Assembly (NCBI RefSeq): GCF_002750855.1
Contig: NZ_NWUC01000001.1
Location: 186,001-250,000 of the forward strand
Direction of reading: 5' to 3'
Source of the DNA: Neopararhizobium haloflavum
Lineage (GTDB): Bacteria > Pseudomonadota > Alphaproteobacteria > Rhizobiales > Rhizobiaceae
Length of the DNA: 64,000 nucleotides
Positions within the stretch are counted from its first letter, which is position 1. Every line of letters begins with the position of its first letter. Made by a program: the position numbers and the translations under genes. This document shows positions 1-64,000 of this stretch, piece by piece. Under the pieces are notes generated by a model that saw only the letters and a program-made list of their open reading frames with translations, did no database searches and was not told where the DNA came from.

Positions 1-670
1 TCATGCGCCGTCCGTGAAGCTGGAGGATGGTGGAGTCTGCAAATCCACCCTTCAACGCGTCGCGGAAGGCGGCGGGATCGCCGCCACCGCTTTCGACCAG
101 CAACGTTGCCTCGGCGACGACGCCGATGGTCACCGCCACGATCGCCTGATTGGCCAGTTTGGCGAGTTGCCCGGCTCCCGAAGGGCCGACGCGCACGGGA
201 CGGCCGAGCGCCTCAAGCACAGGCTTTGCCCTCTCAAAGCAGGGTTCCTCGCCGCCCGCCATGATGGCGAGGGTCGCGGCCTCGGCGCCCCTGGTGCCGC
301 CGCTGACGGGCGCATCGAGATGATCGATCCCCGCTGCGGCAAGACGCTCGGCATGATCGCGAGCCTCCTGCGGCGTGATCGAACTCATGTCGACGAAGGT
401 GGCGCCCTTCTGCATGGCTTTCGCGACATCTTGCGAGAAGAGCAGATCGGCGACCGCCTTGCCGTCGCTGACGATGGTGATGACCAGGTCGGCGCCGCTG
501 GCCGCTTCGGCCGGGCTCTCGGCGAGGAGGGCGCCGTCTGCGGTCAGGGCCTCGGCCTTCTCCCGCGTCCGGTTCCAGACAACGACATCATGGCCGGCCT
601 TCAAAAGGTTGCGGGCCATGGGGGCACCCATCAGGCCCGTCCCCAGAAATGCGATCGTCTGCTTGGTCAT
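1..670 (-). CDS. 3-hydroxyisobutyrate dehydrogenase-family NAD(P)-dependent oxidoreductase (3' end beyond window)
   Basis: The visible 223 residues are the N-terminal three quarters of a beta-hydroxyacid dehydrogenase; the C-terminus lies outside the window. The Rossmann motif GTGLMGAPMARNL is at residues 10-22, the family signature DAPVSGG at 119-125, and the presumed catalytic lysine is K171 in KLANQ. Members reduce or oxidise 3-hydroxyisobutyrate, tartronate semialdehyde or similar short hydroxy acids with NAD(P) in the cytosol. It is the last visible gene of a minus-strand sugar operon, 69 bases after an oxidoreductase gene, which suggests a late step in sugar or sugar-acid breakdown. The exact substrate cannot be told. 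Confidence 0.85.
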   Translation of the reverse strand, partial: MTKQTIAFLGTGLMGAPMARNLLKAGHDVVVWNRTREKAEALTADGALLAESPAEAASGADLVITIVSDGKAVADLLFSQDVAKAMQKGATFVDMSSITPQEARDHAERLAAAGIDHLDAPVSGGTRGAEAATLAIMAGGEEPCFERAKPVLEALGRPVRVGPSGAGQLAKLANQAIVAVTIGVVAEATLLVESGGGDPAAFRDALKGGFADSTILQLHGRRM

Positions 671-739
671 CGTGTCTGCGCTCCTCGTCCCATGGTTCAT
701 CGGGGTTAGCGTGGCCAGACGAGGCGCGCAAGCATCGGG

Positions 740-1873
740 TCACGCCAGCAAGGCCCTGGCCTCCTCTATGCCCAGTGCGGCCGGGCGCTCGCACGTTGTC
801 TCCAGCGTGACGAATTCGCCGGTTTCACCCGATCGCAGAATGGCGAGCAATATCTCCATGCCGTGGAGGCTGCGCTCGAGCGAGCAACGGGCATCGCGCT
901 TCTCGGCGATCGCCAACGCCATGTCCGCCAGGCCGGCGGTGCGGTAGTTCGCCATCATGGCGTGGTCATGCTTCTCGTTTGGAACGCCGAGGGGATGCTC
1001 CCATGCCTGCATGTCCTCGATGGGATTGTCGCGCGCGGCGATTTCAACCGTCCCGCCGAAGAAGTTCGGATCGGGCACGAAAATCGACCCTTCTGTACCG
1101 TAGAGTTCCATGTTGGCATGGCGGTGCGCCCAGACGTCCCAACTGGCAGAGAGCGTCACGGTGGCCCCGTTGGCAAATTCCAGAAGCGCGTTGATGCTGG
1201 TCGGCGTGGAGACCGCCAGCGTTTCACCCTTGCGCGGCTGGCTGGTGATGGTTCGTTCGGGAATGGGCGTCGTTGCCAGGGCGGCGACCCGTTTCACCGG
1301 ACCGACGAGATTGATCAGGTTGGCGATGTAGTATGGCCCTAGATCGAGAATGGGCCCGCCGCCGGGCTTGTAGAAGAAGTCCGGATTTGGATGCCAGTGC
1401 TCCATGCCGTGGTTCATCACGTGGCAGGTGCCGCCGATGATCGTGCCAACCGCGCCTTCGTCTATCGCCTTGCGCGCCAGTTGGTGCGCGCCGCCAAGGA
1501 AGGTGTCGGGGGCGGAGCCGACCGACAGACCCTTTTCGTCAGCGATGGCCTTCAGTTTCAGGCCCTCCGCCATGCTGAGCACCAACGGTTTTTCGGAATA
1601 GACGTGCTTGCCGGCCTGCAGAATGCGCTTGGATACGGCGAAATGGGCATCGGGTATGGTCAGGTTCACAACGAGACCAATGCGCTCATCCGCCAGAAGC
1701 GCATCGACGTCCATCGCTTCGACACCAAACTCGGCGGCGCGCGCATCGGCGGCCGCGCGATTCATGTCGGCGCAGCCGACGATGCGGATTCCGCGAAATT
1801 TCGGGGCGTAGCGGAAATAGGTCGCGGAGATGTTGCCGCAGCCAATGATGCCGATGCCCAATTCGTTTGTCAT
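740..1873 (-). CDS. Gfo/Idh/MocA-family oxidoreductase
   Basis: A 377-residue cytosolic NAD(P)-dependent sugar or polyol dehydrogenase. The N-terminal Rossmann motif GCGNIS is at residues 11-16, and the family EKP motif, whose lysine is catalytic, is at residues 94-96 (SEKPLVLS). The open frame extends upstream into the preceding gene, but the ATG at 1873 sits directly before the conserved fold and was chosen. It lies 13 bases after a sugar isomerase gene in the operon of a carbohydrate ABC transporter. That pairing is common in inositol, trehalose and uncommon-sugar pathways of rhizobia. The substrate is unknown. Confidence 0.88.
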   Translation of the reverse strand: MTNELGIGIIGCGNISATYFRYAPKFRGIRIVGCADMNRAAADARAAEFGVEAMDVDALLADERIGLVVNLTIPDAHFAVSKRILQAGKHVYSEKPLVLSMAEGLKLKAIADEKGLSVGSAPDTFLGGAHQLARKAIDEGAVGTIIGGTCHVMNHGMEHWHPNPDFFYKPGGGPILDLGPYYIANLINLVGPVKRVAALATTPIPERTITSQPRKGETLAVSTPTSINALLEFANGATVTLSASWDVWAHRHANMELYGTEGSIFVPDPNFFGGTVEIAARDNPIEDMQAWEHPLGVPNEKHDHAMMANYRTAGLADMALAIAEKRDARCSLERSLHGMEILLAILRSGETGEFVTLETTCERPAALGIEEARALLA

Positions 1874-1886
1874 TGCAGTCTCCCGA

Positions 1887-2648
1887 TCAAAAGGTTCTTG
1901 CCGCAGCGATGGATCGGCGGGCAAAGCGCTCCTCATCGGCGGGATTGTCGTGTTCCATGATGAAATAGCGCACTGGTGTGTCGCGCAGCGCCGTCATGAT
2001 CGCCGGCCAGTCGACCGTGCCATGGCCGACATCGGCCCAGCCATCCTCGTCGGCGTTCTGTCCGGCTGGCGCGATATCCTTGATATGCACCGCGGAAATC
2101 CTGTCGCCGTAGCGCTCGATCCATTCAAGAGGGTCGGCGCCGCCGCGCACGATCCAGGCGATGTCGGCTTCCCAGGAAAGATCGGGAGCGGTATCGAAGA
2201 CAATGGCCTGAGGCCGCCGCTCGCCATCGATCGGCGCAAACTCGAAATCGTGGTTGTGCCAGCCGAAGATGAGGCCGGCATCGCGCATCGGCTTTCCCGC
2301 TTCATCGAGCCGCCGGGCAAAGGCCTGCCAGCCGGCGACATCGCCTGGCCGATCCTCGGCCTGAAGATAAGGGCAATATACTGCCTGAACACCCAACGCC
2401 CTGGCGGCAGCGACCGCTCGTTGCGGATCGGCTTCCAGCATGTCTAGCCCGAAGTGAGCCGTCGGCATGGTCAGGCCGGCCTTGTCGAGATCGCTCTTGA
2501 ACCGGGCGATGCTGCTTTCGTCCATCCCGTCGAAAAGCGCGCCGTAGCCTTCGACCTGGCTGTAACCCAGCTCACTGAGCATGGCGAGCGTCCTGGGCAG
2601 CGGCCCGAAATTGCGCGAGGAGTAGAGCTGATAGGAGAATTCGGTCAT
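1887..2648 (-). CDS. Sugar phosphate isomerase/epimerase (xylose isomerase-like TIM barrel)
   Basis: A 253-residue protein of the AP-endonuclease-2/xylose isomerase-like TIM barrel family. Metal-site elements are visible in order: HFGLD, WHNHDFEF, AVHIKDI and FIMEHDNP near the C-terminus. Such enzymes isomerise or epimerise keto-sugars or inosose derivatives with a divalent metal. The long open frame extends about 430 bases upstream without homology, so the ATG at 2648, preceded by an AGAAAGG-like ribosome site, was chosen. A 133-base gap separates it from the ATPase gene upstream. Its gene pair with a Gfo/Idh/MocA enzyme suggests sequential steps on the imported sugar. Confidence 0.87.
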   Translation of the reverse strand: MTEFSYQLYSSRNFGPLPRTLAMLSELGYSQVEGYGALFDGMDESSIARFKSDLDKAGLTMPTAHFGLDMLEADPQRAVAAARALGVQAVYCPYLQAEDRPGDVAGWQAFARRLDEAGKPMRDAGLIFGWHNHDFEFAPIDGERRPQAIVFDTAPDLSWEADIAWIVRGGADPLEWIERYGDRISAVHIKDIAPAGQNADEDGWADVGHGTVDWPAIMTALRDTPVRYFIMEHDNPADEERFARRSIAAARTF

Positions 2649-2781
2649 TTCAGTTGGCCTTTCTGGTCTCATTCGGTCCTGGCGGTCGCAGGGCCGAATT
2701 TCGGTTCCGGTTGTCTGATTGCGATGTCGTGACCCGGACCTCGGCAATCGCCGCGATCGAGGTCTGGCGATGGGGTGGACG

Positions 2782-3921
2782 TCACAGACGCTCTTCTGTC
2801 TCGGCATCGAACAAGGATGCCATCGGCATGGCGAAGGAGACGTGGAGCTCTTGCCCCGGGTCGAAAGTGTTGCCGGCCGACGTGCGGGCGGACAGGTGCT
2901 GACCGTCAAGGTCGAGCCAGACAAGGCTGTCGGCGCCCATAGGCTCGTCCAGCTCGAACTGTGCGGGATAGGCGTCTTGTCCGCCTTCGCTCGATAGCGC
3001 GATGTGCTCGGGGCGCACGCCGAGCGTGACTCTCCGGCCCGTGCGCAGCGGCTCCGCGCTTTCGTAGCCGGCAAGGTCGATCATCAGATGGCTCATACGG
3101 AACGCCGGCCCGTCCGGCGTTTCGACGAGCTCTCCTTCAAGGAAGTTCATCGCCGGTGAGCCGATAAAGCCGGCAACGAAGCGGTTGGCGGGACGATTGT
3201 ATATGGTGAGCGGCCGATCGAGCTGCTGTATGACGCCACCCTTCATGACAGCGATGCGGTCGGCCAGCGTCAAGGCCTCGATCTGGTCGTGGGTGACATA
3301 GATCATGGTGTTGTCGAGCGTCTGGTGCAGACGCTTGATTTCGACGCGCAGTTCGGAACGCAGCTTGGCGTCGAGGTTGGACAACGGCTCGTCGAACAGG
3401 AAGACATCGACATCGCGCACCAGCGCCCGGCCGATCGCGACCCGCTGGCGCTGGCCACCGGAGAGGGCGGCGGGCTTGCGGTTCAACAGCGGCTCGATCT
3501 GGAGGATGCGGGCTGCGCGCGCGACGCGCCGGGCAATCTCGTCCTTCGCCATCTTCGTATTGCGCAGGCCGAAGGAGAGGTTTTTCTCCACACTCATCTG
3601 CGGATAGAGGGCATAGGACTGGAAAACCATGCCGATGCCGCGGTCCTTCGGCTCCTTCCAGGTGACGTTTTCGCCCTTGATGAAGATCTGGCCGTCGGAG
3701 ATGTCGAGAAGGCCCGCGATGCAGTTCAGCAGCGTGGACTTGCCGCAGCCCGACGGGCCCAGCAGAACCAGAAACTCGCCGTCGGCCACGTCGAGATCGA
3801 GATGCGTCAGGACGTCGATGGCGCCGAAGCTGAGCGACAGATCCTTGATGGAAACGCTTGTCGCCGTATCCTTTTCAGTCGCGTCGGCGACGATGGGTGC
3901 TGGGGCATGCATCGGCATCAT
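2782..3921 (-). CDS. Carbohydrate ABC transporter ATP-binding protein (MalK/UgpC type)
   Basis: A 379-residue ATPase that powers the sugar importer encoded just upstream. The Walker A motif GPSGCGKST is at residues 55-63, the signature LSGGQ at 153-157 and Walker B FLFDEP at 174-179. The roughly 140 C-terminal residues form the TOBE-type regulatory domain of the MalK/UgpC/MsmK branch. The ATG at 3921 overlaps the stop of the permease gene by four bases (ATGA), a sign of translational coupling; an in-frame ATG follows immediately. The open frame continues far upstream only as an antisense-like artefact. Confidence 0.93.
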   Translation of the reverse strand: MMPMHAPAPIVADATEKDTATSVSIKDLSLSFGAIDVLTHLDLDVADGEFLVLLGPSGCGKSTLLNCIAGLLDISDGQIFIKGENVTWKEPKDRGIGMVFQSYALYPQMSVEKNLSFGLRNTKMAKDEIARRVARAARILQIEPLLNRKPAALSGGQRQRVAIGRALVRDVDVFLFDEPLSNLDAKLRSELRVEIKRLHQTLDNTMIYVTHDQIEALTLADRIAVMKGGVIQQLDRPLTIYNRPANRFVAGFIGSPAMNFLEGELVETPDGPAFRMSHLMIDLAGYESAEPLRTGRRVTLGVRPEHIALSSEGGQDAYPAQFELDEPMGADSLVWLDLDGQHLSARTSAGNTFDPGQELHVSFAMPMASLFDAETEERL

Positions 3922-4838
3922 CCTTTCACCGCGCCGGCGGCGATGCCGCGCACGAAAAGCCGTCCGGAAACGAAGTACACGAACAGCGGCACCGCCCCGG
4001 TGAGCAGCGTTGCGGCCATGTTGACATTGTATTGTTTGACGCCCTGCACGGCGTTGACGATGTTGTTGAGCTGCACGGTCATGGGGTAGTTTTGGCTGCC
4101 GGCGAAGACCACGCCGAAGAGGAAGTCGTTCCAGATCCCGGTGACCTGCAAGATCAGCCCAACGACGAAGATCGGCAGCGACATCGGCAGGTAGATCTGC
4201 AGGAAGATCTGCCAGAAGCCTGCGCCATCGACGCGCGCCGCCTTGAAGAGCTCGACTGGCAGGGCAGCGAAATAGTTTCGGAACAGCAGGGTGAGGATCG
4301 GCATGCCGAAGATCGTGTGGACCAGCACGATACCCGTGAGCGTGGAGAAGATGCCAAGCTCGCGCAGCAGGATCACCAGCGGATAGAGCAGCACCTGATA
4401 GGGGATGAAGGCACCGAACAACAGGATGGTGAAGAAAATCTCGGATCCCTTGAAGCGCCAGTTGGCGAGCGCATAGCCATTGACCGAGGCGATGGCGATG
4501 GAGACGATGACGCCTGGCACGGTGATCTTCACGGAATTCCAGAAGCCGACCTTGATGCCTTCGCAGTAAAGTCCGGTGCAGGCGCTGTCCCAGGCGGTGA
4601 TCCACGGCTCGAAGGTGATATCGACGGGTGGGGCGAAGATGTTCCCCATGCGAATTTCAGGCATCCCCTTCAGCGACGTGACCACCATCACGTAGAGGGG
4701 AAGAAGATAATAGAGCGCGGCGATGATCAGCACCGAATAGAGCATGATCGTCGAAGGCGCGAAGCGGCGGCGTGGCTTGGCGCCGCGCGGCCCGGCGCTG
4801 AGGCTGCGTTCCGGCAGCGTCATCGTGATGTCGCTCAT
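3918..4838 (-). CDS. Carbohydrate ABC transporter permease (MalG-like)
   Basis: A 306-residue inner-membrane permease with six predicted hydrophobic segments. It has the cytoplasmic EAA loop (KAARVDGAGFWQIF) that docks on the ATPase. A short charged N-terminus (PRGAKPRRRFAPS) precedes the first membrane span. The ATG at 4838 overlaps the stop of the other permease gene by four bases, and its own stop overlaps the ATPase start. The order binding protein, MalF-like, MalG-like, ATPase is standard for CUT1 sugar importers. The substrate is not certain, though the binding protein points to glucose or mannose-like sugars. Confidence 0.92.
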   Translation of the reverse strand: MSDITMTLPERSLSAGPRGAKPRRRFAPSTIMLYSVLIIAALYYLLPLYVMVVTSLKGMPEIRMGNIFAPPVDITFEPWITAWDSACTGLYCEGIKVGFWNSVKITVPGVIVSIAIASVNGYALANWRFKGSEIFFTILLFGAFIPYQVLLYPLVILLRELGIFSTLTGIVLVHTIFGMPILTLLFRNYFAALPVELFKAARVDGAGFWQIFLQIYLPMSLPIFVVGLILQVTGIWNDFLFGVVFAGSQNYPMTVQLNNIVNAVQGVKQYNVNMAATLLTGAVPLFVYFVSGRLFVRGIAAGAVKG

Positions 4839-5725
4839 GGCTTCTTCTCCCGGAATACGAACAGCGCCCAGGGCACGAGAATGATGAAGACGGTGACCAG
4901 CATGACCGTCGATGCGGCAAGGCCCTGGCCGAGGTTGGCGCGCTGGAACATGAAATCGTAGACGTATTTCGCCGGAACCTCGGACGCGAAGCCGGGGCCG
5001 CCCTGCGTCATGGCGACGACGAGATCGTAGAGCCGGACGATGCCCGAGGCGACGATGACCAGCGTGGTGATGAAGACGCCTTTCATCATGGGAACGATGA
5101 TGAAGAGGTAGGTCTTCCATGCGGGAATGCCGTCGACGCGGGCGGCCTTCCATATCTCGTTGTCGATGCCGCGCAGGCCGGCGAGCATCAGAACCATGAC
5201 GAAGCCCGTGCTTTGCCAAAGGCCGGCCATGACCAGCGCGAAGAGCACGGTGTCGGGATTGCCGAGAAGCGCAAGGTCGAACTGCTCGAAGCCGAGGTCG
5301 CGCATCAGCTTCGGCAGACCGAGACCGGGATCGAGAATCCATTGCCAGATGAGGCCGGTGACGATGAAAGACAATGCGAAGGGATAGAGATAGATCGTTC
5401 GGAATGTGCTTTCGAAGCGGATCTTCTGGTCCATCAGAGCGGCCAGCAGGAACCCCACGACGAAAGAGAAGACGAGCAGCAGCGAGCCGTAGACCGCGAG
5501 ATTGTAGATCGAGACCGACCAGCGCGGTGTGTCGAAGAGCCGGGCATACTGACTGAAGCCAACGAAATTCGTGCTTGGCAGCAACCGGGAGTCGGTGAAG
5601 GAATAGACGATTGTCCAGATGGTGCCGCCGACGAACACGCCGAGCGCCGTCAAGATCATCGGCAGAGCGGCGATCTTGGCGCTGGCGTTGCGAAAGAGGG
5701 AAAAAGGACGAGTGGCGGCGGCCAT
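4835..5725 (-). CDS. Carbohydrate ABC transporter permease (MalF-like)
   Basis: A 296-residue inner-membrane permease with about six spans and the EAA loop KAARVDGIPAWKTY in its C-terminal half. It pairs with the MalG-like permease to form the translocation pore of a CUT1 importer. It begins 101 bases after the end of the binding-protein gene, and that gap holds hairpins that probably lower read-through. Its stop overlaps the next permease start (ATGA). Confidence 0.92.
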   Translation of the reverse strand: MAAATRPFSLFRNASAKIAALPMILTALGVFVGGTIWTIVYSFTDSRLLPSTNFVGFSQYARLFDTPRWSVSIYNLAVYGSLLLVFSFVVGFLLAALMDQKIRFESTFRTIYLYPFALSFIVTGLIWQWILDPGLGLPKLMRDLGFEQFDLALLGNPDTVLFALVMAGLWQSTGFVMVLMLAGLRGIDNEIWKAARVDGIPAWKTYLFIIVPMMKGVFITTLVIVASGIVRLYDLVVAMTQGGPGFASEVPAKYVYDFMFQRANLGQGLAASTVMLVTVFIILVPWALFVFREKKP

Positions 5726-5741
5726 CGGCTTCCGGCTCCAA

Positions 5742-5767
5742 CGTAAGAAAAGCTCCAGTGCCGGAGC
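5742..5767 (-). terminator. Hairpin with T-run between binding-protein and permease genes
   Basis: In the minus-strand transcript a GCTCC/GGAGC stem with a six-base loop (5752-5767) is followed by TTTTCTT. This looks like a weak intrinsic terminator or attenuator. It lies just after the binding-protein gene, where partial termination would give more binding protein than permease. Confidence 0.5.
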
Positions 5768-5770
5768 GAC

Positions 5771-5791
5771 CGATCGTGTGCGCGACGATCG
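5771..5791. repeat. Second intergenic inverted repeat (CGATCGT/ACGATCG)
   Basis: A perfect seven-base inverted repeat with a seven-base loop, in the same binding-protein/permease gap. It has no T-run of its own and may act as an mRNA 3' stabiliser for the upstream cistron. Confidence 0.4.
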
Positions 5792-5826
5792 CCCCGGACC
5801 GGGTCGAGGTGGGGTGAGACTGGGCC

Positions 5827-7065
5827 CTACCTCGCTTGGGAGATGATCTCGGCCTGCCGCTCGATGGCGTCATCGACGCTCATGTCGGAGGAGAAGAACT
5901 GCAATGCGAGGTCGATCATCTGGCCCTGGGTATCGGAATCCAGCATCTGCTCGGTCGATGGCATGACGCCTTCTTCCGAGCTCAGGATTTCAAGCCCCTT
6001 GGCCATGCAGGCGTTTGCCGCTTCCATGTCGATATCGCCGCGGATCGGCAGCGACCCCTTGGTGAGATTGAATTCGACCTGCACTTCTTGTGAGACGAGC
6101 ATGCTGGCGAGCTCCAGCTGGGCCTGGCGAGTCGCCTCGTCTTCGATGAGCGGGAAGTAGAACGCATCGCCTCCCGTATCGAGCACGGCGTTGTTGCCGA
6201 GGCCGGGCAGGCAGTCATAGTCGACGCCAGCTTCCTGGCCGGCCATTGCAAACTCGCCCTGGGCCCAGTCGCCCATGATCTGCGCCGCCGCATCACCCTG
6301 GATCACCATGTTGGTGGCAACGTTCCAGTCTCGACCGGAATAAGCGTCGTCGACCATTTCGCGGGCCTGGGCAAATGCCTCCCATACGGCGCGGTTGTCG
6401 TCGCTGCGGATGGCGTCCTCCGACTTGTCCTGGTTGACCGCAAGGAAGGTTTCAACGCCGCCGATGGCGGTCTGCATGACATTGCGGATGCCGTCCACCT
6501 GCCAGGGTGCGCCGGTCGCAAGCGGGATGACGTCGGCCTCGCGCAGCGCAGGCGCGGCTTCTGCCAGTTCCTGCCAGTTGGTGGGAACTTCAAGGCCGTT
6601 GTCCTCGAAAACATGGCGGTTCAGCCACATCCACTGCCAGGAGTGAATGTTGATCGGCACGCAGTAGATCCGGCCTTCGAATGTGCAGGTTTCCAGAAGA
6701 CGGGCAGGGCGGATGAAGTCGGCCCAGCCTTCCTCCTCGGCAAGTTCGGTTAGGTCGGTCATCAGCCCGGCCTCGATCAGATCTTCGGCGTCGCGCCCGG
6801 TGTTCATCTGGGTTGCCGCCATGGGATTGCCGCCCAGGATGCGGCTGATGATGATCGGATTGGCGGTGGTCCCGGAGCCGGCGATCGCGCCATCGACCCA
6901 GGTATGCTCGGTGTTCTCATTGAAATTGTCGGCAAGCACCTTGACCGCCGCGGCCTCCCCGCCCGACGTCCACCAGTGCGTCACCTCCAGATCGACTGCA
7001 TGAGCTGCGCCGGTCGGCAGGGCCGTGGAGGCCGCCAGAACCGCAGCAATGGTACCGATACGCAT
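5827..7065 (-). CDS. Carbohydrate ABC transporter substrate-binding protein
   Basis: A 412-residue periplasmic binding protein of the extracellular family 1 type. The N-terminus MRIGTIAAVLAASTAL leads to a signal-peptidase site after AHA, and the mature part starts near VDLEVTHWWTSGGEAAA, which resembles glucose/mannose-binding GtsA-like proteins. Two in-frame ATGs exist, at 7071 and 7065. The AGGGAGG ribosome site is only two bases from the first but eight from the second, so 7065 is preferred. It is the first gene of the operon and the likely target of the divergent LacI-type regulator; an operator lies 18 bases upstream of the start. Confidence 0.92.
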   Translation of the reverse strand: MRIGTIAAVLAASTALPTGAAHAVDLEVTHWWTSGGEAAAVKVLADNFNENTEHTWVDGAIAGSGTTANPIIISRILGGNPMAATQMNTGRDAEDLIEAGLMTDLTELAEEEGWADFIRPARLLETCTFEGRIYCVPINIHSWQWMWLNRHVFEDNGLEVPTNWQELAEAAPALREADVIPLATGAPWQVDGIRNVMQTAIGGVETFLAVNQDKSEDAIRSDDNRAVWEAFAQAREMVDDAYSGRDWNVATNMVIQGDAAAQIMGDWAQGEFAMAGQEAGVDYDCLPGLGNNAVLDTGGDAFYFPLIEDEATRQAQLELASMLVSQEVQVEFNLTKGSLPIRGDIDMEAANACMAKGLEILSSEEGVMPSTEQMLDSDTQGQMIDLALQFFSSDMSVDDAIERQAEIISQAR

Positions 7066-7082
7066 CGCCATTTCCTCCCTGA

Positions 7083-7098
7083 ACTGTAACGTTGCAGT
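7083..7098. promoter_or_regulatory. LacI-type operator, copy 1 (next to binding-protein gene)
   Basis: ACTGTAACGTTGCAGT is a near-perfect 16-base palindrome centred on AACGTT, which is typical of LacI-family operators with a central CG. It lies 18 bases upstream of the binding-protein start, where bound repressor would block transcription. A near-identical copy is at 7194-7209. Confidence 0.75.
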
Positions 7099-7143
7099 AA
7101 GAGGCTAATTCAATCAGAATGAAGATGCAATGCCCTGAGATGG

Positions 7144-7157
7144 GCAAAAATTTTTGC
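7144..7157. promoter_or_regulatory. Perfect 14-base A/T-core palindrome between the two operators
   Basis: GCAAAAATTTTTGC is an exact palindrome located between the two LacI-type operators. An A5T5 tract is intrinsically bent and could aid DNA looping or bind a further regulator. The role is inferred only. Confidence 0.35.
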
Positions 7158-7193
7158 ATCGCAACACGATTGTCGTGACGCTAGACACCAGAA

Positions 7194-7209
7194 ACTATAA
7201 CGTTGCAGT
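7194..7209. promoter_or_regulatory. LacI-type operator, copy 2
   Basis: ACTATAACGTTGCAGT matches copy 1 in 15 of 16 positions. The centres of the two copies are 111 bases apart. It lies 80 bases upstream of the regulator start, so one regulator probably controls both divergent units and itself. Confidence 0.75.
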
Positions 7210-7288
7210 TGGCGATGGTTTTGCGGCATTGTCGGATTTGCACGAGCGCGGTGGCCAGGTGAGCTCGTGCTTGATAGAGACGCAGGTT

Positions 7289-8329
7289 ATGGACAAGCCT
7301 TCACCGACCATGGAGCGTGACGAACCGAGCGCGACGAGCCACCGTTCGTCGGAACGACCGACGTTGAAGACGATCGCCTTCATGACGGGACTCGGCATCA
7401 CCACCGTTTCGCGCGCGCTCAAGGACGCCCCGGACATCGGCGCCGATACCAAGGAGCGCGTGCGTCTTGTGGCCAAGCAGATCGGCTACCGCCCCAACAG
7501 GGCGGGAGTGCGGCTGAGAACCGGCAAGACCAATGTGATCAGCCTGATCCTCAACACCCATGAGGAAATCATGGGTATCACGTCCAACATGGTCTACGGG
7601 ATCTCCGAAATTCTGGCCGATACCCAGTACCATCTCGTCGTCACGCCCTATGCCCATTCCAACGATCCGATGGAGCCGGTGCGCTACGTCCTCGAAACGG
7701 GATCGGCGGACGGCGTCATCATTTCGCGTACCGAGCCCGACGATCCGCGCGTGCGCTACCTGATCGAACACGATTTCCCCTTCGCCACGCACGGGCGCAC
7801 CGACATGGGGCTCGTTCATCCGTTTCACGATTTCGACAATGCCGCATTCGCGCAGCGCTCGGTGGAACGGCTCGCGCAAAAGGGACGGAAGCGGCTTGCC
7901 TTGCTGGCGCCGCCGGTGGGGCTCACCTATTACACCCACATGATGGGCGGCTTTTCGAATGCGATCCACGATCTGGGCCTCGATGCAGTGCCGCTGTCGG
8001 GCATCGACATCGATCGCGCGCTCATCGACATCAAGGCGGGCACGGAGAGGATCATGCGGGCGCGCGGCCGGCCCGATGGCATCGTCTGCGGCAGCGGGGC
8101 ATCGGCGATCGCCGTCGTTGCCGGTATCGAGGCAGCCGGCCTGGTGCTCGGCCGGGACGTCGACATCTGCTCCAAGCAATCGACTGCCATCCTGCCCTGG
8201 TTCCGTCCGGAGATCAGCGTCTTCAACGAAGATGTGCGCGAGGCGGGGCGCGAATTGGCGCGCGCCGTTCTCGGCCATATCGAGGGCCGAGATCCCGCCA
8301 CGCTGCAAAGCCTGATGGACCCTCGCTAA
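7289..8329 (+). CDS. LacI-family transcriptional regulator
   Basis: A 346-residue repressor-type regulator. The LacI helix-turn-helix and hinge occupy about residues 25-72 (TLKTIAFMTGLGITTVSRAL, then GYRPNRAG), followed by a periplasmic-binding-protein-like sugar sensor domain. The open frame begins at 7154, but that extension covers the operator region and has no homology; the ATG at 7289 was chosen, with 7310 possible. It is divergent from the sugar importer operon and shares its control region. The inducer is presumably the imported sugar or a derivative. Confidence 0.9.
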   Translation: MDKPSPTMERDEPSATSHRSSERPTLKTIAFMTGLGITTVSRALKDAPDIGADTKERVRLVAKQIGYRPNRAGVRLRTGKTNVISLILNTHEEIMGITSNMVYGISEILADTQYHLVVTPYAHSNDPMEPVRYVLETGSADGVIISRTEPDDPRVRYLIEHDFPFATHGRTDMGLVHPFHDFDNAAFAQRSVERLAQKGRKRLALLAPPVGLTYYTHMMGGFSNAIHDLGLDAVPLSGIDIDRALIDIKAGTERIMRARGRPDGIVCGSGASAIAVVAGIEAAGLVLGRDVDICSKQSTAILPWFRPEISVFNEDVREAGRELARAVLGHIEGRDPATLQSLMDPR

Positions 8330-8336
8330 GCGCGCG

Positions 8337-9191
8337 TCAGGGCAGGCGAAGCAGCGCCGCGGTCAGCGGGTGATCAGGGTTCGCCAGGCCGTCGATGACG
8401 TCGAAGTGGTGCCGCCCTTGTTCTTCCTGGGTGCTGGTCTCAATGTCGAACCCGTCCCACATCAGGCCAATCAGCCTGTTCTGCCGCAGGAATTCCGGCC
8501 GTTCATCGGCGCCGCACCAGGCAACAAGACGCGCGCCAGGTTCCGGACGGAGCAGAGCGGGGCTTTCGCTGCGTGCTTCGGCGTCGTCGATGCGAAGGGT
8601 CTCGTTCATCTGTGTGGCGCACAGCGGCCTCAGATCGTGCAGTCCGGAAATCGAAACGGTGTTGACGATCCGGGCGCGAATGTCCGGCGGTAGCGGCGAA
8701 GGATCGGCGATCATCCGGCTGACGAGGTGACCGCCGGCGGAGTGGCCGGCAAGGCGGATCGGGCCGTCGACCAGATGGGCAACAGCTTCGATGGCGGCGG
8801 CGATTTCTCGCACGATCTCGCCGATCCGGGCCTGCGGGGCCAATGTATAGGACGGCATTGCCACGGCATGCCCCTTGGCGAGCGCGCCGCCAGCCAGATG
8901 TGACCAGGACGATTTGTCGAACGCTTTCCAGTAGCCGCCATGAACGAAGATGACGAGGCCTTTTGGCTCGGCGGCGGGCTGGAAGAGGTCGAAGCGGTTT
9001 CGGTCGCCCTCGCCATAGGCAATGTCGAGGCGGCATCGTCCCGTCGCCGTCTGCGCGCTGCGGAAACGGGCGGCCTCGGTGGCCCAGCGCTCGGGGAAGG
9101 CGTCGCTGCCGGGGATGTGGGCTGCGTTGGCGTAGGCATCGTCCCAATCGACGATCGGATAGGGTTTGGTCATCAGGGTCGTGGCTTCCAT
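8337..9191 (-). CDS. Alpha/beta hydrolase, arylformamidase (KynB)-like esterase
   Basis: A 284-residue hydrolase with the oxyanion motif HGGYW at residues 84-88, nucleophile motif GHSAGG at 149-154 (Ser151), and a C-terminal histidine in GRHHFDV. The HGGYW form is typical of kynurenine formamidase-like esterases, which hydrolyse N-formylkynurenine or related amides. No other kynurenine-pathway gene is nearby, so the substrate is open. The start at 9191 follows the stop of the upstream gene by one base, suggesting coupling; neither it nor the ATG at 9173 has a good ribosome site. It is convergent with the LacI-type gene, seven bases away. Confidence 0.8.
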   Translation of the reverse strand: MEATTLMTKPYPIVDWDDAYANAAHIPGSDAFPERWATEAARFRSAQTATGRCRLDIAYGEGDRNRFDLFQPAAEPKGLVIFVHGGYWKAFDKSSWSHLAGGALAKGHAVAMPSYTLAPQARIGEIVREIAAAIEAVAHLVDGPIRLAGHSAGGHLVSRMIADPSPLPPDIRARIVNTVSISGLHDLRPLCATQMNETLRIDDAEARSESPALLRPEPGARLVAWCGADERPEFLRQNRLIGLMWDGFDIETSTQEEQGRHHFDVIDGLANPDHPLTAALLRLP

Positions 9192-9192
9192 G

Positions 9193-10680
9193 TCAGGCAA
9201 GAATATCGGCAATGACGGTGCGGAGCGCTGCATCGAGGTCTTCGGATATCATGCCGGGGCCGGCTTCGTGCCCCGCCTCGCCGTGCAGCCAGACGGCCGC
9301 AGCCGCAGCCTCGAACGCTGGCATCGACTGGGCAAGGAGGCCCGTCACGATGCCGGCCAGGACGTCGCCTGTGCCGGCGGTGGCAAGCCAGGCGGGCGCG
9401 TTGGCGTGGATGGCGATGCGCCCGTCCGGGGCTGCGATCACGGTGTCCGCTCCCTTGAGCACGATGACCGCCCCGCTGCGCAGGGCCGCGCTTCGCGCGC
9501 GATCGGTTTTTGCCGGAACGTCCTTCAGATCCGCGAACACCCGGGCAAACTCTCCGTCATGCGGCGTCATGACCGTCTTTGCGCTGCGTGCCTTGATCTT
9601 CTCGAACAAGGCCGGTGGGTCTGCGTTAAAGACGGTGAGCGCGTCGGCATCGAGCACGATGCCCGCCTCGCTTTCCAGCGCCACCTCGACCAGTGCGCGC
9701 GTGCGTCCAGCCTGCCGATCGTCGGCGCCAAGGCCGGGTCCGAGCAGCACCGCGTTCAGCCGCCGGTCGGCGAGCAAGCGGGCAAGCTGATCGGCGTCGT
9801 CGCAAGGCTTGATCATGACAGCGGTCAACCGGGCGGCGTTTATCAGCAGAGCGTTGCGGGGCGAGGCAAGGGTCGTCAGGCCAGCGCCGGCGCGTAGCGC
9901 GGCGCGCGCAGCAAGGCGCGCGGCACCCGTTGCGGCGGGGCCACCGGAAAGGACGAGGGCGTGTCCACGGCTGTATTTGTGCCCCTCCGGCTTCGGGCGC
10001 GGATAGGCCGCCCACCAAAGAGGTGGCGCGTTTTCGTGGATCGCCGGCGCGATGCGTTGAAGCGTATCGGGTTCGATGCCGATCTGCGCCAGCGTCAGCC
10101 GGCCGCAATGGGCGCGTCCCGGAAACAAGAGGTGGCCCGGCTTCTTGCGGAAGAACGTCACCGTTTCGTCGGCGGTTATGGCCGTGCCGCGCACCCGCCC
10201 GGTGCGCCCGTCGATGCCGCTTGGCAGATCGACGGCAACAACCGCGCCGGCCCTCTGATTGACCGCTTCAATCGCCTCGGCCATGGCGCCTTCGACGTCG
10301 CGGTCGAGTCCTGCGCCGAGAAGCGCATCGACGGTCAGATCGAACGGAACATCGGGAATGAACGGGACCGTTTCGCCGGTCCATTCCTCAAAGGCCGTCT
10401 TCGCGTCGCCCTTGAGGCGCTCCGGGTCACCGATGAGGGTGAGGCAAACCGACATGCCGCGCCGGCGCAACACTTCCGCCGCAACGAAGCCATCGCCGCC
10501 ATTGTTGCCGATGCCGGCGACGACGAGGACGCTCGCGCTCGCGGAGGGGCCTACGCGCCGTTCGACGGCGTCCGCGACGGCTGTTCCGGCGGCGCGCATC
10601 AGTGCGATGCCCGGCACGCCGCTTTGGATTGTCAGGCGGTCGGCCTTGCCCATCTCTTCCGGCGTCAGAAGTTCATGCAT
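9193..10680 (-). CDS. nnr: Bifunctional NAD(P)H-hydrate epimerase / ADP-dependent NAD(P)H-hydrate dehydratase
   Basis: A 495-residue fusion that repairs hydrated NADH and NADPH. The N-terminal YjeF epimerase domain (about residues 1-215) shows GIGNNGGDGF at 56-65; the C-terminal ribokinase-like dehydratase domain carries GTGDVLAGI near the end. The length matches the usual fused form. GGGAG lies just before the ATG at 10680. It is divergent from the glucosylglycerate genes with only 54 bases between, so the promoters must overlap. This is a housekeeping repair enzyme whose placement beside osmolyte genes is probably incidental. Confidence 0.93.
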   Translation of the reverse strand: MHELLTPEEMGKADRLTIQSGVPGIALMRAAGTAVADAVERRVGPSASASVLVVAGIGNNGGDGFVAAEVLRRRGMSVCLTLIGDPERLKGDAKTAFEEWTGETVPFIPDVPFDLTVDALLGAGLDRDVEGAMAEAIEAVNQRAGAVVAVDLPSGIDGRTGRVRGTAITADETVTFFRKKPGHLLFPGRAHCGRLTLAQIGIEPDTLQRIAPAIHENAPPLWWAAYPRPKPEGHKYSRGHALVLSGGPAATGAARLAARAALRAGAGLTTLASPRNALLINAARLTAVMIKPCDDADQLARLLADRRLNAVLLGPGLGADDRQAGRTRALVEVALESEAGIVLDADALTVFNADPPALFEKIKARSAKTVMTPHDGEFARVFADLKDVPAKTDRARSAALRSGAVIVLKGADTVIAAPDGRIAIHANAPAWLATAGTGDVLAGIVTGLLAQSMPAFEAAAAAVWLHGEAGHEAGPGMISEDLDAALRTVIADILA

Positions 10681-10734
10681 CTCCCTACTTTCCTGCTTGG
10701 TCGCATGGCGATGAATCTGCTAGCCTTTTTGACG

Positions 10735-11517
10735 ATGATCATATTCACCGATCTGGACGGCACTCTTCTCGACCATCAGACCTACTCCTTCGATGCGGCG
10801 CGCGACGCTCTGGCCGCGATCAAGGCCAAAGGTATCGCGCTGATCTTCGCAACCAGCAAGACGGCCGCAGAAGTTCGGCCGCTGCAACGGGCGGTCGGAA
10901 TCGATCTGCCGGCGATCGTCGAGAACGGCGCAGGCATCGCCTGGCCGGCGAGGTCTGATGGCGATGATGATCCCTACCTTTCGATCCGCCGCCATATCGC
11001 CGCGCTTCCGCGCGAGGCCGCCGGCGCGTTTCGCGGCTTCGGCGACATGAGCGCGGACGAAGTCGCCGAGGCCACGGGACTTTCACCGGAGGCCTCTCGC
11101 CTTGCCCGGCAGCGTCGTCATTCCGAACCGGGTCTCTTCACCGGCAGCTTGGAACAAAGGCGGGCTTTCGATGCTTTTCTCGCCGAGGCCGGATTGAAGG
11201 CCGTCCAGGGCGGACGGTTCCTGACGATATCAGCGGGGAGAACCAAGGCGGACTGCATGGACGAGATCATCGAATGGCACGGCAACGGTGAAACGGGGCA
11301 GCGGCCGGTGACGCTGGCGCTCGGCGATGCGCCGAACGACGTGGCGATGCTCGAACACGCCGATTTCGCATTCATCGTGCGCAATGATGCCCATCCCGCG
11401 TTGCCACGGCTCATCGGTGAGGACACCGGCCGCATCCGGCGCACCCGCGAGCCGGGACCCGCCGGATGGAATGAAGCCGTCCTGTCCTTCATCAATCTCC
11501 ATTCAACATCCACATAG
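10735..11517 (+). CDS. Mannosyl/glucosyl-3-phosphoglycerate phosphatase (HAD family)
   Basis: A 260-residue HAD phosphatase with motif I DLDGTLLD at residues 6-13 and the late acidic motif GDAPNDVAML. It matches the MpgP branch that removes phosphate from mannosyl- or glucosyl-3-phosphoglycerate to give the compatible solute. The ATG at 10735 was chosen because homology starts there; in-frame ATGs at 10705 and 10711 would add residues inside the narrow divergent promoter region. The synthase gene follows after ten bases, so the two enzymes form a two-step glucosylglycerate pathway. Confidence 0.88.
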   Translation: MIIFTDLDGTLLDHQTYSFDAARDALAAIKAKGIALIFATSKTAAEVRPLQRAVGIDLPAIVENGAGIAWPARSDGDDDPYLSIRRHIAALPREAAGAFRGFGDMSADEVAEATGLSPEASRLARQRRHSEPGLFTGSLEQRRAFDAFLAEAGLKAVQGGRFLTISAGRTKADCMDEIIEWHGNGETGQRPVTLALGDAPNDVAMLEHADFAFIVRNDAHPALPRLIGEDTGRIRRTREPGPAGWNEAVLSFINLHSTST

Positions 11518-11527
11518 GGTTCCGCTC

Positions 11528-12742
11528 ATGAGCGACTTCCATCAGACCGGCGCCGTCGCCACGCTCCACAATCTTACGCGCCGGCCTACGGAAGAAATCG
11601 AGCGCGAGTTGCTTGCCTTCTCGCAGAACAGGCCGATCTCGCTCATCCTGCCGTCGCTCTACTCCGAACTCGAGGGTGAGGCGCTGCCTGCGATCCTCGA
11701 TCATCTGGAGAAAGTGCCGTATCTCGGCGAGATCATCATCGGTCTCGATCGCGCCAGCGAGGCCGAGTTCGACAAGGCGAAGGCCTTCTTTGCGCGGCTG
11801 CCGCAACATCACCGCATCCTGTGGAACGACGGGCCGCGACTGACGGCACTGCACGAGCAACTCGTTAAGGCCGGTGTGGCTCCGACGGAACTCGGGAAGG
11901 GCCGCAATGTCTGGTATTGCATGGGCTATGCCTTGGCTTCCGGCCGGTCCGATGTGGTGGGGCTGCATGATTGCGACATCGTCACCTACAGCCGGGACAT
12001 GCTGGCACGTCTGCTCTACCCTGTCGCAAATCCGCGCTTTGGATATGCATTTGCGAAGGGCTATTACTCGCGCATCGCCGATGGCAAGCTGAACGGCCGC
12101 GTCTGCCGGCTCCTCGTCGGGCCGCTCCTGGATGCGCTGGAGCGTACGATCGGCAAGCAGCAATATCTCGATTATCTGGCCGCGTTTCGCTATCCGCTGT
12201 CCGGCGAATTCGCACTGCGCATGGCGACGATTCCCGACATTCGCATCCCGACAGACTGGGGGCTGGAGATCGGCGTCCTTTCCGAGATGCGGCGCAATGT
12301 CAGCCAGCGCGCCATCTGCCAGGTCGATATCGCCGACATCTACGACCACAAGCACCAGGACCTGTCTGCTGACGATCCGGAGAAAGGCCTGTCGCGGATG
12401 GCGATCGACATCACCAAGGCTGTTTTCCGGAAGCTTGCGACGGAAGGCGTGACATTCTCCTCCGGCACGTTCCGCTCGCTCAAGGCGACCTACTATCGCG
12501 CCGCGCTCGACATGATCGAGAGCTATCAGGCAGACGCCGTGATGAACGGGCTGGGGCTCGATCGTCACCGCGAGGAACAGGCGGTGGAACTGTTCGCCGC
12601 TAATATCATGAAGGCCGGCGAGATGTTCCTGGAAAACCCGATGGAGACGCCGGTCATTCCCAATTGGCGCCGCGTCAATTCGGCCGTGCCGGGTATTCTG
12701 GAAGATCTCAAGCGGGCGGTCGAGGCCGACAATGCTGCTTGA
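11528..12742 (+). CDS. Glucosyl-3-phosphoglycerate synthase (GT-A glycosyltransferase)
   Basis: A 404-residue glycosyltransferase that, in the GpgS-like family, joins a nucleotide-activated hexose to 3-phosphoglycerate. Visible features are the N-terminal ISLILPSLYSELEGEAL strand-loop, the metal-binding GLHDCDIV motif, and a C-terminal helical region. The length fits the proteobacterial form. It follows the phosphatase gene, and the pair predicts synthesis of glucosylglycerate, an osmolyte also made under nitrogen limitation. Mannosyl transfer is a less likely alternative. It is convergent with a GH13 phosphorylase gene 12 bases away. Confidence 0.85.
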   Translation: MSDFHQTGAVATLHNLTRRPTEEIERELLAFSQNRPISLILPSLYSELEGEALPAILDHLEKVPYLGEIIIGLDRASEAEFDKAKAFFARLPQHHRILWNDGPRLTALHEQLVKAGVAPTELGKGRNVWYCMGYALASGRSDVVGLHDCDIVTYSRDMLARLLYPVANPRFGYAFAKGYYSRIADGKLNGRVCRLLVGPLLDALERTIGKQQYLDYLAAFRYPLSGEFALRMATIPDIRIPTDWGLEIGVLSEMRRNVSQRAICQVDIADIYDHKHQDLSADDPEKGLSRMAIDITKAVFRKLATEGVTFSSGTFRSLKATYYRAALDMIESYQADAVMNGLGLDRHREEQAVELFAANIMKAGEMFLENPMETPVIPNWRRVNSAVPGILEDLKRAVEADNAA

Positions 12743-12754
12743 CGGTGGACGCCG

Positions 12755-14506
12755 TCACGAGGCCCGATTGGTCAGCCAAACGCTCTGATAGGGCGCCAGG
12801 ACCAGCTCGGCGCCGATCTCGGCGTCCACAGTCTCTCCGCTCAAGATATCGGTCCATGTCTCGCCGCGGATCAGGTTGAGGTTGACGAGTGGCACGGCGA
12901 TGGCGCGGTCCGTGAGGTTGTTGATCGCGAAGATGGATTGCTCGCGGTCCATGCTCTGCCGCCACAGGCCGAAAAGCCCGCCACCCAGTTGCAGTGTGAA
13001 CTGGGTCGCATTGGGGTGGAACGCCTTCTGGTCGGTCCGAATGGCGATGCGGCGCTTCAACTCGCCGAGGATGACCGCTTGGTCGCTCAAGGGATCGGCA
13101 AGGCGTGCTTCGAGATCGGGATAGTTCCACTGGTGGCGGTTGAGCGAGCGATTGTGGCCGGTCCGCTCGCGCCTGTCATGATCGTTGGGGGTCGCCAGCA
13201 GGCTATGGATGTAGAAGGCGGGTATGCCTTCCAGCGCCATCATCACCGTCTGCGAACTCAAGAAGCGCTCACGCCGCCATCCGTCGGGCACGCCGTCGAT
13301 CTTGCCCTTAAAGGCGTCGTAGAGCGCAATGTTCATCTCATAGGGACGGAACGTGCCGTCCGGCATGGCGCGCAGGGAGACGGCGCCGCCGAAGGCCTCC
13401 ACCGCAGCGATCATCGACGCAAGTTCCTCCTCGCTCAACAAGCCTTCGGCGGGGCGAAGGCCGATGCCGTCATGCGATGCGACGAAGTTGAAATAGAAGC
13501 AGCCGCGCGGTGCCGGCGGCATCGTCATCTGCCACCGGTTGAGCGCAGTGGCGTCGCCCGTCAGCAATGCGTGGACAATAAGCGGCGGGAAGGAGAAATT
13601 ATAGACCGCATGCGCCTCGTTGCGGTTTCCGAAATAGGAGAGGTTCTCCATGTTCGGCACGTTCGTTTCGGTGATCAGCAGCAGCGGCACTTCGGCATAA
13701 TCGGCAAGAGTGCGCATCAGACGCACGATTTCGTGGGTCTGCGGCAGGTGAATGCAGGACGTGCCGATTTCCTTCCAGACAAAAGCCACCGCATCGAGAC
13801 GGATGGTGCGCACACCGTTTTCGATGTGGAAACGCATGATGCGCAGGAATTCCAGCAACATCTCTGGATTGGCGAAGTTCAGATCGACCTGATCTTCGGA
13901 GAATGTGCACCAGACGTGACGCGCGCCTCCGGCCGTGTCGACCTTTCTCAAGAGCGGATGCGGTCTCGGCCTGACAACTGCGGAAAGATCGGTGGCCGGG
14001 TCGACCTCGATGAAGAAGTCCTTACCGGGAGCCTTGTCCTGCAGGTACTCGGTAAACCATACGGAAGAGGACGAGACGTGATTGAGGACAAGGTCCGCCA
14101 TAAGACGGTAGGCCTTGCCGAGCCGGCGCAGATGATCCCATGAACCGACGTCGGAGTTCACCCGGTAGTAGTCCACGACGGCGAAGCCGTCGTCGGAGGT
14201 GTATGGAAAAAACGGCAGGACGTGCACGCCGTGGATCTGCCGTTCGAGATGATGATCGAGGAAGTGGTGCAGCAGCGTCAGCGGCGGATGATCGCCATCG
14301 ACCAGCGAATTGGCATAGGTGATGAGGATGGTCTCGCGCTCGCTCCATGGCGGCTTGTTGGTCAGCCGTCCGCGGGCGCGTGGCTTCGCCTTGCCCGTCT
14401 CGGGCCAGAAGGCGGCGATGATCGCGTCCACCAGCGCTGCGCGCTCTTCGTCCGGATAGATGACAGCGATATGGCTTTCGAGGCGTGAGCGCAGATAGGA
14501 CGGCAT
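12755..14506 (-). CDS. GH13 sucrose phosphorylase-like enzyme, probable glucosylglycerate phosphorylase
   Basis: A 583-residue GH13 enzyme of the sucrose phosphorylase group. The presumed nucleophile is in RTIRLDAVAFVWKE, the acid/base in LLITETNVPN and the third acid in VASHDGIG. Some relatives act on glucosylglycerate with phosphate, yielding glucose 1-phosphate and glycerate. The adjacent synthase and phosphatase genes favour that role over sucrose phosphorolysis. It has no signal peptide and acts in the cytosol. Its opposite orientation suggests separate control, so the osmolyte can be made under stress and recovered afterwards. Confidence 0.8.
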   Translation of the reverse strand: MPSYLRSRLESHIAVIYPDEERAALVDAIIAAFWPETGKAKPRARGRLTNKPPWSERETILITYANSLVDGDHPPLTLLHHFLDHHLERQIHGVHVLPFFPYTSDDGFAVVDYYRVNSDVGSWDHLRRLGKAYRLMADLVLNHVSSSSVWFTEYLQDKAPGKDFFIEVDPATDLSAVVRPRPHPLLRKVDTAGGARHVWCTFSEDQVDLNFANPEMLLEFLRIMRFHIENGVRTIRLDAVAFVWKEIGTSCIHLPQTHEIVRLMRTLADYAEVPLLLITETNVPNMENLSYFGNRNEAHAVYNFSFPPLIVHALLTGDATALNRWQMTMPPAPRGCFYFNFVASHDGIGLRPAEGLLSEEELASMIAAVEAFGGAVSLRAMPDGTFRPYEMNIALYDAFKGKIDGVPDGWRRERFLSSQTVMMALEGIPAFYIHSLLATPNDHDRRERTGHNRSLNRHQWNYPDLEARLADPLSDQAVILGELKRRIAIRTDQKAFHPNATQFTLQLGGGLFGLWRQSMDREQSIFAINNLTDRAIAVPLVNLNLIRGETWTDILSGETVDAEIGAELVLAPYQSVWLTNRAS

Positions 14507-14551
14507 GGTCGCAGCTTATCGCGCTGCAGCATGAAATCAATTGCACCGCGC

Positions 14552-15721
14552 TCAAACACGCGTCGCCATCCAGCCGAGCACTCCGCCGATGACGGCCGCG
14601 ACGAAGATGACTGCCAGTACCAATCCATAGCCGCCGACCAGCCATACGAGCGAGCCAAGCGTTGGTGCGAGCGCCACGCCGAGCAGATATGGGACGGCCA
14701 TTGCGCCGGAGATCGCGCCGAAATTGACACTGCCGAGAACCTGCCGCGTCATTGCCGGACGCACGATGCTGACGACGCCGTAGCTGGCGCCTTGAAGGAC
14801 GACGAAGCCAACGAGCAGGGCGGGGACCAGGCCGGCGGCCATCAAGAGCAATGTGGCGGCGCAAACGCCGACAAAACATGCCAGCATGATTGCGCGCATC
14901 GATACGTGGCGCTGCGCCAGCATCATGGCGACGCGGCCGGCGACCTGCATCGGTCCGATCATGGCCGCGGCCAGTACGGCGGTGTCTGGCGCGATCCCCC
15001 GCTCGTGCAGGAGGGGAAGCAGATGGTTGAGGATAACGCCGTGGTTCATGACCAATAGCGTGAAACCGATTGCGAGCAACCAGAATGCGGGCCGAGTGAG
15101 CACGCTGGATCGGCCGGAGGGCAGGGATGTGCTCGCTTGTGGTTCGATAACGACGTCGCGTTCGATGCGGCGGGTCGCGAACCACATGAGCGGAACGGCG
15201 ACAAGAAGGATCAGTCCGCCATAGACCAGCGCCGCCATGCGCCAGCCGGACGCTTGCGCGACGACATGGCCGAGCGGGAAGGAAAGCGTCCCGGCAAAGC
15301 CTGCGACCAGGGAGACGAGGGTAATGGCCTGGACGGCGCGTTCTCCCCGTGCGCGGGTGAGAAACGCGAAGCATGGCTCGTACAAACAACAGCCCATCGC
15401 CGCGCCCAGCGCGATCCATGCGAGGTAGAACGTCAGATGCGTATCCACCACGGCAAGGAGCAACATCGTCAGGCCGCCGAAGGCCGCTCCGACCGTGAGG
15501 ACGAGCGGGCCGCGGCCGCGATCGATGAGGCGGCCGGTCAGCGGTGATACGAGCGCCGACGTGACGATCGCAAGGGTGAGCGCGCCGGTCAGTTCCGGCT
15601 TGCTCCAGCCGAAATCGCGCTCCCACCAGACAATGAGGGCCGGAAAGGAATAGAACAGCCCCGACCAGACAAGCGTCTCGGCAATGGCGATCATCCATAT
15701 GACGCGGGTGGGGTTCGGCAT
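14552..15721 (-). CDS. MFS transporter
   Basis: A 389-residue major facilitator with about twelve hydrophobic segments. A GRLIDRGRG loop between spans 2 and 3 corresponds to the family motif A region. The ATG at 15721 is preferred; the frame runs further upstream through non-homologous sequence. It is divergent from an FAH-family enzyme gene, 122 bases away, and may carry its substrate, but the cargo is not predictable. Its stop is 45 bases beyond the phosphorylase start, so the two could be cotranscribed. Confidence 0.85.
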   Translation of the reverse strand: MPNPTRVIWMIAIAETLVWSGLFYSFPALIVWWERDFGWSKPELTGALTLAIVTSALVSPLTGRLIDRGRGPLVLTVGAAFGGLTMLLLAVVDTHLTFYLAWIALGAAMGCCLYEPCFAFLTRARGERAVQAITLVSLVAGFAGTLSFPLGHVVAQASGWRMAALVYGGLILLVAVPLMWFATRRIERDVVIEPQASTSLPSGRSSVLTRPAFWLLAIGFTLLVMNHGVILNHLLPLLHERGIAPDTAVLAAAMIGPMQVAGRVAMMLAQRHVSMRAIMLACFVGVCAATLLLMAAGLVPALLVGFVVLQGASYGVVSIVRPAMTRQVLGSVNFGAISGAMAVPYLLGVALAPTLGSLVWLVGGYGLVLAVIFVAAVIGGVLGWMATRV

Positions 15722-15843
15722 GGTCTCGATCCGGCTTGGCGATCGCGCCGTCGATAGCGGACGCTTGAGCGCAATTGCGGTGACAATCGGCCATCGGTGT
15801 GCGATCAGGCAATAACCCGAATGGAAGAGGCGAGGATATCCCC

Positions 15844-16686
15844 TTGAAACTGCTACGCATCGGCGCGCCTGGCCAGGAGCGGCCGGCACTTCTCGACAGC
15901 AACGGCATCGCGCGCGATCTCCGCGCGCATGTTGGCGACATCGGCGGCGATGCGCTTTTGCCGGACACGTTGGCGCGGATCGCGGCTCTGGATCCTGAAA
16001 GTCTGCCGGCACTGGAGGCGGGCCGCATCGGCCCTTGCGTGGCGGGCGTTGGCAAGTTCATCGGGATCGGGCTGAACTATGCCGACCACGCCGCCGAATC
16101 CGGCATGCCGGTTCCCACGGAACCGATCGTCTTCATGAAGGCGACCAGTTCGATCTGCGGCCCCGATGACGACGTTGTGATTCCGCGCGGTTCGGCGAAG
16201 ACCGACTGGGAAGTGGAGTTGGGTATCGTGATCGGGCAGCCTGCCAAATACGTGTCCGTCGAGGACGCATTGGCGCATGTCGCGGGATATTGCGTGGTCA
16301 ACGACGTCTCCGAGCGCGCCTATCAGACGGAGCGGGGCGGCACCTGGGACAAAGGGAAGGGCTGCGACACCTTCGGACCCATCGGGCCGTGGCTGGTGAC
16401 TGCCGATGACGTCGCCGATCCGCAGTCGCTCGACCTATGGCTGGAGGTCGACGGCGAACGGGTCCAGAACGGAAACACCCGAACCATGATCTTCTCCGTC
16501 GCCGAGATCGTCAGCTATCTGAGCCAGTTCATGAGTCTCAATTCCGGCGATGTCATCGCGACAGGCACGCCGCCTGGCGTCGGCACGGGACACAGGCCGC
16601 CGCGGTATCTCAAGGGCGGCGAAACCATGCGCCTCGGCATTGATGGACTGGGCGCGCAGAACCAGCCGGTCCGCCGCGACGACTGA
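15844..16686 (+). CDS. Fumarylacetoacetate hydrolase-family protein (TTG start)
   Basis: A 280-residue member of the FAH superfamily, which includes acylpyruvases and 2-keto-3-deoxy acid hydrolases or hydratases. Visible motifs are KFIGIGLNYADHAAE, the metal-binding DWEVELGIVIG, and ERGGTWDKGKGCDTFGPIGP. The N-terminus of the family (KLLRIGAPG) begins right after a TTG at 15844, preceded by GAGG eight bases upstream, so TTG is the likely start. It could act on 2,4-diketo-3-deoxy acids of sugar breakdown. It could also serve as the missing fumarylpyruvate hydrolase of the gentisate route, but it is about 30 kb away and this is only a possibility. Confidence 0.85.
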   Translation: MKLLRIGAPGQERPALLDSNGIARDLRAHVGDIGGDALLPDTLARIAALDPESLPALEAGRIGPCVAGVGKFIGIGLNYADHAAESGMPVPTEPIVFMKATSSICGPDDDVVIPRGSAKTDWEVELGIVIGQPAKYVSVEDALAHVAGYCVVNDVSERAYQTERGGTWDKGKGCDTFGPIGPWLVTADDVADPQSLDLWLEVDGERVQNGNTRTMIFSVAEIVSYLSQFMSLNSGDVIATGTPPGVGTGHRPPRYLKGGETMRLGIDGLGAQNQPVRRDD

Positions 16687-16816
16687 GGGTGCGACCAGGG
16701 CTCTGCAAGCCTTGCGGCAGAACGCTTCAGGGAGATCGCGGGCGGCTGCAACGCCATCGGTATCCACCGAAGGCGGTATGCAGCCGGGTCGAGAAGACAG
16801 GACATCGGCGGCTTTT

Positions 16817-16840
16817 TTGATTGATCAATCAATCAATCAA
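16817..16840. promoter_or_regulatory. TTGA/TCAA palindromic operator-like repeat
   Basis: A perfect 16-base palindrome TTGATTGATCAATCAA (16817-16832) is extended by two more ATCA units to 16840. Palindromes of this kind are typical of TetR- or GntR-family operators; choline-pathway BetI sites look similar. It lies about 77 bases before the binding-protein gene of the oligopeptide-type transporter. No such regulator gene is adjacent. Confidence 0.55.
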
Positions 16841-16916
16841 ACGGTTGCGTCATGGTGTCGATCGCACCTATGATATATCCAATCACAAAGGCTAACGAAG
16901 ACAGGGGAATGGGATC

Positions 16917-18509
16917 ATGAGCGATTATACGCGATATCTTTCCAGGCAGGTGACGCGCGGCCGGATGAGCCGCCGCGAATTTCTCGGCCGCTCGGCCGCG
17001 CTCGGCATCACGGCGGCGACGGCCAATTCGATCTTCTCAACCGCCGTACGGGCGCAGGCGCCGCAAAAGGGCGGCGCACTGAAGATGGGACTCGTCGGCG
17101 GCGAATCGACCAACAGCCTCGATCCGGCGACCTTCCTTACGCAGGTGCCGCAGAACTTCGGCAATTGCTGGGGTGAGCAGCTGGTCCTGCAATCGCCTGA
17201 GGATGGCAGCGCGCAGCCGCAATTGGCCGAATCCTGGGAACCGTCCGAGGACGCAACCGAGTGGCGCTTCAAGATTCGCAAGGGTGTTACTTTCCACGAC
17301 GGAAAGGAAATGACGCCGGAAGACGTTGCGCAGACGATTCGCCGCCATTCCGACGAGAAGACGCAGTCTGCCGCCGCTGGCGTGCTGACCGATATCGACG
17401 ACATTTCGGTGGACGGCGACTACGTCGTCTTCCGCATGGCGCGCGGCAATGCCGACCTGCCGCTGCTGCTCACGGACTATCACCTGATCATCCAGCCGAA
17501 CGGCGGCTATGATGCGCCGGATGCGGGCATCGGCACCGGACCCTATCGCGTCGAGGTCAACGAACCGGGCGTGCGCCACGTGGCGACCAAATACGACGGT
17601 TACTGGCGCGACGATGTGGGCCATGTCGATTCCGTCGAAGTGATCGTGATGAACGACAACACGGCTCGCATGTCCGCGCTGCAGTCGGGCCAGGTGCACA
17701 TCATCAACCGCGTCGAGCCGCGCACGGTGGAACTTCTTGCCCGTGCCGCTGGCGTCGCGATCGAGAACGTGCCCTCCAAGGGGCACTACATCTTCCCGAT
17801 GTTCTGCAACACGGCGCCCTTCGACAACCATGATCTGCGCATGGCGCTGAAGCTGGCGATCGACCGCCAGGCAATGGTGGACCAGGTCTTCCAGGGCTAC
17901 GCGTCGCTCGGCAACGACTTCCCGATCAACGAGAGTTACGCCCTCTTCTCCGACGACATCGAGCAGCGCGCCTACGATCCCGATCAGGCGAAGTTCCACT
18001 ACGAGAAGTCCGGCCATAGCGGACCGATCGTGTTGCGTACTTCGGACGTCGCGTTCCCGGGCGCCGTCGACGCCTCGGTCCTCTTCCAGCAACAGGCGGC
18101 GGCAGCCGGCATAACGCTCGACATCCAGCGCGAGCCGGGCGACGGCTACTGGACGGAAGTCTGGAACAAGCAGCCATTCTGCGCCTCTTACTGGGGTGGC
18201 CGGCCGACGCAGGATTCCATGTACTCGACGGCTTATTATTCGGACGCCGAGTGGAACGACACGCGCTTCTTCAATGAAGAGTTCGACTCCATCCTGCTTG
18301 AGGCGCGCGCCGAACTCGACGATACGAAGCGCAAGGACATGTATCGCGACATGGCAATGATGGTGCGTGACGACGGCGGATTGATCCTGCCCGTCTTCAA
18401 CGACTTCATCGATGCCCGCCGCGAAGAGGTACAGGGTTGGGTGTCCGACCCGAACCACGAAACCTCGAACCTGAAGGCGGCTGTCCGCGTCTGGCTCGAC
18501 CAGTCCTGA
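16917..18509 (+). CDS. ABC transporter substrate-binding protein, family 5 (oligopeptide/opine type), Tat-exported
   Basis: A 530-residue periplasmic binding protein of the DppA/OppA class. The N-terminus has a twin-arginine signal (MSRREFLGRSAALG, about residues 17-30) and a cleavage region near VRAQA, so it is predicted to be exported folded by Tat. The central SLDPATF and EDGSAQPQLAESWE segments are typical of family 5. It heads an operon with two permeases and a fused ATPase. The ligand may be a peptide, opine, glycoside or metal chelate. A strong palindrome lies upstream. Confidence 0.92.
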   Translation: MSDYTRYLSRQVTRGRMSRREFLGRSAALGITAATANSIFSTAVRAQAPQKGGALKMGLVGGESTNSLDPATFLTQVPQNFGNCWGEQLVLQSPEDGSAQPQLAESWEPSEDATEWRFKIRKGVTFHDGKEMTPEDVAQTIRRHSDEKTQSAAAGVLTDIDDISVDGDYVVFRMARGNADLPLLLTDYHLIIQPNGGYDAPDAGIGTGPYRVEVNEPGVRHVATKYDGYWRDDVGHVDSVEVIVMNDNTARMSALQSGQVHIINRVEPRTVELLARAAGVAIENVPSKGHYIFPMFCNTAPFDNHDLRMALKLAIDRQAMVDQVFQGYASLGNDFPINESYALFSDDIEQRAYDPDQAKFHYEKSGHSGPIVLRTSDVAFPGAVDASVLFQQQAAAAGITLDIQREPGDGYWTEVWNKQPFCASYWGGRPTQDSMYSTAYYSDAEWNDTRFFNEEFDSILLEARAELDDTKRKDMYRDMAMMVRDDGGLILPVFNDFIDARREEVQGWVSDPNHETSNLKAAVRVWLDQS

Positions 18510-18522
18510 CGGGATTGGCCGG

Positions 18523-19482
18523 ATGGGCGGACCGCTCCTCACCATGATCGTCCAGCGCATTGCGCTGGGCGTTCTTCTTCTTTTTGCCGTGTCGCTGCTG
18601 ATCTTCGCCGGCACGGAAATCCTGCCCGGCGACGTGGCGCAGGCGATCCTCGGTCAGACGGCCACCCCCGAGGCGATCGCCAACATCCGCGAACAGCTCG
18701 GCCTCGATCGACCGGCACCGATGCGCTACCTGGAATGGCTCGGCGGAGCGGTTCAGGGCGATTTCGGCGTCAGCTACTCCAACCGGCAGGAGATTGCCAC
18801 GCAGATTGCCGGCCGGCTGGGCAATACGCTGTTTCTGGCGGCCGCGGCCGCCGCCATCGCGGTTCCGCTCGCCATCATCCTCGGCATCCTGTCCGTCCGC
18901 TACCGCAACACCTTTTTCGATCGCATCATCTCGATCGTGACGTTGACGACGATCTCGCTGCCCGAGTTCTTCTCCGGCTACATCCTGATGTTCGTCTTCG
19001 CGGTGTCGCTGCAGTGGTTCCCCTCGAGCGCCACCGTCTACGATTCCATGACACTTCTGGAGCGGCTCTGGGCGATCGCCCTGCCGGTGATGACATTGGT
19101 CCTCGTGGTCGTTGGCCACATGATGCGGATGACCAGGGCAGCGATCCTCAATGTCTTGTCATCGCCCTATGTCGAGACGGCCGAACTCAAGGGGTTGAGC
19201 CAGTCGCGCATCATCTGGCGGCATGCGTTGCCCAATGCGGTGGCGCCTATCATCAACGTCGTCGCGCTCAACCTGGCCTATCTTGTCGTCGGCGTCGTGG
19301 TGATCGAGGTCATCTTCGTCTATCCGGGTATGGGGCAATACATGGTCGATCATGTCTCCAAGCGGGACGTGCCGGTGGTGCAGGCCTGCGGGCTGATCTT
19401 TGCTTCGGTCTACATCATCTTGAACACGATCGCCGATGTCGCTTCGGTTCTCGCCAATCCGCGCCTCAGGCATCCGAGGTGA
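18523..19482 (+). CDS. ABC transporter permease (DppB-like)
   Basis: A 319-residue inner-membrane permease. Its first span starts at MIVQRIALGVLLLF, it has the family's large periplasmic loop and about six spans. Two starts are possible, at 18523 and 18544; the first is kept because GGGATTGG-like sequence precedes it. Its stop overlaps the next permease start by one base (TGATG). It forms the pore with the DppC-like partner. Confidence 0.92.
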   Translation: MGGPLLTMIVQRIALGVLLLFAVSLLIFAGTEILPGDVAQAILGQTATPEAIANIREQLGLDRPAPMRYLEWLGGAVQGDFGVSYSNRQEIATQIAGRLGNTLFLAAAAAAIAVPLAIILGILSVRYRNTFFDRIISIVTLTTISLPEFFSGYILMFVFAVSLQWFPSSATVYDSMTLLERLWAIALPVMTLVLVVVGHMMRMTRAAILNVLSSPYVETAELKGLSQSRIIWRHALPNAVAPIINVVALNLAYLVVGVVVIEVIFVYPGMGQYMVDHVSKRDVPVVQACGLIFASVYIILNTIADVASVLANPRLRHPR

Positions 19483-20312
19483 TGGCGATGTTCAAGACAA
19501 TGCCCGTCTCTGCCATGATCGGTCTCTTCGGGGTCTGCTTCTACGTTTTTCTCGCTGTCTTCGCGCCGCTGATCGCACCTTACGGCGAAACGGAAGTGGT
19601 CGGCGGGGTCTGGCTGACGCCCACGGCGCAGTTCTGGCTGGGAACCGACAACCTCGGCAGAGACCTGCTCTCACGCCTGATCTACGGCGCGCGCACGACG
19701 TTGTTCATCGCCGCTGTTTCCACGGTCGTCGCCTTCATCATCGGCATTCTGCTTGGCTTCCTTGCGGCGGTGATGCGTGGCTGGGTCGATCAGGTCTTGT
19801 CGCGTCTCAACGACCTCCTGATGTCGATCCCGACGCTGATCTTCGCGCTGGTCGTGCTGTCGGTCCTGCCGAGCGAGCTTTATATCCTGATCCTCGTCAT
19901 GGCGGTGCTGGAGGCAACGCGCGTCTACCGGGTCAGCCGGGCTGTCGCCGCCGACATCGCGGTGATGGACTACGTGGAGGCAGCGAAGCTGAGGGGCGAA
20001 GGTTGGGGTTGGATCATCTCGCGCGAGATCCTGCCGAACGCCGCGTCGCCGCTATTGGCAGAATTCGGCCTGCGCTTCGCCTTCGCCGTGCTCTTCCTTT
20101 CCGCGCTCTCGTTCCTCGGGCTCGGTATCCAGCCGCCGGCCGCCGATTGGGGAGGCATGGTGAAGGACAACAAGGACGGGATCGTCTTCGGCATCGGTGC
20201 AGCTCTCTTTCCCGGCGCGGCGATCGCGACGCTCGCCATTTCCGTCAATCTCGTCGTCGACTGGCTGCTCAACCGGACCTCCAGCCTCAAGGGAGGGCGC
20301 GGCGATGGCTAG
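19482..20312 (+). CDS. ABC transporter permease (DppC-like)
   Basis: A 276-residue inner-membrane permease. It has LGTDNLGRDLLSRLIYGART after the first span, a hallmark of DppC/OppC proteins, and the C-terminal segment FLGLGIQPPAADWGGM. The start ATG at 19482 shares its A with the TGA stop of the upstream gene; ATG at 19488 is an alternative. Its stop lies eight bases inside the ATPase gene, so the operon is tightly coupled. Confidence 0.92.
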   Translation: MAMFKTMPVSAMIGLFGVCFYVFLAVFAPLIAPYGETEVVGGVWLTPTAQFWLGTDNLGRDLLSRLIYGARTTLFIAAVSTVVAFIIGILLGFLAAVMRGWVDQVLSRLNDLLMSIPTLIFALVVLSVLPSELYILILVMAVLEATRVYRVSRAVAADIAVMDYVEAAKLRGEGWGWIISREILPNAASPLLAEFGLRFAFAVLFLSALSFLGLGIQPPAADWGGMVKDNKDGIVFGIGAALFPGAAIATLAISVNLVVDWLLNRTSSLKGGRGDG

Positions 20313-21936
20313 CCTGCTTTCTGTTCGTGATCTCAAGATTGAAGCGACGGCCTATCCGCCGGGCGAACCGCCCAAGGACATCACCATCGTCGACGGCATT
20401 TCGTTCGATGTGGAGAAGGGCAAGGTTCTCGGTCTGATCGGCGAATCCGGTGCCGGAAAATCGACGATCGGCCTTTCCGCACTTGCCTATGGCCGGGGCG
20501 GGGTGCGGATCACCGGCGGCGAGGTTCGCCTGAATGGGGAGGACCTGCTGAAGAAAGGGCCTCGAGGCATCCGCCAGGTGCGCGGCGCGAAGGTGTGCTA
20601 CGTCGCCCAGTCGGCTGCCGCGGCGTTCAACCCGGCGCACAAGCTCGGCCGGCAGATCGTCGAGTCGGCCGTCAGCCACGGCATCATGAGCAAACGCGAG
20701 GCTGAGGATCGCGCCCGCTACCTCTTCAAGGTTCTTGGCCTGCCCGATCCGGATCGTTTCGGTCAGCGCTATCCGCATCAGGTGTCCGGCGGTCAGCTGC
20801 AACGCGCGATGACGGCGATGGCGCTTTGCTCCAACCCCGAGCTCATCGTCTTCGACGAACCGACGACGGCGCTCGACGTCACCACGCAGATCGACGTGCT
20901 CGCGGCGATCAAGGCGGCGATCGAGGAGACCGGCACGGCGGCGCTCTACATCACGCACGATCTGGCGGTGGTGGCGCAGATATCGGACCACATCATGGTT
21001 CTGCGCCACGGGAAGATGGTGGAATACGGGCCGGTTGAGCAGATCATCGAGGCGCCCGAAGAGGAGTATACGCGCGCGCTCGTCAACGTGCGGCGCGAGC
21101 GCAAGGAAGAAGCAAGAGATCAGGAGGGCGCAGTCCTCAAGATCGAGAACGTCGACGCCGGCTATGGCGAGGGCGCCCAGGTGCTGTTCGACGTTTCGAT
21201 GCATCTGCCGAGGGGGCAGACGCTCGCGGTCGTCGGCGAGTCCGGATCGGGCAAGTCGACGACCGCGCGCGTTGTGACCGGGCTCCTGCCGGCCAAGGCC
21301 GGACGGGTGCTCTTCAAGGGCGAGGCGCTGCCGGCCGCGTTGAAGGACCGCTCGCGCGACCAGTTGCGGCAGATCCAGATGATCTACCAGATAGCAGATA
21401 CCGCGATGAACCCGCGCCACACTGTGCGCGAGATCATCGGCCGGCCGCTGACCTTCTATTTTGGCCTGCGCGGCCGAAAGAAGACGGACCGGATAAAGCA
21501 ACTGCTCGAACAGATCGAGATGGGCGCAGGGTTCATCGACCGCTATCCGGCCGAGCTGTCGGGCGGGCAGAAGCAGCGCGTGGCCATTGCGCGCGCGCTT
21601 GCCGCGGAACCAGAGGTCATCCTGTGCGACGAGCCGACTTCGGCGCTCGATCCGCTGGTCGCCGACGGGATATTGAACCTGTTGACCCGGTTGCAGGCCG
21701 AGACGCAGGTGTCCTATCTTTTCATCACGCACGACATCGCGACCGTGCGTGCGATCGCCGATTCGATCGCCGTCATGCACCGCGGCCGGGTCGTGCGCTT
21801 CGGACCCAAATCGCAGGTGCTCGCGCCGCCCTTCGACGATTACACCGATCTCCTGTTGAAGTCGGTGCCCGAGATGCAGGTCGGATGGCTCGAGAATGTT
21901 CTGAAAACGCGCCGGATGGAAAGCGCGGGCCACTGA
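20305..21936 (+). CDS. Fused DppD-DppF-type ABC transporter ATP-binding protein
   Basis: A 543-residue protein with two complete ATPase domains. The first Walker A, GESGAGKST, is at about residues 46-54 and the second, GESGSGKST, at about 311-319. Each half has its own signature (SGGQLQRAM and SGGQKQRVA) and Walker B (VFDEP and LCDEP). In many systems these domains are separate genes; here one chain supplies both sites. The start is the ATG at 20305, overlapping the permease stop by eight bases. Confidence 0.93.
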   Translation: MASLLSVRDLKIEATAYPPGEPPKDITIVDGISFDVEKGKVLGLIGESGAGKSTIGLSALAYGRGGVRITGGEVRLNGEDLLKKGPRGIRQVRGAKVCYVAQSAAAAFNPAHKLGRQIVESAVSHGIMSKREAEDRARYLFKVLGLPDPDRFGQRYPHQVSGGQLQRAMTAMALCSNPELIVFDEPTTALDVTTQIDVLAAIKAAIEETGTAALYITHDLAVVAQISDHIMVLRHGKMVEYGPVEQIIEAPEEEYTRALVNVRRERKEEARDQEGAVLKIENVDAGYGEGAQVLFDVSMHLPRGQTLAVVGESGSGKSTTARVVTGLLPAKAGRVLFKGEALPAALKDRSRDQLRQIQMIYQIADTAMNPRHTVREIIGRPLTFYFGLRGRKKTDRIKQLLEQIEMGAGFIDRYPAELSGGQKQRVAIARALAAEPEVILCDEPTSALDPLVADGILNLLTRLQAETQVSYLFITHDIATVRAIADSIAVMHRGRVVRFGPKSQVLAPPFDDYTDLLLKSVPEMQVGWLENVLKTRRMESAGH

Positions 21937-21956
21937 AGCGGACTGACGATAACGCC

Positions 21957-22676
21957 ATGCGGAACATTTCTGCGATCCTTTTCGACAAGGACGGAACGCT
22001 GCTCGATTTTGCGGCGACCTGGGGGCCGGCGACGGCGGCGGTGCTGCGCGAACTGAGTGCGGGCGATGATCGTCATCTTTCCGCGCTCGCCGACATGGCC
22101 GGCTTCGATCATGCGGAGCAGCGTTTTCGTCCGGATTCTCCCGTCATCGCCGGCGATCCGGATTCCTTCGCACCGGGATGGGCGGCGCAACTGGGCGTTG
22201 CCTACGACGCGGCGTTCAGCGACCGCGTCAACCGGCTGTTTCGCGAGGAAAGTCTCGTGTCTCTCAAGGCCTTCGAGGACGTTTCGGCCGTGCTCGATCA
22301 TCTTGCGGCGGCCGGTCTGCGCATCGGACTGGCTACCAACGACGCAGCCGCGAACGCGCATGCGCATCTTGAGCGGATGGGCGTTGCCGACCGGTTCGAT
22401 TTCATCGCGGGATACGATTCCGGACATGGCGCCAAGCCTGGGCCCGGCATGATCCGAGCCTTCGCCGAGGCATGCGACATTGAGACATCTGCCGTGGCGA
22501 TGGTCGGCGATACGCTGCACGACATCGAGGCGGCCCGAAACGCCGGGGCGCTCGCCATAGCGATCGCGCGCGACGAGACCGCTATGCGCGCGCTCGAGGG
22601 GCATGCCGACATAATGATCGGCGAATTGAATGCGCTGGTCGAATGGGTTCGCGTGCAGCACCAGGCCGCTGGCTGA
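21957..22676 (+). CDS. HAD-family hydrolase, phosphoglycolate phosphatase-like
   Basis: A 239-residue HAD hydrolase with motif I FDKDGTLLD at residues 9-17, motif II around LATNDA, and the late motif MVGDTLHDIEAARNAG. The cap between motifs is alpha-helical, as in phosphoglycolate phosphatase-like enzymes that act on small phosphomonoesters. The substrate is unknown. It starts 20 bases after the transporter ATPase and is probably cotranscribed, which suggests that the imported compound becomes phosphorylated. Confidence 0.85.
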   Translation: MRNISAILFDKDGTLLDFAATWGPATAAVLRELSAGDDRHLSALADMAGFDHAEQRFRPDSPVIAGDPDSFAPGWAAQLGVAYDAAFSDRVNRLFREESLVSLKAFEDVSAVLDHLAAAGLRIGLATNDAAANAHAHLERMGVADRFDFIAGYDSGHGAKPGPGMIRAFAEACDIETSAVAMVGDTLHDIEAARNAGALAIAIARDETAMRALEGHADIMIGELNALVEWVRVQHQAAG

Positions 22677-22820
22677 CCGGATGCTGTGGGCCGGAAGGTC
22701 CGAGCCATGCGCGGCGTGACGCCTTTGCCCTGTCCTCACGTCGCGATACGAGTGCATTCGCGCCAACGACGAACCAATCGTTTCCTTGCGGGAGCGAAAC
22801 AGTCCAGACGAGGCACCGAG

Positions 22821-23333
22821 ATGGCGATCGATCCTTTTCTCCTGGTCATGGGTGTGAGCGGCACCGGCAAGAGCGCCATTGCCGCTGAGCTGGCGAAGGC
22901 GCTTGACGGCACGCTTGTCGAAGCCGATGCGCTTCATAGCCGCGAGAATATCAAGCGCATGGCCGCCGGCCTTCCCTTGACGGATGCCTTGCGCCTGCCG
23001 TGGCTGCGTGCGGTCGCCGATGCGGCGATCGCGGCGCGAGGGCAAGAGCCGGTGGTCATCGCTTGCTCTGCGCTCAAGCGAGCATACCGCGAGGTCTTGC
23101 GCTCCAAGCTTCGATCCATGACCATCGTTTATCTGACCGGAGAGCGCGATCTCATCTTTCAGCGGATGCGGGCGCGCAGCAGCCATTTCATGCCGGCCTC
23201 GCTGCTCGACAGTCAGATTGCCGACCTGGAGCCACCTGTCGGCGAACGCGAAATCACCATGGACGTCGCGCTCTTGCGGGAGGCCATCGTCGAGGCCGTG
23301 CTGAAGCGGCTCAACACGGACGGAGCAGGGTAG
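22821..23333 (+). CDS. Gluconokinase (GntK type)
   Basis: A 170-residue P-loop kinase with GVSGTGKS at about residues 11-18, followed by EADALHSRENIKRM and ACSALKRAYREVLR, both diagnostic of GntK. It phosphorylates D-gluconate to 6-phosphogluconate with ATP. The GTG at 22686 would add 45 residues without homology, so the ATG at 22821 was chosen. The pqq operon follows closely on the other strand. PQQ-dependent glucose dehydrogenase produces gluconate, so the neighbourhood is metabolically coherent, but no dehydrogenase gene is in the window. Confidence 0.88.
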   Translation: MAIDPFLLVMGVSGTGKSAIAAELAKALDGTLVEADALHSRENIKRMAAGLPLTDALRLPWLRAVADAAIAARGQEPVVIACSALKRAYREVLRSKLRSMTIVYLTGERDLIFQRMRARSSHFMPASLLDSQIADLEPPVGEREITMDVALLREAIVEAVLKRLNTDGAG

Positions 23334-23338
23334 GGCGA

Positions 23339-23944
23339 ATGCATGTTTCCCTCGACACGCTGAAAGGCGATGAAATTCATCCCTTCATCGACGATCTGGC
23401 CCGTCTGCGGATCACTGTCTTTCGTGCGTTTCCCTATCTCTACGATGGATCGGCCGACTATGAAGCCAGATATCTGGCGACCTACGCCCGTTCTCCCGAC
23501 AGCGTCTTCGTGCTTGCGCGGGACGGTGATGAGATCGTCGGTGCAGCCACGGGCATGCCGATGGCGGATGAGACGGACGACGTTCGCGCACCGTTCAAGG
23601 CGGCTGGTCTTGATCCGGCGGAGATTTTCTATTTCGGCGAATCCGTGCTGCTTGAAGACTATCGCGGCATGGGCGTCGGCGTTGCCTTCTTCGATGAAAG
23701 GGAGGGCCATGCGCGACAGCTTGGCCGTTTCGTGTCCACCGCGTTCTGCGCTGTCCAGCGCCCCGTCGACCACCCGCGCCGTCCGGGCGGCTATGTGCCG
23801 CTCGATCGGTTCTGGGAAAAGCGGGGCTATCGTCCGGAGCCGGGGCTGGTGACCACCTTCACCTGGCAGGATCTCGACGAGGATCGGGAGAGCGCCAAGC
23901 CGATGCAGTTCTGGACCAAGCGTATCGATCAGCGCCCGCGATAG
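23339..23944 (+). CDS. GNAT-family acetyltransferase
   Basis: A 201-residue GNAT protein. The acetyl-CoA-binding stretch YFGESVLLEDYRGMGVGVAF fits motif A, preceded by the strand VFVLARDGDEIVGAATG. It starts five bases after the gluconokinase stop. Its last 16 bases overlap the end of pqqE on the other strand, an unusual convergent overlap. The substrate is not predictable. Confidence 0.78.
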   Translation: MHVSLDTLKGDEIHPFIDDLARLRITVFRAFPYLYDGSADYEARYLATYARSPDSVFVLARDGDEIVGAATGMPMADETDDVRAPFKAAGLDPAEIFYFGESVLLEDYRGMGVGVAFFDEREGHARQLGRFVSTAFCAVQRPVDHPRRPGGYVPLDRFWEKRGYRPEPGLVTTFTWQDLDEDRESAKPMQFWTKRIDQRPR

Positions 23945-25050
23945 ACGAAGGGGTCCGGTGTGGCTGCGGCGTCGCGTTCTGCCGCTTCGGTGAGGCCCTT
24001 TCGCAGCGGCGAACGGATACACACCGGATCGGTCGCGGCCGGATCGCCGGCAAGAGCCATGGCCTGGCAGCGGCAGCCTCCGAAATCGACATGCTTTCGC
24101 TCGCAAGAGCGGCAGGGCTCCTGCATCCAGTCGTCACCGCGGAACGCATTGAAAGCCTGACCTTCATACCAGATTTTCGAAAGGGCCCGGTCGCGGACAT
24201 TGTCGAACGTCAGTGACGGGATGGTTTCGGCGGCGTGGCAGGGCAACACCTTGCCATCGGGCGCGACATTGATGCCGATCCGTCCCCAGCCGCCCATGCA
24301 GGCCTTGGGATAGGTGGAATGATGATCGGCCGGCACGTAGTCGATGACGATCACGCCCTTCAGCCGTTCACGCGCCTGCTCCACCAGCACGTTGGTCCGC
24401 TCGACCTGGGCACGGGTCGGCATGAGCGCAGTGCGGTTCTTCTCCGCCCAGCCGTGGAACTGCACGGTGGCGACCTCGATGCGCCGTGCGCCGAGGTCGA
24501 CCGCGAGATCGATCATGTCGCCCAGTTCGTCCATGTTCTGCTTGTGACATACCGCATTGACGGTCAGCGGAATCCCGGTGGCGCGCACCCAGCCGGCCAC
24601 CGCCATCTTGCGCTCGTATCCACCGCGATAGCCACCGACATGATCGGCCATCGTCGGCGTCGATCCCTGGATGGAGAGCTGGACGTGATCAAGCCCCGCC
24701 TCGGCGAGTTCGGCCATGCGCTTTTCGGTGAGGCCGACGCCGGAGGTGATGAGATTGGTGTAAAGCCCGCGCTCGCTCGCCGCCGCCGTCAGTTCCACGA
24801 GGTCGCGCCGCGAAGCCGGCTCGCCGCCGGACAGATGCAAATGGAGAATGCCCAGAGCGGCGGCCTGGTCGAAGATGTCGATCCACTCGGCTGTGGACAG
24901 TTCTTCCTTGATCCCGGTGAGTTCCAGCGGGTTGGAGCAGTATGGGCAGGCCAGGGGGCAGCGGTGTGTCAACTCGGCCAGCATCGCCATCGGTGGGGGT
25001 GCCTTGACGATGCGGGTGGATTCCGGGCGGTCGAGCAGGGTGGTCGTCAT
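23929..25050 (-). CDS. pqqE: PqqA peptide cyclase (radical SAM)
   Basis: A 373-residue radical SAM enzyme. The cluster cysteines are in CPLACPYC (C31, C35, C38), and the C-terminal SPASM region has CRSCERKHVDFGGCRCQA for auxiliary clusters. It forms the carbon-carbon bond between glutamate and tyrosine of PqqA, with PqqD presenting the peptide. Its ATG overlaps the pqqD stop by four bases. It is the last gene of the operon. Confidence 0.96.
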   Translation of the reverse strand: MTTTLLDRPESTRIVKAPPPMAMLAELTHRCPLACPYCSNPLELTGIKEELSTAEWIDIFDQAAALGILHLHLSGGEPASRRDLVELTAAASERGLYTNLITSGVGLTEKRMAELAEAGLDHVQLSIQGSTPTMADHVGGYRGGYERKMAVAGWVRATGIPLTVNAVCHKQNMDELGDMIDLAVDLGARRIEVATVQFHGWAEKNRTALMPTRAQVERTNVLVEQARERLKGVIVIDYVPADHHSTYPKACMGGWGRIGINVAPDGKVLPCHAAETIPSLTFDNVRDRALSKIWYEGQAFNAFRGDDWMQEPCRSCERKHVDFGGCRCQAMALAGDPAATDPVCIRSPLRKGLTEAAERDAAATPDPFVYRGR

Positions 25051-25346
25051 GCAATCACCTCCAGCATTCGGCGGTCGGCCAGTTCCTGGACGAAGGCCGC
25101 GACATCATCGGCAATGCGCTGACGTGGAGCGCCGAATTCGGCGGCGAAATCGTCGGCAATGCGGTCGAGTGAGCGCTCGCCGTCAAGCGCCTCGACGATC
25201 TTGACCGCGATCTCGTCCAGCGCCATGGCCCGCTCGGGTGCGAGCAGCACCTTCTGTCCGCGCACGGCATCCTCGCGCAGGCGCACGCCGCGGGCAAGCT
25301 TGGCGACGGTCGCGCCATCAATGGTGATGCCGCCTTCCTGCGTCAT
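25047..25346 (-). CDS. pqqD: PQQ biosynthesis peptide chaperone
   Basis: A 99-residue RiPP recognition-element protein that binds the PqqA precursor and delivers it to PqqE. It has the expected length and the typical central segment KVLLAPERAMALDEIAVKIVEAL. ATGA overlaps on both sides (with pqqC and pqqE) indicate tight translational coupling, which helps keep a chaperone and its enzyme in ratio. Confidence 0.94.
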   Translation of the reverse strand: MTQEGGITIDGATVAKLARGVRLREDAVRGQKVLLAPERAMALDEIAVKIVEALDGERSLDRIADDFAAEFGAPRQRIADDVAAFVQELADRRMLEVIA

Positions 25347-26116
25347 TCCGCTGGCCTCCTCATGGGCTCGTCATCCATCGTCACAGCTTCGCTGCCATCC
25401 CATCCGCCGGGCGGAATTGCAGCGGGGGTAACGTAAGCGGCATGCAGCGCATCGAGCTGAGACCAGAGAACATCGGTCTTGAAAATGAGCGCGGCGGCTG
25501 CGGCGTCCTGTTTTTCAAGCGTGTCGGCATGGTCGAGCACGTAGTTCAAACCAAAACGGACATCCTTCGGGGCCTCGTTGAGGCGCTGGCGGAAATAGGC
25601 CAGCGTCGCTTCGTTGGCGAAGGTGTAATGCTGAAGCAGGCCGGCGATGCGCTCGGTATGGATCTTTGGCGCGAACAGTTCCGTCAACGAAGCGGCGACC
25701 GCCTCCAGCATCGGCTTTTCGCGGACAAAGGCAACATAGGCATCAACGGCGAAACGGGTGGCTGGCAGCACGCCACGCGTTGACGCGACGTAGTCCGGAT
25801 CAAGACCCACGGCTTCAGCCAGCACCAGCCAACGGCGGATGCCACCGCCCGCGTCGACTCCACCATCGTGGTCCTCGATGCGTGAGCGCCAGGCCCGCCG
25901 CAAATCCGGGTCCGCGCAACGCGACAGGAAGGCGGCGTCCTTCATCGGAATCCGGCTTTGGTAGTAATAGCGGTTTATCACCCAGGCACGAACCTGCGTC
26001 ATTGAGCAGGCGCCGCCATGCAGACGATGATGGAATGGATGACGATCGTGATAGCGCTCGGCGCCGATGACGCGCAGGCGCTGTTCGAATTCGGCGCGCG
26101 ATACGCCAGCGTTCAC
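25343..26116 (-). CDS. pqqC: Pyrroloquinoline-quinone synthase
   Basis: A 257-residue cofactorless oxidase that performs the final ring closure and eight-electron oxidation to PQQ. Family features are RYHDRHPFHHRLHGG near the N-terminus and WVINRYYYQSRIPMKDAAF, which contribute active-site histidines, arginines and tyrosines. Its stop overlaps the pqqD start and its own start overlaps the pqqB stop, each by four bases. Confidence 0.96.
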   Translation of the reverse strand: MNAGVSRAEFEQRLRVIGAERYHDRHPFHHRLHGGACSMTQVRAWVINRYYYQSRIPMKDAAFLSRCADPDLRRAWRSRIEDHDGGVDAGGGIRRWLVLAEAVGLDPDYVASTRGVLPATRFAVDAYVAFVREKPMLEAVAASLTELFAPKIHTERIAGLLQHYTFANEATLAYFRQRLNEAPKDVRFGLNYVLDHADTLEKQDAAAAALIFKTDVLWSQLDALHAAYVTPAAIPPGGWDGSEAVTMDDEPMRRPAE

Positions 26117-27024
26117 AGCGTCACCTCCATCCCGTCGTGACCGATCTCCATCCCTTCGGCCTCCACACGCGCCCGCTCGGCGCTCTGGCGCCAGACGGGG
26201 TTGGTGTTGTTGATGTGGACGTAGATTGTGCGCTTGATCCCCAAACCCTTCAACCCGGCCAAACTGCCGTTCGGACCATCCATGGCAATATGGCCCATGC
26301 GGCGCCCGGTCTTGGTGCCGGTGCCCGACGCGATCATTTCGTCGTCCCGGAACACCGTTCCGTCGAAAAGGACGAGGTCGGCGCCGCGTAGGCGCGCGGC
26401 CAGCGATTCCGTCACCGCCCCGCAGCCGGGAATGTAGTAAATGCGGCGTCCGGCCGCCTTCATCTCGACGCCGACAGTCTGTTCTCCTTCCAGCGCGACG
26501 TCGGGATCATCGCTCTCCATGAACAGCGGTACTTTGCCAGGAACGGCGAACAAACGCGTCTCGACCCCCTTCAACATCTCGAAAGGGGCATCGAGAGCGA
26601 TCGAGCGGCGTTCGACGAAAGCCGCGTCGAGTGCTGCGAACATCGGGTTGGCTGCGATAATGTCATGCAGTCCGGCGGTGGCGTAGAGGGTGAAGGCCTG
26701 CTTTTCCCTCAGGACCAGAAGACCTGCGATATGATCGATATCGCCATTGGTGACGAGCACGGATTCCAATGGGCTGTCGCGCAGGCAGCGCGGATGCAGC
26801 TGCGCGGCGGCACCCAGTTGCTGGCGAATATCGGGAGAGGCATTCAGCAGCGCCCACGATCGCCCGTCGAGCGATACGGCGAGCGATGACTGCGTCTGCG
26901 GTTCGACACCCGAACCCACAGTGCGGGCGGCCACGCAGTTGGCGCATCCGCAATTCCACTGGGGCAGGCCGCCGCCGGCGGCTGCTCCAAGAATAAGGGC
27001 GCGGAAACGATGATCGTCGGTCAC
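26113..27024 (-). CDS. pqqB: PqqB metallo-beta-lactamase-fold protein
   Basis: A 303-residue protein of the metallo-beta-lactamase fold that hydroxylates the tyrosine part of the PQQ intermediate. The N-terminal GAAAGGGLPQWNCGCANC segment and the partial metal motif NGDIDHIAGLL are diagnostic. It starts 47 bases after pqqA, enough for separate translation initiation. Confidence 0.95.
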   Translation of the reverse strand: MTDDHRFRALILGAAAGGGLPQWNCGCANCVAARTVGSGVEPQTQSSLAVSLDGRSWALLNASPDIRQQLGAAAQLHPRCLRDSPLESVLVTNGDIDHIAGLLVLREKQAFTLYATAGLHDIIAANPMFAALDAAFVERRSIALDAPFEMLKGVETRLFAVPGKVPLFMESDDPDVALEGEQTVGVEMKAAGRRIYYIPGCGAVTESLAARLRGADLVLFDGTVFRDDEMIASGTGTKTGRRMGHIAMDGPNGSLAGLKGLGIKRTIYVHINNTNPVWRQSAERARVEAEGMEIGHDGMEVTL

Positions 27025-27071
27025 GCGCCCTCTACTTCGATGTCAGTGATCTGGTTGGCCTTCGCCTGCCG

Positions 27072-27167
27072 TTAAAACAGTACTGGCTCGTTGCCATCAG
27101 CCGGCGCATACCGGTTGATCTCCATGCCGCAGCTCACTTCGATGAATTTCGGTGTATGCCAAGCCAT
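27072..27167 (-). CDS. pqqA: Coenzyme PQQ precursor peptide PqqA
   Basis: A 31-residue peptide that is the substrate for PQQ. The conserved core EINRY gives Glu16 and Tyr20, which PqqE cross-links. The N-terminus MAWHTPKFIEVSCGM is typical. GGAGG lies six bases before the ATG at 27167, a strong site fitting the high precursor demand. The open frame extends upstream to 27272, but only the ATG at 27167 gives the known form. The 168 bases upstream (27168-27335) hold the operon promoter, which I could not pin down. Confidence 0.95.
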   Translation of the reverse strand: MAWHTPKFIEVSCGMEINRYAPADGNEPVLF

Positions 27168-27307
27168 GCTTTTCCTCCGATGTTCATAGCGACAATACAA
27201 ATCCATACCCGAGATGTGGGCATGTGATCTGCCAATCGCAAACATTGCACCATCAATATGGCGTCTTTGCAACGCGGGAAGGACTACGCGAGCTAGTACC
27301 TTCGTAC

Positions 27308-27329
27308 GGCGATCGGAGAAAAGATCGCC
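27308..27329. terminator. Hairpin after livF-like gene
   Basis: GGCGATC (27308-27314) and GATCGCC (27323-27329) form a perfect seven-base stem with an eight-base loop, directly after the stop of the transporter gene at 27336. No T-run follows on the minus strand, so it may be a 3' stabiliser rather than a full terminator. Confidence 0.4.
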
Positions 27330-27335
27330 GCCGGT

Positions 27336-28034
27336 TCAAACACCGAGCCATTGGCGCTGGACGTCGGTACGCGTGCGGATTTCCTGCGATGTTCCCTGCC
27401 AGGCCGTGCGGCCGCGGCCGATGATGTGAACATCGTCGGCAAGTGCCGTGGCAAATCCGAAATTCTGTTCGACCAGCACCATCGTCATGCCTTCGCGCTT
27501 CAGCTCGGCAAGCTTTTCGTGAATCTGGCGCACGATGATGGGGGCGAGACCCTCGGTTGGCTCGTCCAGGAGAAGCAGCTTGGGATTGGTCAGCAGGGCG
27601 CGAGCGATCGCCAGCATCTGCTGTTCGCCGCCGGACAGCTCATTGCCGCCGTTGGACAGGCGATTGGCAAGGTTGGGGAAAAAGGTGATGACGCGATCGA
27701 GCGTCCAAGCCGAATTCCTGGGCGCCAGCCTAGCGGCGAGTTCCAGGTTCTCGCGGACGGTGAGGGACGGGAAGATGTCGCGGGTTTCGGGAACATAGCC
27801 GATCCCCGAGCGGGCGATGTCGAATGTGCGCCGCCCGGCGATATCCTGTCCGTCGATGCGGATCTTACCCTGGCTGGCCGGCAGGAGGCCCATCACGGCC
27901 TTCATCGTCGTCGTCTTGCCCGCCCCGTTGCGGCCCAATATGGCAAGCACCCGTCCGGCGGCGGCCTTCAGTGTCAGCCCGAAGATGACCCTGGTTTCGC
28001 CATAGCCGGTGTGGAGGTCTTCGATGTCAAGCAT
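27336..28034 (-). CDS. Branched-chain/aromatic-type ABC transporter ATP-binding protein (LivF-like)
   Basis: A 232-residue ATPase with Walker A GRNGAGKTT, signature LSGGEQQ and Walker B LLLLDEP. LivF-like proteins typically carry the GYVPETRDIFPSLTVRENL segment seen here. The ATG at 28034 overlaps the LivG-like gene by eight bases. In box clusters such Liv-type importers often serve benzoate or other aromatic acids; that substrate is inferred from position. Confidence 0.92.
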   Translation of the reverse strand: MLDIEDLHTGYGETRVIFGLTLKAAAGRVLAILGRNGAGKTTTMKAVMGLLPASQGKIRIDGQDIAGRRTFDIARSGIGYVPETRDIFPSLTVRENLELAARLAPRNSAWTLDRVITFFPNLANRLSNGGNELSGGEQQMLAIARALLTNPKLLLLDEPTEGLAPIIVRQIHEKLAELKREGMTMVLVEQNFGFATALADDVHIIGRGRTAWQGTSQEIRTRTDVQRQWLGV

Positions 28035-28767
28035 CGACGCTGCCTCCCAGATAGATTTCGTTGACAAGACTGCTTTCGCGCGTATCGCCCGGCGTGCCTT
28101 CGAAAACGACCTCGCCATAATTGAGGACGGTCACCTGATCGGCGACGTCGAAGGCCAGGTCCATGTCGTGTTCTATGATCAGGACTGTCAGGTCGCGTGG
28201 CAAAGATTTCAGCAGATCGTGAAATGCGCGGATCATCTCGGGGCCGACGCCAGATGTCGGTTCGTCCATGAGAAGCACGCGCGGATTGGTGGCCAGTGCC
28301 AACCCCACTTCGAGCTGCCGGCGCGCGCCGTAGGAAACGGAATCGACCGGCTGGTCCAGCAGTTCACGCAGATTGACGCGGGCGGCCACTTCCTCGATGC
28401 GCTCGACGATGGCCGGATCCCTCAGCGTATCGCCCATCCGGCTGGCTGCGCCGGTCGCCGTGGCGATAGCGAGCGCCAGGTTGTCGCGGATGGTCAGGTC
28501 GTTGAAGAGATTGTTCTTCTGATAGCTGCGTGCCAGACCGCGCTTGGCGCGTGCCTCGACGCTATGTCCCGTGACGTCCTCGCCGCCAAGGCGGATGGTT
28601 CCCGATGTCGGAGAGAGCTCGCCGACGAGAATGTTGAAGAGCGTGGTCTTGCCGGCGCCGTTCGGGCCAAGAACGACGCGGCGCTCCCCCTTCTCAACCG
28701 CGATCGAGACGTCGTTGGTGACGCGGACCTGGCCAAAGGCCTTGTGAAGGTTGCGGGCTTCAAGCAT
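28027..28767 (-). CDS. ABC transporter ATP-binding protein (LivG-like)
   Basis: A 246-residue ATPase with Walker A GPNGAGKTT near the N-terminus and Walker B VLLMDEP. The signature motif reads SYGARRQLEVGLAL in place of LSGGQ, which is common in LivG-like proteins. It pairs with the LivF-like ATPase on the LivH/LivM permeases. It overlaps both neighbours by eight bases. Confidence 0.92.
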   Translation of the reverse strand: MLEARNLHKAFGQVRVTNDVSIAVEKGERRVVLGPNGAGKTTLFNILVGELSPTSGTIRLGGEDVTGHSVEARAKRGLARSYQKNNLFNDLTIRDNLALAIATATGAASRMGDTLRDPAIVERIEEVAARVNLRELLDQPVDSVSYGARRQLEVGLALATNPRVLLMDEPTSGVGPEMIRAFHDLLKSLPRDLTVLIIEHDMDLAFDVADQVTVLNYGEVVFEGTPGDTRESSLVNEIYLGGSVDA

Positions 28768-29767
28768 GGCTTTCCTCCTGTTCGGAGGCCGCTTCCAGGG
28801 ACGATTTGGCTGGAGCGACGGGTCGGCGACGGTGCATGATCATGTGCTCGATCTGCCCGTAGGCGCCCCGATTGCCGAGAACGACGACCAGGATCAGAAC
28901 GATACCCACAATCATGTGCCAGTAACGCGTGAGCTCGCTGACCTCATGCTGCAGGAAGACGAAGAGGACGGCGCCGACGGCAGGCCCGACCAGGGTGCCG
29001 AGGCCGCCGAGTATGACGATGACCAGCGCTTCGCCGGACATCATCCAGCCCATCATCTGCGGGGAGACGAACATGGTCTGCTGTGCGGCGATCGTTCCGG
29101 CCAGAGCGGCAAGGGCCCCCGATATGGCAAAGGCGACTGCCTTGTAGCGACGCACCGGCAGGCCGAGCGCGCGCATGCGCCCTTCGTTGGATCTGATGCC
29201 GACGAGCGTGCGTCCAAAGCCGGAGCGCAGGACCGCAGCGGCAACGACATAGGCGAGCCCCGCAAGCACGATCGAGAACCAGGCGAATTGCATGGAATTG
29301 CCCATGTCGAGGCCAAGCCACGAAAGATCGATGCGCTCGACACCGGACAGGCCGTCGTCGCCGCCGAGCGCGCGGTTCTCGAAGACATAGACGTACACCA
29401 TCTGCCCGAAGGCGAGCGTGGTCATGATGAAGAAGATGCCGCTTGTCTTCGACGTTACCGCGCCGACGAAGAGGCCGAATATCGCGCCGGCGACGATTGC
29501 GGCCGGCAGCGCGATGAGCGGCGAGATATCGTACATCGAGGTGAGAACGGCGAACACGTAGGCGCCGATGCCGAAGATCGCGCCATGGCAGAGCGAGATC
29601 ATGCCGCCATAACCGGCGACAAGATCGAGGCTGATGGCCAGAATGACGAGATAGGCCGCCTCGATGATCAGTTCGCGGCCGTAGAAACCCGCAAAGCCGG
29701 TGTAGAGTGCCATGCCCGCCAGCAGCAGGACGATCGTGATCGTTTTGGTTCGGGTTTGCTGAAACAT
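28760..29767 (-). CDS. ABC transporter permease (LivM-like)
   Basis: A 335-residue inner-membrane permease with eight to ten hydrophobic segments and the LivM hallmark DLVAGYGGMISLCHGAIFGIGAY. The ATG at 29767 follows the LivH-like stop by five bases; the longer open frame upstream is an artefact inside that gene. It is the larger pore subunit of the Liv-type importer. Confidence 0.92.
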   Translation of the reverse strand: MFQQTRTKTITIVLLLAGMALYTGFAGFYGRELIIEAAYLVILAISLDLVAGYGGMISLCHGAIFGIGAYVFAVLTSMYDISPLIALPAAIVAGAIFGLFVGAVTSKTSGIFFIMTTLAFGQMVYVYVFENRALGGDDGLSGVERIDLSWLGLDMGNSMQFAWFSIVLAGLAYVVAAAVLRSGFGRTLVGIRSNEGRMRALGLPVRRYKAVAFAISGALAALAGTIAAQQTMFVSPQMMGWMMSGEALVIVILGGLGTLVGPAVGAVLFVFLQHEVSELTRYWHMIVGIVLILVVVLGNRGAYGQIEHMIMHRRRPVAPAKSSLEAASEQEESHA

Positions 29768-29772
29768 GGGCG

Positions 29773-30633
29773 TTACGCCTTCGCCGGAAAGAGGCCGGCC
29801 GGCCGGAAGATGAGCACCGCGGCCAGAAGGGCATAGATGGAGACGGAAGCGAGCTGGGGCGCGAGCACTGCGCCGAACGTCTGGATGAAGCCCACCATCA
29901 GCGATCCGGCGATTGCGCCCTTGAGCGATCCCAATCCACCGATGACTACGACGATCAGTGTGGGTATGAGGATTTGGGTGCCCATGTCGGGTGTCACGGA
30001 CAGGACGGGCGCGGCAACGGCTCCCGCCAATCCGGCCAGCGCGCAGCCGATGCAGAAAACGATGAAGAAGAGACGTTCGACATTGATTCCGAGACAAGCG
30101 GCCATCTGGTCATTGTCGACGCCGGCGCGGATCATCGCGCCGATCTGGGTCCGCGACAACAGCACCCAGAGACCAAGCATGACGGCAAGGCCGAGGCCGA
30201 TGATGAAGAGGCGGTAAGTCGGGTAGGCGACGCCGAGCAGTTCGGAGCGGCCGGTGAAGAGCGTCGGCTCGGCGATCGAGAGGGCAAGGTCTCCCCAAGT
30301 GATCCGCATCAGGTCGAGAAAAACGAATATGAGACCAAAGGTGACCAGCACCTGGCTCATCGGGCCCGCCTTGCGCATACGGCGGATGAGCCCGGTGTAG
30401 AGGACGACCCCGGCCATCGCGACGGCGAGGGGAGCAAAGACGAAGCCGCCCCAATAGGTGCCGGTCGCCGCCACGGCGCTGACAGCCGCATAGGCGCCCA
30501 GCGTATAGAGCGCGCCATGCGCGAGGTTGACGAAGTGCATCAGGCCGAAGATCACGGTCAGACCGATCGACAGCAGAAACAGCAGCATAGAAAGCTGGAG
30601 GCCGTTGAGGGCCTGGACGATCCAGAACGTCAT
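29773..30633 (-). CDS. ABC transporter permease (LivH-like)
   Basis: A 286-residue inner-membrane permease. Its first part, LSMLLFLLSIGLTVIFGLMH followed by NLAHGALYTLGAY, is the LivH signature. It is separated from the binding-protein gene by 74 bases containing a strong hairpin, so it may be translated at a lower level than the binding protein. Confidence 0.92.
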   Translation of the reverse strand: MTFWIVQALNGLQLSMLLFLLSIGLTVIFGLMHFVNLAHGALYTLGAYAAVSAVAATGTYWGGFVFAPLAVAMAGVVLYTGLIRRMRKAGPMSQVLVTFGLIFVFLDLMRITWGDLALSIAEPTLFTGRSELLGVAYPTYRLFIIGLGLAVMLGLWVLLSRTQIGAMIRAGVDNDQMAACLGINVERLFFIVFCIGCALAGLAGAVAAPVLSVTPDMGTQILIPTLIVVVIGGLGSLKGAIAGSLMVGFIQTFGAVLAPQLASVSIYALLAAVLIFRPAGLFPAKA

Positions 30634-30660
30634 CGATCTTTCCGCAAGTAATTGGTGCAG

Positions 30661-30685
30661 GCCGCGGAGGGAAAACCCCCGCGGC
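30661..30685. terminator. GC-rich intercistronic hairpin between binding protein and permease genes
   Basis: GCCGCGG pairs with CCGCGGC around an AGGG-A4-CCC inner part (30661-30685), giving a strong stem without a following T-run. The position after a binding-protein gene suggests mRNA stabilisation or partial termination that raises binding-protein output. Confidence 0.55.
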
Positions 30686-30707
30686 AGCTATCGTGTGGGA
30701 ACGCGGA

Positions 30708-31874
30708 CTATTCCAGTTCGCAGCCGTTCGGCTCGTCGCGGACAGCCTCGACGGTATCGATCAGTTCCTGGGTCAGGCCGTTCTCACCTTCGACGATGTC
30801 GTAGATGTAGACGTTCTGCACGATGTTGTTCGTGGCCGGGTCGATCTCAAGCGGACCACGCGGTCCGGTGTAGCTGACCTCGCGCAGCGCTTCCTTGATG
30901 GACTCGCGGTCGGTGGCGCCGGCCTTCACGGCTTCCACGAGCGAGCGGCCCGCGTCGTAGCCCTGAACGGCGTATTCCGAAGGCAAGCGGTCCGCAGCAG
31001 CCTGGAAGGCTTCGACGAACGCCTTGTTCTCCGGCGTGTCGAGCGTTGGAACGTAGTGCAGCGACGTCACGACGCCAACGGCGGCCGGTCCCTCGGCTTC
31101 CAGGTAGAGCTGCGAGGTCAGGAAGCCCGAACCGTAAAGCGGGGTTTCTTCCTTGATGCCGAACGAATCGTATTGCTTGACGAAGTTGATCGCTTCCGAG
31201 CCGGCGTAGAATACGAAGATCGCATCGGGATCAGCCGCCTGTGCCGTCGTCAGGTAGGGGCCAAAATCCTGTGTCTGGCCGAAGGGGGTGTAGTCCTGGC
31301 CGACGACTTCGCCGCCTGCTTCCTCGAACGCTTCCACAAAGGCGCCGATATGCTGCTGACCGGCCGCGTAGTCCGGTGCAAGCGTATAGACCGTGCGCAT
31401 GCCCTGATCATAGAGCCACTGACCCATCGGCCGGTTGACCTGGGCATTGGAGAAGGAAACCCGGGTGATATAGGGGCTGCAATCCTCACCGGTTGCTTCA
31501 TCGTTGCCGGCGTTGGAGACGATCAGCGGTGTCTGCGACTGGTCGACGAAGTCGCGCACGGCGCCGAGAACGCCGGACGAAACAAGACCGGTCAGAACGT
31601 CGACTTCGTCTTCCAGGATCAGCTTGCGGGTCGCCGCGACGCCGACCTGCGGCGAGGCCTCGGTGTCTTCGCGGATGATATTGAAGCGGTCGGTCATGCC
31701 GGCTTCTTCCAGCGCCAGCATGAAGCCCTGGTCGATCTCTTCGCCAAGCGAGGCGTAAACGCCGACGTAAGGCAGGATCATGCCGACGTCGATCTTTTCC
31801 TCATCCTGCGCGAATGCGGCGGAGGCCGACAGTGTCATCGCACCTGCGAGTGCGGTCGTCATGGCCAGTTTCAT
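30708..31874 (-). CDS. Liv-type ABC transporter substrate-binding protein, probable aromatic acid binding
   Basis: A 388-residue periplasmic binding protein of the LivK/Peripla_BP_6 type. The signal peptide MKLAMTTALAGAMTLSASAAFA is followed by QDEEKIDVGMILPYVGVYAS. Two ATGs are in frame; GGAGG is two bases from the one at 31880 but eight from the one at 31874, so 31874 is preferred. The gene faces the benzoate-CoA ligase gene across a control region with BoxR-like sites, so benzoate or a related acid is the likely ligand. Confidence 0.9.
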   Translation of the reverse strand: MKLAMTTALAGAMTLSASAAFAQDEEKIDVGMILPYVGVYASLGEEIDQGFMLALEEAGMTDRFNIIREDTEASPQVGVAATRKLILEDEVDVLTGLVSSGVLGAVRDFVDQSQTPLIVSNAGNDEATGEDCSPYITRVSFSNAQVNRPMGQWLYDQGMRTVYTLAPDYAAGQQHIGAFVEAFEEAGGEVVGQDYTPFGQTQDFGPYLTTAQAADPDAIFVFYAGSEAINFVKQYDSFGIKEETPLYGSGFLTSQLYLEAEGPAAVGVVTSLHYVPTLDTPENKAFVEAFQAAADRLPSEYAVQGYDAGRSLVEAVKAGATDRESIKEALREVSYTGPRGPLEIDPATNNIVQNVYIYDIVEGENGLTQELIDTVEAVRDEPNGCELE

Positions 31875-32250
31875 ATGCATCTCCTCCCTGATTTTGATTT
31901 GCGAACCCTGCCAAAGGGTCGCCCGGATTGGCACGGCTGCCCAGTTTTCCCGTCACTTGCGAGAAAGCAAGGCGTTTCCTCTCACGCCAACACTCTATCC
32001 AAGCCCCTTTTCGCAATCAAGCATTATAATGCATATCAATGCGTCAGCTGTTTGAATTGAATTAAAATATTGATTTTGTTATTTTATTGTTCCCTGTTGA
32101 TGATTGTGTTTCTCGAATTCGTCGAAAGAATTTAGGCATTATGTTGCAACATTGGCCGGCCGGGGGCATAGTGCGCCCCGGCTCGCGGCGGTCGTTGCAG
32201 CAGGAGAACGTCCACCGCCACCACGACACCGTTCAAGGGAGGAACATGCG
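31875..32250. promoter_or_regulatory. Divergent control region between aromatic importer and benzoate-CoA ligase
   Basis: This 376-base gap holds no gene I can support. The part at about 32044-32110 is clearly AT-rich (runs such as TTGAATTGAATTAAAATATT). Both divergent transcripts must start here. I could not assign confident -35/-10 pairs on either strand. Overlapping BoxR-like sites are at 32020-32043. Confidence 0.7.
32020..32043. promoter_or_regulatory. BoxR-like operator pair (AGCA-N6-TGCA overlapping TGCA-N6-TGCG)
   Basis: AGCATTATAATGCA (32020-32033) contains the palindrome GCATTATAATGC with TATAAT at its core, and overlaps TGCATATCAATGCG (32030-32043). TGCA-containing repeats are the known recognition element of the BzdR/BoxR family. 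It sits between the importer and ligase genes and could control both. Confidence 0.6.
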
Positions 32251-33807
32251 TTGCTGAGGGAAAGCGCGAACGCCGCCGGCTTTTTCGTCGACAGGCATGC
32301 CGCGGGTGCGGCAGCCGACAAGCCCGCCTTCATCGAGGGCGGCGAGGCTGGTCGGTCGATAAGCTATCGTGAACTTGGCAAGGCCACGGGCCGCATGGCC
32401 GATCTCTACCGTCGGCACGGCATCGGCCGTGAAGACCGGGCTGCGATGATTGTCCTCGATACGATCGATTTCCCGATCATCTTCTGGGGCAGCCTCAAGG
32501 CGGGGGTGGTGCCCGCGCCGCTCAACACGCTGCTGTCCACCGAACTTTATGCCTTCATCCTGCGCGACAGCCGCGCGAAGGTATTGTTCGTCTCCAAGGC
32601 GCTGCTGCCCACGGTGGAGCCGGTGCTGAAGGACATGCCGTTCCTCAAGGCAGTGTTCATCGTTGGCGGCGACGGGTCGGAAGGTTATCTCGATTTTCAA
32701 GCGGAACTCGATCGCAGCCAGACGAGCGATGAAACGCTCGACGTGTCGGGCGACGAGACTGCGTTCTGGCTCTACTCGTCAGGTTCGACCGGTCAGCCCA
32801 AGGGCGTGCGGCATGTGCATTCCAGCCTGAAGGCGACCTACAACACCTATGCCGCGCAGGTTCTCGGCATACGGGAGGACGATACCGTCTTTTCCGCCGC
32901 CAAGCTCTTCTTCGCCTATGGGCTTGGCAACGGCATGACGTTTCCGATGGGCGCCGGCGCCACAGCCGTGCTTTTCGCCGGACGGCCGGTGCCGGGCGAT
33001 CTGCTCGCGGTGGCCGAAAGGACACGGCCGACGATCTTTTATGGCGTGCCCACCCTCTATGCGGCGATGGTGCAAACGATGAACGGGGCGAAGCCGTCGG
33101 GCTTCGAAAAGCTGCGGCAATGCGTTTCGGCGGGCGAGGCGCTGCCGGAGGAGGTTGGCAAGCGCTGGCACCAGACCACGGGCGTGGACATTCTCGACGG
33201 GGTCGGTTCGACGGAGATGCTGCATATCTTCCTGTCCAACGCGCCCGGCGCCGTCGCCTATGGCACTTCAGGCTTTGCCGTGCCCGGATACGAACTGCGC
33301 CTGGTCGATGAGGCCGGCGCCGAAGTCGGTGTCGGAGAGGTCGGCGAGCTTCTCGTCAAGGGGCCTTCGGCGGCGGACGGCTACTGGAACCAGCGCGACA
33401 AGTCGCGTGCCACGTTCGAGGGCTACTGGACGCGGACCGGCGACAAATACGAGCGCCGCGCGGACGGCCGGCTGGTTTACTGCGGGCGCACGGACGACAT
33501 GTTCAAGGTGTCCGGCATCTGGGTCTCGCCCTTCGAGATCGAACAGGCGCTGATCACCCATCCAGACGTTCTGGAGGCAGCCGTCATTGCGCAGAAGGAC
33601 GAGACGGGTCTCGAAAAGCCCAAGGCATTCGTTGTTGTGAAAACCCAACCGGTACCTGCCGGGTTCAATGACGTTCTCAAGGAGCACGTCAAGGACAAGG
33701 TCGGGAAGTGGAAATATCCGCGCTGGATCGAAATCGTCGACGAGTTGCCGAAGACGGCCACCGGCAAGATTCAGCGCTTCAAACTGCGCCAGCAGGAGGT
33801 GGCTTGA
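32251..33807 (+). CDS. Benzoate-CoA ligase (TTG start)
   Basis: A 518-residue AMP-forming acyl-CoA ligase that activates benzoate to benzoyl-CoA with ATP. The AMP-binding motif LYSSGSTGQPKG and the C-terminal lysine region PKTATGKIQRFKL are present; overall it follows the benzoate-CoA ligase pattern. No ATG precedes the conserved N-terminus in frame. The TTG at 32251 lies eight bases after GGGAGG and is the likely start. An out-of-frame ATG at 32246 opens a three-codon reading frame across this TTG. It is the first gene of the plus-strand benzoate series. Confidence 0.9.
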   Translation: MLRESANAAGFFVDRHAAGAAADKPAFIEGGEAGRSISYRELGKATGRMADLYRRHGIGREDRAAMIVLDTIDFPIIFWGSLKAGVVPAPLNTLLSTELYAFILRDSRAKVLFVSKALLPTVEPVLKDMPFLKAVFIVGGDGSEGYLDFQAELDRSQTSDETLDVSGDETAFWLYSSGSTGQPKGVRHVHSSLKATYNTYAAQVLGIREDDTVFSAAKLFFAYGLGNGMTFPMGAGATAVLFAGRPVPGDLLAVAERTRPTIFYGVPTLYAAMVQTMNGAKPSGFEKLRQCVSAGEALPEEVGKRWHQTTGVDILDGVGSTEMLHIFLSNAPGAVAYGTSGFAVPGYELRLVDEAGAEVGVGEVGELLVKGPSAADGYWNQRDKSRATFEGYWTRTGDKYERRADGRLVYCGRTDDMFKVSGIWVSPFEIEQALITHPDVLEAAVIAQKDETGLEKPKAFVVVKTQPVPAGFNDVLKEHVKDKVGKWKYPRWIEIVDELPKTATGKIQRFKLRQQEVA

Positions 33808-33809
33808 TC

Positions 33810-34625
33810 ATGGCATGGCAAACGGACAGCGCAATTACAGTCACCGCCGGCGGCAAGCAGCTCGAAGCGCGTTGCTATGGTCCGCCACCCGGTGAAAGAC
33901 CGACGGTCGTAATGCTCCACGAGGGCTTGGGGTCGGTCGGGCTCTGGCGTGATTTTCCAAGGAAGCTGGCGGACGAGACCGGTTGGGGCGTCTTTTGCTT
34001 CTCTCGGGCGGGATACGGCAACTCCGAGCCGGTCGATCTGCCTCGCCCGCTCGACTACATGACGCGCGAAGCCGTCGACGTCCTGCCCGATGTGCTCCAT
34101 GCCATCGGGTTCAAGGAGGGCATTCTTCTCGGCCATAGCGACGGCGCGACGATCGCGGCGATCTATGGTGGCAGCGTGCAGGACCATCGCGTGCGCGGGC
34201 TTGTGCTTATCGCGCCGCATTTCTTCACCGAGCCGGAGGGGCTGGCCTCGATCGCCGAGGCCAGGAACGCCTATGGGGCGGGCCTTCGCGAAAAGCTCGC
34301 GCGCCATCACGCCGACGTCGACGTTGCCTTCAAGGGCTGGAACGATGCCTGGCTGGATCCCGGCTTCAAGGAGTGGAACGTCGAGGAGGTCATCGACTAT
34401 CTGCGCATACCGGTCCTGGCGATGCAGGGGAGGAACGACCAATACGGGACGCTGAAGCAGATCGAGGCGATAGAGAGCCGCATCTATTCACCGGCCGATG
34501 TCGAGATCATCGAGGATAGCCGGCATGCGCCGTTCCTCGACCAGCCTGAAAAGACCCTCGCCGCTGTCGCGGAATTCGTGGCCCGGCTCGACAGAATCGA
34601 ACACACACAAGTGGAAATGGCATGA
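33810..34625 (+). CDS. Alpha/beta hydrolase of the box cluster
   Basis: A 271-residue alpha/beta hydrolase. The nucleophile elbow is GHSDGA (Ser in ILLGHSDGATIAA), the oxyanion segment is LHEGLGSVGLW, and the late histidine is in DSRHAPFLDQP. Proteins of this kind are often encoded with benzoate-CoA ligase and box genes. It might hydrolyse a ring-opened lactone or CoA ester, but its exact role is not established. It starts two bases after the ligase stop and overlaps the next gene by ATGA. Confidence 0.85.
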   Translation: MAWQTDSAITVTAGGKQLEARCYGPPPGERPTVVMLHEGLGSVGLWRDFPRKLADETGWGVFCFSRAGYGNSEPVDLPRPLDYMTREAVDVLPDVLHAIGFKEGILLGHSDGATIAAIYGGSVQDHRVRGLVLIAPHFFTEPEGLASIAEARNAYGAGLREKLARHHADVDVAFKGWNDAWLDPGFKEWNVEEVIDYLRIPVLAMQGRNDQYGTLKQIEAIESRIYSPADVEIIEDSRHAPFLDQPEKTLAAVAEFVARLDRIEHTQVEMA

Positions 34626-36187
34626 GATTGGAAAGCTATATCGCCGGCGGTTGGGTCGCCGGCCAGGGCGAGGCACGCCCTTTCGTCAACCCAACGACCG
34701 GCGAGACCCTCGGCGAAGTTTGTGACGGCGGCATCGACGTCGCGGGTGCGCTGGATTTCGCCCGGCGCGAAGGGACGGCGGCCCTCTCTGCGTTGAGCTT
34801 TGCGGAACGTGGAAATCTCCTGCGCGCGGTTGCCGATGTGCTCACCGCCAATCGGGAGAAATATGCCGATATCGCGCGCCGCAATTCCGGCAATACCCCG
34901 ACTGATGCGGCGATCGACATCGATGGCGGCATCGCGACACTCAAGGTCTATGCCCGATACGGCAAGACGCTTGGCGATGCCCGGACGATCATGGAAGCGG
35001 GCGAAGAGCAGCTTGCCAAGGAGCCTGTCTTCTACGCCCGCCACCTCTGGACGACCCGTCCGGGCGTCGCGTTGCAGATCAACGCCTTCAATTTTCCCTC
35101 CTGGGGTCTTTGGGAAAAGGTCTCGACAGCATTGCTGGCCGGTGTCGCCAGCGTTGCGAAGCCCGCCTCGGCGACCGCCTGGCTTTCCAACGAAATGGTT
35201 CGCGACGTCATTGCTGCCGACGTCCTGCCGAAAGGCGCGCTGTCACTTGTCTGCGGACGCGGTGCCGGTCTCGTCGATCATCTCGGCCCGATGGACAGCC
35301 TTGCCTTTACCGGTTCGGCCGACACGGGGCTGAAGCTGAAGTCGGGCGAGGCGCTGATGAAGAGCGGGGCGCGTGTGACGATCGAGGCCGACAGCGTCAA
35401 CGCAACGATTGTCGGTCCCGATGCCGCGCCTGGCACGGTCGTCTTCGACCTGGCCGTGCGCGAAGCGGTCAAGGCGCTGTCGGTGAAGGCCGGACAGCTG
35501 TGCACCAATATTCGCCGCGTCTTCGTTTCGCGCGATCACCTTGCTGCTTTCGAAGAAGCGGTGGCGGCCAAGCTTGGCAAGATCACTGTGGGCGATCCGG
35601 CGCTGGCGACCGTGCGCATGGGGCCGCTGGTCGATGCCGCTCAGCGCGACGCGGCACTGCAAGGCATCGCGACGCTGGCAAGGGAAGCCAAGATTGTCAC
35701 GGGGGGCGAGATCGGTGCGGCGGAAGGCGCCGACGCCAAGGCCGGTGCGTTTCTCCAGCCGACGCTCCTGCGTTGCGACGATGCGGCATCGGCCCGTGCG
35801 GTTCACGAAACCGAAGTGTTCGGTCCGTGCGCCACGGTCATGGCCTATGATGGTATCGACCAGGCTGCGGCACTTGCCGCGAAGGGGGAAGGGTCGCTGG
35901 CGCTCAGCCTTTTCTCGAACGACGCCGACGTTCAGAAGCGAGTGGCCGACACCCTCGGGCCGTGGCACGGGCGGATGTTGCTGGTTGATGAGACCGTGGG
36001 CAAGAATCACACAGGCCACTCCATCGTCATGCCGCAATGCGTTCATGGCGGTCCAGGACGGGCAGGCGGCGGCGAGGAGCTGGGTGGCCTGCGCGGCCTG
36101 CGCTTCCATATGCAGCGATCGGCGGTTCAGGGCTCACCCGCGTTGATGAAAGCACTTAGTGACGATGCCGCCGAAGCCGCTCTGTGA
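34622..36187 (+). CDS. boxD: 3,4-dehydroadipyl-CoA semialdehyde dehydrogenase
   Basis: A 521-residue aldehyde dehydrogenase of the phenylacetate/box branch. The catalytic cysteine is in KAGQLCTNIRRVF, the general-base glutamate in VTIEADSVNA, and the cofactor loop is LAFTGSADTGLKLK. In the box pathway BoxD oxidises 3,4-dehydroadipyl-CoA semialdehyde to the acid, usually with NADP. The ATG at 34622 overlaps the hydrolase stop by four bases. It lacks the fused hydratase domain of PaaZ-type proteins, as expected for BoxD. Confidence 0.9.
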   Translation: MRLESYIAGGWVAGQGEARPFVNPTTGETLGEVCDGGIDVAGALDFARREGTAALSALSFAERGNLLRAVADVLTANREKYADIARRNSGNTPTDAAIDIDGGIATLKVYARYGKTLGDARTIMEAGEEQLAKEPVFYARHLWTTRPGVALQINAFNFPSWGLWEKVSTALLAGVASVAKPASATAWLSNEMVRDVIAADVLPKGALSLVCGRGAGLVDHLGPMDSLAFTGSADTGLKLKSGEALMKSGARVTIEADSVNATIVGPDAAPGTVVFDLAVREAVKALSVKAGQLCTNIRRVFVSRDHLAAFEEAVAAKLGKITVGDPALATVRMGPLVDAAQRDAALQGIATLAREAKIVTGGEIGAAEGADAKAGAFLQPTLLRCDDAASARAVHETEVFGPCATVMAYDGIDQAAALAAKGEGSLALSLFSNDADVQKRVADTLGPWHGRMLLVDETVGKNHTGHSIVMPQCVHGGPGRAGGGEELGGLRGLRFHMQRSAVQGSPALMKALSDDAAEAAL

Positions 36188-36671
36188 GGCGGATGCTTTT
36201 CGCACGGCCCACGATTGGCCGCTGCCCGGGGAGCCCTATCTTCCCGGACTGACGGCTCGCCCATCGGGCGCTGACGACGTGCATAGGGTGGCCGATCTGG
36301 CGCCCGACCCGACAGACGCACAGGCATGGCGCGCAAATGCGCCATACCTTGCCGGCTTTCGGCTCTACAATGCGGGGTTCGGCTGGGAGGCGCATGAGGT
36401 CTGGGAGCCGGTGTGGATGCATGCGCGCTCGCACAGCGCGGAGCGCTATATGGTGCAGGGCCTGATCCAGCTCGCCAATGCGCGGCTGAAATGGACGATG
36501 GGCCGCACCAACGCCTCGGTCCGACTTGCCGGGATCGCGCGGGAGTGTTTGCTGCAGGCCCGCTTTGCCTCGACCGATGCCCTGGTGATGGGGGTTGATC
36601 TGGAGAAGCTGGTTATGACTCTCGACGCCGCAGGTGCAGTGGAATTGCCGAATGTGCATTATAATGCATAA
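36165..36671 (+). CDS. DUF309 protein in the box operon
   Basis: A 168-residue protein with the DUF309 core YNAGFGWEAHEVWEPVW (about residues 66-82) and the partner segment QGLIQLANARLKW. The domain has a HE-x-WE pattern that may bind metal, but its function is unknown. It begins inside the end of boxD; a GTG at 36159 is the alternative start. Neither start has a clear ribosome site, so coupling to boxD is likely. Its final codons overlap a perfect BoxR-like palindrome. Confidence 0.78.
   Translation: MPPKPLCEADAFRTAHDWPLPGEPYLPGLTARPSGADDVHRVADLAPDPTDAQAWRANAPYLAGFRLYNAGFGWEAHEVWEPVWMHARSHSAERYMVQGLIQLANARLKWTMGRTNASVRLAGIARECLLQARFASTDALVMGVDLEKLVMTLDAAGAVELPNVHYNA
36655..36668. promoter_or_regulatory. 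BoxR-like operator with TATAAT core (inside 3' end of DUF309 gene)
   Basis: TGCATTATAATGCA is a perfect 14-base palindrome spanning the last sense codons of the DUF309 gene and touching its TAA stop. It lies about 125 bases before boxC. The core contains a consensus -10 hexamer, but I see no matching -35 at 16-18 bases. Confidence 0.65.
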
Positions 36672-36739
36672 ATTGGTGACGAGATCGGGAACTTTATCCC
36701 CCTAGGCGACTGTTTTCTCCGCGCAGGGTCTGGACATGA

Positions 36740-36753
36740 TGCATTAAATTGCA
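36740..36753. promoter_or_regulatory. BoxR-like operator before boxC
   Basis: TGCATTAAATTGCA has the same TGCA-N6-TGCA layout as the other sites. It lies about 40 bases before the chosen boxC start and 71 bases after the 36655 site. The two copies suggest cooperative control of boxCBA separately from the ligase transcript. Confidence 0.65.
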
Positions 36754-36791
36754 CTATGAGATGGTCAACGCATTCAGAGGAGGGCATTCAA

Positions 36792-38450
36792 GTGTCCAAA
36801 CGCATCGATTTTCAGGTCGACCCGGAAAACTACCGTCACTGGCGCGTCGACTATGAGGGCGACGTCGCGAAGCTTTACATGGACGTCGACGAGAAGGGTG
36901 GTCTGTTCGATGGATATGAACTGAAGCTCAACTCTTACGATCTCGGCGTGGATATCGAACTCTCGGATATCGTGCAGCGCATGCGCTTCGAGCATCCGGA
37001 AGTGAAGGCAATCGTCCTTCAGTCCGGCAAGGAACGTGTTTTCTGCGCCGGTGCGAACATCCGGATGCTTGGCGGAGCTGCGCACTCCCACAAGGTGAAC
37101 TTCTGCAAGTTCACGAATGAGACGCGCAACACGTTCGAAGCTGCCGGACAGGAGTCCGGCCAGCACTACATCTGCGCGGTCAGGGGTGCCTGCGCCGGTG
37201 GGGGCTACGAACTGGCGCTTGCTTGCGACCACATCATCCTGGCCGATGACGGCTCGTCCAATGTGGCGCTGCCGGAAGTGCCGCTTCTGGCGGTGTTGCC
37301 GGGAACGGGCGGCCTGACGCGCGTCACCGACAAGCGCAAGGTTCGCCGGGACCGGGCCGATGTCTTCTGCTCGATCGAAGAGGGCGTGAAGGGCAAGCGC
37401 GCGGCGGAATGGAACCTCGTCGATGAAGTCGTCGCCAATTCCAGGTTCGATGAAACGATTGCCGAACGTGCAAAGGAATTTGCCGCGCGGTCAACGCGGG
37501 CGGCGGCGAGCGAGGGCGTCAAGCTGACGCCGCTCAAGCGCACCTTCAACGACAACGGCGTCACTTACTCCACGATCGAGGTCGATATCGAGCGCGAGAA
37601 GGGCCTGGTCACGATCACCATCAAGGGACCGGACGGCGATGCGCCGGCCTCGATCGATGCGATCGCGGCCGAAGGCGCGGATGCCTGGATCCTGCGTGCG
37701 GCCCGTGAACTCGATGATGCGATCCTGCATCTGCGTTTGAACGAACTGGAACTCGGCACCTGGGTCATCCGCAGCCAGGGCGATCCAGCAGCGGTCCTTG
37801 CCCATGAAAAGGTTGTCACCGACAATGCCGATCATTGGCTGGCGAACGAAATCCTGCTCTACTGGAAGCGTGTGCTGAAGCGCCTCGACGTCACGTCCCG
37901 GTCGCTTGTCGCGCTGGTCGAGCCGGGCTCCTGCTTTGCCGGCGTCCTGGCCGAAGTTCTCTTTGCGGTCGACCGTTCCTATATGGCCGAAGGGGATTTC
38001 GAAGGCGACAACCGGCATGTCGCGGCGATCACGCTCAGCGACAACAATTTCGGCCGGTTCCCAATGGCGAACGACCTCACGCGTCTGCAGACCCGCTTTC
38101 TCGGAGAGCCGGGGAAGGTGGACGAAGCCAAGGGCCGTATCGGCGAAACACTGGAAGCATACGATGCCAACGAACTCGGCCTCGTGACCTATTGCTTCGA
38201 CGATATCGACTGGGAAGACGAAGTTCGCATCTTCCTGGAAGAGCGCACCTCATTCTCTCCGGATGCGATGACCGGCATGGAAGCCAATCTGCGCTTCCCC
38301 GGCCCGGAGACAATGGAAACAAGAATTTTTGGACGGCTTACGGCTTGGCAGAACTGGATTTTCCAGAGGCCGAATGCCGTTGGCGAGAACGGAGCCCTGC
38401 AGCGCTACGGAACCGGTGTCCGCGGCGATTACGATATGCGCAGGGTGTGA
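36792..38450 (+). CDS. boxC: 2,3-epoxybenzoyl-CoA dihydrolase (BoxC), GTG start
   Basis: A 552-residue enzyme of the enoyl-CoA hydratase superfamily, double the usual length. It opens the ring of 2,3-epoxybenzoyl-CoA by adding two waters, releasing formate and 3,4-dehydroadipyl-CoA semialdehyde. N-terminal crotonase-like parts are KERVFCAGANIRML and CAVRGACAGGGYELALACDH, forming the oxyanion hole. GGAGGG precedes the GTG at 36792 by seven bases; the ATG at 36756 lies next to the operator and lacks a ribosome site, so GTG was chosen. It heads boxC-boxB-boxA. Confidence 0.93.
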   Translation: MSKRIDFQVDPENYRHWRVDYEGDVAKLYMDVDEKGGLFDGYELKLNSYDLGVDIELSDIVQRMRFEHPEVKAIVLQSGKERVFCAGANIRMLGGAAHSHKVNFCKFTNETRNTFEAAGQESGQHYICAVRGACAGGGYELALACDHIILADDGSSNVALPEVPLLAVLPGTGGLTRVTDKRKVRRDRADVFCSIEEGVKGKRAAEWNLVDEVVANSRFDETIAERAKEFAARSTRAAASEGVKLTPLKRTFNDNGVTYSTIEVDIEREKGLVTITIKGPDGDAPASIDAIAAEGADAWILRAARELDDAILHLRLNELELGTWVIRSQGDPAAVLAHEKVVTDNADHWLANEILLYWKRVLKRLDVTSRSLVALVEPGSCFAGVLAEVLFAVDRSYMAEGDFEGDNRHVAAITLSDNNFGRFPMANDLTRLQTRFLGEPGKVDEAKGRIGETLEAYDANELGLVTYCFDDIDWEDEVRIFLEERTSFSPDAMTGMEANLRFPGPETMETRIFGRLTAWQNWIFQRPNAVGENGALQRYGTGVRGDYDMRRV

Positions 38451-38466
38451 CTGCTGACTGGTAAGT

Positions 38467-38580
38467 AGTGAATAGCGAACGGGTGAGAGCGAATTAGGTG
38501 CGTCTGTGACGCGCTCGTGAGTTGGCGAAGACGTGAAGAACAATTTCTTCAAAGCGCGCTTCACCGTTCACTATTCATCA
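38467..38580. repeat. Imperfect long inverted repeat with inner hairpins between boxC and boxB
   Basis: Arms AGTGAATAGCGAACGGGTGA (38467-38486) and its near complement TTCACCGTTCACTATTCATC (38560-38579) match with one mismatch and one indel. Inside lie GCGTC-TGT-GACGC (38500-38512) and GAAGAA-CAAT-TTCTTC (38535-38550). The whole could fold in RNA or be a dispersed repeat element. It ends 26 bases before boxB. Confidence 0.6.
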
Positions 38581-38605
38581 TTCACCCCAGAAACGGGAGA
38601 TATCA

Positions 38606-40057
38606 ATGCTTGATCTCATCAACGTCGCCTACGATACGCAGATTCCCAACAATGTCGGTCTGTCTTCCGACAAACGCGTCCTCAAGGCGCTGGAAAAGTG
38701 GCATCCAGGCTATATCAACTGGTGGAACGACCTGGGTCCGGACGGCTTTCAGGAAAGCCTCGTCTACCTGCGCACAGCCGTATCGGTCGATCCGAAGGGC
38801 TGGGCGAAGTTCGACTACGTGAAGATGCCAGAATACCGCTGGGGCATCCTGCTTGCGCCGCAGGCCGAGGGCCGGACCATTCCGTGCGGCGAGCACGTCG
38901 GTCAACCGGCCTGGCAGGAAGTGCCGGGCGAATACCGCAACATGCTCAAGCGCCTGATCGTCATCCAGGGCGATACGGAGCCGGCATCGGTCGAGCAGCA
39001 GCGCCATCTCGGGAAGACCGCGCCATCGCTTTACGACATGCGCAACCTGTTCCAGGTCAACGTCGAGGAAGGCCGGCACCTTTGGGCGATGGTCTATCTT
39101 CTGCAGAAGTATTTCGGTGCCGACGGGCGCGAGGAAGCGGACGACCTGCTTCGCCGCACCTCCGGCTCGGAAGAAGCGCCGCGCATGCTCGGTGCCTTCA
39201 ACGAGGCAACGCCGGATTGGCTGTCCTTCTTCATGTTCACCTACTTCACCGACCGTGACGGCAAGATGCAGCTGGAATCGCTCGCGCAGTCGGGCTTCGA
39301 TCCGCTGTCGCGCACCTGCCGCTTCATGCTGACGGAAGAGGCGCACCACATGTTCGTCGGGGAGACCGGCGTCGGCCGCGTCATCCAGGCGACATGCGAG
39401 GCGATGAAGGAAGCCGGCATCGATGATCCCTACGACATCGAGAAGGTGCGCGCGCTCGGCGTCATCGACCTGCCGACGATCCAGAAGAAGCTCAACCTGC
39501 ACTATTCGCTGTCGCTCGATCTGTTTGGCTCGGAAGTCTCGACAAATGCCGCGAATGCCTTCAATGCAGGCATCAAGGGCCGGTATCAGGAAGCCAAGAT
39601 CGACGACGATCACCAGCTTCACAGCGATACCTACCCGGTCATCCAGCTCAAGGACGGCAAGATCGTCTGGGAAGACGTGCCGGCTCTGTCGGCGATCAAC
39701 ATGCGTCTTCGTGACGACTATGTCCGCGACGCGTCGGGTGGCGTGAAGCGCTGGAACGCGACGATCGAAAAGACTGGCGTCCAGTTCGAGATGAAGATGC
39801 CGCACCAGGGCTTCTATCGTCACATTGGCGTCTTCGCGGACGCCAACGTCGATCCCGACGGTGCGATCATCTCCAAGGAAGAGTGGGATGCGAAGAAGGA
39901 CGAGTGGCTGCCGACCAAGGCCGATGGCGATTTCATTCAGTCGCTGATGAAGCCTGTCTGGGAGCCCGGCAAGTTCGCCAGCTGGATCGCACCGCCGCGC
40001 GTCGGCATCGACAACAAGCCGGGCGACTTCGAATACGTCAAACTTCACATGGCTTGA
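38606..40057 (+). CDS. boxB: Benzoyl-CoA 2,3-epoxidase oxygenase subunit (BoxB)
   Basis: A 483-residue diiron oxygenase that inserts one oxygen atom into benzoyl-CoA to give the 2,3-epoxide. Candidate iron ligands are in VEEGRHLWAM and LTEEAHHMFVGE, the typical E-x2-H pair arrangement. GGGAG lies seven bases before the ATG at 38606. It works with the BoxA reductase encoded downstream. The sequence is highly conserved in style and full length. Confidence 0.95.
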   Translation: MLDLINVAYDTQIPNNVGLSSDKRVLKALEKWHPGYINWWNDLGPDGFQESLVYLRTAVSVDPKGWAKFDYVKMPEYRWGILLAPQAEGRTIPCGEHVGQPAWQEVPGEYRNMLKRLIVIQGDTEPASVEQQRHLGKTAPSLYDMRNLFQVNVEEGRHLWAMVYLLQKYFGADGREEADDLLRRTSGSEEAPRMLGAFNEATPDWLSFFMFTYFTDRDGKMQLESLAQSGFDPLSRTCRFMLTEEAHHMFVGETGVGRVIQATCEAMKEAGIDDPYDIEKVRALGVIDLPTIQKKLNLHYSLSLDLFGSEVSTNAANAFNAGIKGRYQEAKIDDDHQLHSDTYPVIQLKDGKIVWEDVPALSAINMRLRDDYVRDASGGVKRWNATIEKTGVQFEMKMPHQGFYRHIGVFADANVDPDGAIISKEEWDAKKDEWLPTKADGDFIQSLMKPVWEPGKFASWIAPPRVGIDNKPGDFEYVKLHMA

Positions 40058-40068
40058 GACATTGCGCT

Positions 40069-40103
40069 CCGCCGTCATTCTCTCTTGTTTTGAGGGTGAC
40101 GGC
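40069..40103. terminator. Strong hairpin between boxB and boxA
   Basis: CCGCCGTCA (40069-40077) pairs perfectly with TGACGGCGG (40095-40103) across a 17-base loop. No T-run follows. It begins 12 bases after the boxB stop and may stabilise the boxB message or reduce boxA expression. I saw no gene in the 189-base gap to boxA. Confidence 0.5.
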
Positions 40104-40246
40104 GGGGGCGCGGGTTTCGATTTCTGCAAATGGTCGGGACGTGCCCGATCATGACGGCGGCGAAAGAGTTTCGGCCGCTCTTACCCAGAGTGCCAGGCGC
40201 ATAGCCGTCTTGCGCCAAATGCCCAATATGGCGAGGGTCCTGTCCC

Positions 40247-41449
40247 ATGAACGCACCGCTGAAACAGCATCTGATCGATCCGGAAATCTGCATCCGCTGC
40301 TATACGTGCGAGGAGGCATGCCCCGTCGATGCGATCACGCATAACGAGGACAATGTGGTCGTCGATGCGTCTAAATGTGATTTCTGCATGAGTTGCATCG
40401 CGCCGTGCCCCACCGGATCGATCGACAATTGGCGCGTCGTTCTCGAGCCCTATTCGCTCGAGGAGCAGATGGAGTGGATGGAGCTTCCCGAACAGGCGGA
40501 GATCGCAAAGCCGGAAGGCAGCGACCAGGACGGCGGCGACATTGAAGCGCTGGAAGATTCCGTCGAACGGCTTCTGGCCGAAGCCCATGCAGGCGCCGGA
40601 GGCAAGGCCAAGGCGCCGGCGACAGCAACAAAGCCGTCGATCAACCTCTACAATCTCAAGAAGCCCGCAACGGCGACCGTGCAGGGCAACTACCGACTGA
40701 CTAGCGAGGGCGCCGACAGCGATGTGCGCCATATCATTCTCGATCTCGGCAATCAGCATTTCCCTGTGCTGGAAGGCCAGAGCGTCGGTATCCAGCCGCC
40801 TGGAACAGATGAGAACGGCAACCCGTATCTGCCGCGTCTCTATTCCATATCGAGCCCGCGCGACGGCGAACGGCCGAACACCAACAACCTTTCGCTCACG
40901 GTCAAACGGGAGGAGCATGGTGTCTGCTCCAACTACGTCTGCGATCTGAAGAAGGGCGACGAGGTCAAGCTGACGGGACCGTTTGGCGCAACGTTCCTGA
41001 TGCCGAACGATCCGCAGGCCAACATCGTGATGATCTGCACCGGAACGGGCTCGGCGCCGTTCCGCGCCTTCACGATGCGTCGCCAGCGCACGGCCGGAGA
41101 AGGGGGCGCGATGATGCGGCTCTTCTTCGGGGCGCGTACCTCGGACGCTCTTCCGTATTTCGGTCCGCTGAAGAAGGTGCCGGACACGGTGCTGGAAAAG
41201 CATCTCGTGTTCTCGCGTGCCGAAGCCGTGGAAAAGGAATATGTGCAGGACCGGATGCTGAAGCAGAAGGCCTCGCTTGCCGAACTCATCCGGGCCGACG
41301 ACACGCATGTCTACGTCTGTGGCCTGAAGGCGATGGAAGAGGGCGTCGAGGCGGCGTTTCAGGCGATTGCCGATGAAGCGGGCAGCGACTGGCATGCCAT
41401 CCGCGACGCGATGCGCGAGAGCGGCCGCTATCATGTCGAGACCTACTGA
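40247..41449 (+). CDS. boxA: Benzoyl-CoA 2,3-epoxidase reductase subunit (BoxA)
   Basis: A 400-residue NADPH-dependent reductase that feeds electrons to BoxB. Two ferredoxin-like 4Fe-4S motifs are near the N-terminus (CIRCYTCEEACP and CDFCMSCIAPCP). An acidic/Ala linker at about residues 85-130 follows, then a FAD/NAD module with RLYSISSP, GVCSNYVCD and MICTGTGSAPFRAF. AGGG precedes the ATG at 40247. Its gene order after boxB and its domain layout are those of known BoxA. Confidence 0.94.
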   Translation: MNAPLKQHLIDPEICIRCYTCEEACPVDAITHNEDNVVVDASKCDFCMSCIAPCPTGSIDNWRVVLEPYSLEEQMEWMELPEQAEIAKPEGSDQDGGDIEALEDSVERLLAEAHAGAGGKAKAPATATKPSINLYNLKKPATATVQGNYRLTSEGADSDVRHIILDLGNQHFPVLEGQSVGIQPPGTDENGNPYLPRLYSISSPRDGERPNTNNLSLTVKREEHGVCSNYVCDLKKGDEVKLTGPFGATFLMPNDPQANIVMICTGTGSAPFRAFTMRRQRTAGEGGAMMRLFFGARTSDALPYFGPLKKVPDTVLEKHLVFSRAEAVEKEYVQDRMLKQKASLAELIRADDTHVYVCGLKAMEEGVEAAFQAIADEAGSDWHAIRDAMRESGRYHVETY

Positions 41450-41451
41450 GG

Positions 41452-41883
41452 ATGGCCGAATCCGGGGACAGGTTCGTCCATGACATCACCGTGCGCTGGT
41501 CCGACTGCGATCCCGCGAATATCGCCTATACCGGCCGGATACCGAATTTCGCGCTGGAAGCGATCGACGCATGGTGGGCGGCAAAGATCGGAATTGACTG
41601 GTTCGAGCTTAACCTCGACCGCAACACCGGAACGCCGTTCGTCAAGCTGTCGATGGAATTCCTTTCGCCGATCACCCCGCGGCACACATTGCGCTGCACG
41701 GTGCGGCTGACCAAACTCGGGCGGACGGCGATGACCTTCGCCGTCGATGGTCATCAGGACGGTAAGGCATCATTTGCCGGGGAGTTTGTCTGCGTGGCCG
41801 TTCAGGCCGATCGCTTCAAGGCAACGCCGCTGCCCGAGGACATGCGGCTTACCATGGAGAGCCTGGTCGATGCTGAAGGGTAA
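41452..41883 (+). CDS. 4-hydroxybenzoyl-CoA thioesterase-family protein in the box cluster
   Basis: A 143-residue hotdog-fold thioesterase. The family segment is VRWSDCDPANIAYTGRIPNF, where the aspartate of CDPAN is the presumed catalytic acid. It starts two bases after the boxA stop and is surely cotranscribed. A benzoyl-CoA thioesterase would release CoA when the pathway stalls; that protective role is known for box clusters and is inferred here. Confidence 0.85.
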   Translation: MAESGDRFVHDITVRWSDCDPANIAYTGRIPNFALEAIDAWWAAKIGIDWFELNLDRNTGTPFVKLSMEFLSPITPRHTLRCTVRLTKLGRTAMTFAVDGHQDGKASFAGEFVCVAVQADRFKATPLPEDMRLTMESLVDAEG

Positions 41884-41908
41884 TCGTCGCGGCTGATATT
41901 GCGTGTGA

Positions 41909-41922
41909 TGCAATATAATGCA
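41909..41922. promoter_or_regulatory. BoxR-like operator with TATAAT core before boxR
   Basis: TGCAATATAATGCA follows the TGCA-N6-TGCA pattern and has TATAAT at 41914-41919. It lies 47 bases before the chosen boxR start, consistent with autoregulation. A looser repeat of TGCA units (41934 and 41950) follows. Confidence 0.65.
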
Positions 41923-41968
41923 TAATTGACGCGTGCATTCAGATTCGCATGCAGTATGGTTCGTGTCA

Positions 41969-42889
41969 ATGGACGAGATCGTTACTTTCGGCGGGACGGT
42001 TACATCGCTGGAGCGGGCACGCTCCGTAGAAGACGAATCGACACGATTCCTCGAAATGGTCGGCGAGCGGGTGCGGGCCGCGCGCTCGCGCAAGAACATC
42101 TCTCGCAAGGTGCTCTCGGAAATGTCGGGCGTGTCGCAGCGCTATCTCGCCCAACTCGAGAGCGGCACCGGCAACATCTCCATCATCCTCCTGCGGCGTG
42201 TCGCCGACGCGCTCGACCACCGGATCGAATGGCTGGTGGGCGAGGAAGACCCCTATACGTCCGAAGTGCATTCGGTCACCTCGCTCTACCGACAGGCGAC
42301 GAGCGAGCAGCGCATGCGCGTTCTGGAGATACTGGATCCGGAAAATCCCAATCTGCGACGTTCGGGACGCATCGCGTTCATCGGGCTGCGCGGGGCAGGA
42401 AAATCGACGATCGGACGACTCGTTGCCGATCAGCGGCACATGCCGTTTCTCGAACTCAACGAGGAGATCGAGCAAGCCAGCGGCATGCCGGTCAATGAGG
42501 TCATCGCTCTTTACGGCCAGGAGGGCTATCGCCGGTTGGAGCGGCAATCGGTCGAGCGGATCGCTGCGACCTATGATTCGATCGTCCTTGCCGTTGCCGG
42601 AGGCATCGTCTCGGAGCCGGAAACCTTCAATTATCTCTTGCGGCACTATCACACGATCTGGCTGAAGGCGCGGCCGGAAGAGCACATGGGAAGAGTGAGA
42701 GCGCAAGGGGACGAACGTCCCATGGCCGGCAACCCGGCGGCGATGGAAGAACTGCGCAACATCCTGATGAGCCGCGAAGCGCTCTATGCGCGGGCCGAGG
42801 CCGAAATCAACACCAGCGGCAAGGGTGTGCCGGAAACCCTGGCCGCCGTCTCCGAGATTGTCGACAAGCGCGGTTTCCTAAAGAACTGA
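41969..42889 (+). CDS. boxR: Benzoyl-CoA-responsive transcriptional repressor BoxR
   Basis: A 306-residue regulator with an XRE-type helix-turn-helix in the first 90 residues (SRKVLSEMSGVSQRYLAQLE) and a shikimate-kinase-like C-terminal domain starting at GLRGAGKSTIGRL. This architecture defines BzdR/BoxR, whose effector is benzoyl-CoA. The frame opens with a GTG at 41933, but that would be almost leaderless; the ATG at 41969 precedes the conserved part. Neither has a good ribosome site. It is transcribed with or after boxA and probably controls all TGCA-type sites listed here. Confidence 0.93.
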   Translation: MDEIVTFGGTVTSLERARSVEDESTRFLEMVGERVRAARSRKNISRKVLSEMSGVSQRYLAQLESGTGNISIILLRRVADALDHRIEWLVGEEDPYTSEVHSVTSLYRQATSEQRMRVLEILDPENPNLRRSGRIAFIGLRGAGKSTIGRLVADQRHMPFLELNEEIEQASGMPVNEVIALYGQEGYRRLERQSVERIAATYDSIVLAVAGGIVSEPETFNYLLRHYHTIWLKARPEEHMGRVRAQGDERPMAGNPAAMEELRNILMSREALYARAEAEINTSGKGVPETLAAVSEIVDKRGFLKN

Positions 42890-43705
42890 TCACCGCCCCC
42901 TGAAGGTGGCTTGCCGCTTTTCGAGGAAAGCCAGAACGCCCTCGCGATAGTCGCTCGTCTTGCCGGCAAGGCCTTGCAGACGCGCTTCTTCAGCCAGATA
43001 AGTTTCGAAATCGCTGGTATGCGCTGCCTGCACTGCCTTCTTGATCGCGCCATAGGCAGCGGTCGGTCCCTCGGCGAGGGCAGTGGTCAATGCATCGATC
43101 TCGTCGGTCAGATTGGCGCTTGGAACGGATTTGAAGGCGAGGCCCGCCTCGACCGCCTCTCGGCCGGTCAGCGTCCCGCCGGTAAGCATCAGGCCGCGTG
43201 CCCGTGCCGGTCCCAGCGCCTGCACAAGGGCAAAACCGGCGCCGGCATCGACCGAAAGCCCGACCTTGGCAAAGGAGAGGATGAAGCGTGCATCGTCAGC
43301 GGCCAGGATGATGTCGGCCGCCAGGGCGATGGCTGCGCCAGCGCCTGCCGCGACACCAGAGACGGCAACCACCACCGGTTTTTCCATCTCGCGCATCAAG
43401 CGCACGACCGGATGAAAGAGGCGCGTCTGAATGGCTTCCAGATCGAATGGTTCAGCATGCTTGCGCGGATCTCGATCGGCCAGATCCTGCCCCGCGCAAA
43501 ATGCCTTGCCGGCGCCGGTAAGGAGTACTGCGCGCACTGTCTGGTCTTGTTGCGCGGCCTTGAGGGCATCTGCCAGTTGGATCAGCAGGGCCTCGGTCAA
43601 GGCGTTCAGCTTCTGAGGTCTGTTCAGCGTGATTGCGGTGAGGGCGCCGCGCTGTTCCACAAGGATTGGTGGCGCTGTTTCGGGTGTATCGCTAAACGTC
43701 GTCAT
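42890..43705 (-). CDS. Enoyl-CoA hydratase/isomerase (PaaG-like)
   Basis: A 271-residue crotonase-fold enzyme. Oxyanion-hole segments are GAGKAFCAGQDL and VAAGAGAAIALAADI. The GQDL and KVGLSVDAGAG features resemble PaaG-type isomerases of the phenylacetate pathway. It could isomerise or hydrate the dehydroadipyl-CoA products of BoxD. Its stop directly abuts the boxR stop on the other strand, and its promoter is shared with the divergent fused dehydrogenase gene. Confidence 0.85.
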   Translation of the reverse strand: MTTFSDTPETAPPILVEQRGALTAITLNRPQKLNALTEALLIQLADALKAAQQDQTVRAVLLTGAGKAFCAGQDLADRDPRKHAEPFDLEAIQTRLFHPVVRLMREMEKPVVVAVSGVAAGAGAAIALAADIILAADDARFILSFAKVGLSVDAGAGFALVQALGPARARGLMLTGGTLTGREAVEAGLAFKSVPSANLTDEIDALTTALAEGPTAAYGAIKKAVQAAHTSDFETYLAEEARLQGLAGKTSDYREGVLAFLEKRQATFRGR

Positions 43706-43741
43706 AAAGCGCCGCGTTTCCTCGTCAAAGTGGTGTTATTG

Positions 43742-43764
43742 TGCACATGATGCACTATAACGCA
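43742..43764. promoter_or_regulatory. BoxR-like operator pair in divergent hydratase/dehydrogenase promoter
   Basis: TGCACATGATGCA (43742-43754, TGCA-N5-TGCA) overlaps TGCACTATAACGCA (43751-43764), whose core TATAAC resembles a -10 box. The site lies 29 bases before the fused dehydrogenase start and 37 bases before the divergent hydratase start, so one repressor could control both. Confidence 0.6.
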
Positions 43765-43792
43765 CCAAACACAAGCAGTGGAGGTGCCACCA

Positions 43793-45862
43793 ATGGCCGT
43801 TCAAATCACCCGCAAAGGCGATGTCGCAATCGTCAGCATCGACAATCCGCCGGTCAATGCCATTGGACATGCAGTGCGAGCCGGGTTGCTGGAAGCGGTC
43901 GAAACGCTTTCGGCTGATGGGACGCTGAAGGCGGTGGTGCTGACCGGAGCAGGAAAGATATTCGCTGCCGGCGCCGATGCGCGCGAGTTCGATACGCCGC
44001 CCGAGTCGCCGCACCTTCCTGACGTGGCTCTTGCCATCGAGACGGCGCCCCAGCCCTGGATCGCAGCAATCAACGGCGCTGCGCTCGGCGGAGGATGTGA
44101 GCTTGCGCTCGCCTGCCGCATGCGCATCGCCGGCACGAACGCGACGATCGGACTTCCCGAAGTGACGCTTGGCGTCGTGCCCGGAGCCGGCGGCACACAG
44201 CGCCTTCCGCGGCTTGTCGGATTGAAGAGCGCGCTCGATATCATTCCTCAAGGCAAGGTGTTGAAGGCGGATGCGGCGAAGGCCGTCGGTTTGATCGACC
44301 GTATCGCCGACGATCCCGTTGCCGAGGCAATGGCTCTCGTTGATGGCGGCAAACTCGGTTTCGGTGCGCGTCTGTCCGAGCGCGCTGCGGTCGAAGCAGA
44401 CGCGACAGCGGTCCTTGATGCGCGCAGCCGGGCCGCAAAGCGCATGCGCGGCCAGATCGCGCCGGAGCGCGCGATCGACCTTCTGGAGCGCGCGACACAG
44501 GAGGATTTCGATCGCGGGATGGCGCAGGAGCGCGAAACCTTCCTTGAATTGCGGCAAGGTGAGCAGGCCAAGGCCCTGCGCCATATCTTCTTTGCCGAAC
44601 GTGGCGCTAAGAAGCCCGATTCGATCGCGGCAGAGCCCGTGCCAGTGGACACCGTCGTCGTGATTGGCGGCGGGACGATGGGGGCTGGTATCGCTTATGC
44701 GCTGGAACGCGCAGGCTATACTGTCACGCTGGTCGAAACCGACGAGGGCGCGCGCGAGCGGGCCGAGGCCAATGTGGGGCGATTGTTCAAGGATGCGGTC
44801 AAGCGCGGATTGATGGCGCAGGAAGAGGCGGACGAACGACAGGCGCGCATCACGCTCGTCGTAGGCTATGACGATCTGCCGCCGGCCGGCCTCGCCATCG
44901 AAGCTGCCTTCGAGAGCATCGAGGTCAAGCGCGAGATATTCGGCAAGCTCGACGAAGCTTTGCCGAAGCACGCGATCCTGGCGACCAATACCTCGTATCT
45001 CGACGTCAACGAGATCGCGGCGTCGACATCGCGGCCTGAGCGCGTTCTCGGCCTGCATTTTTTCTCGCCGGCGCACATCATGAAATTGCTGGAGATCGTA
45101 CGGGCCGACAAAACCTCTCACGAGGCGCTGGCGACGGGCTTTGCGGTGGGTGCCAAGCTGAAGAAGATCCCGGTGCTCGCCGGCGTTTGTGATGGTTTCA
45201 TCGGCAATCGGATACTGTTCCGCTATCGCGAGGAAGCCGATGTCTTGATGATGGACGGTTCTCTGCCCTGGCTCATCGACGAGGCGATGGTGGAGTTTGG
45301 CATGGCGATGGGGCCATACGAGGTGCAGGATCTCTCCGGTCTCGATATTTCCTATGCGCAGCGCAAGCGCCGGGCTCCGACGCGCGATCCGAACCGCCGC
45401 TACATACCCATCGCCGACCGTATGGTTGAAGAGGGGCGCATCGGCAAGAAGGCCAGTGTTGGCTGGTATCGCTATCCGGGCGGCGGCGGCGCCGTCGTCG
45501 ATCCCCTGCTGGAGGATTTGATCACCGAGGAAGCGCATTTCGCCAAGGTCACACGCCGCGAAATCTCTCCTGACGAAATTCGGGAGAGGCTGACATTGGC
45601 GATGATCAACGAGGCCGCCGACATTCTCAACGACGGGATCGCGCAGAAGGCGTCTGATATCGATCTCGTGATGGTCCACGGCTACGGATTTCCGCGTTGG
45701 CGCGGCGGACCGATGCACTATGCCGACACGATCGGGGCAGCCGCGATACTCGACAAGATCCGCGCATTCGAGCGCGACGACCCGGTGATGTGGCGGCCAA
45801 GCCCACTGATCGTGAACCTCGCCGCCAGTGGCGGACGCTTCGCAAATGCCGGACAAGTTTGA
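43793..45862 (+). CDS. Fused enoyl-CoA hydratase / 3-hydroxyacyl-CoA dehydrogenase (FadJ/FadB-like)
   Basis: A 689-residue beta-oxidation enzyme. The N-terminal hydratase half has [15 protein letters not shown] and [14 protein letters not shown], and the dehydrogenase half begins at [16 protein letters not shown] near residue 287, with the NAD-dependent part followed by the HCD C-terminal domain ([16 protein letters not shown]). GGAGG lies just before the ATG at 43793. It should convert 2,3-dehydroadipyl-CoA to 3-oxoadipyl-CoA downstream of the box reactions. The thiolase that would complete the path is not in the window. Confidence 0.92.
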
Positions 45863-45971
45863 GAATCGTCAGACTGCGGGCATGATCCGAAACCGTACGT
45901 AACGAAGGCATGCCGGGCGGGTTGGGCTTGCGCTCAACCTGCTCCATCGTGATCACCAGGCAGTCCAGCAT

Positions 45972-46670
45972 TCAGATGTCCAGCAGATGCCGGGCGTCCT
46001 GATTGTAAAGCGTGGGGTTGTTGCCGGCGTTGTGTTCGCCCTTGTTCTGCCGATCCTTCATCAGATCGATCGCCTTGCGCACGGCGGGCCGGTTCTTGAT
46101 CGTCTCGCGCCAGCGTTGGACCTGCGGGAACGGATCGAGGGAGACGTCGAGGTTTTTGGCGATGAAGGCCCATGGAAACGAGAGCATGTCGGCGACGGAG
46201 TATTCGCCGAGAATGAAATCGCGATCGCGCAGGCGCCACTCCAGTACGGCGAGCGTGCGCTCATATTCGCCGCGATAGCGCGTGAGCGCGTAGTCCTGCC
46301 CGTCCTTCGGCCCGTACATGCGGAAATGCGATAGCTGACCCGCCATCGGACCCTGGTTGCCGGTCTGCCAGAACAGCCACTCCATCGCTTCCTTCCGGCC
46401 CAAGGGGTCGGAAGGCATGAAGCGGCCTGTCTTGTCGGCCAGATACCACAGGATCGCGCCGGACTCGAAGACCGGCACGGGATCGCCGGCAACGTCATGA
46501 TCCACGATCGCCGGCATCTTCGCATTCGGGTTGATGGCAAGAAACTGCGGTGTGAATTGTGCGCCGTGGAAGATGTCGAGGAAGTGCGCGGTATAGGGCA
46601 GCCCGCATTCCTCGAGCATGATGGAGACTTTCCAGCCGTTCGGGGTGGGCGCGTAGTAAAGGTCGATCAT
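45972..46670 (-). CDS. Glutathione S-transferase-like protein, possible maleylpyruvate isomerase
   Basis: A 232-residue GST with the thioredoxin-like N-domain (IDLYYAPTPNGWKVSIMLEE) and glutathione-site segment MPAIVDHD plus FESGAILWYLAD. It resembles YfcG/YghU-like GSTs more than classical zeta-class isomerases. As the last gene after gentisate dioxygenase, a glutathione-dependent maleylpyruvate isomerase role is plausible but unproven. The ATG at 46670 has a GAGA ribosome site; a start at 46697 overlapping the upstream gene is possible. Confidence 0.8.
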   Translation of the reverse strand: MIDLYYAPTPNGWKVSIMLEECGLPYTAHFLDIFHGAQFTPQFLAINPNAKMPAIVDHDVAGDPVPVFESGAILWYLADKTGRFMPSDPLGRKEAMEWLFWQTGNQGPMAGQLSHFRMYGPKDGQDYALTRYRGEYERTLAVLEWRLRDRDFILGEYSVADMLSFPWAFIAKNLDVSLDPFPQVQRWRETIKNRPAVRKAIDLMKDRQNKGEHNAGNNPTLYNQDARHLLDI

Positions 46671-46683
46671 CGATATCTCGTTT

Positions 46684-47724
46684 TCAGGCGTTGCCACGCG
46701 CTTCGCGCCAGAGGCCGAGCTTTTCCTGCACGGCGCGATCCGAATAGGAAAACAGCACGGATTCCTCTGCCGGTTCGTGGACCACCGGCTTCCAGGAAGG
46801 CGCGACGAAGATGTCCTGCGGTCCCCATTCGATCACGCTGTCACCGATCCGGCTCTTACCCTTTCCTTCGACGCAGACGAACACGGTGGCGTCGGTCGAA
46901 CGGTAGGGCGTGGTGCCGCCTTTCGGCAGGAGCTGGATGAAGGTCGCGATGGTCGGCATGGCGAAGCCGCCGTCGAGCGGGTTGGTATAGCGCAGCTTGT
47001 AGCCGTGGCACGGATCCGGGTCGCCGCCCTTTTTCATGGCATCCAGCGTGGCACGGCTCTTTTCATACGGATAGTTGAAGATCGGCGAGACATGGCCGCC
47101 GCGCGGCGCGTCGACCGGCATCAGATTGTGGCCGAACTCGTTGTAGGATTGGCCGGTCTGACGTGTGATCTTCTGCGCATCATCGTCCATGCCCTCGGCG
47201 AAAGAGGCGTCGAGAAAGGATACCAGGGGGATGTCGAGACCATCGAGCCAGAACATGGGCTTGTCGGTCTCATTGCCGTGGTCGTGCCAGGCCATCTGCG
47301 GCGTGATGACGAAGTCGCCATAGTTCATCACCGTCTTCTCGCCGTTTACCGCCGTGTGTGCGCCGGAGCCTTCGAGCACGAAGCGCAGCGCTGATTGTGT
47401 GTGGCGATGGGCCGGCGCAACCTCGCCGGGGAGCACGAGCTGGACTCCCGCATAAAGCGACGTGGTGACCTTCGATTCCCCGCGAAGTCCCGGATTTTCT
47501 AGGATCAGGACGCGGCGCTCGGCTTCCTTCGCGGTGATCAGACCGCCGGCCTCCATCATCGCGTCCCGGATTTCGGCGAACCTCCATCCAACTGCCTGGC
47601 ACTTCGACTTCGGTTCCGGCGTGACGAGCGCACCGAGCACGGTCCAGAGCGGCGTCATGTTCTGCTTGTCGATCTTGTCGTAGAAGGCGCGTCTTTCGGG
47701 TGTGTCCTGCGGAGCCTGATGCAT
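46684..47724 (-). CDS. Gentisate 1,2-dioxygenase
   Basis: A 346-residue bicupin ring-cleavage dioxygenase. Iron ligands are expected in APAHRHTQSALRFVLEG and in the later HDHGNET histidines, the pattern of gentisate and salicylate 1,2-dioxygenases. It would cleave gentisate to maleylpyruvate with oxygen and ferrous iron. The hydroxylase and ligase genes upstream favour gentisate over direct salicylate cleavage, though related enzymes accept both. It starts 15 bases after the ligase stop. Confidence 0.92.
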   Translation of the reverse strand: MHQAPQDTPERRAFYDKIDKQNMTPLWTVLGALVTPEPKSKCQAVGWRFAEIRDAMMEAGGLITAKEAERRVLILENPGLRGESKVTTSLYAGVQLVLPGEVAPAHRHTQSALRFVLEGSGAHTAVNGEKTVMNYGDFVITPQMAWHDHGNETDKPMFWLDGLDIPLVSFLDASFAEGMDDDAQKITRQTGQSYNEFGHNLMPVDAPRGGHVSPIFNYPYEKSRATLDAMKKGGDPDPCHGYKLRYTNPLDGGFAMPTIATFIQLLPKGGTTPYRSTDATVFVCVEGKGKSRIGDSVIEWGPQDIFVAPSWKPVVHEPAEESVLFSYSDRAVQEKLGLWREARGNA

Positions 47725-47739
47725 GGCGGGCGTCCTTGT

Positions 47740-49362
47740 TCAGCGTTTCGATAGGGCCTGGCGGTCGAGCTTCCCGGTGCCGGTTTTCGGCAATTCGTCG
47801 AGATAGTCGACCAATCGAGGATATTTGTAGGGCAGAAGCTTGCGTTTGACGAAATCCTGCAGCGCCTTGGTTTCGTCCGCATCCGGATTGAAACCCTCGC
47901 GCAACCTGACAAACGCACGCAGCGTCATGCGCTTGTCCTCCATCTGGTGGGCGAGCACGGCACATTCGTGAACATGAGGATGCTCGGCCAGGCAGCGTTC
48001 GACCTCGAGCGGCCACACCCACTGGCCGGATACCTTGATGAGGTCGTCGGCGCGGCCTTGAAAGAAGTAGAACCCGTCGCGCTCGACAAAGCGGTCTCCC
48101 GTGTAAAGCCAATCGCCGCGCATCGTCTCGGCGGTCTTGTCCGGGCGGTTCCAGTAAAGCGGCGCGGAAGAGTGCCCGCGCACCCACATGACGCCTTCCT
48201 CGCCGGCTGAAATTTCCTTGCCGTCATTGTCGCGCAGGACGATCTCGTAGCCTGGAACGCGCCGGCCGGCCGAGCCCAGCCGCTTGTCCGATCGCGTGTT
48301 GGAAACATAGATGTGCAGAACCTCCGTGGAGCCCAGGCCCTCCATGATCTCAAGGCCGGTCAGGCTTTTCCACTGGCCGAAGATTTCCTCCGACAGAGTT
48401 TCTGCCGCGGAGACCGAAAGCCGGATGGAGGAAAGGTCGCGGGTCTTGGCGGCGGGATCGCGGCAAAGGGCGGTGTAGAGGGTCGGCAGGCCGAAAAAGA
48501 CCGTCGGTCGGAACCGTTCCACGGTTTCAAGGATCCGGTCCGGCTCCGGCCGTCCTGGCATCAGCAGGCTGGTGGCGCCGGCAGCGAACGGAAACGTGAT
48601 GCCGTTGCCGAAGCCGTAGGCGAAGAAGAGCTTCGGCACCGAAAAACAGACATCGTCCTGCGACAGGTCCAGCAGGTGCCGGGCATAGGACTGCACCGTA
48701 TAGGCCATGTCGTGCTGTAGATGTACGATCCCTTTCGGGCGGCCCGTCGACCCGGATGAATACATCCAGAAGCACATGTCGTCCGGGCCGGTGTCGGCGC
48801 AATCCAGCGTGTCCGGCATGTCATCGGTGAAGTCCGATGCCAGGATGAACGGTGCCTTGCCCGCTGAAACCTCGCCATTGGCGATGACCACCTTTTCAAG
48901 TGCCGTGCCATTCATCGCTTCGCCGCTGAATACGGCCGCGAGATCGTGATCGCAGACTGCGACGCGCGCTCCGGTGTCGGCCAGGAAGAAGTTCAGCAGA
49001 TCGGGTGTGGTCAGCGTGTTGAGGAGGACGGGCACGAAGCCGGCCCGCACCGCCCCGAAAAAGGCCGCGACGAAGGCCGGTGTATCGTCGAGAAAGAAGG
49101 CGATGCGGTCGCCTCGCTTCAGTCCCTCGGCGGCAAAGGCGTTGCCCCAGCGCGCGGCCTCGGCACACAACGCGCGATAGGTGCGCTCGCCTGCCGGCCC
49201 GGTTACCGCGAGCTTGTCGGGATTACGGGCGAGATTGTCGAACAGTATCGCACTCGCATTGGAGTGCGCGGCCTTGTCGAAGCCGATTTCGGCGGCGCCT
49301 GCGGTTTCGCCGACATGGTCGATGATCCTTGCGTCCGATGCTTCGGGCAGGTCCGCCGTCAT
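47740..49362 (-). CDS. Aryl-CoA ligase (benzoate-CoA ligase family), probably for a hydroxybenzoate
   Basis: A 540-residue AMP-forming ligase with MYSSGSTGRPKG and the C-terminal lysine region PKTGTGKLDRQALSK. It is a divergent relative of the benzoate-CoA ligase at 32251 and retains VPKLFFAYGFGNGITFPF near the substrate pocket. Its operon partners (aryl-CoA hydroxylase, gentisate dioxygenase) indicate salicylate or 3-hydroxybenzoate as substrate. The ATG overlaps the hydroxylase stop by four bases. Confidence 0.88.
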   Translation of the reverse strand: MTADLPEASDARIIDHVGETAGAAEIGFDKAAHSNASAILFDNLARNPDKLAVTGPAGERTYRALCAEAARWGNAFAAEGLKRGDRIAFFLDDTPAFVAAFFGAVRAGFVPVLLNTLTTPDLLNFFLADTGARVAVCDHDLAAVFSGEAMNGTALEKVVIANGEVSAGKAPFILASDFTDDMPDTLDCADTGPDDMCFWMYSSGSTGRPKGIVHLQHDMAYTVQSYARHLLDLSQDDVCFSVPKLFFAYGFGNGITFPFAAGATSLLMPGRPEPDRILETVERFRPTVFFGLPTLYTALCRDPAAKTRDLSSIRLSVSAAETLSEEIFGQWKSLTGLEIMEGLGSTEVLHIYVSNTRSDKRLGSAGRRVPGYEIVLRDNDGKEISAGEEGVMWVRGHSSAPLYWNRPDKTAETMRGDWLYTGDRFVERDGFYFFQGRADDLIKVSGQWVWPLEVERCLAEHPHVHECAVLAHQMEDKRMTLRAFVRLREGFNPDADETKALQDFVKRKLLPYKYPRLVDYLDELPKTGTGKLDRQALSKR

Positions 49363-50501
49363 GTCGCGCTCCGCAGCTTGTGTGTTTCGTAGGCGGCCAT
49401 GAAATCCGGCGCCAGCCCGCGCAGCCGGTCCATGTCGACGCGTCCTGACCGGGTGATGTAATCGAAGCCGAAATCAAGCGGCTCGAGGCTCATCTTTTCC
49501 GGGAAATGATCGTACCAGAGCGCGGAGGTGTTCGCGGCATCAACGATCTTCCGGGCGATCGGCATACGGTCACGCGCGAAAGCCGCAAGCGCTGCGGCAA
49601 GGTCCTGACTGTCCCGAAGCGCACGGGCAAGGGCGATCGCATCTTCCATCGCAAGGCGCGTGCCCGAGCCTATGGAGAAATGCGCCGTGTGCGCCGCGTC
49701 TCCGAGAATGACCCTGTTGCCTGCGACCCAACCGCTGCACCAGAGCTTGGGAAACCGGCGCCATGCGGATTTGTTGGTGATCAGTGGTGCGCCCTCAAGT
49801 GCGTCGGCGAAGATTTCCTCGCAGATGCGCGCCGACGCGTCCTCGTCCATGGCATCGAAACCATATGCATCGTAGGTCGCGGCGTCGCATTCCACGATGA
49901 AGGTGCTCTTGCCCGGTGCGTAGCGATAGTGATGGGCGTTGAACGTGCCCTTGCCGGTTTCGACGAAGGTCTGCGTCAGCGTGTCGAATGCGCGGTTCGT
50001 GCCGAACCAGGCGAACCGGTTCTGGAAGTGATCGAGCGCGGGGGAAAAGGCGTCTTCCTGCGTGCGGCGGACGAGCGAGTTGAGCCCATCGGCGCCGATG
50101 ACGAGATCGGCGCCCATTGACGCGAGGTCAGCGACCGGCTTGCTGAAGCGCAGTTCCACGCCGGTATCGGCCGCCCGCTTCTGCAGAAGCTGGAGCAGTT
50201 GCAGGCGTCCGATCGCGGCAAAGCCTATGCCGTCGATCGTCACGCGCTCGCCCTTGAGAACGAGCGTCATGTTGCGCCAGCGCTCCATATGCGGCGTTAT
50301 GAGATCATGGGTGGCCGGGTCGTCCGCCTTGAGGAAGTCGAGTGCCTGATCGGAAAAGACAACGCCGAAACCAAAGGTCGCATCGAGCGGATTTTGCTCA
50401 TGCACCGTGACACGCGCCGAAGGCATGGCGCTCTTGATCAGCGTTGCGGCGTAGAGGCCCGCCGGCCCACCGCCAATCACGTCCACCGCCGAAAGATTCA
50501 C
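49359..50501 (-). CDS. FAD-dependent aryl-CoA monooxygenase (salicylyl-CoA 5-hydroxylase type), GTG start
   Basis: A 380-residue flavoprotein. The FAD motif is VIGGGPAGLYAATL at the N-terminus, followed by TFGFGVVFSDQALDFL, which is typical of salicylyl-CoA 5-hydroxylase and the N-terminal part of 2-aminobenzoyl-CoA monooxygenase/reductase. GDAAHTAHFSIGSGTRLAMED is the second flavin motif. It lacks the fused flavin-reductase-like domain of the longer relatives. GGAGG lies seven bases before the GTG at 50501; a TTG is next to it. It would hydroxylate an aryl-CoA para to the ring hydroxyl, giving gentisyl-CoA. Confidence 0.85.
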   Translation of the reverse strand: MNLSAVDVIGGGPAGLYAATLIKSAMPSARVTVHEQNPLDATFGFGVVFSDQALDFLKADDPATHDLITPHMERWRNMTLVLKGERVTIDGIGFAAIGRLQLLQLLQKRAADTGVELRFSKPVADLASMGADLVIGADGLNSLVRRTQEDAFSPALDHFQNRFAWFGTNRAFDTLTQTFVETGKGTFNAHHYRYAPGKSTFIVECDAATYDAYGFDAMDEDASARICEEIFADALEGAPLITNKSAWRRFPKLWCSGWVAGNRVILGDAAHTAHFSIGSGTRLAMEDAIALARALRDSQDLAAALAAFARDRMPIARKIVDAANTSALWYDHFPEKMSLEPLDFGFDYITRSGRVDMDRLRGLAPDFMAAYETHKLRSAT

Positions 50502-50596
50502 CAAATCCCTCCTCCCTAGACCGGCCATCAAGCTTGACAGAAAGCGTAACGAACGTTTGCATATGATGCAAACATTTTTACCCAAAGGAAAAATGA
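50502..50596. promoter_or_regulatory. Divergent promoter region with 19-base palindrome
   Basis: GTTTGCAT-ATG-ATGCAAAC (50555-50573) is a perfect eight-base inverted repeat with a three-base spacer. It contains TGCA-N5-TGCA, the same layout as the BoxR-like sites. It lies between the aryl-CoA hydroxylase operon and the thioesterase-IclR unit. It may be the IclR operator, a BoxR site, or both. Confidence 0.6.
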
Positions 50597-51019
50597 ATGA
50601 ACGATTCCCTATTCGAGCATGTCGTGCCGGTGAGCTTCGGCCATTGCGATCCTGCCGGAATCGTCTTCTATCCCAACTTCTTTCGCTGGTTCGATGCAGG
50701 ATTTCATGCCTTCCTCGCCCATCGTAGCTGCCCGCAATCGGTTCTGGCCGAGAAGCTCGGGACGATCGGTCCGGGGCTGATCGATGTCGGCGCCACCTTT
50801 CGTTCGCCGGTCACGCATGGCGACGAACTGCGTCTTTCCGTGCAGGTGGAAGCGTGGCGCACGCGCAGTTTTCGCGTCGCCTATCGCGGCATGGTGGGGC
50901 AAAGGTTGGCGCTGGAAGGCTTCGAAGTGCGCGGGCTCTTCATGCGCGAGGATGATCGCCTCGTTGCCGCTCCGGTCGCGCCGTTGAGGGCGATGGTCGA
51001 GGGAGGTGCGAATGGCTGA
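50597..51019 (+). CDS. 4-hydroxybenzoyl-CoA thioesterase-family protein, possible gentisyl-CoA thioesterase
   Basis: A 140-residue hotdog thioesterase with FGHCDPAGIVFYPNFFRWF, where the aspartate of CDPAG is the catalytic residue in this family. AAGGA lies before the ATG at 50597. It is divergent from the hydroxylase gene and shares its control region, so release of gentisate from gentisyl-CoA is the natural role; this is inferred. Its last bases overlap the regulator start. Confidence 0.85.
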   Translation: MNDSLFEHVVPVSFGHCDPAGIVFYPNFFRWFDAGFHAFLAHRSCPQSVLAEKLGTIGPGLIDVGATFRSPVTHGDELRLSVQVEAWRTRSFRVAYRGMVGQRLALEGFEVRGLFMREDDRLVAAPVAPLRAMVEGGANG

Positions 51020-51812
51020 CGACATACCCCGGCAAGCCGAGGCGCAGGGCGGAATCCAGTCGCTCGACGCCGCATTGCGTGTATTGATGGCGATGGCGAA
51101 CATGGAAGGTGCGGTGGGGGTCTCCGATCTTGCCCGTGCGTGTGGCATGCCGGTCAGCAAGACGCATCGGTATCTTGCCTCGTTCATTCATGCCGGGCTC
51201 GTCTGTCAGGCCGGGCGATCGGGGCGCTACGATCTCGGGCCGCGCGCCATCGAGATCGGACTGGCCGCGCTGAGCAGGCATGATTTCGTCAACGCCGCGT
51301 CGGACGATCTGCATCGGTTGACAGTAGAGACCGGGCTGACAGCGCTCCTTTGCGTCTGGGGCAATTCCGGACCCACCGTCGTGCGCTGGGAGCGTGCGGC
51401 ATCGTTCATTGCCACCTCGCTCGGTCTCGGGACGACCCTGCCGCTTTTGACCTCCGCGACCGGCCGGATATGCCTAGCCTATCTGCCGGGCGCGGTCACG
51501 GGGGCGCTTCTGGACGAAGAACTGGCGCGCGGACTGGCCAGCCCGCAGATTTTCCACGATCTGGAATTAAACCAGGCTGACGTCGCGCGGTTGGCGGCGG
51601 ACGTGCGCGATCAAGGATATGCCACGGTGGATGGCCGGTTCATTCCCGGTCTCGTGGCCCTCGCAGCGCCGATCCTCGATTGGCAAGGTGAGGCGCAGGC
51701 CGTGGTGACGCTGATCGGGGCCGATCCGCGCCTGATCGAACCGGGTGCCGCGCAGATCGGCTCGTTGAAGGAATTCTGCGCCAGCCATTCGATCGTCTCG
51801 GTCAGCCGTTGA
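51012..51812 (+). CDS. IclR-family transcriptional regulator
   Basis: A 266-residue regulator. The winged helix-turn-helix is at about residues 14-60 (GVSDLARACGMPVSKTHRYL) and the IclR ligand-binding domain follows, with LGLGTTLPLLTSATGRICLA. GGAGG lies five bases before the ATG at 51012, within the end of the thioesterase gene. IclR proteins often sense aromatic acids; it most likely controls the divergent gentisate-forming genes. Confidence 0.9.
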   Translation: MADDIPRQAEAQGGIQSLDAALRVLMAMANMEGAVGVSDLARACGMPVSKTHRYLASFIHAGLVCQAGRSGRYDLGPRAIEIGLAALSRHDFVNAASDDLHRLTVETGLTALLCVWGNSGPTVVRWERAASFIATSLGLGTTLPLLTSATGRICLAYLPGAVTGALLDEELARGLASPQIFHDLELNQADVARLAADVRDQGYATVDGRFIPGLVALAAPILDWQGEAQAVVTLIGADPRLIEPGAAQIGSLKEFCASHSIVSVSR

Positions 51813-51924
51813 GAGGTGTCAGGCGCCATATCGTTTTTTGTCACTGGTAATCGCCGGGTTGCGCCTCTAAGTATCGCAGACGCCAAATTGCACGAGGCCG
51901 GAACTTCCGGACAGCGAATTGACC

Positions 51925-52614
51925 ATGCAAGGCCAAGCGGACGACGATTCGGGCTCAAACGATGAGGAGCCTCCAAGTCCGCGTTTCAAGCGACGGCGGG
52001 GGCGCAAGGTCCGCCGACTGCATTTTTCCGAGATTCTGGCGGACCTCGCCAATGACGAAGACCGCGAGCGCATATCCGTCGGCGATCTTCTGATCGCCAT
52101 GGGGGATCGTGCCTTCGGCGCATTGATGCTGGTGTTTGCATTGCCGAACGTGATCCCGACGCCGCCGGGCACATCGGCCATTCTTGGAGCGCCGCTCGTT
52201 TTTCTCGCGGCGCAGATGATGTTCGGTCAAAGACCGTGGCTTCCGAAGGTCATTGCGGCCCGGTCCATGACGCGGGTCGATTTCGCCGCTCTCGTTGACC
52301 GGCTCGGGCCGTGGCTCGCGCGAGCGGAAAAGCTGCTCAAGCCGCGCCTTTCCGCACTCACCGTCCAACCAGCGGAAAACGTGATCGGGCTGCTGTGCCT
52401 GATCATGGCGATCATCCTCGTTTTGCCGATTCCACTCGGGAACATCCTGCCGGCTCTTGCCATCAGCATGTTTGCCTTCGCCATCCTCGAGCGTGACGGC
52501 GTATGGGTCATCCTCGGCACGAGCGTCTTCGCGCTGACGCTGTTTGTCGTTGGCGGGGTCGTCTACGCGCTTTTCAAGGCAGCCGTCTTTCTCTTCAACA
52601 AATCGTTCGAATAA
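51925..52614 (+). CDS. ExoD-like exopolysaccharide synthesis protein
   Basis: A 229-residue membrane protein of the ExoD family. A basic N-terminus ([15 protein letters not shown]) is followed by [19 protein letters not shown] and several hydrophobic segments. ExoD affects exopolysaccharide production and alkaline tolerance in rhizobia; the molecular role is unclear. An alternative TTG start lies six bases upstream. It precedes the TerC-like gene by 26 bases and may be cotranscribed. Confidence 0.8.
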
Positions 52615-52640
52615 CCAGTTCTTCCAACGGAATCGCCGTC

Positions 52641-54212
52641 ATGATCTTCGAATGGATGTCCGATCCCGCAGCCTGGGCAGGACTTGCGACTCTCGTCCTG
52701 CTTGAGATCGTGCTGGGTATCGACAACCTCGTCTTTATCGCGATCCTCGCCGACAAGCTGCCGGAGCACCAGCGCAACAGGGCCCGCATCATCGGGCTCT
52801 CGCTCGCGCTCCTCATGCGACTGGTGCTGCTCGCCTCGATCGCCTGGATCGTCACCCTGACGCAGCCGCTCTTCACCGTGGCTGGACTGAGTTTTTCGGG
52901 CCGCGATCTCATCATGTTGTTCGGCGGCCTGTTCCTTCTGTTCAAGGGGACGATGGAATTGCATGAGCGTCTCGAAGGAGCGGCGGGTCAGCAGCAGCGC
53001 AAGGTCGCCAATGCCGTGTTCTGGCAAGTGATCGTCCAGATCGTCGTGCTCGACGCGGTGTTCTCGCTCGACAGCGTCATCACGGCTGTCGGCATGGTTG
53101 AGGAACTTTCCATCATGATGATCGCGGTCATCATCGCCATCGGCGTCATGATGATTTCGTCCAGGCCGCTGATGGCGTTCGTATCGAAACACCCGACGGT
53201 GGTTATCCTCTGTCTTGGCTTCCTGATGATGATCGGCTTTTCGCTGGTCGTCGAAGGCTTCGGTTTCCACATCCCGAAGGGCTATCTCTATGCGGCGATC
53301 GGCTTCTCGATCCTGATTGAAGCCTTTAACCAGATCGGCCGCAGAAACCGCGAGAAGCTGGTTCAGAAGGGGGATCTTCGCAGCCGGACCGCCGATGCGG
53401 TGCTCGCCCTTCTGGGTGGACGCAGCCGTCAGGCCGGGCTGGGGGAAACGGCCGATGTGATCGCCGAACAGGCGCGCGAGGCTGAGGTCTTCGCGCCCGA
53501 GGAGAAGGAGATGATCCAGGGCGTCCTTACGCTTGGCGGGCGGCCGGTCAAATCGATCATGACGCCGCGGACCGAAATCGATTGGCTGGACATATCGGCC
53601 TCCGCAGATGATTTGCGCCAGAAGATTCTTGAAATGCGCCATTCGCGCTTTCCGCTGGCTCGCGGTGGTCTCGACGATTTCATCGGTGTTGCTTTCACCA
53701 AGGACCTTCTGCGCGACCTGCTCGAAGAGGGTGTCATCAATGTCGACCGGTCGGTGCGCCAACCGTTGGTGGTGCATGAGAGCGCGAACGTTCTCAGGCT
53801 GATGGAGCAGTTGCGGCGCTCGCCGCTTCAGATGGCGCTCGTGTTGGACGAGTACGGCTCTCTGGAGGGGCTGGCCACGCCCATCGACATATTGGAAGCG
53901 ATTGCCGGCGACTTTCCCGAAGAGGGTGAGGAAGAGGAGACCGTGGAGCGCGGCGAGGACGGCAGTTGGGTGGTCGACGGCTGGATCGATATCCGGCGTG
54001 TTTCTCACCTGATCGGGACGGATCTGGTGGACGCGACGGACCGCTATTCGACCCTTGCCGGCTTTCTTCTTTGGCAACTCGGCCATCTGCCGGAAGCCGG
54101 GGAGCGGGTGACGCTCGGCGACCTGATCTTCGAGGTGGTCACGATGGACGGCCGGAATATTGGAAAAGTCCGGATCGGTGAGACGTCGCTGCAAGATCCG
54201 GCCGTCGAATGA
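52641..54212 (+). CDS. TerC-family membrane protein with CBS pair and CorC/HlyC domain
   Basis: A 523-residue protein of the YegH/YoaE type. The TerC membrane domain fills about residues 1-240, with [20 protein letters not shown] and [15 protein letters not shown], whose aspartates are typical of TerC. A CBS pair follows (about 300-420), then a CorC_HlyC domain. The protein is probably a metal-ion transporter or regulator in the inner membrane; TerC relatives protect against manganese or tellurite. The exact ion is unknown. Confidence 0.88.
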
Positions 54213-54225
54213 GGCCGGCGGCTGG

Positions 54226-54522
54226 ATGAGACACTTCTTCCGAAATCGCTGGGATGGCACAATACCGCTCGCCACGCTCTTGTGGCGGGACATGGTGATC
54301 GTCGCGAGCCTCATCAATCTCGCGTTCTTCGGCGGCGCCATTGTTGCGCTGGAGATGGGCGCACCGATCGCCTTGGCCGTCCTCTTCTTCGCAGCGCCGA
54401 TTCCATACAACATCTTTCTTTGGGGCGCGCTGTGGCGCACGAGCGCCCGCACAGGCGGTGCCGCGGCAGCCGGGGCGCGGCTGATCGCGACGCTCTGGCT
54501 GTTTCTGGCGATCCTGATCTAG
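54226..54522 (+). CDS. Small membrane protein, unknown function
   Basis: A 98-residue protein with about three hydrophobic segments (MVIVASLINLAFFGGAIVAL, then IALAVLFFAAPIPYNIFLWG, then a C-terminal LIATLWLFLAILI). I do not recognise a named family. It begins 13 bases after the TerC-like gene and is probably cotranscribed with it. Good codon use supports it being real. Confidence 0.65.
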   Translation: MRHFFRNRWDGTIPLATLLWRDMVIVASLINLAFFGGAIVALEMGAPIALAVLFFAAPIPYNIFLWGALWRTSARTGGAAAAGARLIATLWLFLAILI

Positions 54523-54529
54523 AGCGGGT

Positions 54530-56200
54530 CTACCGCGCCACGGTGAGCGGCAGGTCGATCTTCTGCCAGTCTTCCCGCGTCGCGCCGGGGTAGCAGACAA
54601 TCACCGCACTCCACGCCGTCCATTCGGCACAGGTGCCGTCGGCAAGGCCCGTTCGCACCGCAGGCTCAAGGGGCACATCTGCCTGCCTTGCGAAGGAGAC
54701 ATGCAGAGTGCCCTCCTGCAAGGGGTCTTCTCCGGGGCCGCTGCAGTCCGCATCGGTGCGCGCCAGATACCCGTTGTCGATGGAAGCGCCAGCCTCGGCG
54801 GCGACCATCTGGAAGTAGAGATACTTCATGTTCTCGACGGCGGGCGCGCAGCCATAGGCCGGGGAAAGCGAAACCTTGCGGAATCCGAACCCGGCGTCTT
54901 GCCACTGGGCGAAATCAAAACGGTCTTCGGCATGCGCCCTATGGGTGATGTGTGCTAGCGGCTGCTTAGCATCGATCGCTTGGACCGCAATGCAAGCAAG
55001 AACAAAGATTGCGGTCGCGCGCGTACTTTGGCTGAGGATCGCCGCTAGGGAGGTGAAAGCGACAACGTAACCCACCGGCCAGAAAAAGCGCCCCGAGGCG
55101 CGGAAGATGCCGGCGATCAAGTCTTGCCCCGGAAGCATTGCATACATGAACCAACGATCCTGAGCCAGGAAAACCTGGTTAGAGATGGCAAACAGCGTCA
55201 TTACGACAAGGCCGGCGACGAGCAACCAATGACGCTTTAGCGTGCCAAGCAAATAGGGCAGAGCTAGCAACGAACCCGTGGCGACAAGGGCAAGCCCGCC
55301 GAGACCGAAATAGGCCATACCCTCGTACTGGCCGCCCGTTGCATCAAACGGACCACAAGGCACGAGTCTGCCCGCGCAAAACGGCGCAAGCAGATTCATC
55401 GAAAAATGTGCATAGCCGTCGGCCTGCGTGCCGGCCGCGTTTGCATAGCCGAGAGCACCGGCGGCCAGCGCTAGGCCGGCTACTGCGCAAAGGCCAATCC
55501 CAAGCGTGCGCAATGGATGCGGATCGCATAAAATTCTGCGTCCAAAATCGGCGAGGAAGAAGGCGAACGACATCGCGAAGAGGTAGGGGTGTATTAGGAG
55601 GGCGGTAAGCGACAGCAGAGAGAACACGATGGCGCTGCGGCCTAATGCCCAACCGTCCGATGCACGAAAATAACAGCCAATGGCAAGAAGGAGAACCGCA
55701 TGGGTCAGCAGAGCGGTATGGTTCATCCGGTCAAGCCATGCAGGCCAGAGTAATGCGAGCGCCGCTGCCGCGACCGCTGCCAAAAGGTCGCGACAGCCGA
55801 GAGAGCGGATAAGGAATACCGCACCACACCCTTGCCCGATCCACGCGAACAATTGCCAGATTCCAATATAGTGGAAGTCGTCGGGCAGCAGCGGTGCAAA
55901 GGGCTTCATGATGAGCGCCATCAGCGGAATACTGTCGGTGAGGATAATGCTGCTTCCTTCAGGCGGGTCGATAAGCTTTGTCGTCAACAGGGGAAAGCGC
56001 CATGCATCGGCTGCGAAGAGGAGCCAGCCGCTGACGTGCTGCGGAGCATCGCCAACCTGGAAGAATTCACCGTCGCCCAGGATGAAAGTGAAAGGATGAA
56101 CCGCCAGAAAAAGGGCAAGCGCCATAAGCGCTGACAGCCCATAGGCGGGCATTCGACCCAAGCACGTTGTGCACCGATTCTCAGCCACGCGTTGCATCAT
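54530..56200 (-). CDS. Polytopic membrane protein (DUF6311-like, glycan modification context)
   Basis: A 556-residue protein with many hydrophobic segments and the N-terminal FTFILGDGEFFQVGDAPQHV, an acidic loop shared with DUF6311 and GT-C-like glycosyltransferases. It probably acts on lipid-linked sugars in the inner membrane. Its stretch at about 54960-56000 is less GC-rich and uses more CTA and AGG codons than its neighbours, which may mark a transferred gene. Its start overlaps the GtrA-like gene by 20 bases, placing it in a gtrB-gtrA-X set typical of serotype-conversion loci. Confidence 0.75.
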   Translation of the reverse strand: MMQRVAENRCTTCLGRMPAYGLSALMALALFLAVHPFTFILGDGEFFQVGDAPQHVSGWLLFAADAWRFPLLTTKLIDPPEGSSIILTDSIPLMALIMKPFAPLLPDDFHYIGIWQLFAWIGQGCGAVFLIRSLGCRDLLAAVAAAALALLWPAWLDRMNHTALLTHAVLLLAIGCYFRASDGWALGRSAIVFSLLSLTALLIHPYLFAMSFAFFLADFGRRILCDPHPLRTLGIGLCAVAGLALAAGALGYANAAGTQADGYAHFSMNLLAPFCAGRLVPCGPFDATGGQYEGMAYFGLGGLALVATGSLLALPYLLGTLKRHWLLVAGLVVMTLFAISNQVFLAQDRWFMYAMLPGQDLIAGIFRASGRFFWPVGYVVAFTSLAAILSQSTRATAIFVLACIAVQAIDAKQPLAHITHRAHAEDRFDFAQWQDAGFGFRKVSLSPAYGCAPAVENMKYLYFQMVAAEAGASIDNGYLARTDADCSGPGEDPLQEGTLHVSFARQADVPLEPAVRTGLADGTCAEWTAWSAVIVCYPGATREDWQKIDLPLTVAR

Positions 56201-56609
56201 GCTGCGGTTTCACGCGAAAGACCCAGAGGCGGGAAGCAACGAAGGTGATGACCGGAACGGTGAAGACCGCGATGGCTAGCGCTGCAGGTCCCGGCAGAAC
56301 ATCGATGCTGGTCAGCGCGACGAGAATGGCCTGGCCGATCAGAAACCCCGAAAAGGCGGTGAGAAAAAATCGTGGCAGGCGCTGCGCATGGCGGCGCTCG
56401 CTCGGGTCGAGGCGGAAGGTCAGATGGAGGTGGCCGAAATAGGACACGAAGAAAGCCGCCCCGAACCCGAAAGGATTGGCGTAGGCGATCGGCATCATCA
56501 GCGACAGCGCGAGTGCCGTGAGATAGTGCACGAGCGTTGCCGCGACGCCGACGCCGGCGAAGGTGGAAATCTGGCGCAGGAATGCGAAAAGCCTGTCAGT
56601 GGTGCTCAT
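56181..56609 (-). CDS. GtrA-family membrane protein
   Basis: A 142-residue protein with four hydrophobic segments and GVGVAATLVHYLTALALS, typical of GtrA. GtrA proteins are thought to flip undecaprenyl-linked glucose, made by the GtrB partner, across the inner membrane. It overlaps the GT2 gene by 14 bases and the polytopic gene by 20. Confidence 0.87.
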   Translation of the reverse strand: MSTTDRLFAFLRQISTFAGVGVAATLVHYLTALALSLMMPIAYANPFGFGAAFFVSYFGHLHLTFRLDPSERRHAQRLPRFFLTAFSGFLIGQAILVALTSIDVLPGPAALAIAVFTVPVITFVASRLWVFRVKPQHDATRG

Positions 56610-57597
56610 GACGGGGATCCTGCTCGTCGAGGCCGTGAAGACGCGAGGCCAGATAGACCGGCCGCCGCTTCACCTCCGAATAGACCCTGCCGAGATATTC
56701 GCCAATGATGCCGAGGCCCACAAGCTGGACGCCGCCAAGGAAGAGCACCGCCGTGAGTGAGGATGCGTAGCCGGGCACCTCGACCCCCATGATCAGGGTC
56801 TGGGCGATGATAAAGGCGCCGTAGATGAAGGAAATGAAGGCGATGAACATACCGAAATAGGTCCACACGCGCAGCGGGACGGTCGAGAAGGATGTGATGC
56901 CGTCAAGTGCGAAGTTCCACAGCCGCCAATAGTTGAACTTGGTCGCGCCGTGTTCGCGGCTTGGACGCTCATAGTCGATGACGGCGGTTGGAAATCCGAC
57001 CCAGGCAAAAAGACCCTTCATGAAGCGCACCCGTTCGGGAAGCAGCTTCATTGCCTCGACGACCCGTCTGTCCATCAGCCGGAAGTCACCGACATCCGGG
57101 GGGATCTTGGAGTGGCTGATGCGATTGAAGAAGCGATAGAACTGTCCGGCCGTCAGCCGCTTCAGCGCCGTATCGTCTTCCCGTGTGCGACGGCGGCCAC
57201 AGACGACGTCATAGCCTTCGCGCCAGCGCTCGACCATCGGCGCCAGCAGGTTCGGCGGATCTTGCAGGTCCACGTCCATCACGACGATCATGTCGCCGGT
57301 GGCATGGTCGAGACCCGCGGTCATCGCAGCCTCCTTGCCGAAGTTCCGGGTAAGATCGACGATCTTGATGCGCGGGTCGCCAGCGCGCAGCGCAACGAGC
57401 ACGGACAAGGTGTCGTCGCTGCTGCCATCGTTGGAAAAGACGATCTCCCAATCGAGGCCGAGCGCATCGAGGTAGGGCGCCACGGTTTTGCAGAAATGCG
57501 GTGCGGCCTCTTCCTCGTTGAAGACGGGAACAACCACCGAGATGCGGGCCTGACGATCAATGATCCTCGGCGTGAGGTCTGGACGGGACATGGTCAT
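56596..57597 (-). CDS. Polyprenyl-phosphate glycosyltransferase (GtrB/DPM1-like, GT2)
   Basis: A 333-residue family 2 glycosyltransferase. The N-terminal ISVVVPVFNEEEAAPHF, the DVDLQDPP metal-binding region and KFNYWRLWNFALDGI are typical of GtrB. Two C-terminal hydrophobic segments anchor it. It should transfer a sugar from a nucleotide donor to undecaprenyl phosphate for the GtrA-like flippase. A small possible reading frame lies 36 bases upstream. Confidence 0.9.
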   Translation of the reverse strand: MTMSRPDLTPRIIDRQARISVVVPVFNEEEAAPHFCKTVAPYLDALGLDWEIVFSNDGSSDDTLSVLVALRAGDPRIKIVDLTRNFGKEAAMTAGLDHATGDMIVVMDVDLQDPPNLLAPMVERWREGYDVVCGRRRTREDDTALKRLTAGQFYRFFNRISHSKIPPDVGDFRLMDRRVVEAMKLLPERVRFMKGLFAWVGFPTAVIDYERPSREHGATKFNYWRLWNFALDGITSFSTVPLRVWTYFGMFIAFISFIYGAFIIAQTLIMGVEVPGYASSLTAVLFLGGVQLVGLGIIGEYLGRVYSEVKRRPVYLASRLHGLDEQDPRHEHH

Positions 57598-57633
57598 TCA
57601 GGTCTCTGCTAAGAACGCACTTTCAGCCGGGCG

Positions 57634-57834
57634 TCAGTCACGCCGAAGCGATCCGGGCCGATCGATCCTTTTTGTCCCTTGTAAAGGGTGTCTCGCAAGG
57701 ATGAAAGCATCGGCGATCTTACGAGGCATCGAGGCGACATTGCGTTCGCGCGGATTGGGCAGCCGGCCCTCAAGCGCATAAGGCAGCATAGATGGCCCAA
57801 TCGGGTTATTTGATGACGTCTGTTGTTCGATCAT
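57634..57834 (-). CDS. Possible small ORF upstream of gtrB-like gene
   Basis: A 66-residue reading frame in a 372-base gap (57598-57969) that otherwise holds no gene I can support. The middle (residues 20-60) has ordinary codon use, including GC-rich third positions, but there is no ribosome site and no recognisable family. It may be a gene remnant. Confidence 0.25.
   Translation of the reverse strand: MIEQQTSSNNPIGPSMLPYALEGRLPNPRERNVASMPRKIADAFILARHPLQGTKRIDRPGSLRRD
57796..57810 (+). promoter_or_regulatory. 15-base element CCCAATCGGGTTATT shared with DUF4214 gene promoter
   Basis: The same 15 bases occur at 61252-61266 on the other strand. Both copies read in the same direction relative to the gene downstream (here the 57970 gene). 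A shared regulator is a possibility. This copy lies about 160 bases before that gene, and it would be coding if the small ORF at 57634-57834 is real. Confidence 0.4.
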
Positions 57835-57969
57835 ACTGCCGAATATCGATGATACGAGACGGTGCCTCGACGAAAATCCGGAAATTCCCGGCCCTGTCGT
57901 TGAGGCCCAGGTGCCGCTTTGAATATTAATCGTATGTATACCGTAATTATACTTATATGAGATGTTTTC

Positions 57970-58329
57970 ATGCAATTCTTGGTTGATGCGGAACCTTCCA
58001 CTTGTCGCATTCTTGTATTCCCGGATAGCGATAGGATGCGGCTGCAACGGGTCAAGGCGGCACTGATCACCGCGGTCGAGCGGGTCCATGGTCGCCTTGA
58101 TGAGACGCCTGGGAGTTTCCTGCTTGCGATCGACGGCACAGAAGCGAGGTTGTGGATCGACACTCATACATTCGTCGAGATTGGCGAGGAGCCTCGATAC
58201 CAGTTCCAACTCGGGACCGTGGAGGGCGCCGCGCCGCTTCTGGCAACCAGCAGCGAAACGACGCTGGGCATGGTTCTCTTCCACTACGCCAACGCGGTCA
58301 TCGAGGCCGCAAGCAGCCGGTCGGTTTAG
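57970..58329 (+). CDS. Hypothetical protein, 119 residues
   Basis: A small soluble protein of no family known to me. It starts MQFLVDAEPSTCRILVFPDS, has two probable helices (MRLQRVKAALITAVERVHG and TTLGMVLFHYANAVIEAASS) and a central beta-rich part. Codon use fits its neighbours. It precedes the LuxR-type gene in the same direction by 180 bases. The AT-rich stretch just upstream (57920-57960) may hold its promoter. Confidence 0.6.
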   Translation: MQFLVDAEPSTCRILVFPDSDRMRLQRVKAALITAVERVHGRLDETPGSFLLAIDGTEARLWIDTHTFVEIGEEPRYQFQLGTVEGAAPLLATSSETTLGMVLFHYANAVIEAASSRSV

Positions 58330-58434
58330 CGTCGCCGTCCTTCCTGGTCCGTGGCCCTTCCGCAGCCTTATGCACCGCGGCGCCGTTTCAGCGGCGTGCC
58401 CGGACCTCTTGAGCGAATCCGAAAACTCGTCAAT

Positions 58435-58465
58435 ATGGTTGTATGACCGGTTGCGTCACAACCAT
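58435..58465. promoter_or_regulatory. Long inverted repeat upstream of LuxR-type gene
   Basis: ATGGTTGT and ACAACCAT form a perfect eight-base inverted repeat with a 15-base spacer. It ends 44 bases before the chosen start of the LuxR-type gene. It could be an autoregulatory site or an RNA hairpin. Confidence 0.4.
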
Positions 58466-58509
58466 GAATGAGCCTGTGTCATTTGTATTCCAGAAAGGCA
58501 ACGGACCAC

Positions 58510-59613
58510 ATGCTGGAAATTCACAACGAGGAAATCTTGTACTCGGACGTGCGGGAGATCATCGACGACGTCTATGATCCCGATCGCAGGGAGATCGATT
58601 GGGCTGCCATCTGCTCAAAGGTCAGCGAACGCGACGAGGATTTCGACGTCTTCTTCTATGAGCGGAACCGTCTCTCCCGCTCCGTCGACAACATCATCAG
58701 TAATATCGACGCCCGTTACCTCGAAACGTACAAGTCCAGATATGTGAATGCCAATCCTTTCCTCAAGAAACTGGACAATTCCGGCGGGGTTTATCGGGCG
58801 ACCCGGCTGTTGTCCCCAGTCGAACTGGGGCGTTCGGAGTTCGTGACGGAATGGTTTCTGCCGCAGGGCTACCGCGAGGCCGTCATGAGCTACTTCGGCG
58901 ACGACGCCATCATGCAACAGCTATTCGCGCTGAAACTGCGGACCGACGACGATAAGGTCGTTCGCCGTGCGCAGGCGCTTTTGACGGCACTCTATCCGCA
59001 TTTCCGGCGTGCCTCGACGCTGAAGGCCCGGTTGCGATTGCTGGAGAACGAGCGGCGCACATTCTTCAGCGAGACATACAGCTTCGTTTTCGGGAAGGAC
59101 TGCAGGGAGCGCGGCGAGGCCGTCGATGGCTGGGTGCAGTCGATCGCCTATGACGGCGCCACGCTGCGCTTCGAACGCCAGGACGGCCGGGGCATCGCGA
59201 CGATGTCATCCGACCAGATCGCGGCTGCGGCACGGTCGTCGATCGCCACGCCCCTGTCGACCGAGAATGGTCGCATCGTTGCATGTTTCATCATGCCTTC
59301 GCAAATGGAGGACGGTTTCGTCGTCAACGTCATCGACACGGAGAGCAAGCCCATGTGGTTCTCCGATTTCTTCTGGCAGCGCAGCGTTTCCAAGTCAGAG
59401 TATGGCGTGCTCGCCGCCTATTGCCTCGGCATGTCGATCAAGAACATCGCGGATATCCGGCAGCGTTCGGCGGAAACGGTGAAGCGGCAGTTGAAGAACG
59501 CGATGGCAAAGATCGGCGTCACCAAACAGGAGGATGCGGTGCGCGCATTCTTCAAGCTCATGCTGAAGGATGAGCAGCTTCTGGCCAGCACCATGAGCGA
59601 CACGGGCGGCTGA
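58510..59613 (+). CDS. LuxR-family transcriptional regulator
   Basis: A 367-residue regulator with a C-terminal LuxR helix-turn-helix (GVLAAYCLGMSIKNIADIRQ, then SAETVKRQLKNAMAKIGV). The first 200 residues are an uncharacterised sensor region, without clear acyl-homoserine-lactone-binding motifs. The ATG at 58510 has AAAGG ten bases upstream and was chosen over 58468. No LuxI-type synthase is nearby, so it is a LuxR solo. It sits between a small unknown gene and the DUF4214 gene. Confidence 0.85.
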   Translation: MLEIHNEEILYSDVREIIDDVYDPDRREIDWAAICSKVSERDEDFDVFFYERNRLSRSVDNIISNIDARYLETYKSRYVNANPFLKKLDNSGGVYRATRLLSPVELGRSEFVTEWFLPQGYREAVMSYFGDDAIMQQLFALKLRTDDDKVVRRAQALLTALYPHFRRASTLKARLRLLENERRTFFSETYSFVFGKDCRERGEAVDGWVQSIAYDGATLRFERQDGRGIATMSSDQIAAAARSSIATPLSTENGRIVACFIMPSQMEDGFVVNVIDTESKPMWFSDFFWQRSVSKSEYGVLAAYCLGMSIKNIADIRQRSAETVKRQLKNAMAKIGVTKQEDAVRAFFKLMLKDEQLLASTMSDTGG

Positions 59614-59628
59614 TACGCGACTGCGCCG

Positions 59629-59889
59629 TCAATTGTCGCGAACCGCCGCTTCAAGACGCAAAAGATGGCGGTGGATCGCCTTCAAGGACGGCTGCGGGAC
59701 TTGCCGATCGTCGGGTGCGGCCTGTTCTGTGGCCGTCACGCAGTCTTCGAAAACGCGCGCCACGAGAATGCGTCCTTCAGTGTCCTTTTCCTCGATGCGA
59801 ATGAACATCGCGACGACCAACAGTTCCAGGGCCGAGAGTGCGTCTTCGATCTCGGTAGGTGCGATTGTATGGTCTTTGCGTCCCAGCAA
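59629..59889 (-). CDS. Small hypothetical protein (TTG start uncertain)
   Basis: An 86-residue reading frame convergent with the LuxR-type gene. The sequence (IAPTEIEDALSALELLVVAM, then SLKAIHRHLLRLEAAVRDN) is helix-rich and has good codon use. No ATG fits well; TTG at 59889 has GGGA upstream, while TTG at 59949 lies in the loop of a strong hairpin. The function is unknown. Confidence 0.5.
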   Translation of the reverse strand: MLGRKDHTIAPTEIEDALSALELLVVAMFIRIEEKDTEGRILVARVFEDCVTATEQAAPDDRQVPQPSLKAIHRHLLRLEAAVRDN

Positions 59890-59929
59890 TGTCCGTTCCC
59901 GGCTTCCGTCAGGTGCTTGCAGAATTGAA

Positions 59930-59963
59930 GTGGGAGCGGCCAGGGGCAATGGTCCGCTCCCAC
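59930..59963. terminator. Ten-base perfect hairpin after DUF4214 gene
   Basis: GTGGGAGCGG (59930-59939) pairs with CCGCTCCCAC (59954-59963), with further CCA/TGG pairing in the loop. It lies 21 bases beyond the stop of the DUF4214 gene on the minus strand and is followed there by TTCAATTCT. It is probably that gene's terminator or 3' stabiliser. Confidence 0.55.
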
Positions 59964-59984
59964 CTTTGTCGGCTTCTCCGATCG

Positions 59985-61196
59985 TCAGCTGATGAAGATG
60001 AAGGAACCGATTTCGTCCTGGGTGTTCATGACGTTCTCGTTGGATTCGGAGATGCTCGCGAGGACCTGCCCGCGTGAGACACCTCTGTCTTCCAGTTCGC
60101 CAACCCAGAAGTCCTGGTCTGCGCTGTTGGCGTCGCGGCCCAGGATGTTTTCGTAAAGAACCTCGACGAAAGCCTCGTTGGAGAGCGAGTCGTTATCGCC
60201 AAAGTTCTGCCGGAACTCGTCGGAATTGACGAAACCCTGGCCGATCCGGTCGAGGCCCACGCCGACGTCAACCTGCTCGATCCAGAAATCGAGACCGGGT
60301 GCGTCGGGCATGCGGTCGAGCGCGGCCGAATACAGGCGGTAGGCGATGCCGGCATTTTCGCCGACCCCGACATCGAGGTGCAGCGTTCCGTCGCTGAATT
60401 CGATGCGCTCGACGCTCTGCATGTAGTCGATCACCTCGCCATCATTGAGGAAGATCGAATCGGAGCCGATGTCGACGTCGAACTCTGTTGACGCGCGCCC
60501 TTCATAGATCGCCGTGTCGAGTTCGCCCGCACCCGCGACGAAGGTGGATTCCTCGCCGATCGTGAAGGTATCGCGCCCGCTCGTCCCGATCAGCTGCGTG
60601 TCGTATTCGTCGGGATCTGTCGGGCCGGCAGGCTCCGGATCGGAATTGTTCTCGCCGAGCAGCAGATCCAGCACATCGTCGAGCAGGTTCTGGTCATCGT
60701 CGCCGATGATCGGCGACACCAGGTCTCGCACGAGGCCGGGGTCGCCGGGGCTGTCGAGGAGGTCGCTGACGAGGCCATCCGTGCCAACGCCACCGACATC
60801 GAGACCTGACAGGAGTTGCTCGAGAACGCCTTCGTCAGCCGTGCCGCTGCCGACTGCGCCGAGAAGACCTTCGCCGTTCAGCAAGTCTTCAACGGCCAGG
60901 TCGTCGCCGAGGATGCCGTCAAGATCGACCACATCGCCAAGGATCGGCAGGTCACCCAGAAGCCCGTCGCCGCCACCGCCCAGTATCGGGTCGAGAACGC
61001 CGTCGAGATCAAGGATCAGGCCATCACCGCTACCGAGAAGGCCGTCAAGTGCGCCGCCACCCAGGAGGCCGTCATCGCCGCCGAGAAGCCCGCCGTCGCC
61101 GCCGAGAAGCCCGCCGTCGCCGCCGCCGAGAAGTCCGCCGTCGCCACCAAGGCCGAGTACGCTGTTTGGAGTTCGATTTTCTGTTGCCACATTCAT
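59985..61196 (-). CDS. Gly/Leu/Asp-repeat DUF4214 protein, probably exported
   Basis: A 403-residue acidic protein. Residues about 14-90 are repeats such as GGLLGGDGGLLGGDDGLLGG, with further Leu/Asp/Gly-rich repeats to about residue 200. A segment resembling an RTX/calcium-binding unit follows (IGTSGRDTFTIGEESTFVAG). The C-terminal half carries DUF4214 (YRLYSAALDRMPDAPGLDFW and YENILGRDANSADQDFW). Such proteins are often secreted by type I systems through the C-terminus, here ending in SFIFIS; there is no N-terminal signal peptide. GGGAG precedes the ATG at 61196. The role may be adhesion or matrix building. Confidence 0.75.
   Translation of the reverse strand: MNVATENRTPNSVLGLGGDGGLLGGGDGGLLGGDGGLLGGDDGLLGGGALDGLLGSGDGLILDLDGVLDPILGGGGDGLLGDLPILGDVVDLDGILGDDLAVEDLLNGEGLLGAVGSGTADEGVLEQLLSGLDVGGVGTDGLVSDLLDSPGDPGLVRDLVSPIIGDDDQNLLDDVLDLLLGENNSDPEPAGPTDPDEYDTQLIGTSGRDTFTIGEESTFVAGAGELDTAIYEGRASTEFDVDIGSDSIFLNDGEVIDYMQSVERIEFSDGTLHLDVGVGENAGIAYRLYSAALDRMPDAPGLDFWIEQVDVGVGLDRIGQGFVNSDEFRQNFGDNDSLSNEAFVEVLYENILGRDANSADQDFWVGELEDRGVSRGQVLASISESNENVMNTQDEIGSFIFIS
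61069..61160. repeat. Tandem repeats coding for the GGLLGGD array
   Basis: On the plus strand a unit of about 21 bases, CCGAGAAGCCCGCCGTCGCC, recurs at about 61081, 61102 and 61126 with variants on either side. On the minus strand it codes for the GGLLGGD repeats. Copy number may vary between strains. Confidence 0.7.
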
Positions 61197-61684
61197 TCTC
61201 CCTACTGCCTCAGAATGTCGTCAAAATAAGACTGCGGCAGGGGATTCGATCAATAACCCGATTGGGTTACAACATATTGAAAACAAACGATTAATAGACG
61301 CACTGACGTGGTCCGGAAAGATGCGAAAGGGCTGTACGGAAGGACAACCTGAAATAGCATAAGCTGTTCTATAATATAACTTTTTGGTGTGTTTTTGTGG
61401 CGTTGCAACCCGTTAGCGCAGCTGGAATTGGGCGTGGCTGGCTGTCAGAATTTCGCTCAGGCGCCCCAATTTTTAAGCTGCTTGCACCTGAGGGCGCGGT
61501 TAACGATGTCGGATGCATGCGCCAAAAATGTCACGGGATTAGGCGGTCTTAGGGCTGAAATCGGGTTCAGTCGAACGAGCCGTCGTGATCGATCCGCGAA
61601 TATCTCGCCTCAAGGATGCTCTCGACCCTGCGATTCGCTGTGCCAGATCAATGCGGACGCGAAGGTCTGTGTCAGAATGGCCCG
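61197..61684. promoter_or_regulatory. Intergenic region upstream of DUF4214 gene
   Basis: A 488-base gap with no gene I can support; the plus-strand frame at 61389-61688 has poor codon use. It is AT-rich at about 61240-61300 and 61350-61395. On the minus strand TTGTAA and TCGAAT are 17 bases apart. The spacer between them holds CCCAATCGGGTTAT (61252-61266 element), whose AACCC-N4-GGGTT core is palindromic. This would place an operator between -35 and -10 of the DUF4214 gene. Confidence 0.45.
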
Positions 61685-62128
61685 CTAGGCGGGGCGGCCG
61701 ACGATCCGGTCCATCGCGCCGATGGCGACCGCATATCCTTCCGGTCCCAGCCCGGCGATAACCGCCGTCGCGATCTTCGACACGAGCGAGTGGTGATAAA
61801 TCGCCTCGCGCCGGTGGATATTGGAAATGTGCAATTCGATGATCGGGCAGGGCGCCATCTTCAGCGCGTCCAGAATGGCGATCGACGTGAAGGTGTAGGC
61901 TGCCGGATTGATGACGATGCCGGCTGCCTTGTCGTCGATCGCGTCGTGAATGAAACCGATGATTTCATGTTCGGCGTTCGATTGACGAAAGACGATGGCG
62001 CGATCGCCGGCTGCCTCGCGGCACATCGTCTCGATATCGGCAAGCGACGTATGTCCGTAGATTTCCGGTTCGCGGGTGCCGAGCCGATTGAGGTTCGGTC
62101 CATTCAGGATGTGAAACGCAGCAGCCAT
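61685..62128 (-). CDS. aroQ: Type II 3-dehydroquinate dehydratase
   Basis: A 147-residue dodecameric-type enzyme that interconverts 3-dehydroquinate and 3-dehydroshikimate. Diagnostic parts are ILNGPNLNRLGTREPEIYG (Tyr24 is the catalytic base), INPAAYTFTSIAI and IELHISNIHRREAIYHHS. The biosynthetic copy in this bacterial group is usually next to accB-accC. Here it adjoins a TRAP transporter, 18 bases from DctM, suggesting a second, catabolic copy for quinate or shikimate. Confidence 0.93.
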   Translation of the reverse strand: MAAAFHILNGPNLNRLGTREPEIYGHTSLADIETMCREAAGDRAIVFRQSNAEHEIIGFIHDAIDDKAAGIVINPAAYTFTSIAILDALKMAPCPIIELHISNIHRREAIYHHSLVSKIATAVIAGLGPEGYAVAIGAMDRIVGRPA

Positions 62129-62146
62129 TCGAGACGCCTTTGCAAT

Positions 62147-63448
62147 TTAGCCGCCATAGCCGAAGAGGCGCGGCAGGAAGAGGACGATGCCCGGCACGAA
62201 GGTGATCACCATCAGTGCGGTGAGCATGGCGAACAGGAACGGGAGGACATCCCGCACGATCGCCCGCAACGGCGCACCGGAAATGTTGGTCATGATGAAG
62301 AGAAGCAAGCCGTAGGGCGGCGTTATGAGGCCGAGCATGATGTTGACGACGACGACGATGCCGAAATGGACCATATCGATGCCAAGCGCTTGAGCGGTTG
62401 GGATAAGGACCGGAACGATGATCAGGAGGATCGTCGTGCCTTCGAGCAGACAGCCGAGGATCAGCAGCACGATGTTGACGAGGATCAGGAAGCCGATCGG
62501 CGACAGATCGAAACTCTGCAGATAGGCGGCCAGCGCATTGGGGATGTTCTCGACCGTCACGACGTAGTTGAAGACCAGGGCGCCGGCGATCAGCATGCCG
62601 ATCGACGCTGTCGTGCGGGCACTGGCGAGAACGGAGTGGTAGATGCTGGACAGGGTAAGGTCGCGGTAGAGCAGCCCGGAAATGAGCAGCGCGTAGGCTG
62701 CAGCCACGGCAGCCGCCTCGGTCGGGGTCATGACGCCGCTGTAGATGCCGCCGAGCAGCACCACCGGCATCATCAGGGCGGGAAATGCGCGCAGCGTGAT
62801 GCGCGGCAGTTGTCGCAGCGGCACCGGCTTTTCAACCGGAAAATTGCGCTTTCGCGCCGTGTAGGCGATCAGCGCCATCTGCGCCGCGCCCATCAGCGCT
62901 CCGGGTATCATGCCGGCAAGGAAAAGGTAGCCTATCGAAGCGTCGGAAACGAGCGCGTAGATGACGACTGGAATGGAAGGGGGGATGATCGGTCCGATCA
63001 CCGAGGAGGCCGCGGTGAGGGCCGCCGCGTAGCTGGCGGGATACTTCCCGTCGCTGGTCATCATCTTCTGCATCATCTTGCCCGTGCCCGCGGCATCGGC
63101 GATCGCGGAGCCGGACATGCCGGCGAAGATGATGCTCTGCAGAACGTTGACCTGGGCAAGCCCGCCCCGAAAGCGCCCGACGATGGCGTCGCAGAAACGC
63201 AAGAGCCGTTCGGTCATGCTGCCGGAGTTCATCAACTCGGCCGCCAGGATGAAGAGCGGCACGGCGAGCAGGATGTAGCTCGTGAACATGCCGTTCAAAA
63301 GCTGTTCGGCCGCGGTCCCCATGTCGAGGCCGGCCGTGTAGAGATAAAGAATGGAGGAGGCGATCATGGCGTGACCGATCGGCAAGCCCAGCAGGCTGAG
63401 GACGACGATCGACACCACGGAGAGTGTGAAGGGGTCCGCCAGGTTCAT
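62147..63448 (-). CDS. TRAP transporter large permease (DctM-like)
   Basis: A 433-residue inner-membrane protein with about twelve spans, containing MSGSAIADAAGTGKMM and the family segment PPSIPVVIYALVSD. It couples uptake of an organic acid to a sodium or proton gradient. Its start overlaps the DctQ stop by four bases (ATGA). The DctP binding protein is presumably beyond the window edge. Confidence 0.93.
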   Translation of the reverse strand: MNLADPFTLSVVSIVVLSLLGLPIGHAMIASSILYLYTAGLDMGTAAEQLLNGMFTSYILLAVPLFILAAELMNSGSMTERLLRFCDAIVGRFRGGLAQVNVLQSIIFAGMSGSAIADAAGTGKMMQKMMTSDGKYPASYAAALTAASSVIGPIIPPSIPVVIYALVSDASIGYLFLAGMIPGALMGAAQMALIAYTARKRNFPVEKPVPLRQLPRITLRAFPALMMPVVLLGGIYSGVMTPTEAAAVAAAYALLISGLLYRDLTLSSIYHSVLASARTTASIGMLIAGALVFNYVVTVENIPNALAAYLQSFDLSPIGFLILVNIVLLILGCLLEGTTILLIIVPVLIPTAQALGIDMVHFGIVVVVNIMLGLITPPYGLLLFIMTNISGAPLRAIVRDVLPFLFAMLTALMVITFVPGIVLFLPRLFGYGG

Positions 63449-63963
63449 ACGCCGGAACTCGCCTTGGTCGGGTCGAAATCTTCCGGCTCAGGCCCGGTGA
63501 TGGCTGCCCAGAGGATCCACAGATAGCGCAGTATGATGGCGACAGCGAAGATCACGTAGATCGAGAACAGCGCATCGAAACGGATTTTCAGATAGGCTGT
63601 CGACTGGACCTTCATGAAGGTGACGTAGTCGACGACGGCAGGCAGCGAGAAGGTGTAGATCGCCAGAAGCGCAAGGGAGAAGACGACGGCCAGGATGCGG
63701 CGCGCCTTGGACGATACCGCGCCGTAGACGATGTCGAAGCGAATTTCCTCGCGTTCGGTAACGACGAATGCCGCGCCCCACAGAACCAGCCAGAGCCACA
63801 TGATGAGCGTGACTTCCGATGTCCAGCCGATCGGAAGATTGAGGACGTATCGGAAGACGATCTGCGCCATGAAGGCGAGGAACATGACGGCCAGCATCAG
63901 CGCTGCGACATTTTCCGCGCGGCGCCGCAGCCAGCCGCCGATTTTGGCAAAGCGTGTTGGCAT
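63445..63963 (-). CDS. TRAP transporter small permease (DctQ-like)
   Basis: A 172-residue inner-membrane protein with four spans. It carries VFRYVLNLPIGWTSEVTLIM, a typical DctQ segment. It pairs with DctM in the transport complex. The 37 bases from 63964 to the window end show no further gene; the binding protein gene is expected upstream on this strand. Confidence 0.92.
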   Translation of the reverse strand: MPTRFAKIGGWLRRRAENVAALMLAVMFLAFMAQIVFRYVLNLPIGWTSEVTLIMWLWLVLWGAAFVVTEREEIRFDIVYGAVSSKARRILAVVFSLALLAIYTFSLPAVVDYVTFMKVQSTAYLKIRFDALFSIYVIFAVAIILRYLWILWAAITGPEPEDFDPTKASSGV

Positions 63964-64000
63964 CGATCGTCCCTTGGCGGACCACCCGCCTGAGCTCGCT

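Follow-up and report, generated by a model that had tools for sequence, protein, structure and literature searches.

Which aromatic acid feeds a gene cluster that combines a stand-alone aryl-CoA hydroxylase with a gentisate dioxygenase, and by which steps would it be degraded? The question is raised by a locus of Neopararhizobium haloflavum, which we examined within a stretch of 64,000 nucleotides analyzed as a whole (the window). An aryl-CoA ligase, a FAD hydroxylase, a thioesterase, a gentisate dioxygenase and a GST had been proposed here from the sequence alone, and all five were found in place.

Gene content of the cluster and the proposed route

The features, in window positions, are as follows.

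45972-46697, minus strand: GST resembling YfcG/Ure2p-type disulfide-bond oxidoreductases; other ceh-type clusters have the MaiA type instead
46684-47724, minus strand: gentisate 1,2-dioxygenase (TIGR02272, 551.6 bits; cut-off 442.1)
47740-49362, minus strand: CehG-like aryl-CoA ligase, putative salicylyl-CoA ligase (TIGR02262, 501 bits; cut-off 375.25)
49359-50501, minus strand: CehH-like stand-alone FAD hydroxylase, putative salicylyl-CoA 5-hydroxylase (from motifs, identity and tree)
50555-50573, no strand: proposed IclR operator, a perfect inverted repeat (GTTTGCAT-ATG-ATGCAAAC) within the divergent promoter region
50597-51019, plus strand: CehI-like hotdog thioesterase, putative gentisyl-CoA thioesterase (Pfam 4HBT_2 and 4HBT over cut-off)
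51006-51812, plus strand: IclR-family regulator (IclR domains), overlapping the thioesterase gene
36756-45862, plus strand: neighboring box genes, namely boxC, boxB, boxA, a thioesterase-like gene, a boxR-type regulator, an enoyl-CoA hydratase (minus strand) and a fused enoyl-CoA hydratase/3-hydroxyacyl-CoA dehydrogenase

The IclR regulator is part of the cluster's unit and extends the earlier five-gene list. The box genes had been placed next to the cluster, and the models for BoxC (952.8; cut-off 712.3), BoxB (914.9; 499.1), BoxA (542.4; 459.2) and the BoxR-type regulator (389.3; 204) bear this out; they are a unit separate from this cluster. The fused enoyl-CoA hydratase/3-hydroxyacyl-CoA dehydrogenase gene adjoins the GST gene in all three same-genus genomes, whose box genes lie beyond the stretch compared.

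Gene content, order and orthology, the absences at the search thresholds used and the single palindrome are observed; from these we infer the catalytic steps, substrate and regulation of what is very probably a CehGHI-type, CoA-dependent unit for salicylate catabolism. The ligase would convert salicylate to salicylyl-CoA, which the single-component flavoprotein would hydroxylate at C5 with NAD(P)H and O2, and the hotdog thioesterase would release free gentisate from the resulting gentisyl-CoA. The dioxygenase would then open the gentisate ring to give maleylpyruvate, and an isomerase and a hydrolase encoded on other contigs (MaiA and a FAH-family hydrolase) could carry this to fumarate and pyruvate. 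The chemistry first suggested for the locus, in which the acid is activated with CoA, hydroxylated as its CoA ester, freed by thioester cleavage and opened by the gentisate dioxygenase, remains the best reading.

The thioesterase matched 4HBT_2 with E=1.3e-8, and its Asp18, invariant in all seven aligned sequences, aligns with Asp17 of 4-hydroxybenzoyl-CoA thioesterase (1bvq). Among the solved sequences, 2d40 was closest to the dioxygenase at 395 bits, followed by matches of 221.9 bits or less; the 2phd/4fag group, which we take to include the salicylate-cleaving Pseudaminobacter enzyme, scored 206-211 bits. Because 2d40 is the closest solved relative by a wide margin, direct ring cleavage of salicylate was set aside.

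For the later steps, we considered the GST as the maleylpyruvate isomerase and set it aside as first choice, since it scored 49.7 bits on TIGR01262 (maiA; cut-off 171). Its best NCBIfam match was PRK13972 (185.1 bits; cut-off 332), its solved relatives are 4l8e (214.4 bits) and YfcG 5hfk (189.1 bits), and it is kept at 81-82% identity in the three same-genus genomes. A MaiA over cut-off (253.8) is encoded on contig C32, directly beside a 3-hydroxybenzoate 6-monooxygenase gene. The cluster had been said to have no dedicated fumarylpyruvate hydrolase, and none is present; this absence is local, as a FAH-family hydrolase on contig C20 is 56% identical to that of a ceh-type cluster. The sole FAH-family gene in the window (15799-16686) was rejected for this role: it shows 37-38% identity to the ceh-type FAH proteins of loci L034 and L036, and its best model was 2,4-didehydro-3-deoxy-L-rhamnonate hydrolase (417.6; cut-off 500).

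The likely substrate and the alternatives to salicylate

The whole genome (4.17 Mb, completeness 100) was searched for other hydroxybenzoate routes. It encodes PobA (662.9; cut-off 538.7) and a 3-hydroxybenzoate 6-monooxygenase (562.5; cut-off 459), and the search found no salicylate 1-monooxygenase over the TIGR03219 cut-off (best 112.5; cut-off 446) and no Rieske alpha subunit of PF00848, the family to which the Rieske-type salicylate 5-hydroxylase presumably belongs. By elimination, and assuming one route per isomer, salicylate is therefore the likely substrate and 3-hydroxybenzoate an unlikely one. The sequence-only reading had left the choice between these two acids open; its salicylate half stands, and its other half gives way to the dedicated 6-monooxygenase beside the MaiA-type isomerase. 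The window dioxygenase is the only gentisate dioxygenase found in the genome, so free 3-hydroxybenzoate would enter at gentisate by way of that monooxygenase.

Three other substrates could lead through a similar set of enzymes. In a PhgABC-type route, hydroxylation of 4-hydroxybenzoyl-CoA would involve an NIH shift, in which the thioester group migrates, and would give gentisyl-CoA and then gentisate. The ligase, hydroxylase and thioesterase of phgABC likewise reach gentisate according to PMC7862547, and gene order and fold by themselves do not distinguish this from the salicylate route. We nevertheless regard it as improbable, since PobA makes conversion of 4-hydroxybenzoate to protocatechuate possible and the proteins that RefSeq names for salicylyl-CoA share 62-65% identity with the window ligase and hydroxylase. 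An anthranilate or a halogenated or alkylated salicylate is a decidedly improbable substrate: although the anthranilate-CoA ligase 4wv3 ranks second among the solved relatives of the ligase (367.6 bits), the benzoate-CoA ligase 2v7b scores higher (380.9 bits), the presence of a same-strand gentisate dioxygenase gene further downstream suggests a 2,5-dihydroxylated product, and a separate bifunctional PRK08255 protein in this genome would suit an aminobenzoyl-CoA route.

Hydroxylation of 3-hydroxybenzoyl-CoA at C6 would also yield gentisyl-CoA, and HbdA, a 3-hydroxybenzoate-CoA ligase, is the second-best NCBIfam match of the cluster ligase (378 bits). This match is, however, far under its cut-off of 1000, nearly the same score (359.7) was obtained for a benzoate-CoA ligase family protein at 32104-33807, and the dedicated 6-monooxygenase encoded elsewhere would serve this acid, which leaves the 3-hydroxybenzoyl-CoA route highly improbable.

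The hydroxylase, the ligase and the divergent promoter

Translation of the hydroxylase gene most probably begins not at the first TTG of the open reading frame (50585) but at the GTG at 50501, which GGGAGGAGGGATTTG precedes, giving a protein of 380 residues with the motifs GGGP at residue 10, GADG at 136 and GDA at 267. It matched PRK08255 at 395.9 bits (cut-off 1078) over profile positions 3-383 of 768 only; the reductase-like half is therefore absent, as had been claimed, and the protein is not of the bifunctional kind, for which both halves and more than 1078 bits are expected. It is 62% identical to the RefSeq-named cehH proteins (60% over the longer open reading frame). In a tree computed without 12 short copies (L005-L016) of loci refetched at greater length and the duplicates L163 and L164, the window protein fell with both cehH-named rows into a clade of 29 rows (SH-aLRT 99), with Nitratireductor alexandrii as its nearest named row. 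Authentic PhgB, the 4-hydroxybenzoyl-CoA hydroxylase, is not among the rows; a scan of genome contigs for a Bacillota PhgB anchor returned no Bacillota among the best 80 loci.

Neighboring genes were counted around related hydroxylases. In the 26 CehH-clade loci of at least 11 kb, a gentisate dioxygenase gene accompanied 15, a thioesterase gene 18 and an acyl-CoA dehydrogenase gene one; the dioxygenase was not within the stretch in the other 11, which counts against the salicylate reading. The corresponding numbers among 15 reductase-fused loci (that of this genome and 14 chosen by hand from a longer list, each at least 13.7 kb) were 0, 1 and 12, a contrast that favors the salicylate reading. 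A second reductase-fused set of four loci (at least 11 kb) gave one gentisate dioxygenase (L040), which weighs against it, and two acyl-CoA dehydrogenases, and 92 stand-alone or ligase-fused loci gave 43 gentisate dioxygenases, 36 thioesterases, four acyl-CoA dehydrogenases and five enoyl-CoA hydratases.

At L034 and L035 the cehG-named proteins are 65% identical to the ligase, compared with just 25-28% for the ligases adjoining the hydroxylases of L042 and L043. Ligase and hydroxylase form a single chain of about 900 residues in 13 intact relatives within the clade and in one intact fusion outside it, and Sinorhizobium sojae (L047) offers an example of such a natural fusion; in the window their genes share a 4-base overlap, perhaps reflecting translational coupling. 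We tentatively suggest that the two proteins of this clade may act as one channelling unit that hands salicylyl-CoA over directly, the fusions being self-activating aryl-acid hydroxylases and the window keeping the same unit as two overlapping genes. A hotdog domain was also sought in the C-terminal extension of actinobacterial hydroxylases (L045, L046 and L053), and the consensus of the aligned extensions held no recognizable hotdog motif.

The IclR regulator is 56-57% identical to the IclR protein whose gene adjoins the thioesterase gene in L034 and L035, with the same position and orientation as in ceh-type clusters. The window has a single copy of the palindrome core TTGCATNNNATGCAA, and no second place in the 4.17-Mb genome carries it. 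Similar sites are present upstream of orthologues, in a selection of 34 loci that includes two duplicates and leaves out the clade members L037, L054, L108 and L109. The IclR protein may control both divergent transcripts through this palindrome. The fusions of relatives and the single palindrome offer two openings for direct experiment.

Comparison with known systems

The cluster is genuine and of an already known kind. The ceh names are said to belong to Rhizobium sp. X9, from work of Zhou et al. in 2021. RefSeq applies cehI, cehH and cehG (gentisyl-CoA thioesterase, salicylyl-CoA hydroxylase and ligase) to L034, on plasmid pAt1 of Agrobacterium tumefaciens Sta004, and cehH and cehG to genes on pPABY2 of Salipiger abyssi; these names were presumably transferred by similarity. 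A rhizobial version had been called little described, which does not hold: orthologues carry these names, a CoA-mediated salicylate route of Rhizobium sp. X9 from 2021 is referenced in PMC11335346, and clusters of related type are known from Rhizobium, Agrobacterium, Sinorhizobium, Bradyrhizobium and Rhodobacterales, though within the window's own family from only 9 of 61 sampled genomes. According to PMC4600096 plants use salicylate as a defence compound, and a route for its removal may therefore matter to plant-associated bacteria.

The salicylate pathway of Streptomyces sp. WA46 (Ishiyama et al. 2004) differs, by its description in PMC4600096, in using a salicylyl-AMP ligase and probably a salicylyl-CoA synthetase. 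General models call proteins such as those of the window "benzoate-CoA ligase family" and "bifunctional salicylyl-CoA hydroxylase"; the window genes most probably make up a unit specific for salicylate and separate from the reductase-fused paralogue of this genome. That paralogue, a full-length bifunctional PRK08255 protein (salicylyl-CoA 5-hydroxylase/oxidoreductase; 1289.7, cut-off 1078) encoded alongside genes for acyl-CoA dehydrogenase and enoyl-CoA hydratase, is homologous to the window hydroxylase in its N-terminal half (43% identity), and its role would be in keeping with an aminobenzoyl-CoA route. The phgABC genes reportedly come from Brevibacillus laterosporus, in work of Zhao et al. 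in 2018. They share with the window a ligase, a hydroxylase, a thioesterase and gentisate as end product, but act on 4-hydroxybenzoate with carboxyl migration (PMC7862547), an acid for which this genome has PobA.

The closest likeness is to the CehGHI type, in which IclR and thioesterase genes likewise diverge from hydroxylase and ligase genes, the four products being 49-65% identical to those of the window (49% for the cehI-named thioesterase of L034; 51% for the unnamed one of L035) in a comparison of the ORF set without L001-L003, L135-L153 and L166-L168. L034 continues with FAH, MaiA, cupin dioxygenase and maleylpyruvate isomerase genes, whereas the window has a YfcG-like GST and a TIGR02272-type gentisate dioxygenase 35-36% identical to that of ceh-type clusters, two differences that weigh against the CehGHI reading, along with the overlapping hydroxylase and ligase genes.

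Layout and substrate of the cluster

The window comes from contig C10 of a source genome of 4.17 Mb in 36 contigs. The sequence-only reading had claimed an aryl-CoA ligase, a stand-alone FAD hydroxylase, a hotdog thioesterase, a gentisate dioxygenase and a GST, and all of them were found, in one coherent cluster.

ends 51812, + strand: IclR regulator, beside the hotdog thioesterase
below the IclR regulator, reading down from 51812, + strand: hotdog thioesterase
divergent from these two, - strand: FAD hydroxylase, aryl-CoA ligase, gentisate dioxygenase and GST, in that order

A 4-base overlap joins the hydroxylase and ligase genes. The reading frame of the hydroxylase is open from 50585, but the homologues and a strong ribosome-binding sequence favour a GTG start at 50501. 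Upstream of the cluster lies a box (benzoyl-CoA) cluster, with BoxC, BoxB, BoxA and a BoxR-type regulator all over cut-off (the curated bit-score threshold of each profile model). A fused hydratase/dehydrogenase gene (at 43778 in the window) adjoins the GST here and in 3/3 same-genus genomes, where the stretches compared did not reach the box genes.

The substrate was approached by elimination, checking three hydroxybenzoate isomers against the same genome. For 4-hydroxybenzoate there is PobA (662.9, cut-off 538.7), and for 3-hydroxybenzoate a 3-hydroxybenzoate 6-monooxygenase (562.5, cut-off 459) adjoining MaiA (253.8, cut-off 171; locus L144 9782-11667, contig C32). Neither a salicylate 1-monooxygenase over the profile cut-off nor, at the stated threshold, a Rieske alpha subunit was found in this one assembly, which leaves the window cluster as the sole salicylate route identified. 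Thus, where salicylate or 3-hydroxybenzoate had been proposed, salicylate is the likely substrate, and the 6-monooxygenase speaks against 3-hydroxybenzoate. Because the gentisate dioxygenase of the window is the only one found at the stated thresholds in this assembly, the cluster should also take part in 3-hydroxybenzoate breakdown once that compound has been hydroxylated as the free acid; judged from gene content, the C32 route would depend on this dioxygenase. The C32 MaiA and an FAH on contig C20, which adjoins ABC-transporter genes, would complete gentisate breakdown; they are 61% and 56% identical, respectively, to their counterparts in the Agrobacterium tumefaciens Sta004 pAt1 cluster (L034).

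Stand-alone and reductase-fused hydroxylases

A second, full-length bifunctional homologue is encoded on contig C30 (1289.7, cut-off 1078), accompanied by ligase, acyl-CoA dehydrogenase and enoyl-CoA hydratase genes. Among 15 reductase-fused loci (this genome and 14 relatives picked by hand), gentisate dioxygenase occurred in 0, acyl-CoA dehydrogenase in 12 and enoyl-CoA hydratase in 11; the corresponding counts among 26 loci of the CehH clade were 15, 1 and 0. One of four loci in a second reductase-fused set (L040) carries gentisate dioxygenase. On one natural reading, dearomatisation by the reductase half prepares the ring for a beta-oxidation-like route, while the product of the stand-alone enzyme stays aromatic and goes to a ring-cleaving dioxygenase.

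Related hydroxylases also occur in other settings. On a Variovorax boronicumulans plasmid (L042 1-8741), a stand-alone one is accompanied by genes for 3-hydroxyacyl-CoA dehydrogenase, acyl-CoA dehydrogenase, enoyl-CoA hydratase, gentisate dioxygenase, FAH and a thioesterase, a set that may serve side-chain beta-oxidation of a 2-hydroxycinnamate-like acid to salicylyl-CoA. L043 4297-12819 and L048 4281-11623 combine ligase, hydroxylase and thioesterase with genes for a VOC protein, an Asp/Glu racemase-family protein and a TRAP transporter; within the 13 kb shown the annotation includes no gentisate dioxygenase, and these sets look like a different pathway. On three Actinomycetota plasmids (L045, L046, L053) the hydroxylases are 524-536 aa long and share a conserved extension at the C-terminus; their genes adjoin acetate-CoA-ligase-family, AMP-binding, cupin and FAH genes. 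In Rhizorhabdus wittichii RW1 pSWIT02 (L050 5016-7146), gentisate dioxygenase Swit_5102 is directly followed by stand-alone hydroxylase Swit_5101.

Divergent promoter and hydroxylase-ligase fusions

Between the divergent starts, at 50555-50573, lies the palindrome GTTTGCAT-ATG-ATGCAAAC, proposed from its sequence and position as a candidate site for the IclR protein. Within the window its core is found just once (mean 0.00 in shuffles); the whole genome has it at a single position, which is matched on either strand because the sequence is a palindrome (control matches, 0). Across 34 loci, including two duplicate pairs, the exact core lies upstream of the hydroxylase in 7 (the window, three same-genus loci, L117, L120 and L157); the pattern was taken from the window first, and the same-genus matches are therefore not independent. 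At least 10 of 12 positions match in 22/34, all 38-62 bases before the start. Against the proposal, the cehH-named loci match weakly, with 9/12 in L034 (a value that 15 of 200 shuffles also attain) and 8/12 in the Salipiger abyssi pPABY2 locus, L035 (64 of 200).

In 14 intact loci (L036, L047, L054, L095, L097, L100, L104, L106, L110, L113, L132, L157, L158 and L159) a single reading frame, 909-943 codons long between stops, encodes both hydroxylase and ligase; all but L106 lie inside the 29-row CehH clade. Record annotation agrees for Nitratireductor OM-1 (916 aa) and R. leguminosarum Vaf10 (909 aa). By strict exact-string matching, nine fusions hold all six motifs and five are without one or two. 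On the hydroxylase tree, no fewer than 5 changes are required to account for the fused state. In Rhizobium ruizarguesonis pRlX1 (L037) the fused gene is disrupted, and IS66-type genes lie close by. Literature searches on the pathway turned up no published account of the fusions; they addressed fusions as such only narrowly, which makes this weak evidence of absence.

Kinship with ceh-type clusters

Relevant published work concerns phgABC (PMC7862547), gentisyl-CoA thioesterase BH1999 and its Asp16 (PMC516016), the sdgC route in Massilia (PMC13215587), Streptomyces WA46 (PMC4600096), Rhizobium sp. X9 (Zhou 2021, as cited in PMC11335346) and its part in carbaryl degradation (PMC8292978), and gentisate formation from 4-hydroxybenzoate in Bacillus spp. 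and Haloarcula (PMC10815724).

A tblastn search of plasmids matched 180 records, the best 22 rows being Sinorhizobium, Rhizobium, Nitratireductor and Agrobacterium. In a census of 101 genomes from the order, 61 belonged to the same family, and 9 of these (this genome counted) carried a homologue that was stand-alone or ligase-fused. In a hydroxylase tree of 130 rows (quick method, no bootstrap), the window, three same-genus rows, both cehH-named rows and others form the 29-row clade (SH-aLRT 99). In Variovorax L042 and Pseudosulfitobacter L043, the ligases adjoining the stand-alone hydroxylases are only 25-28% identical to that of the window.

The window cluster is a real, coherent cluster of an already known kind. 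Of interest there remain the single palindrome and the fusions that occur naturally in relatives. The sequence-only reading had considered a rhizobial version little described, which does not hold: A. tumefaciens Sta004 pAt1 has the same divergent core, annotated as IclR, cehI (gentisyl-CoA thioesterase), cehH (salicylyl-CoA hydroxylase) and cehG (salicylyl-CoA ligase). In S. abyssi pPABY2, cehH and cehG are named, and an IclR gene and an unnamed thioesterase gene are present. Identity of the window products to those of pAt1 is 62% for the hydroxylase, 65% for the ligase, 49% for the thioesterase and 56% for IclR. The gentisate dioxygenases, however, are only 36% identical, and in pAt1 the core is followed by FAH, MaiA, cupin protein and maleylpyruvate isomerase genes.
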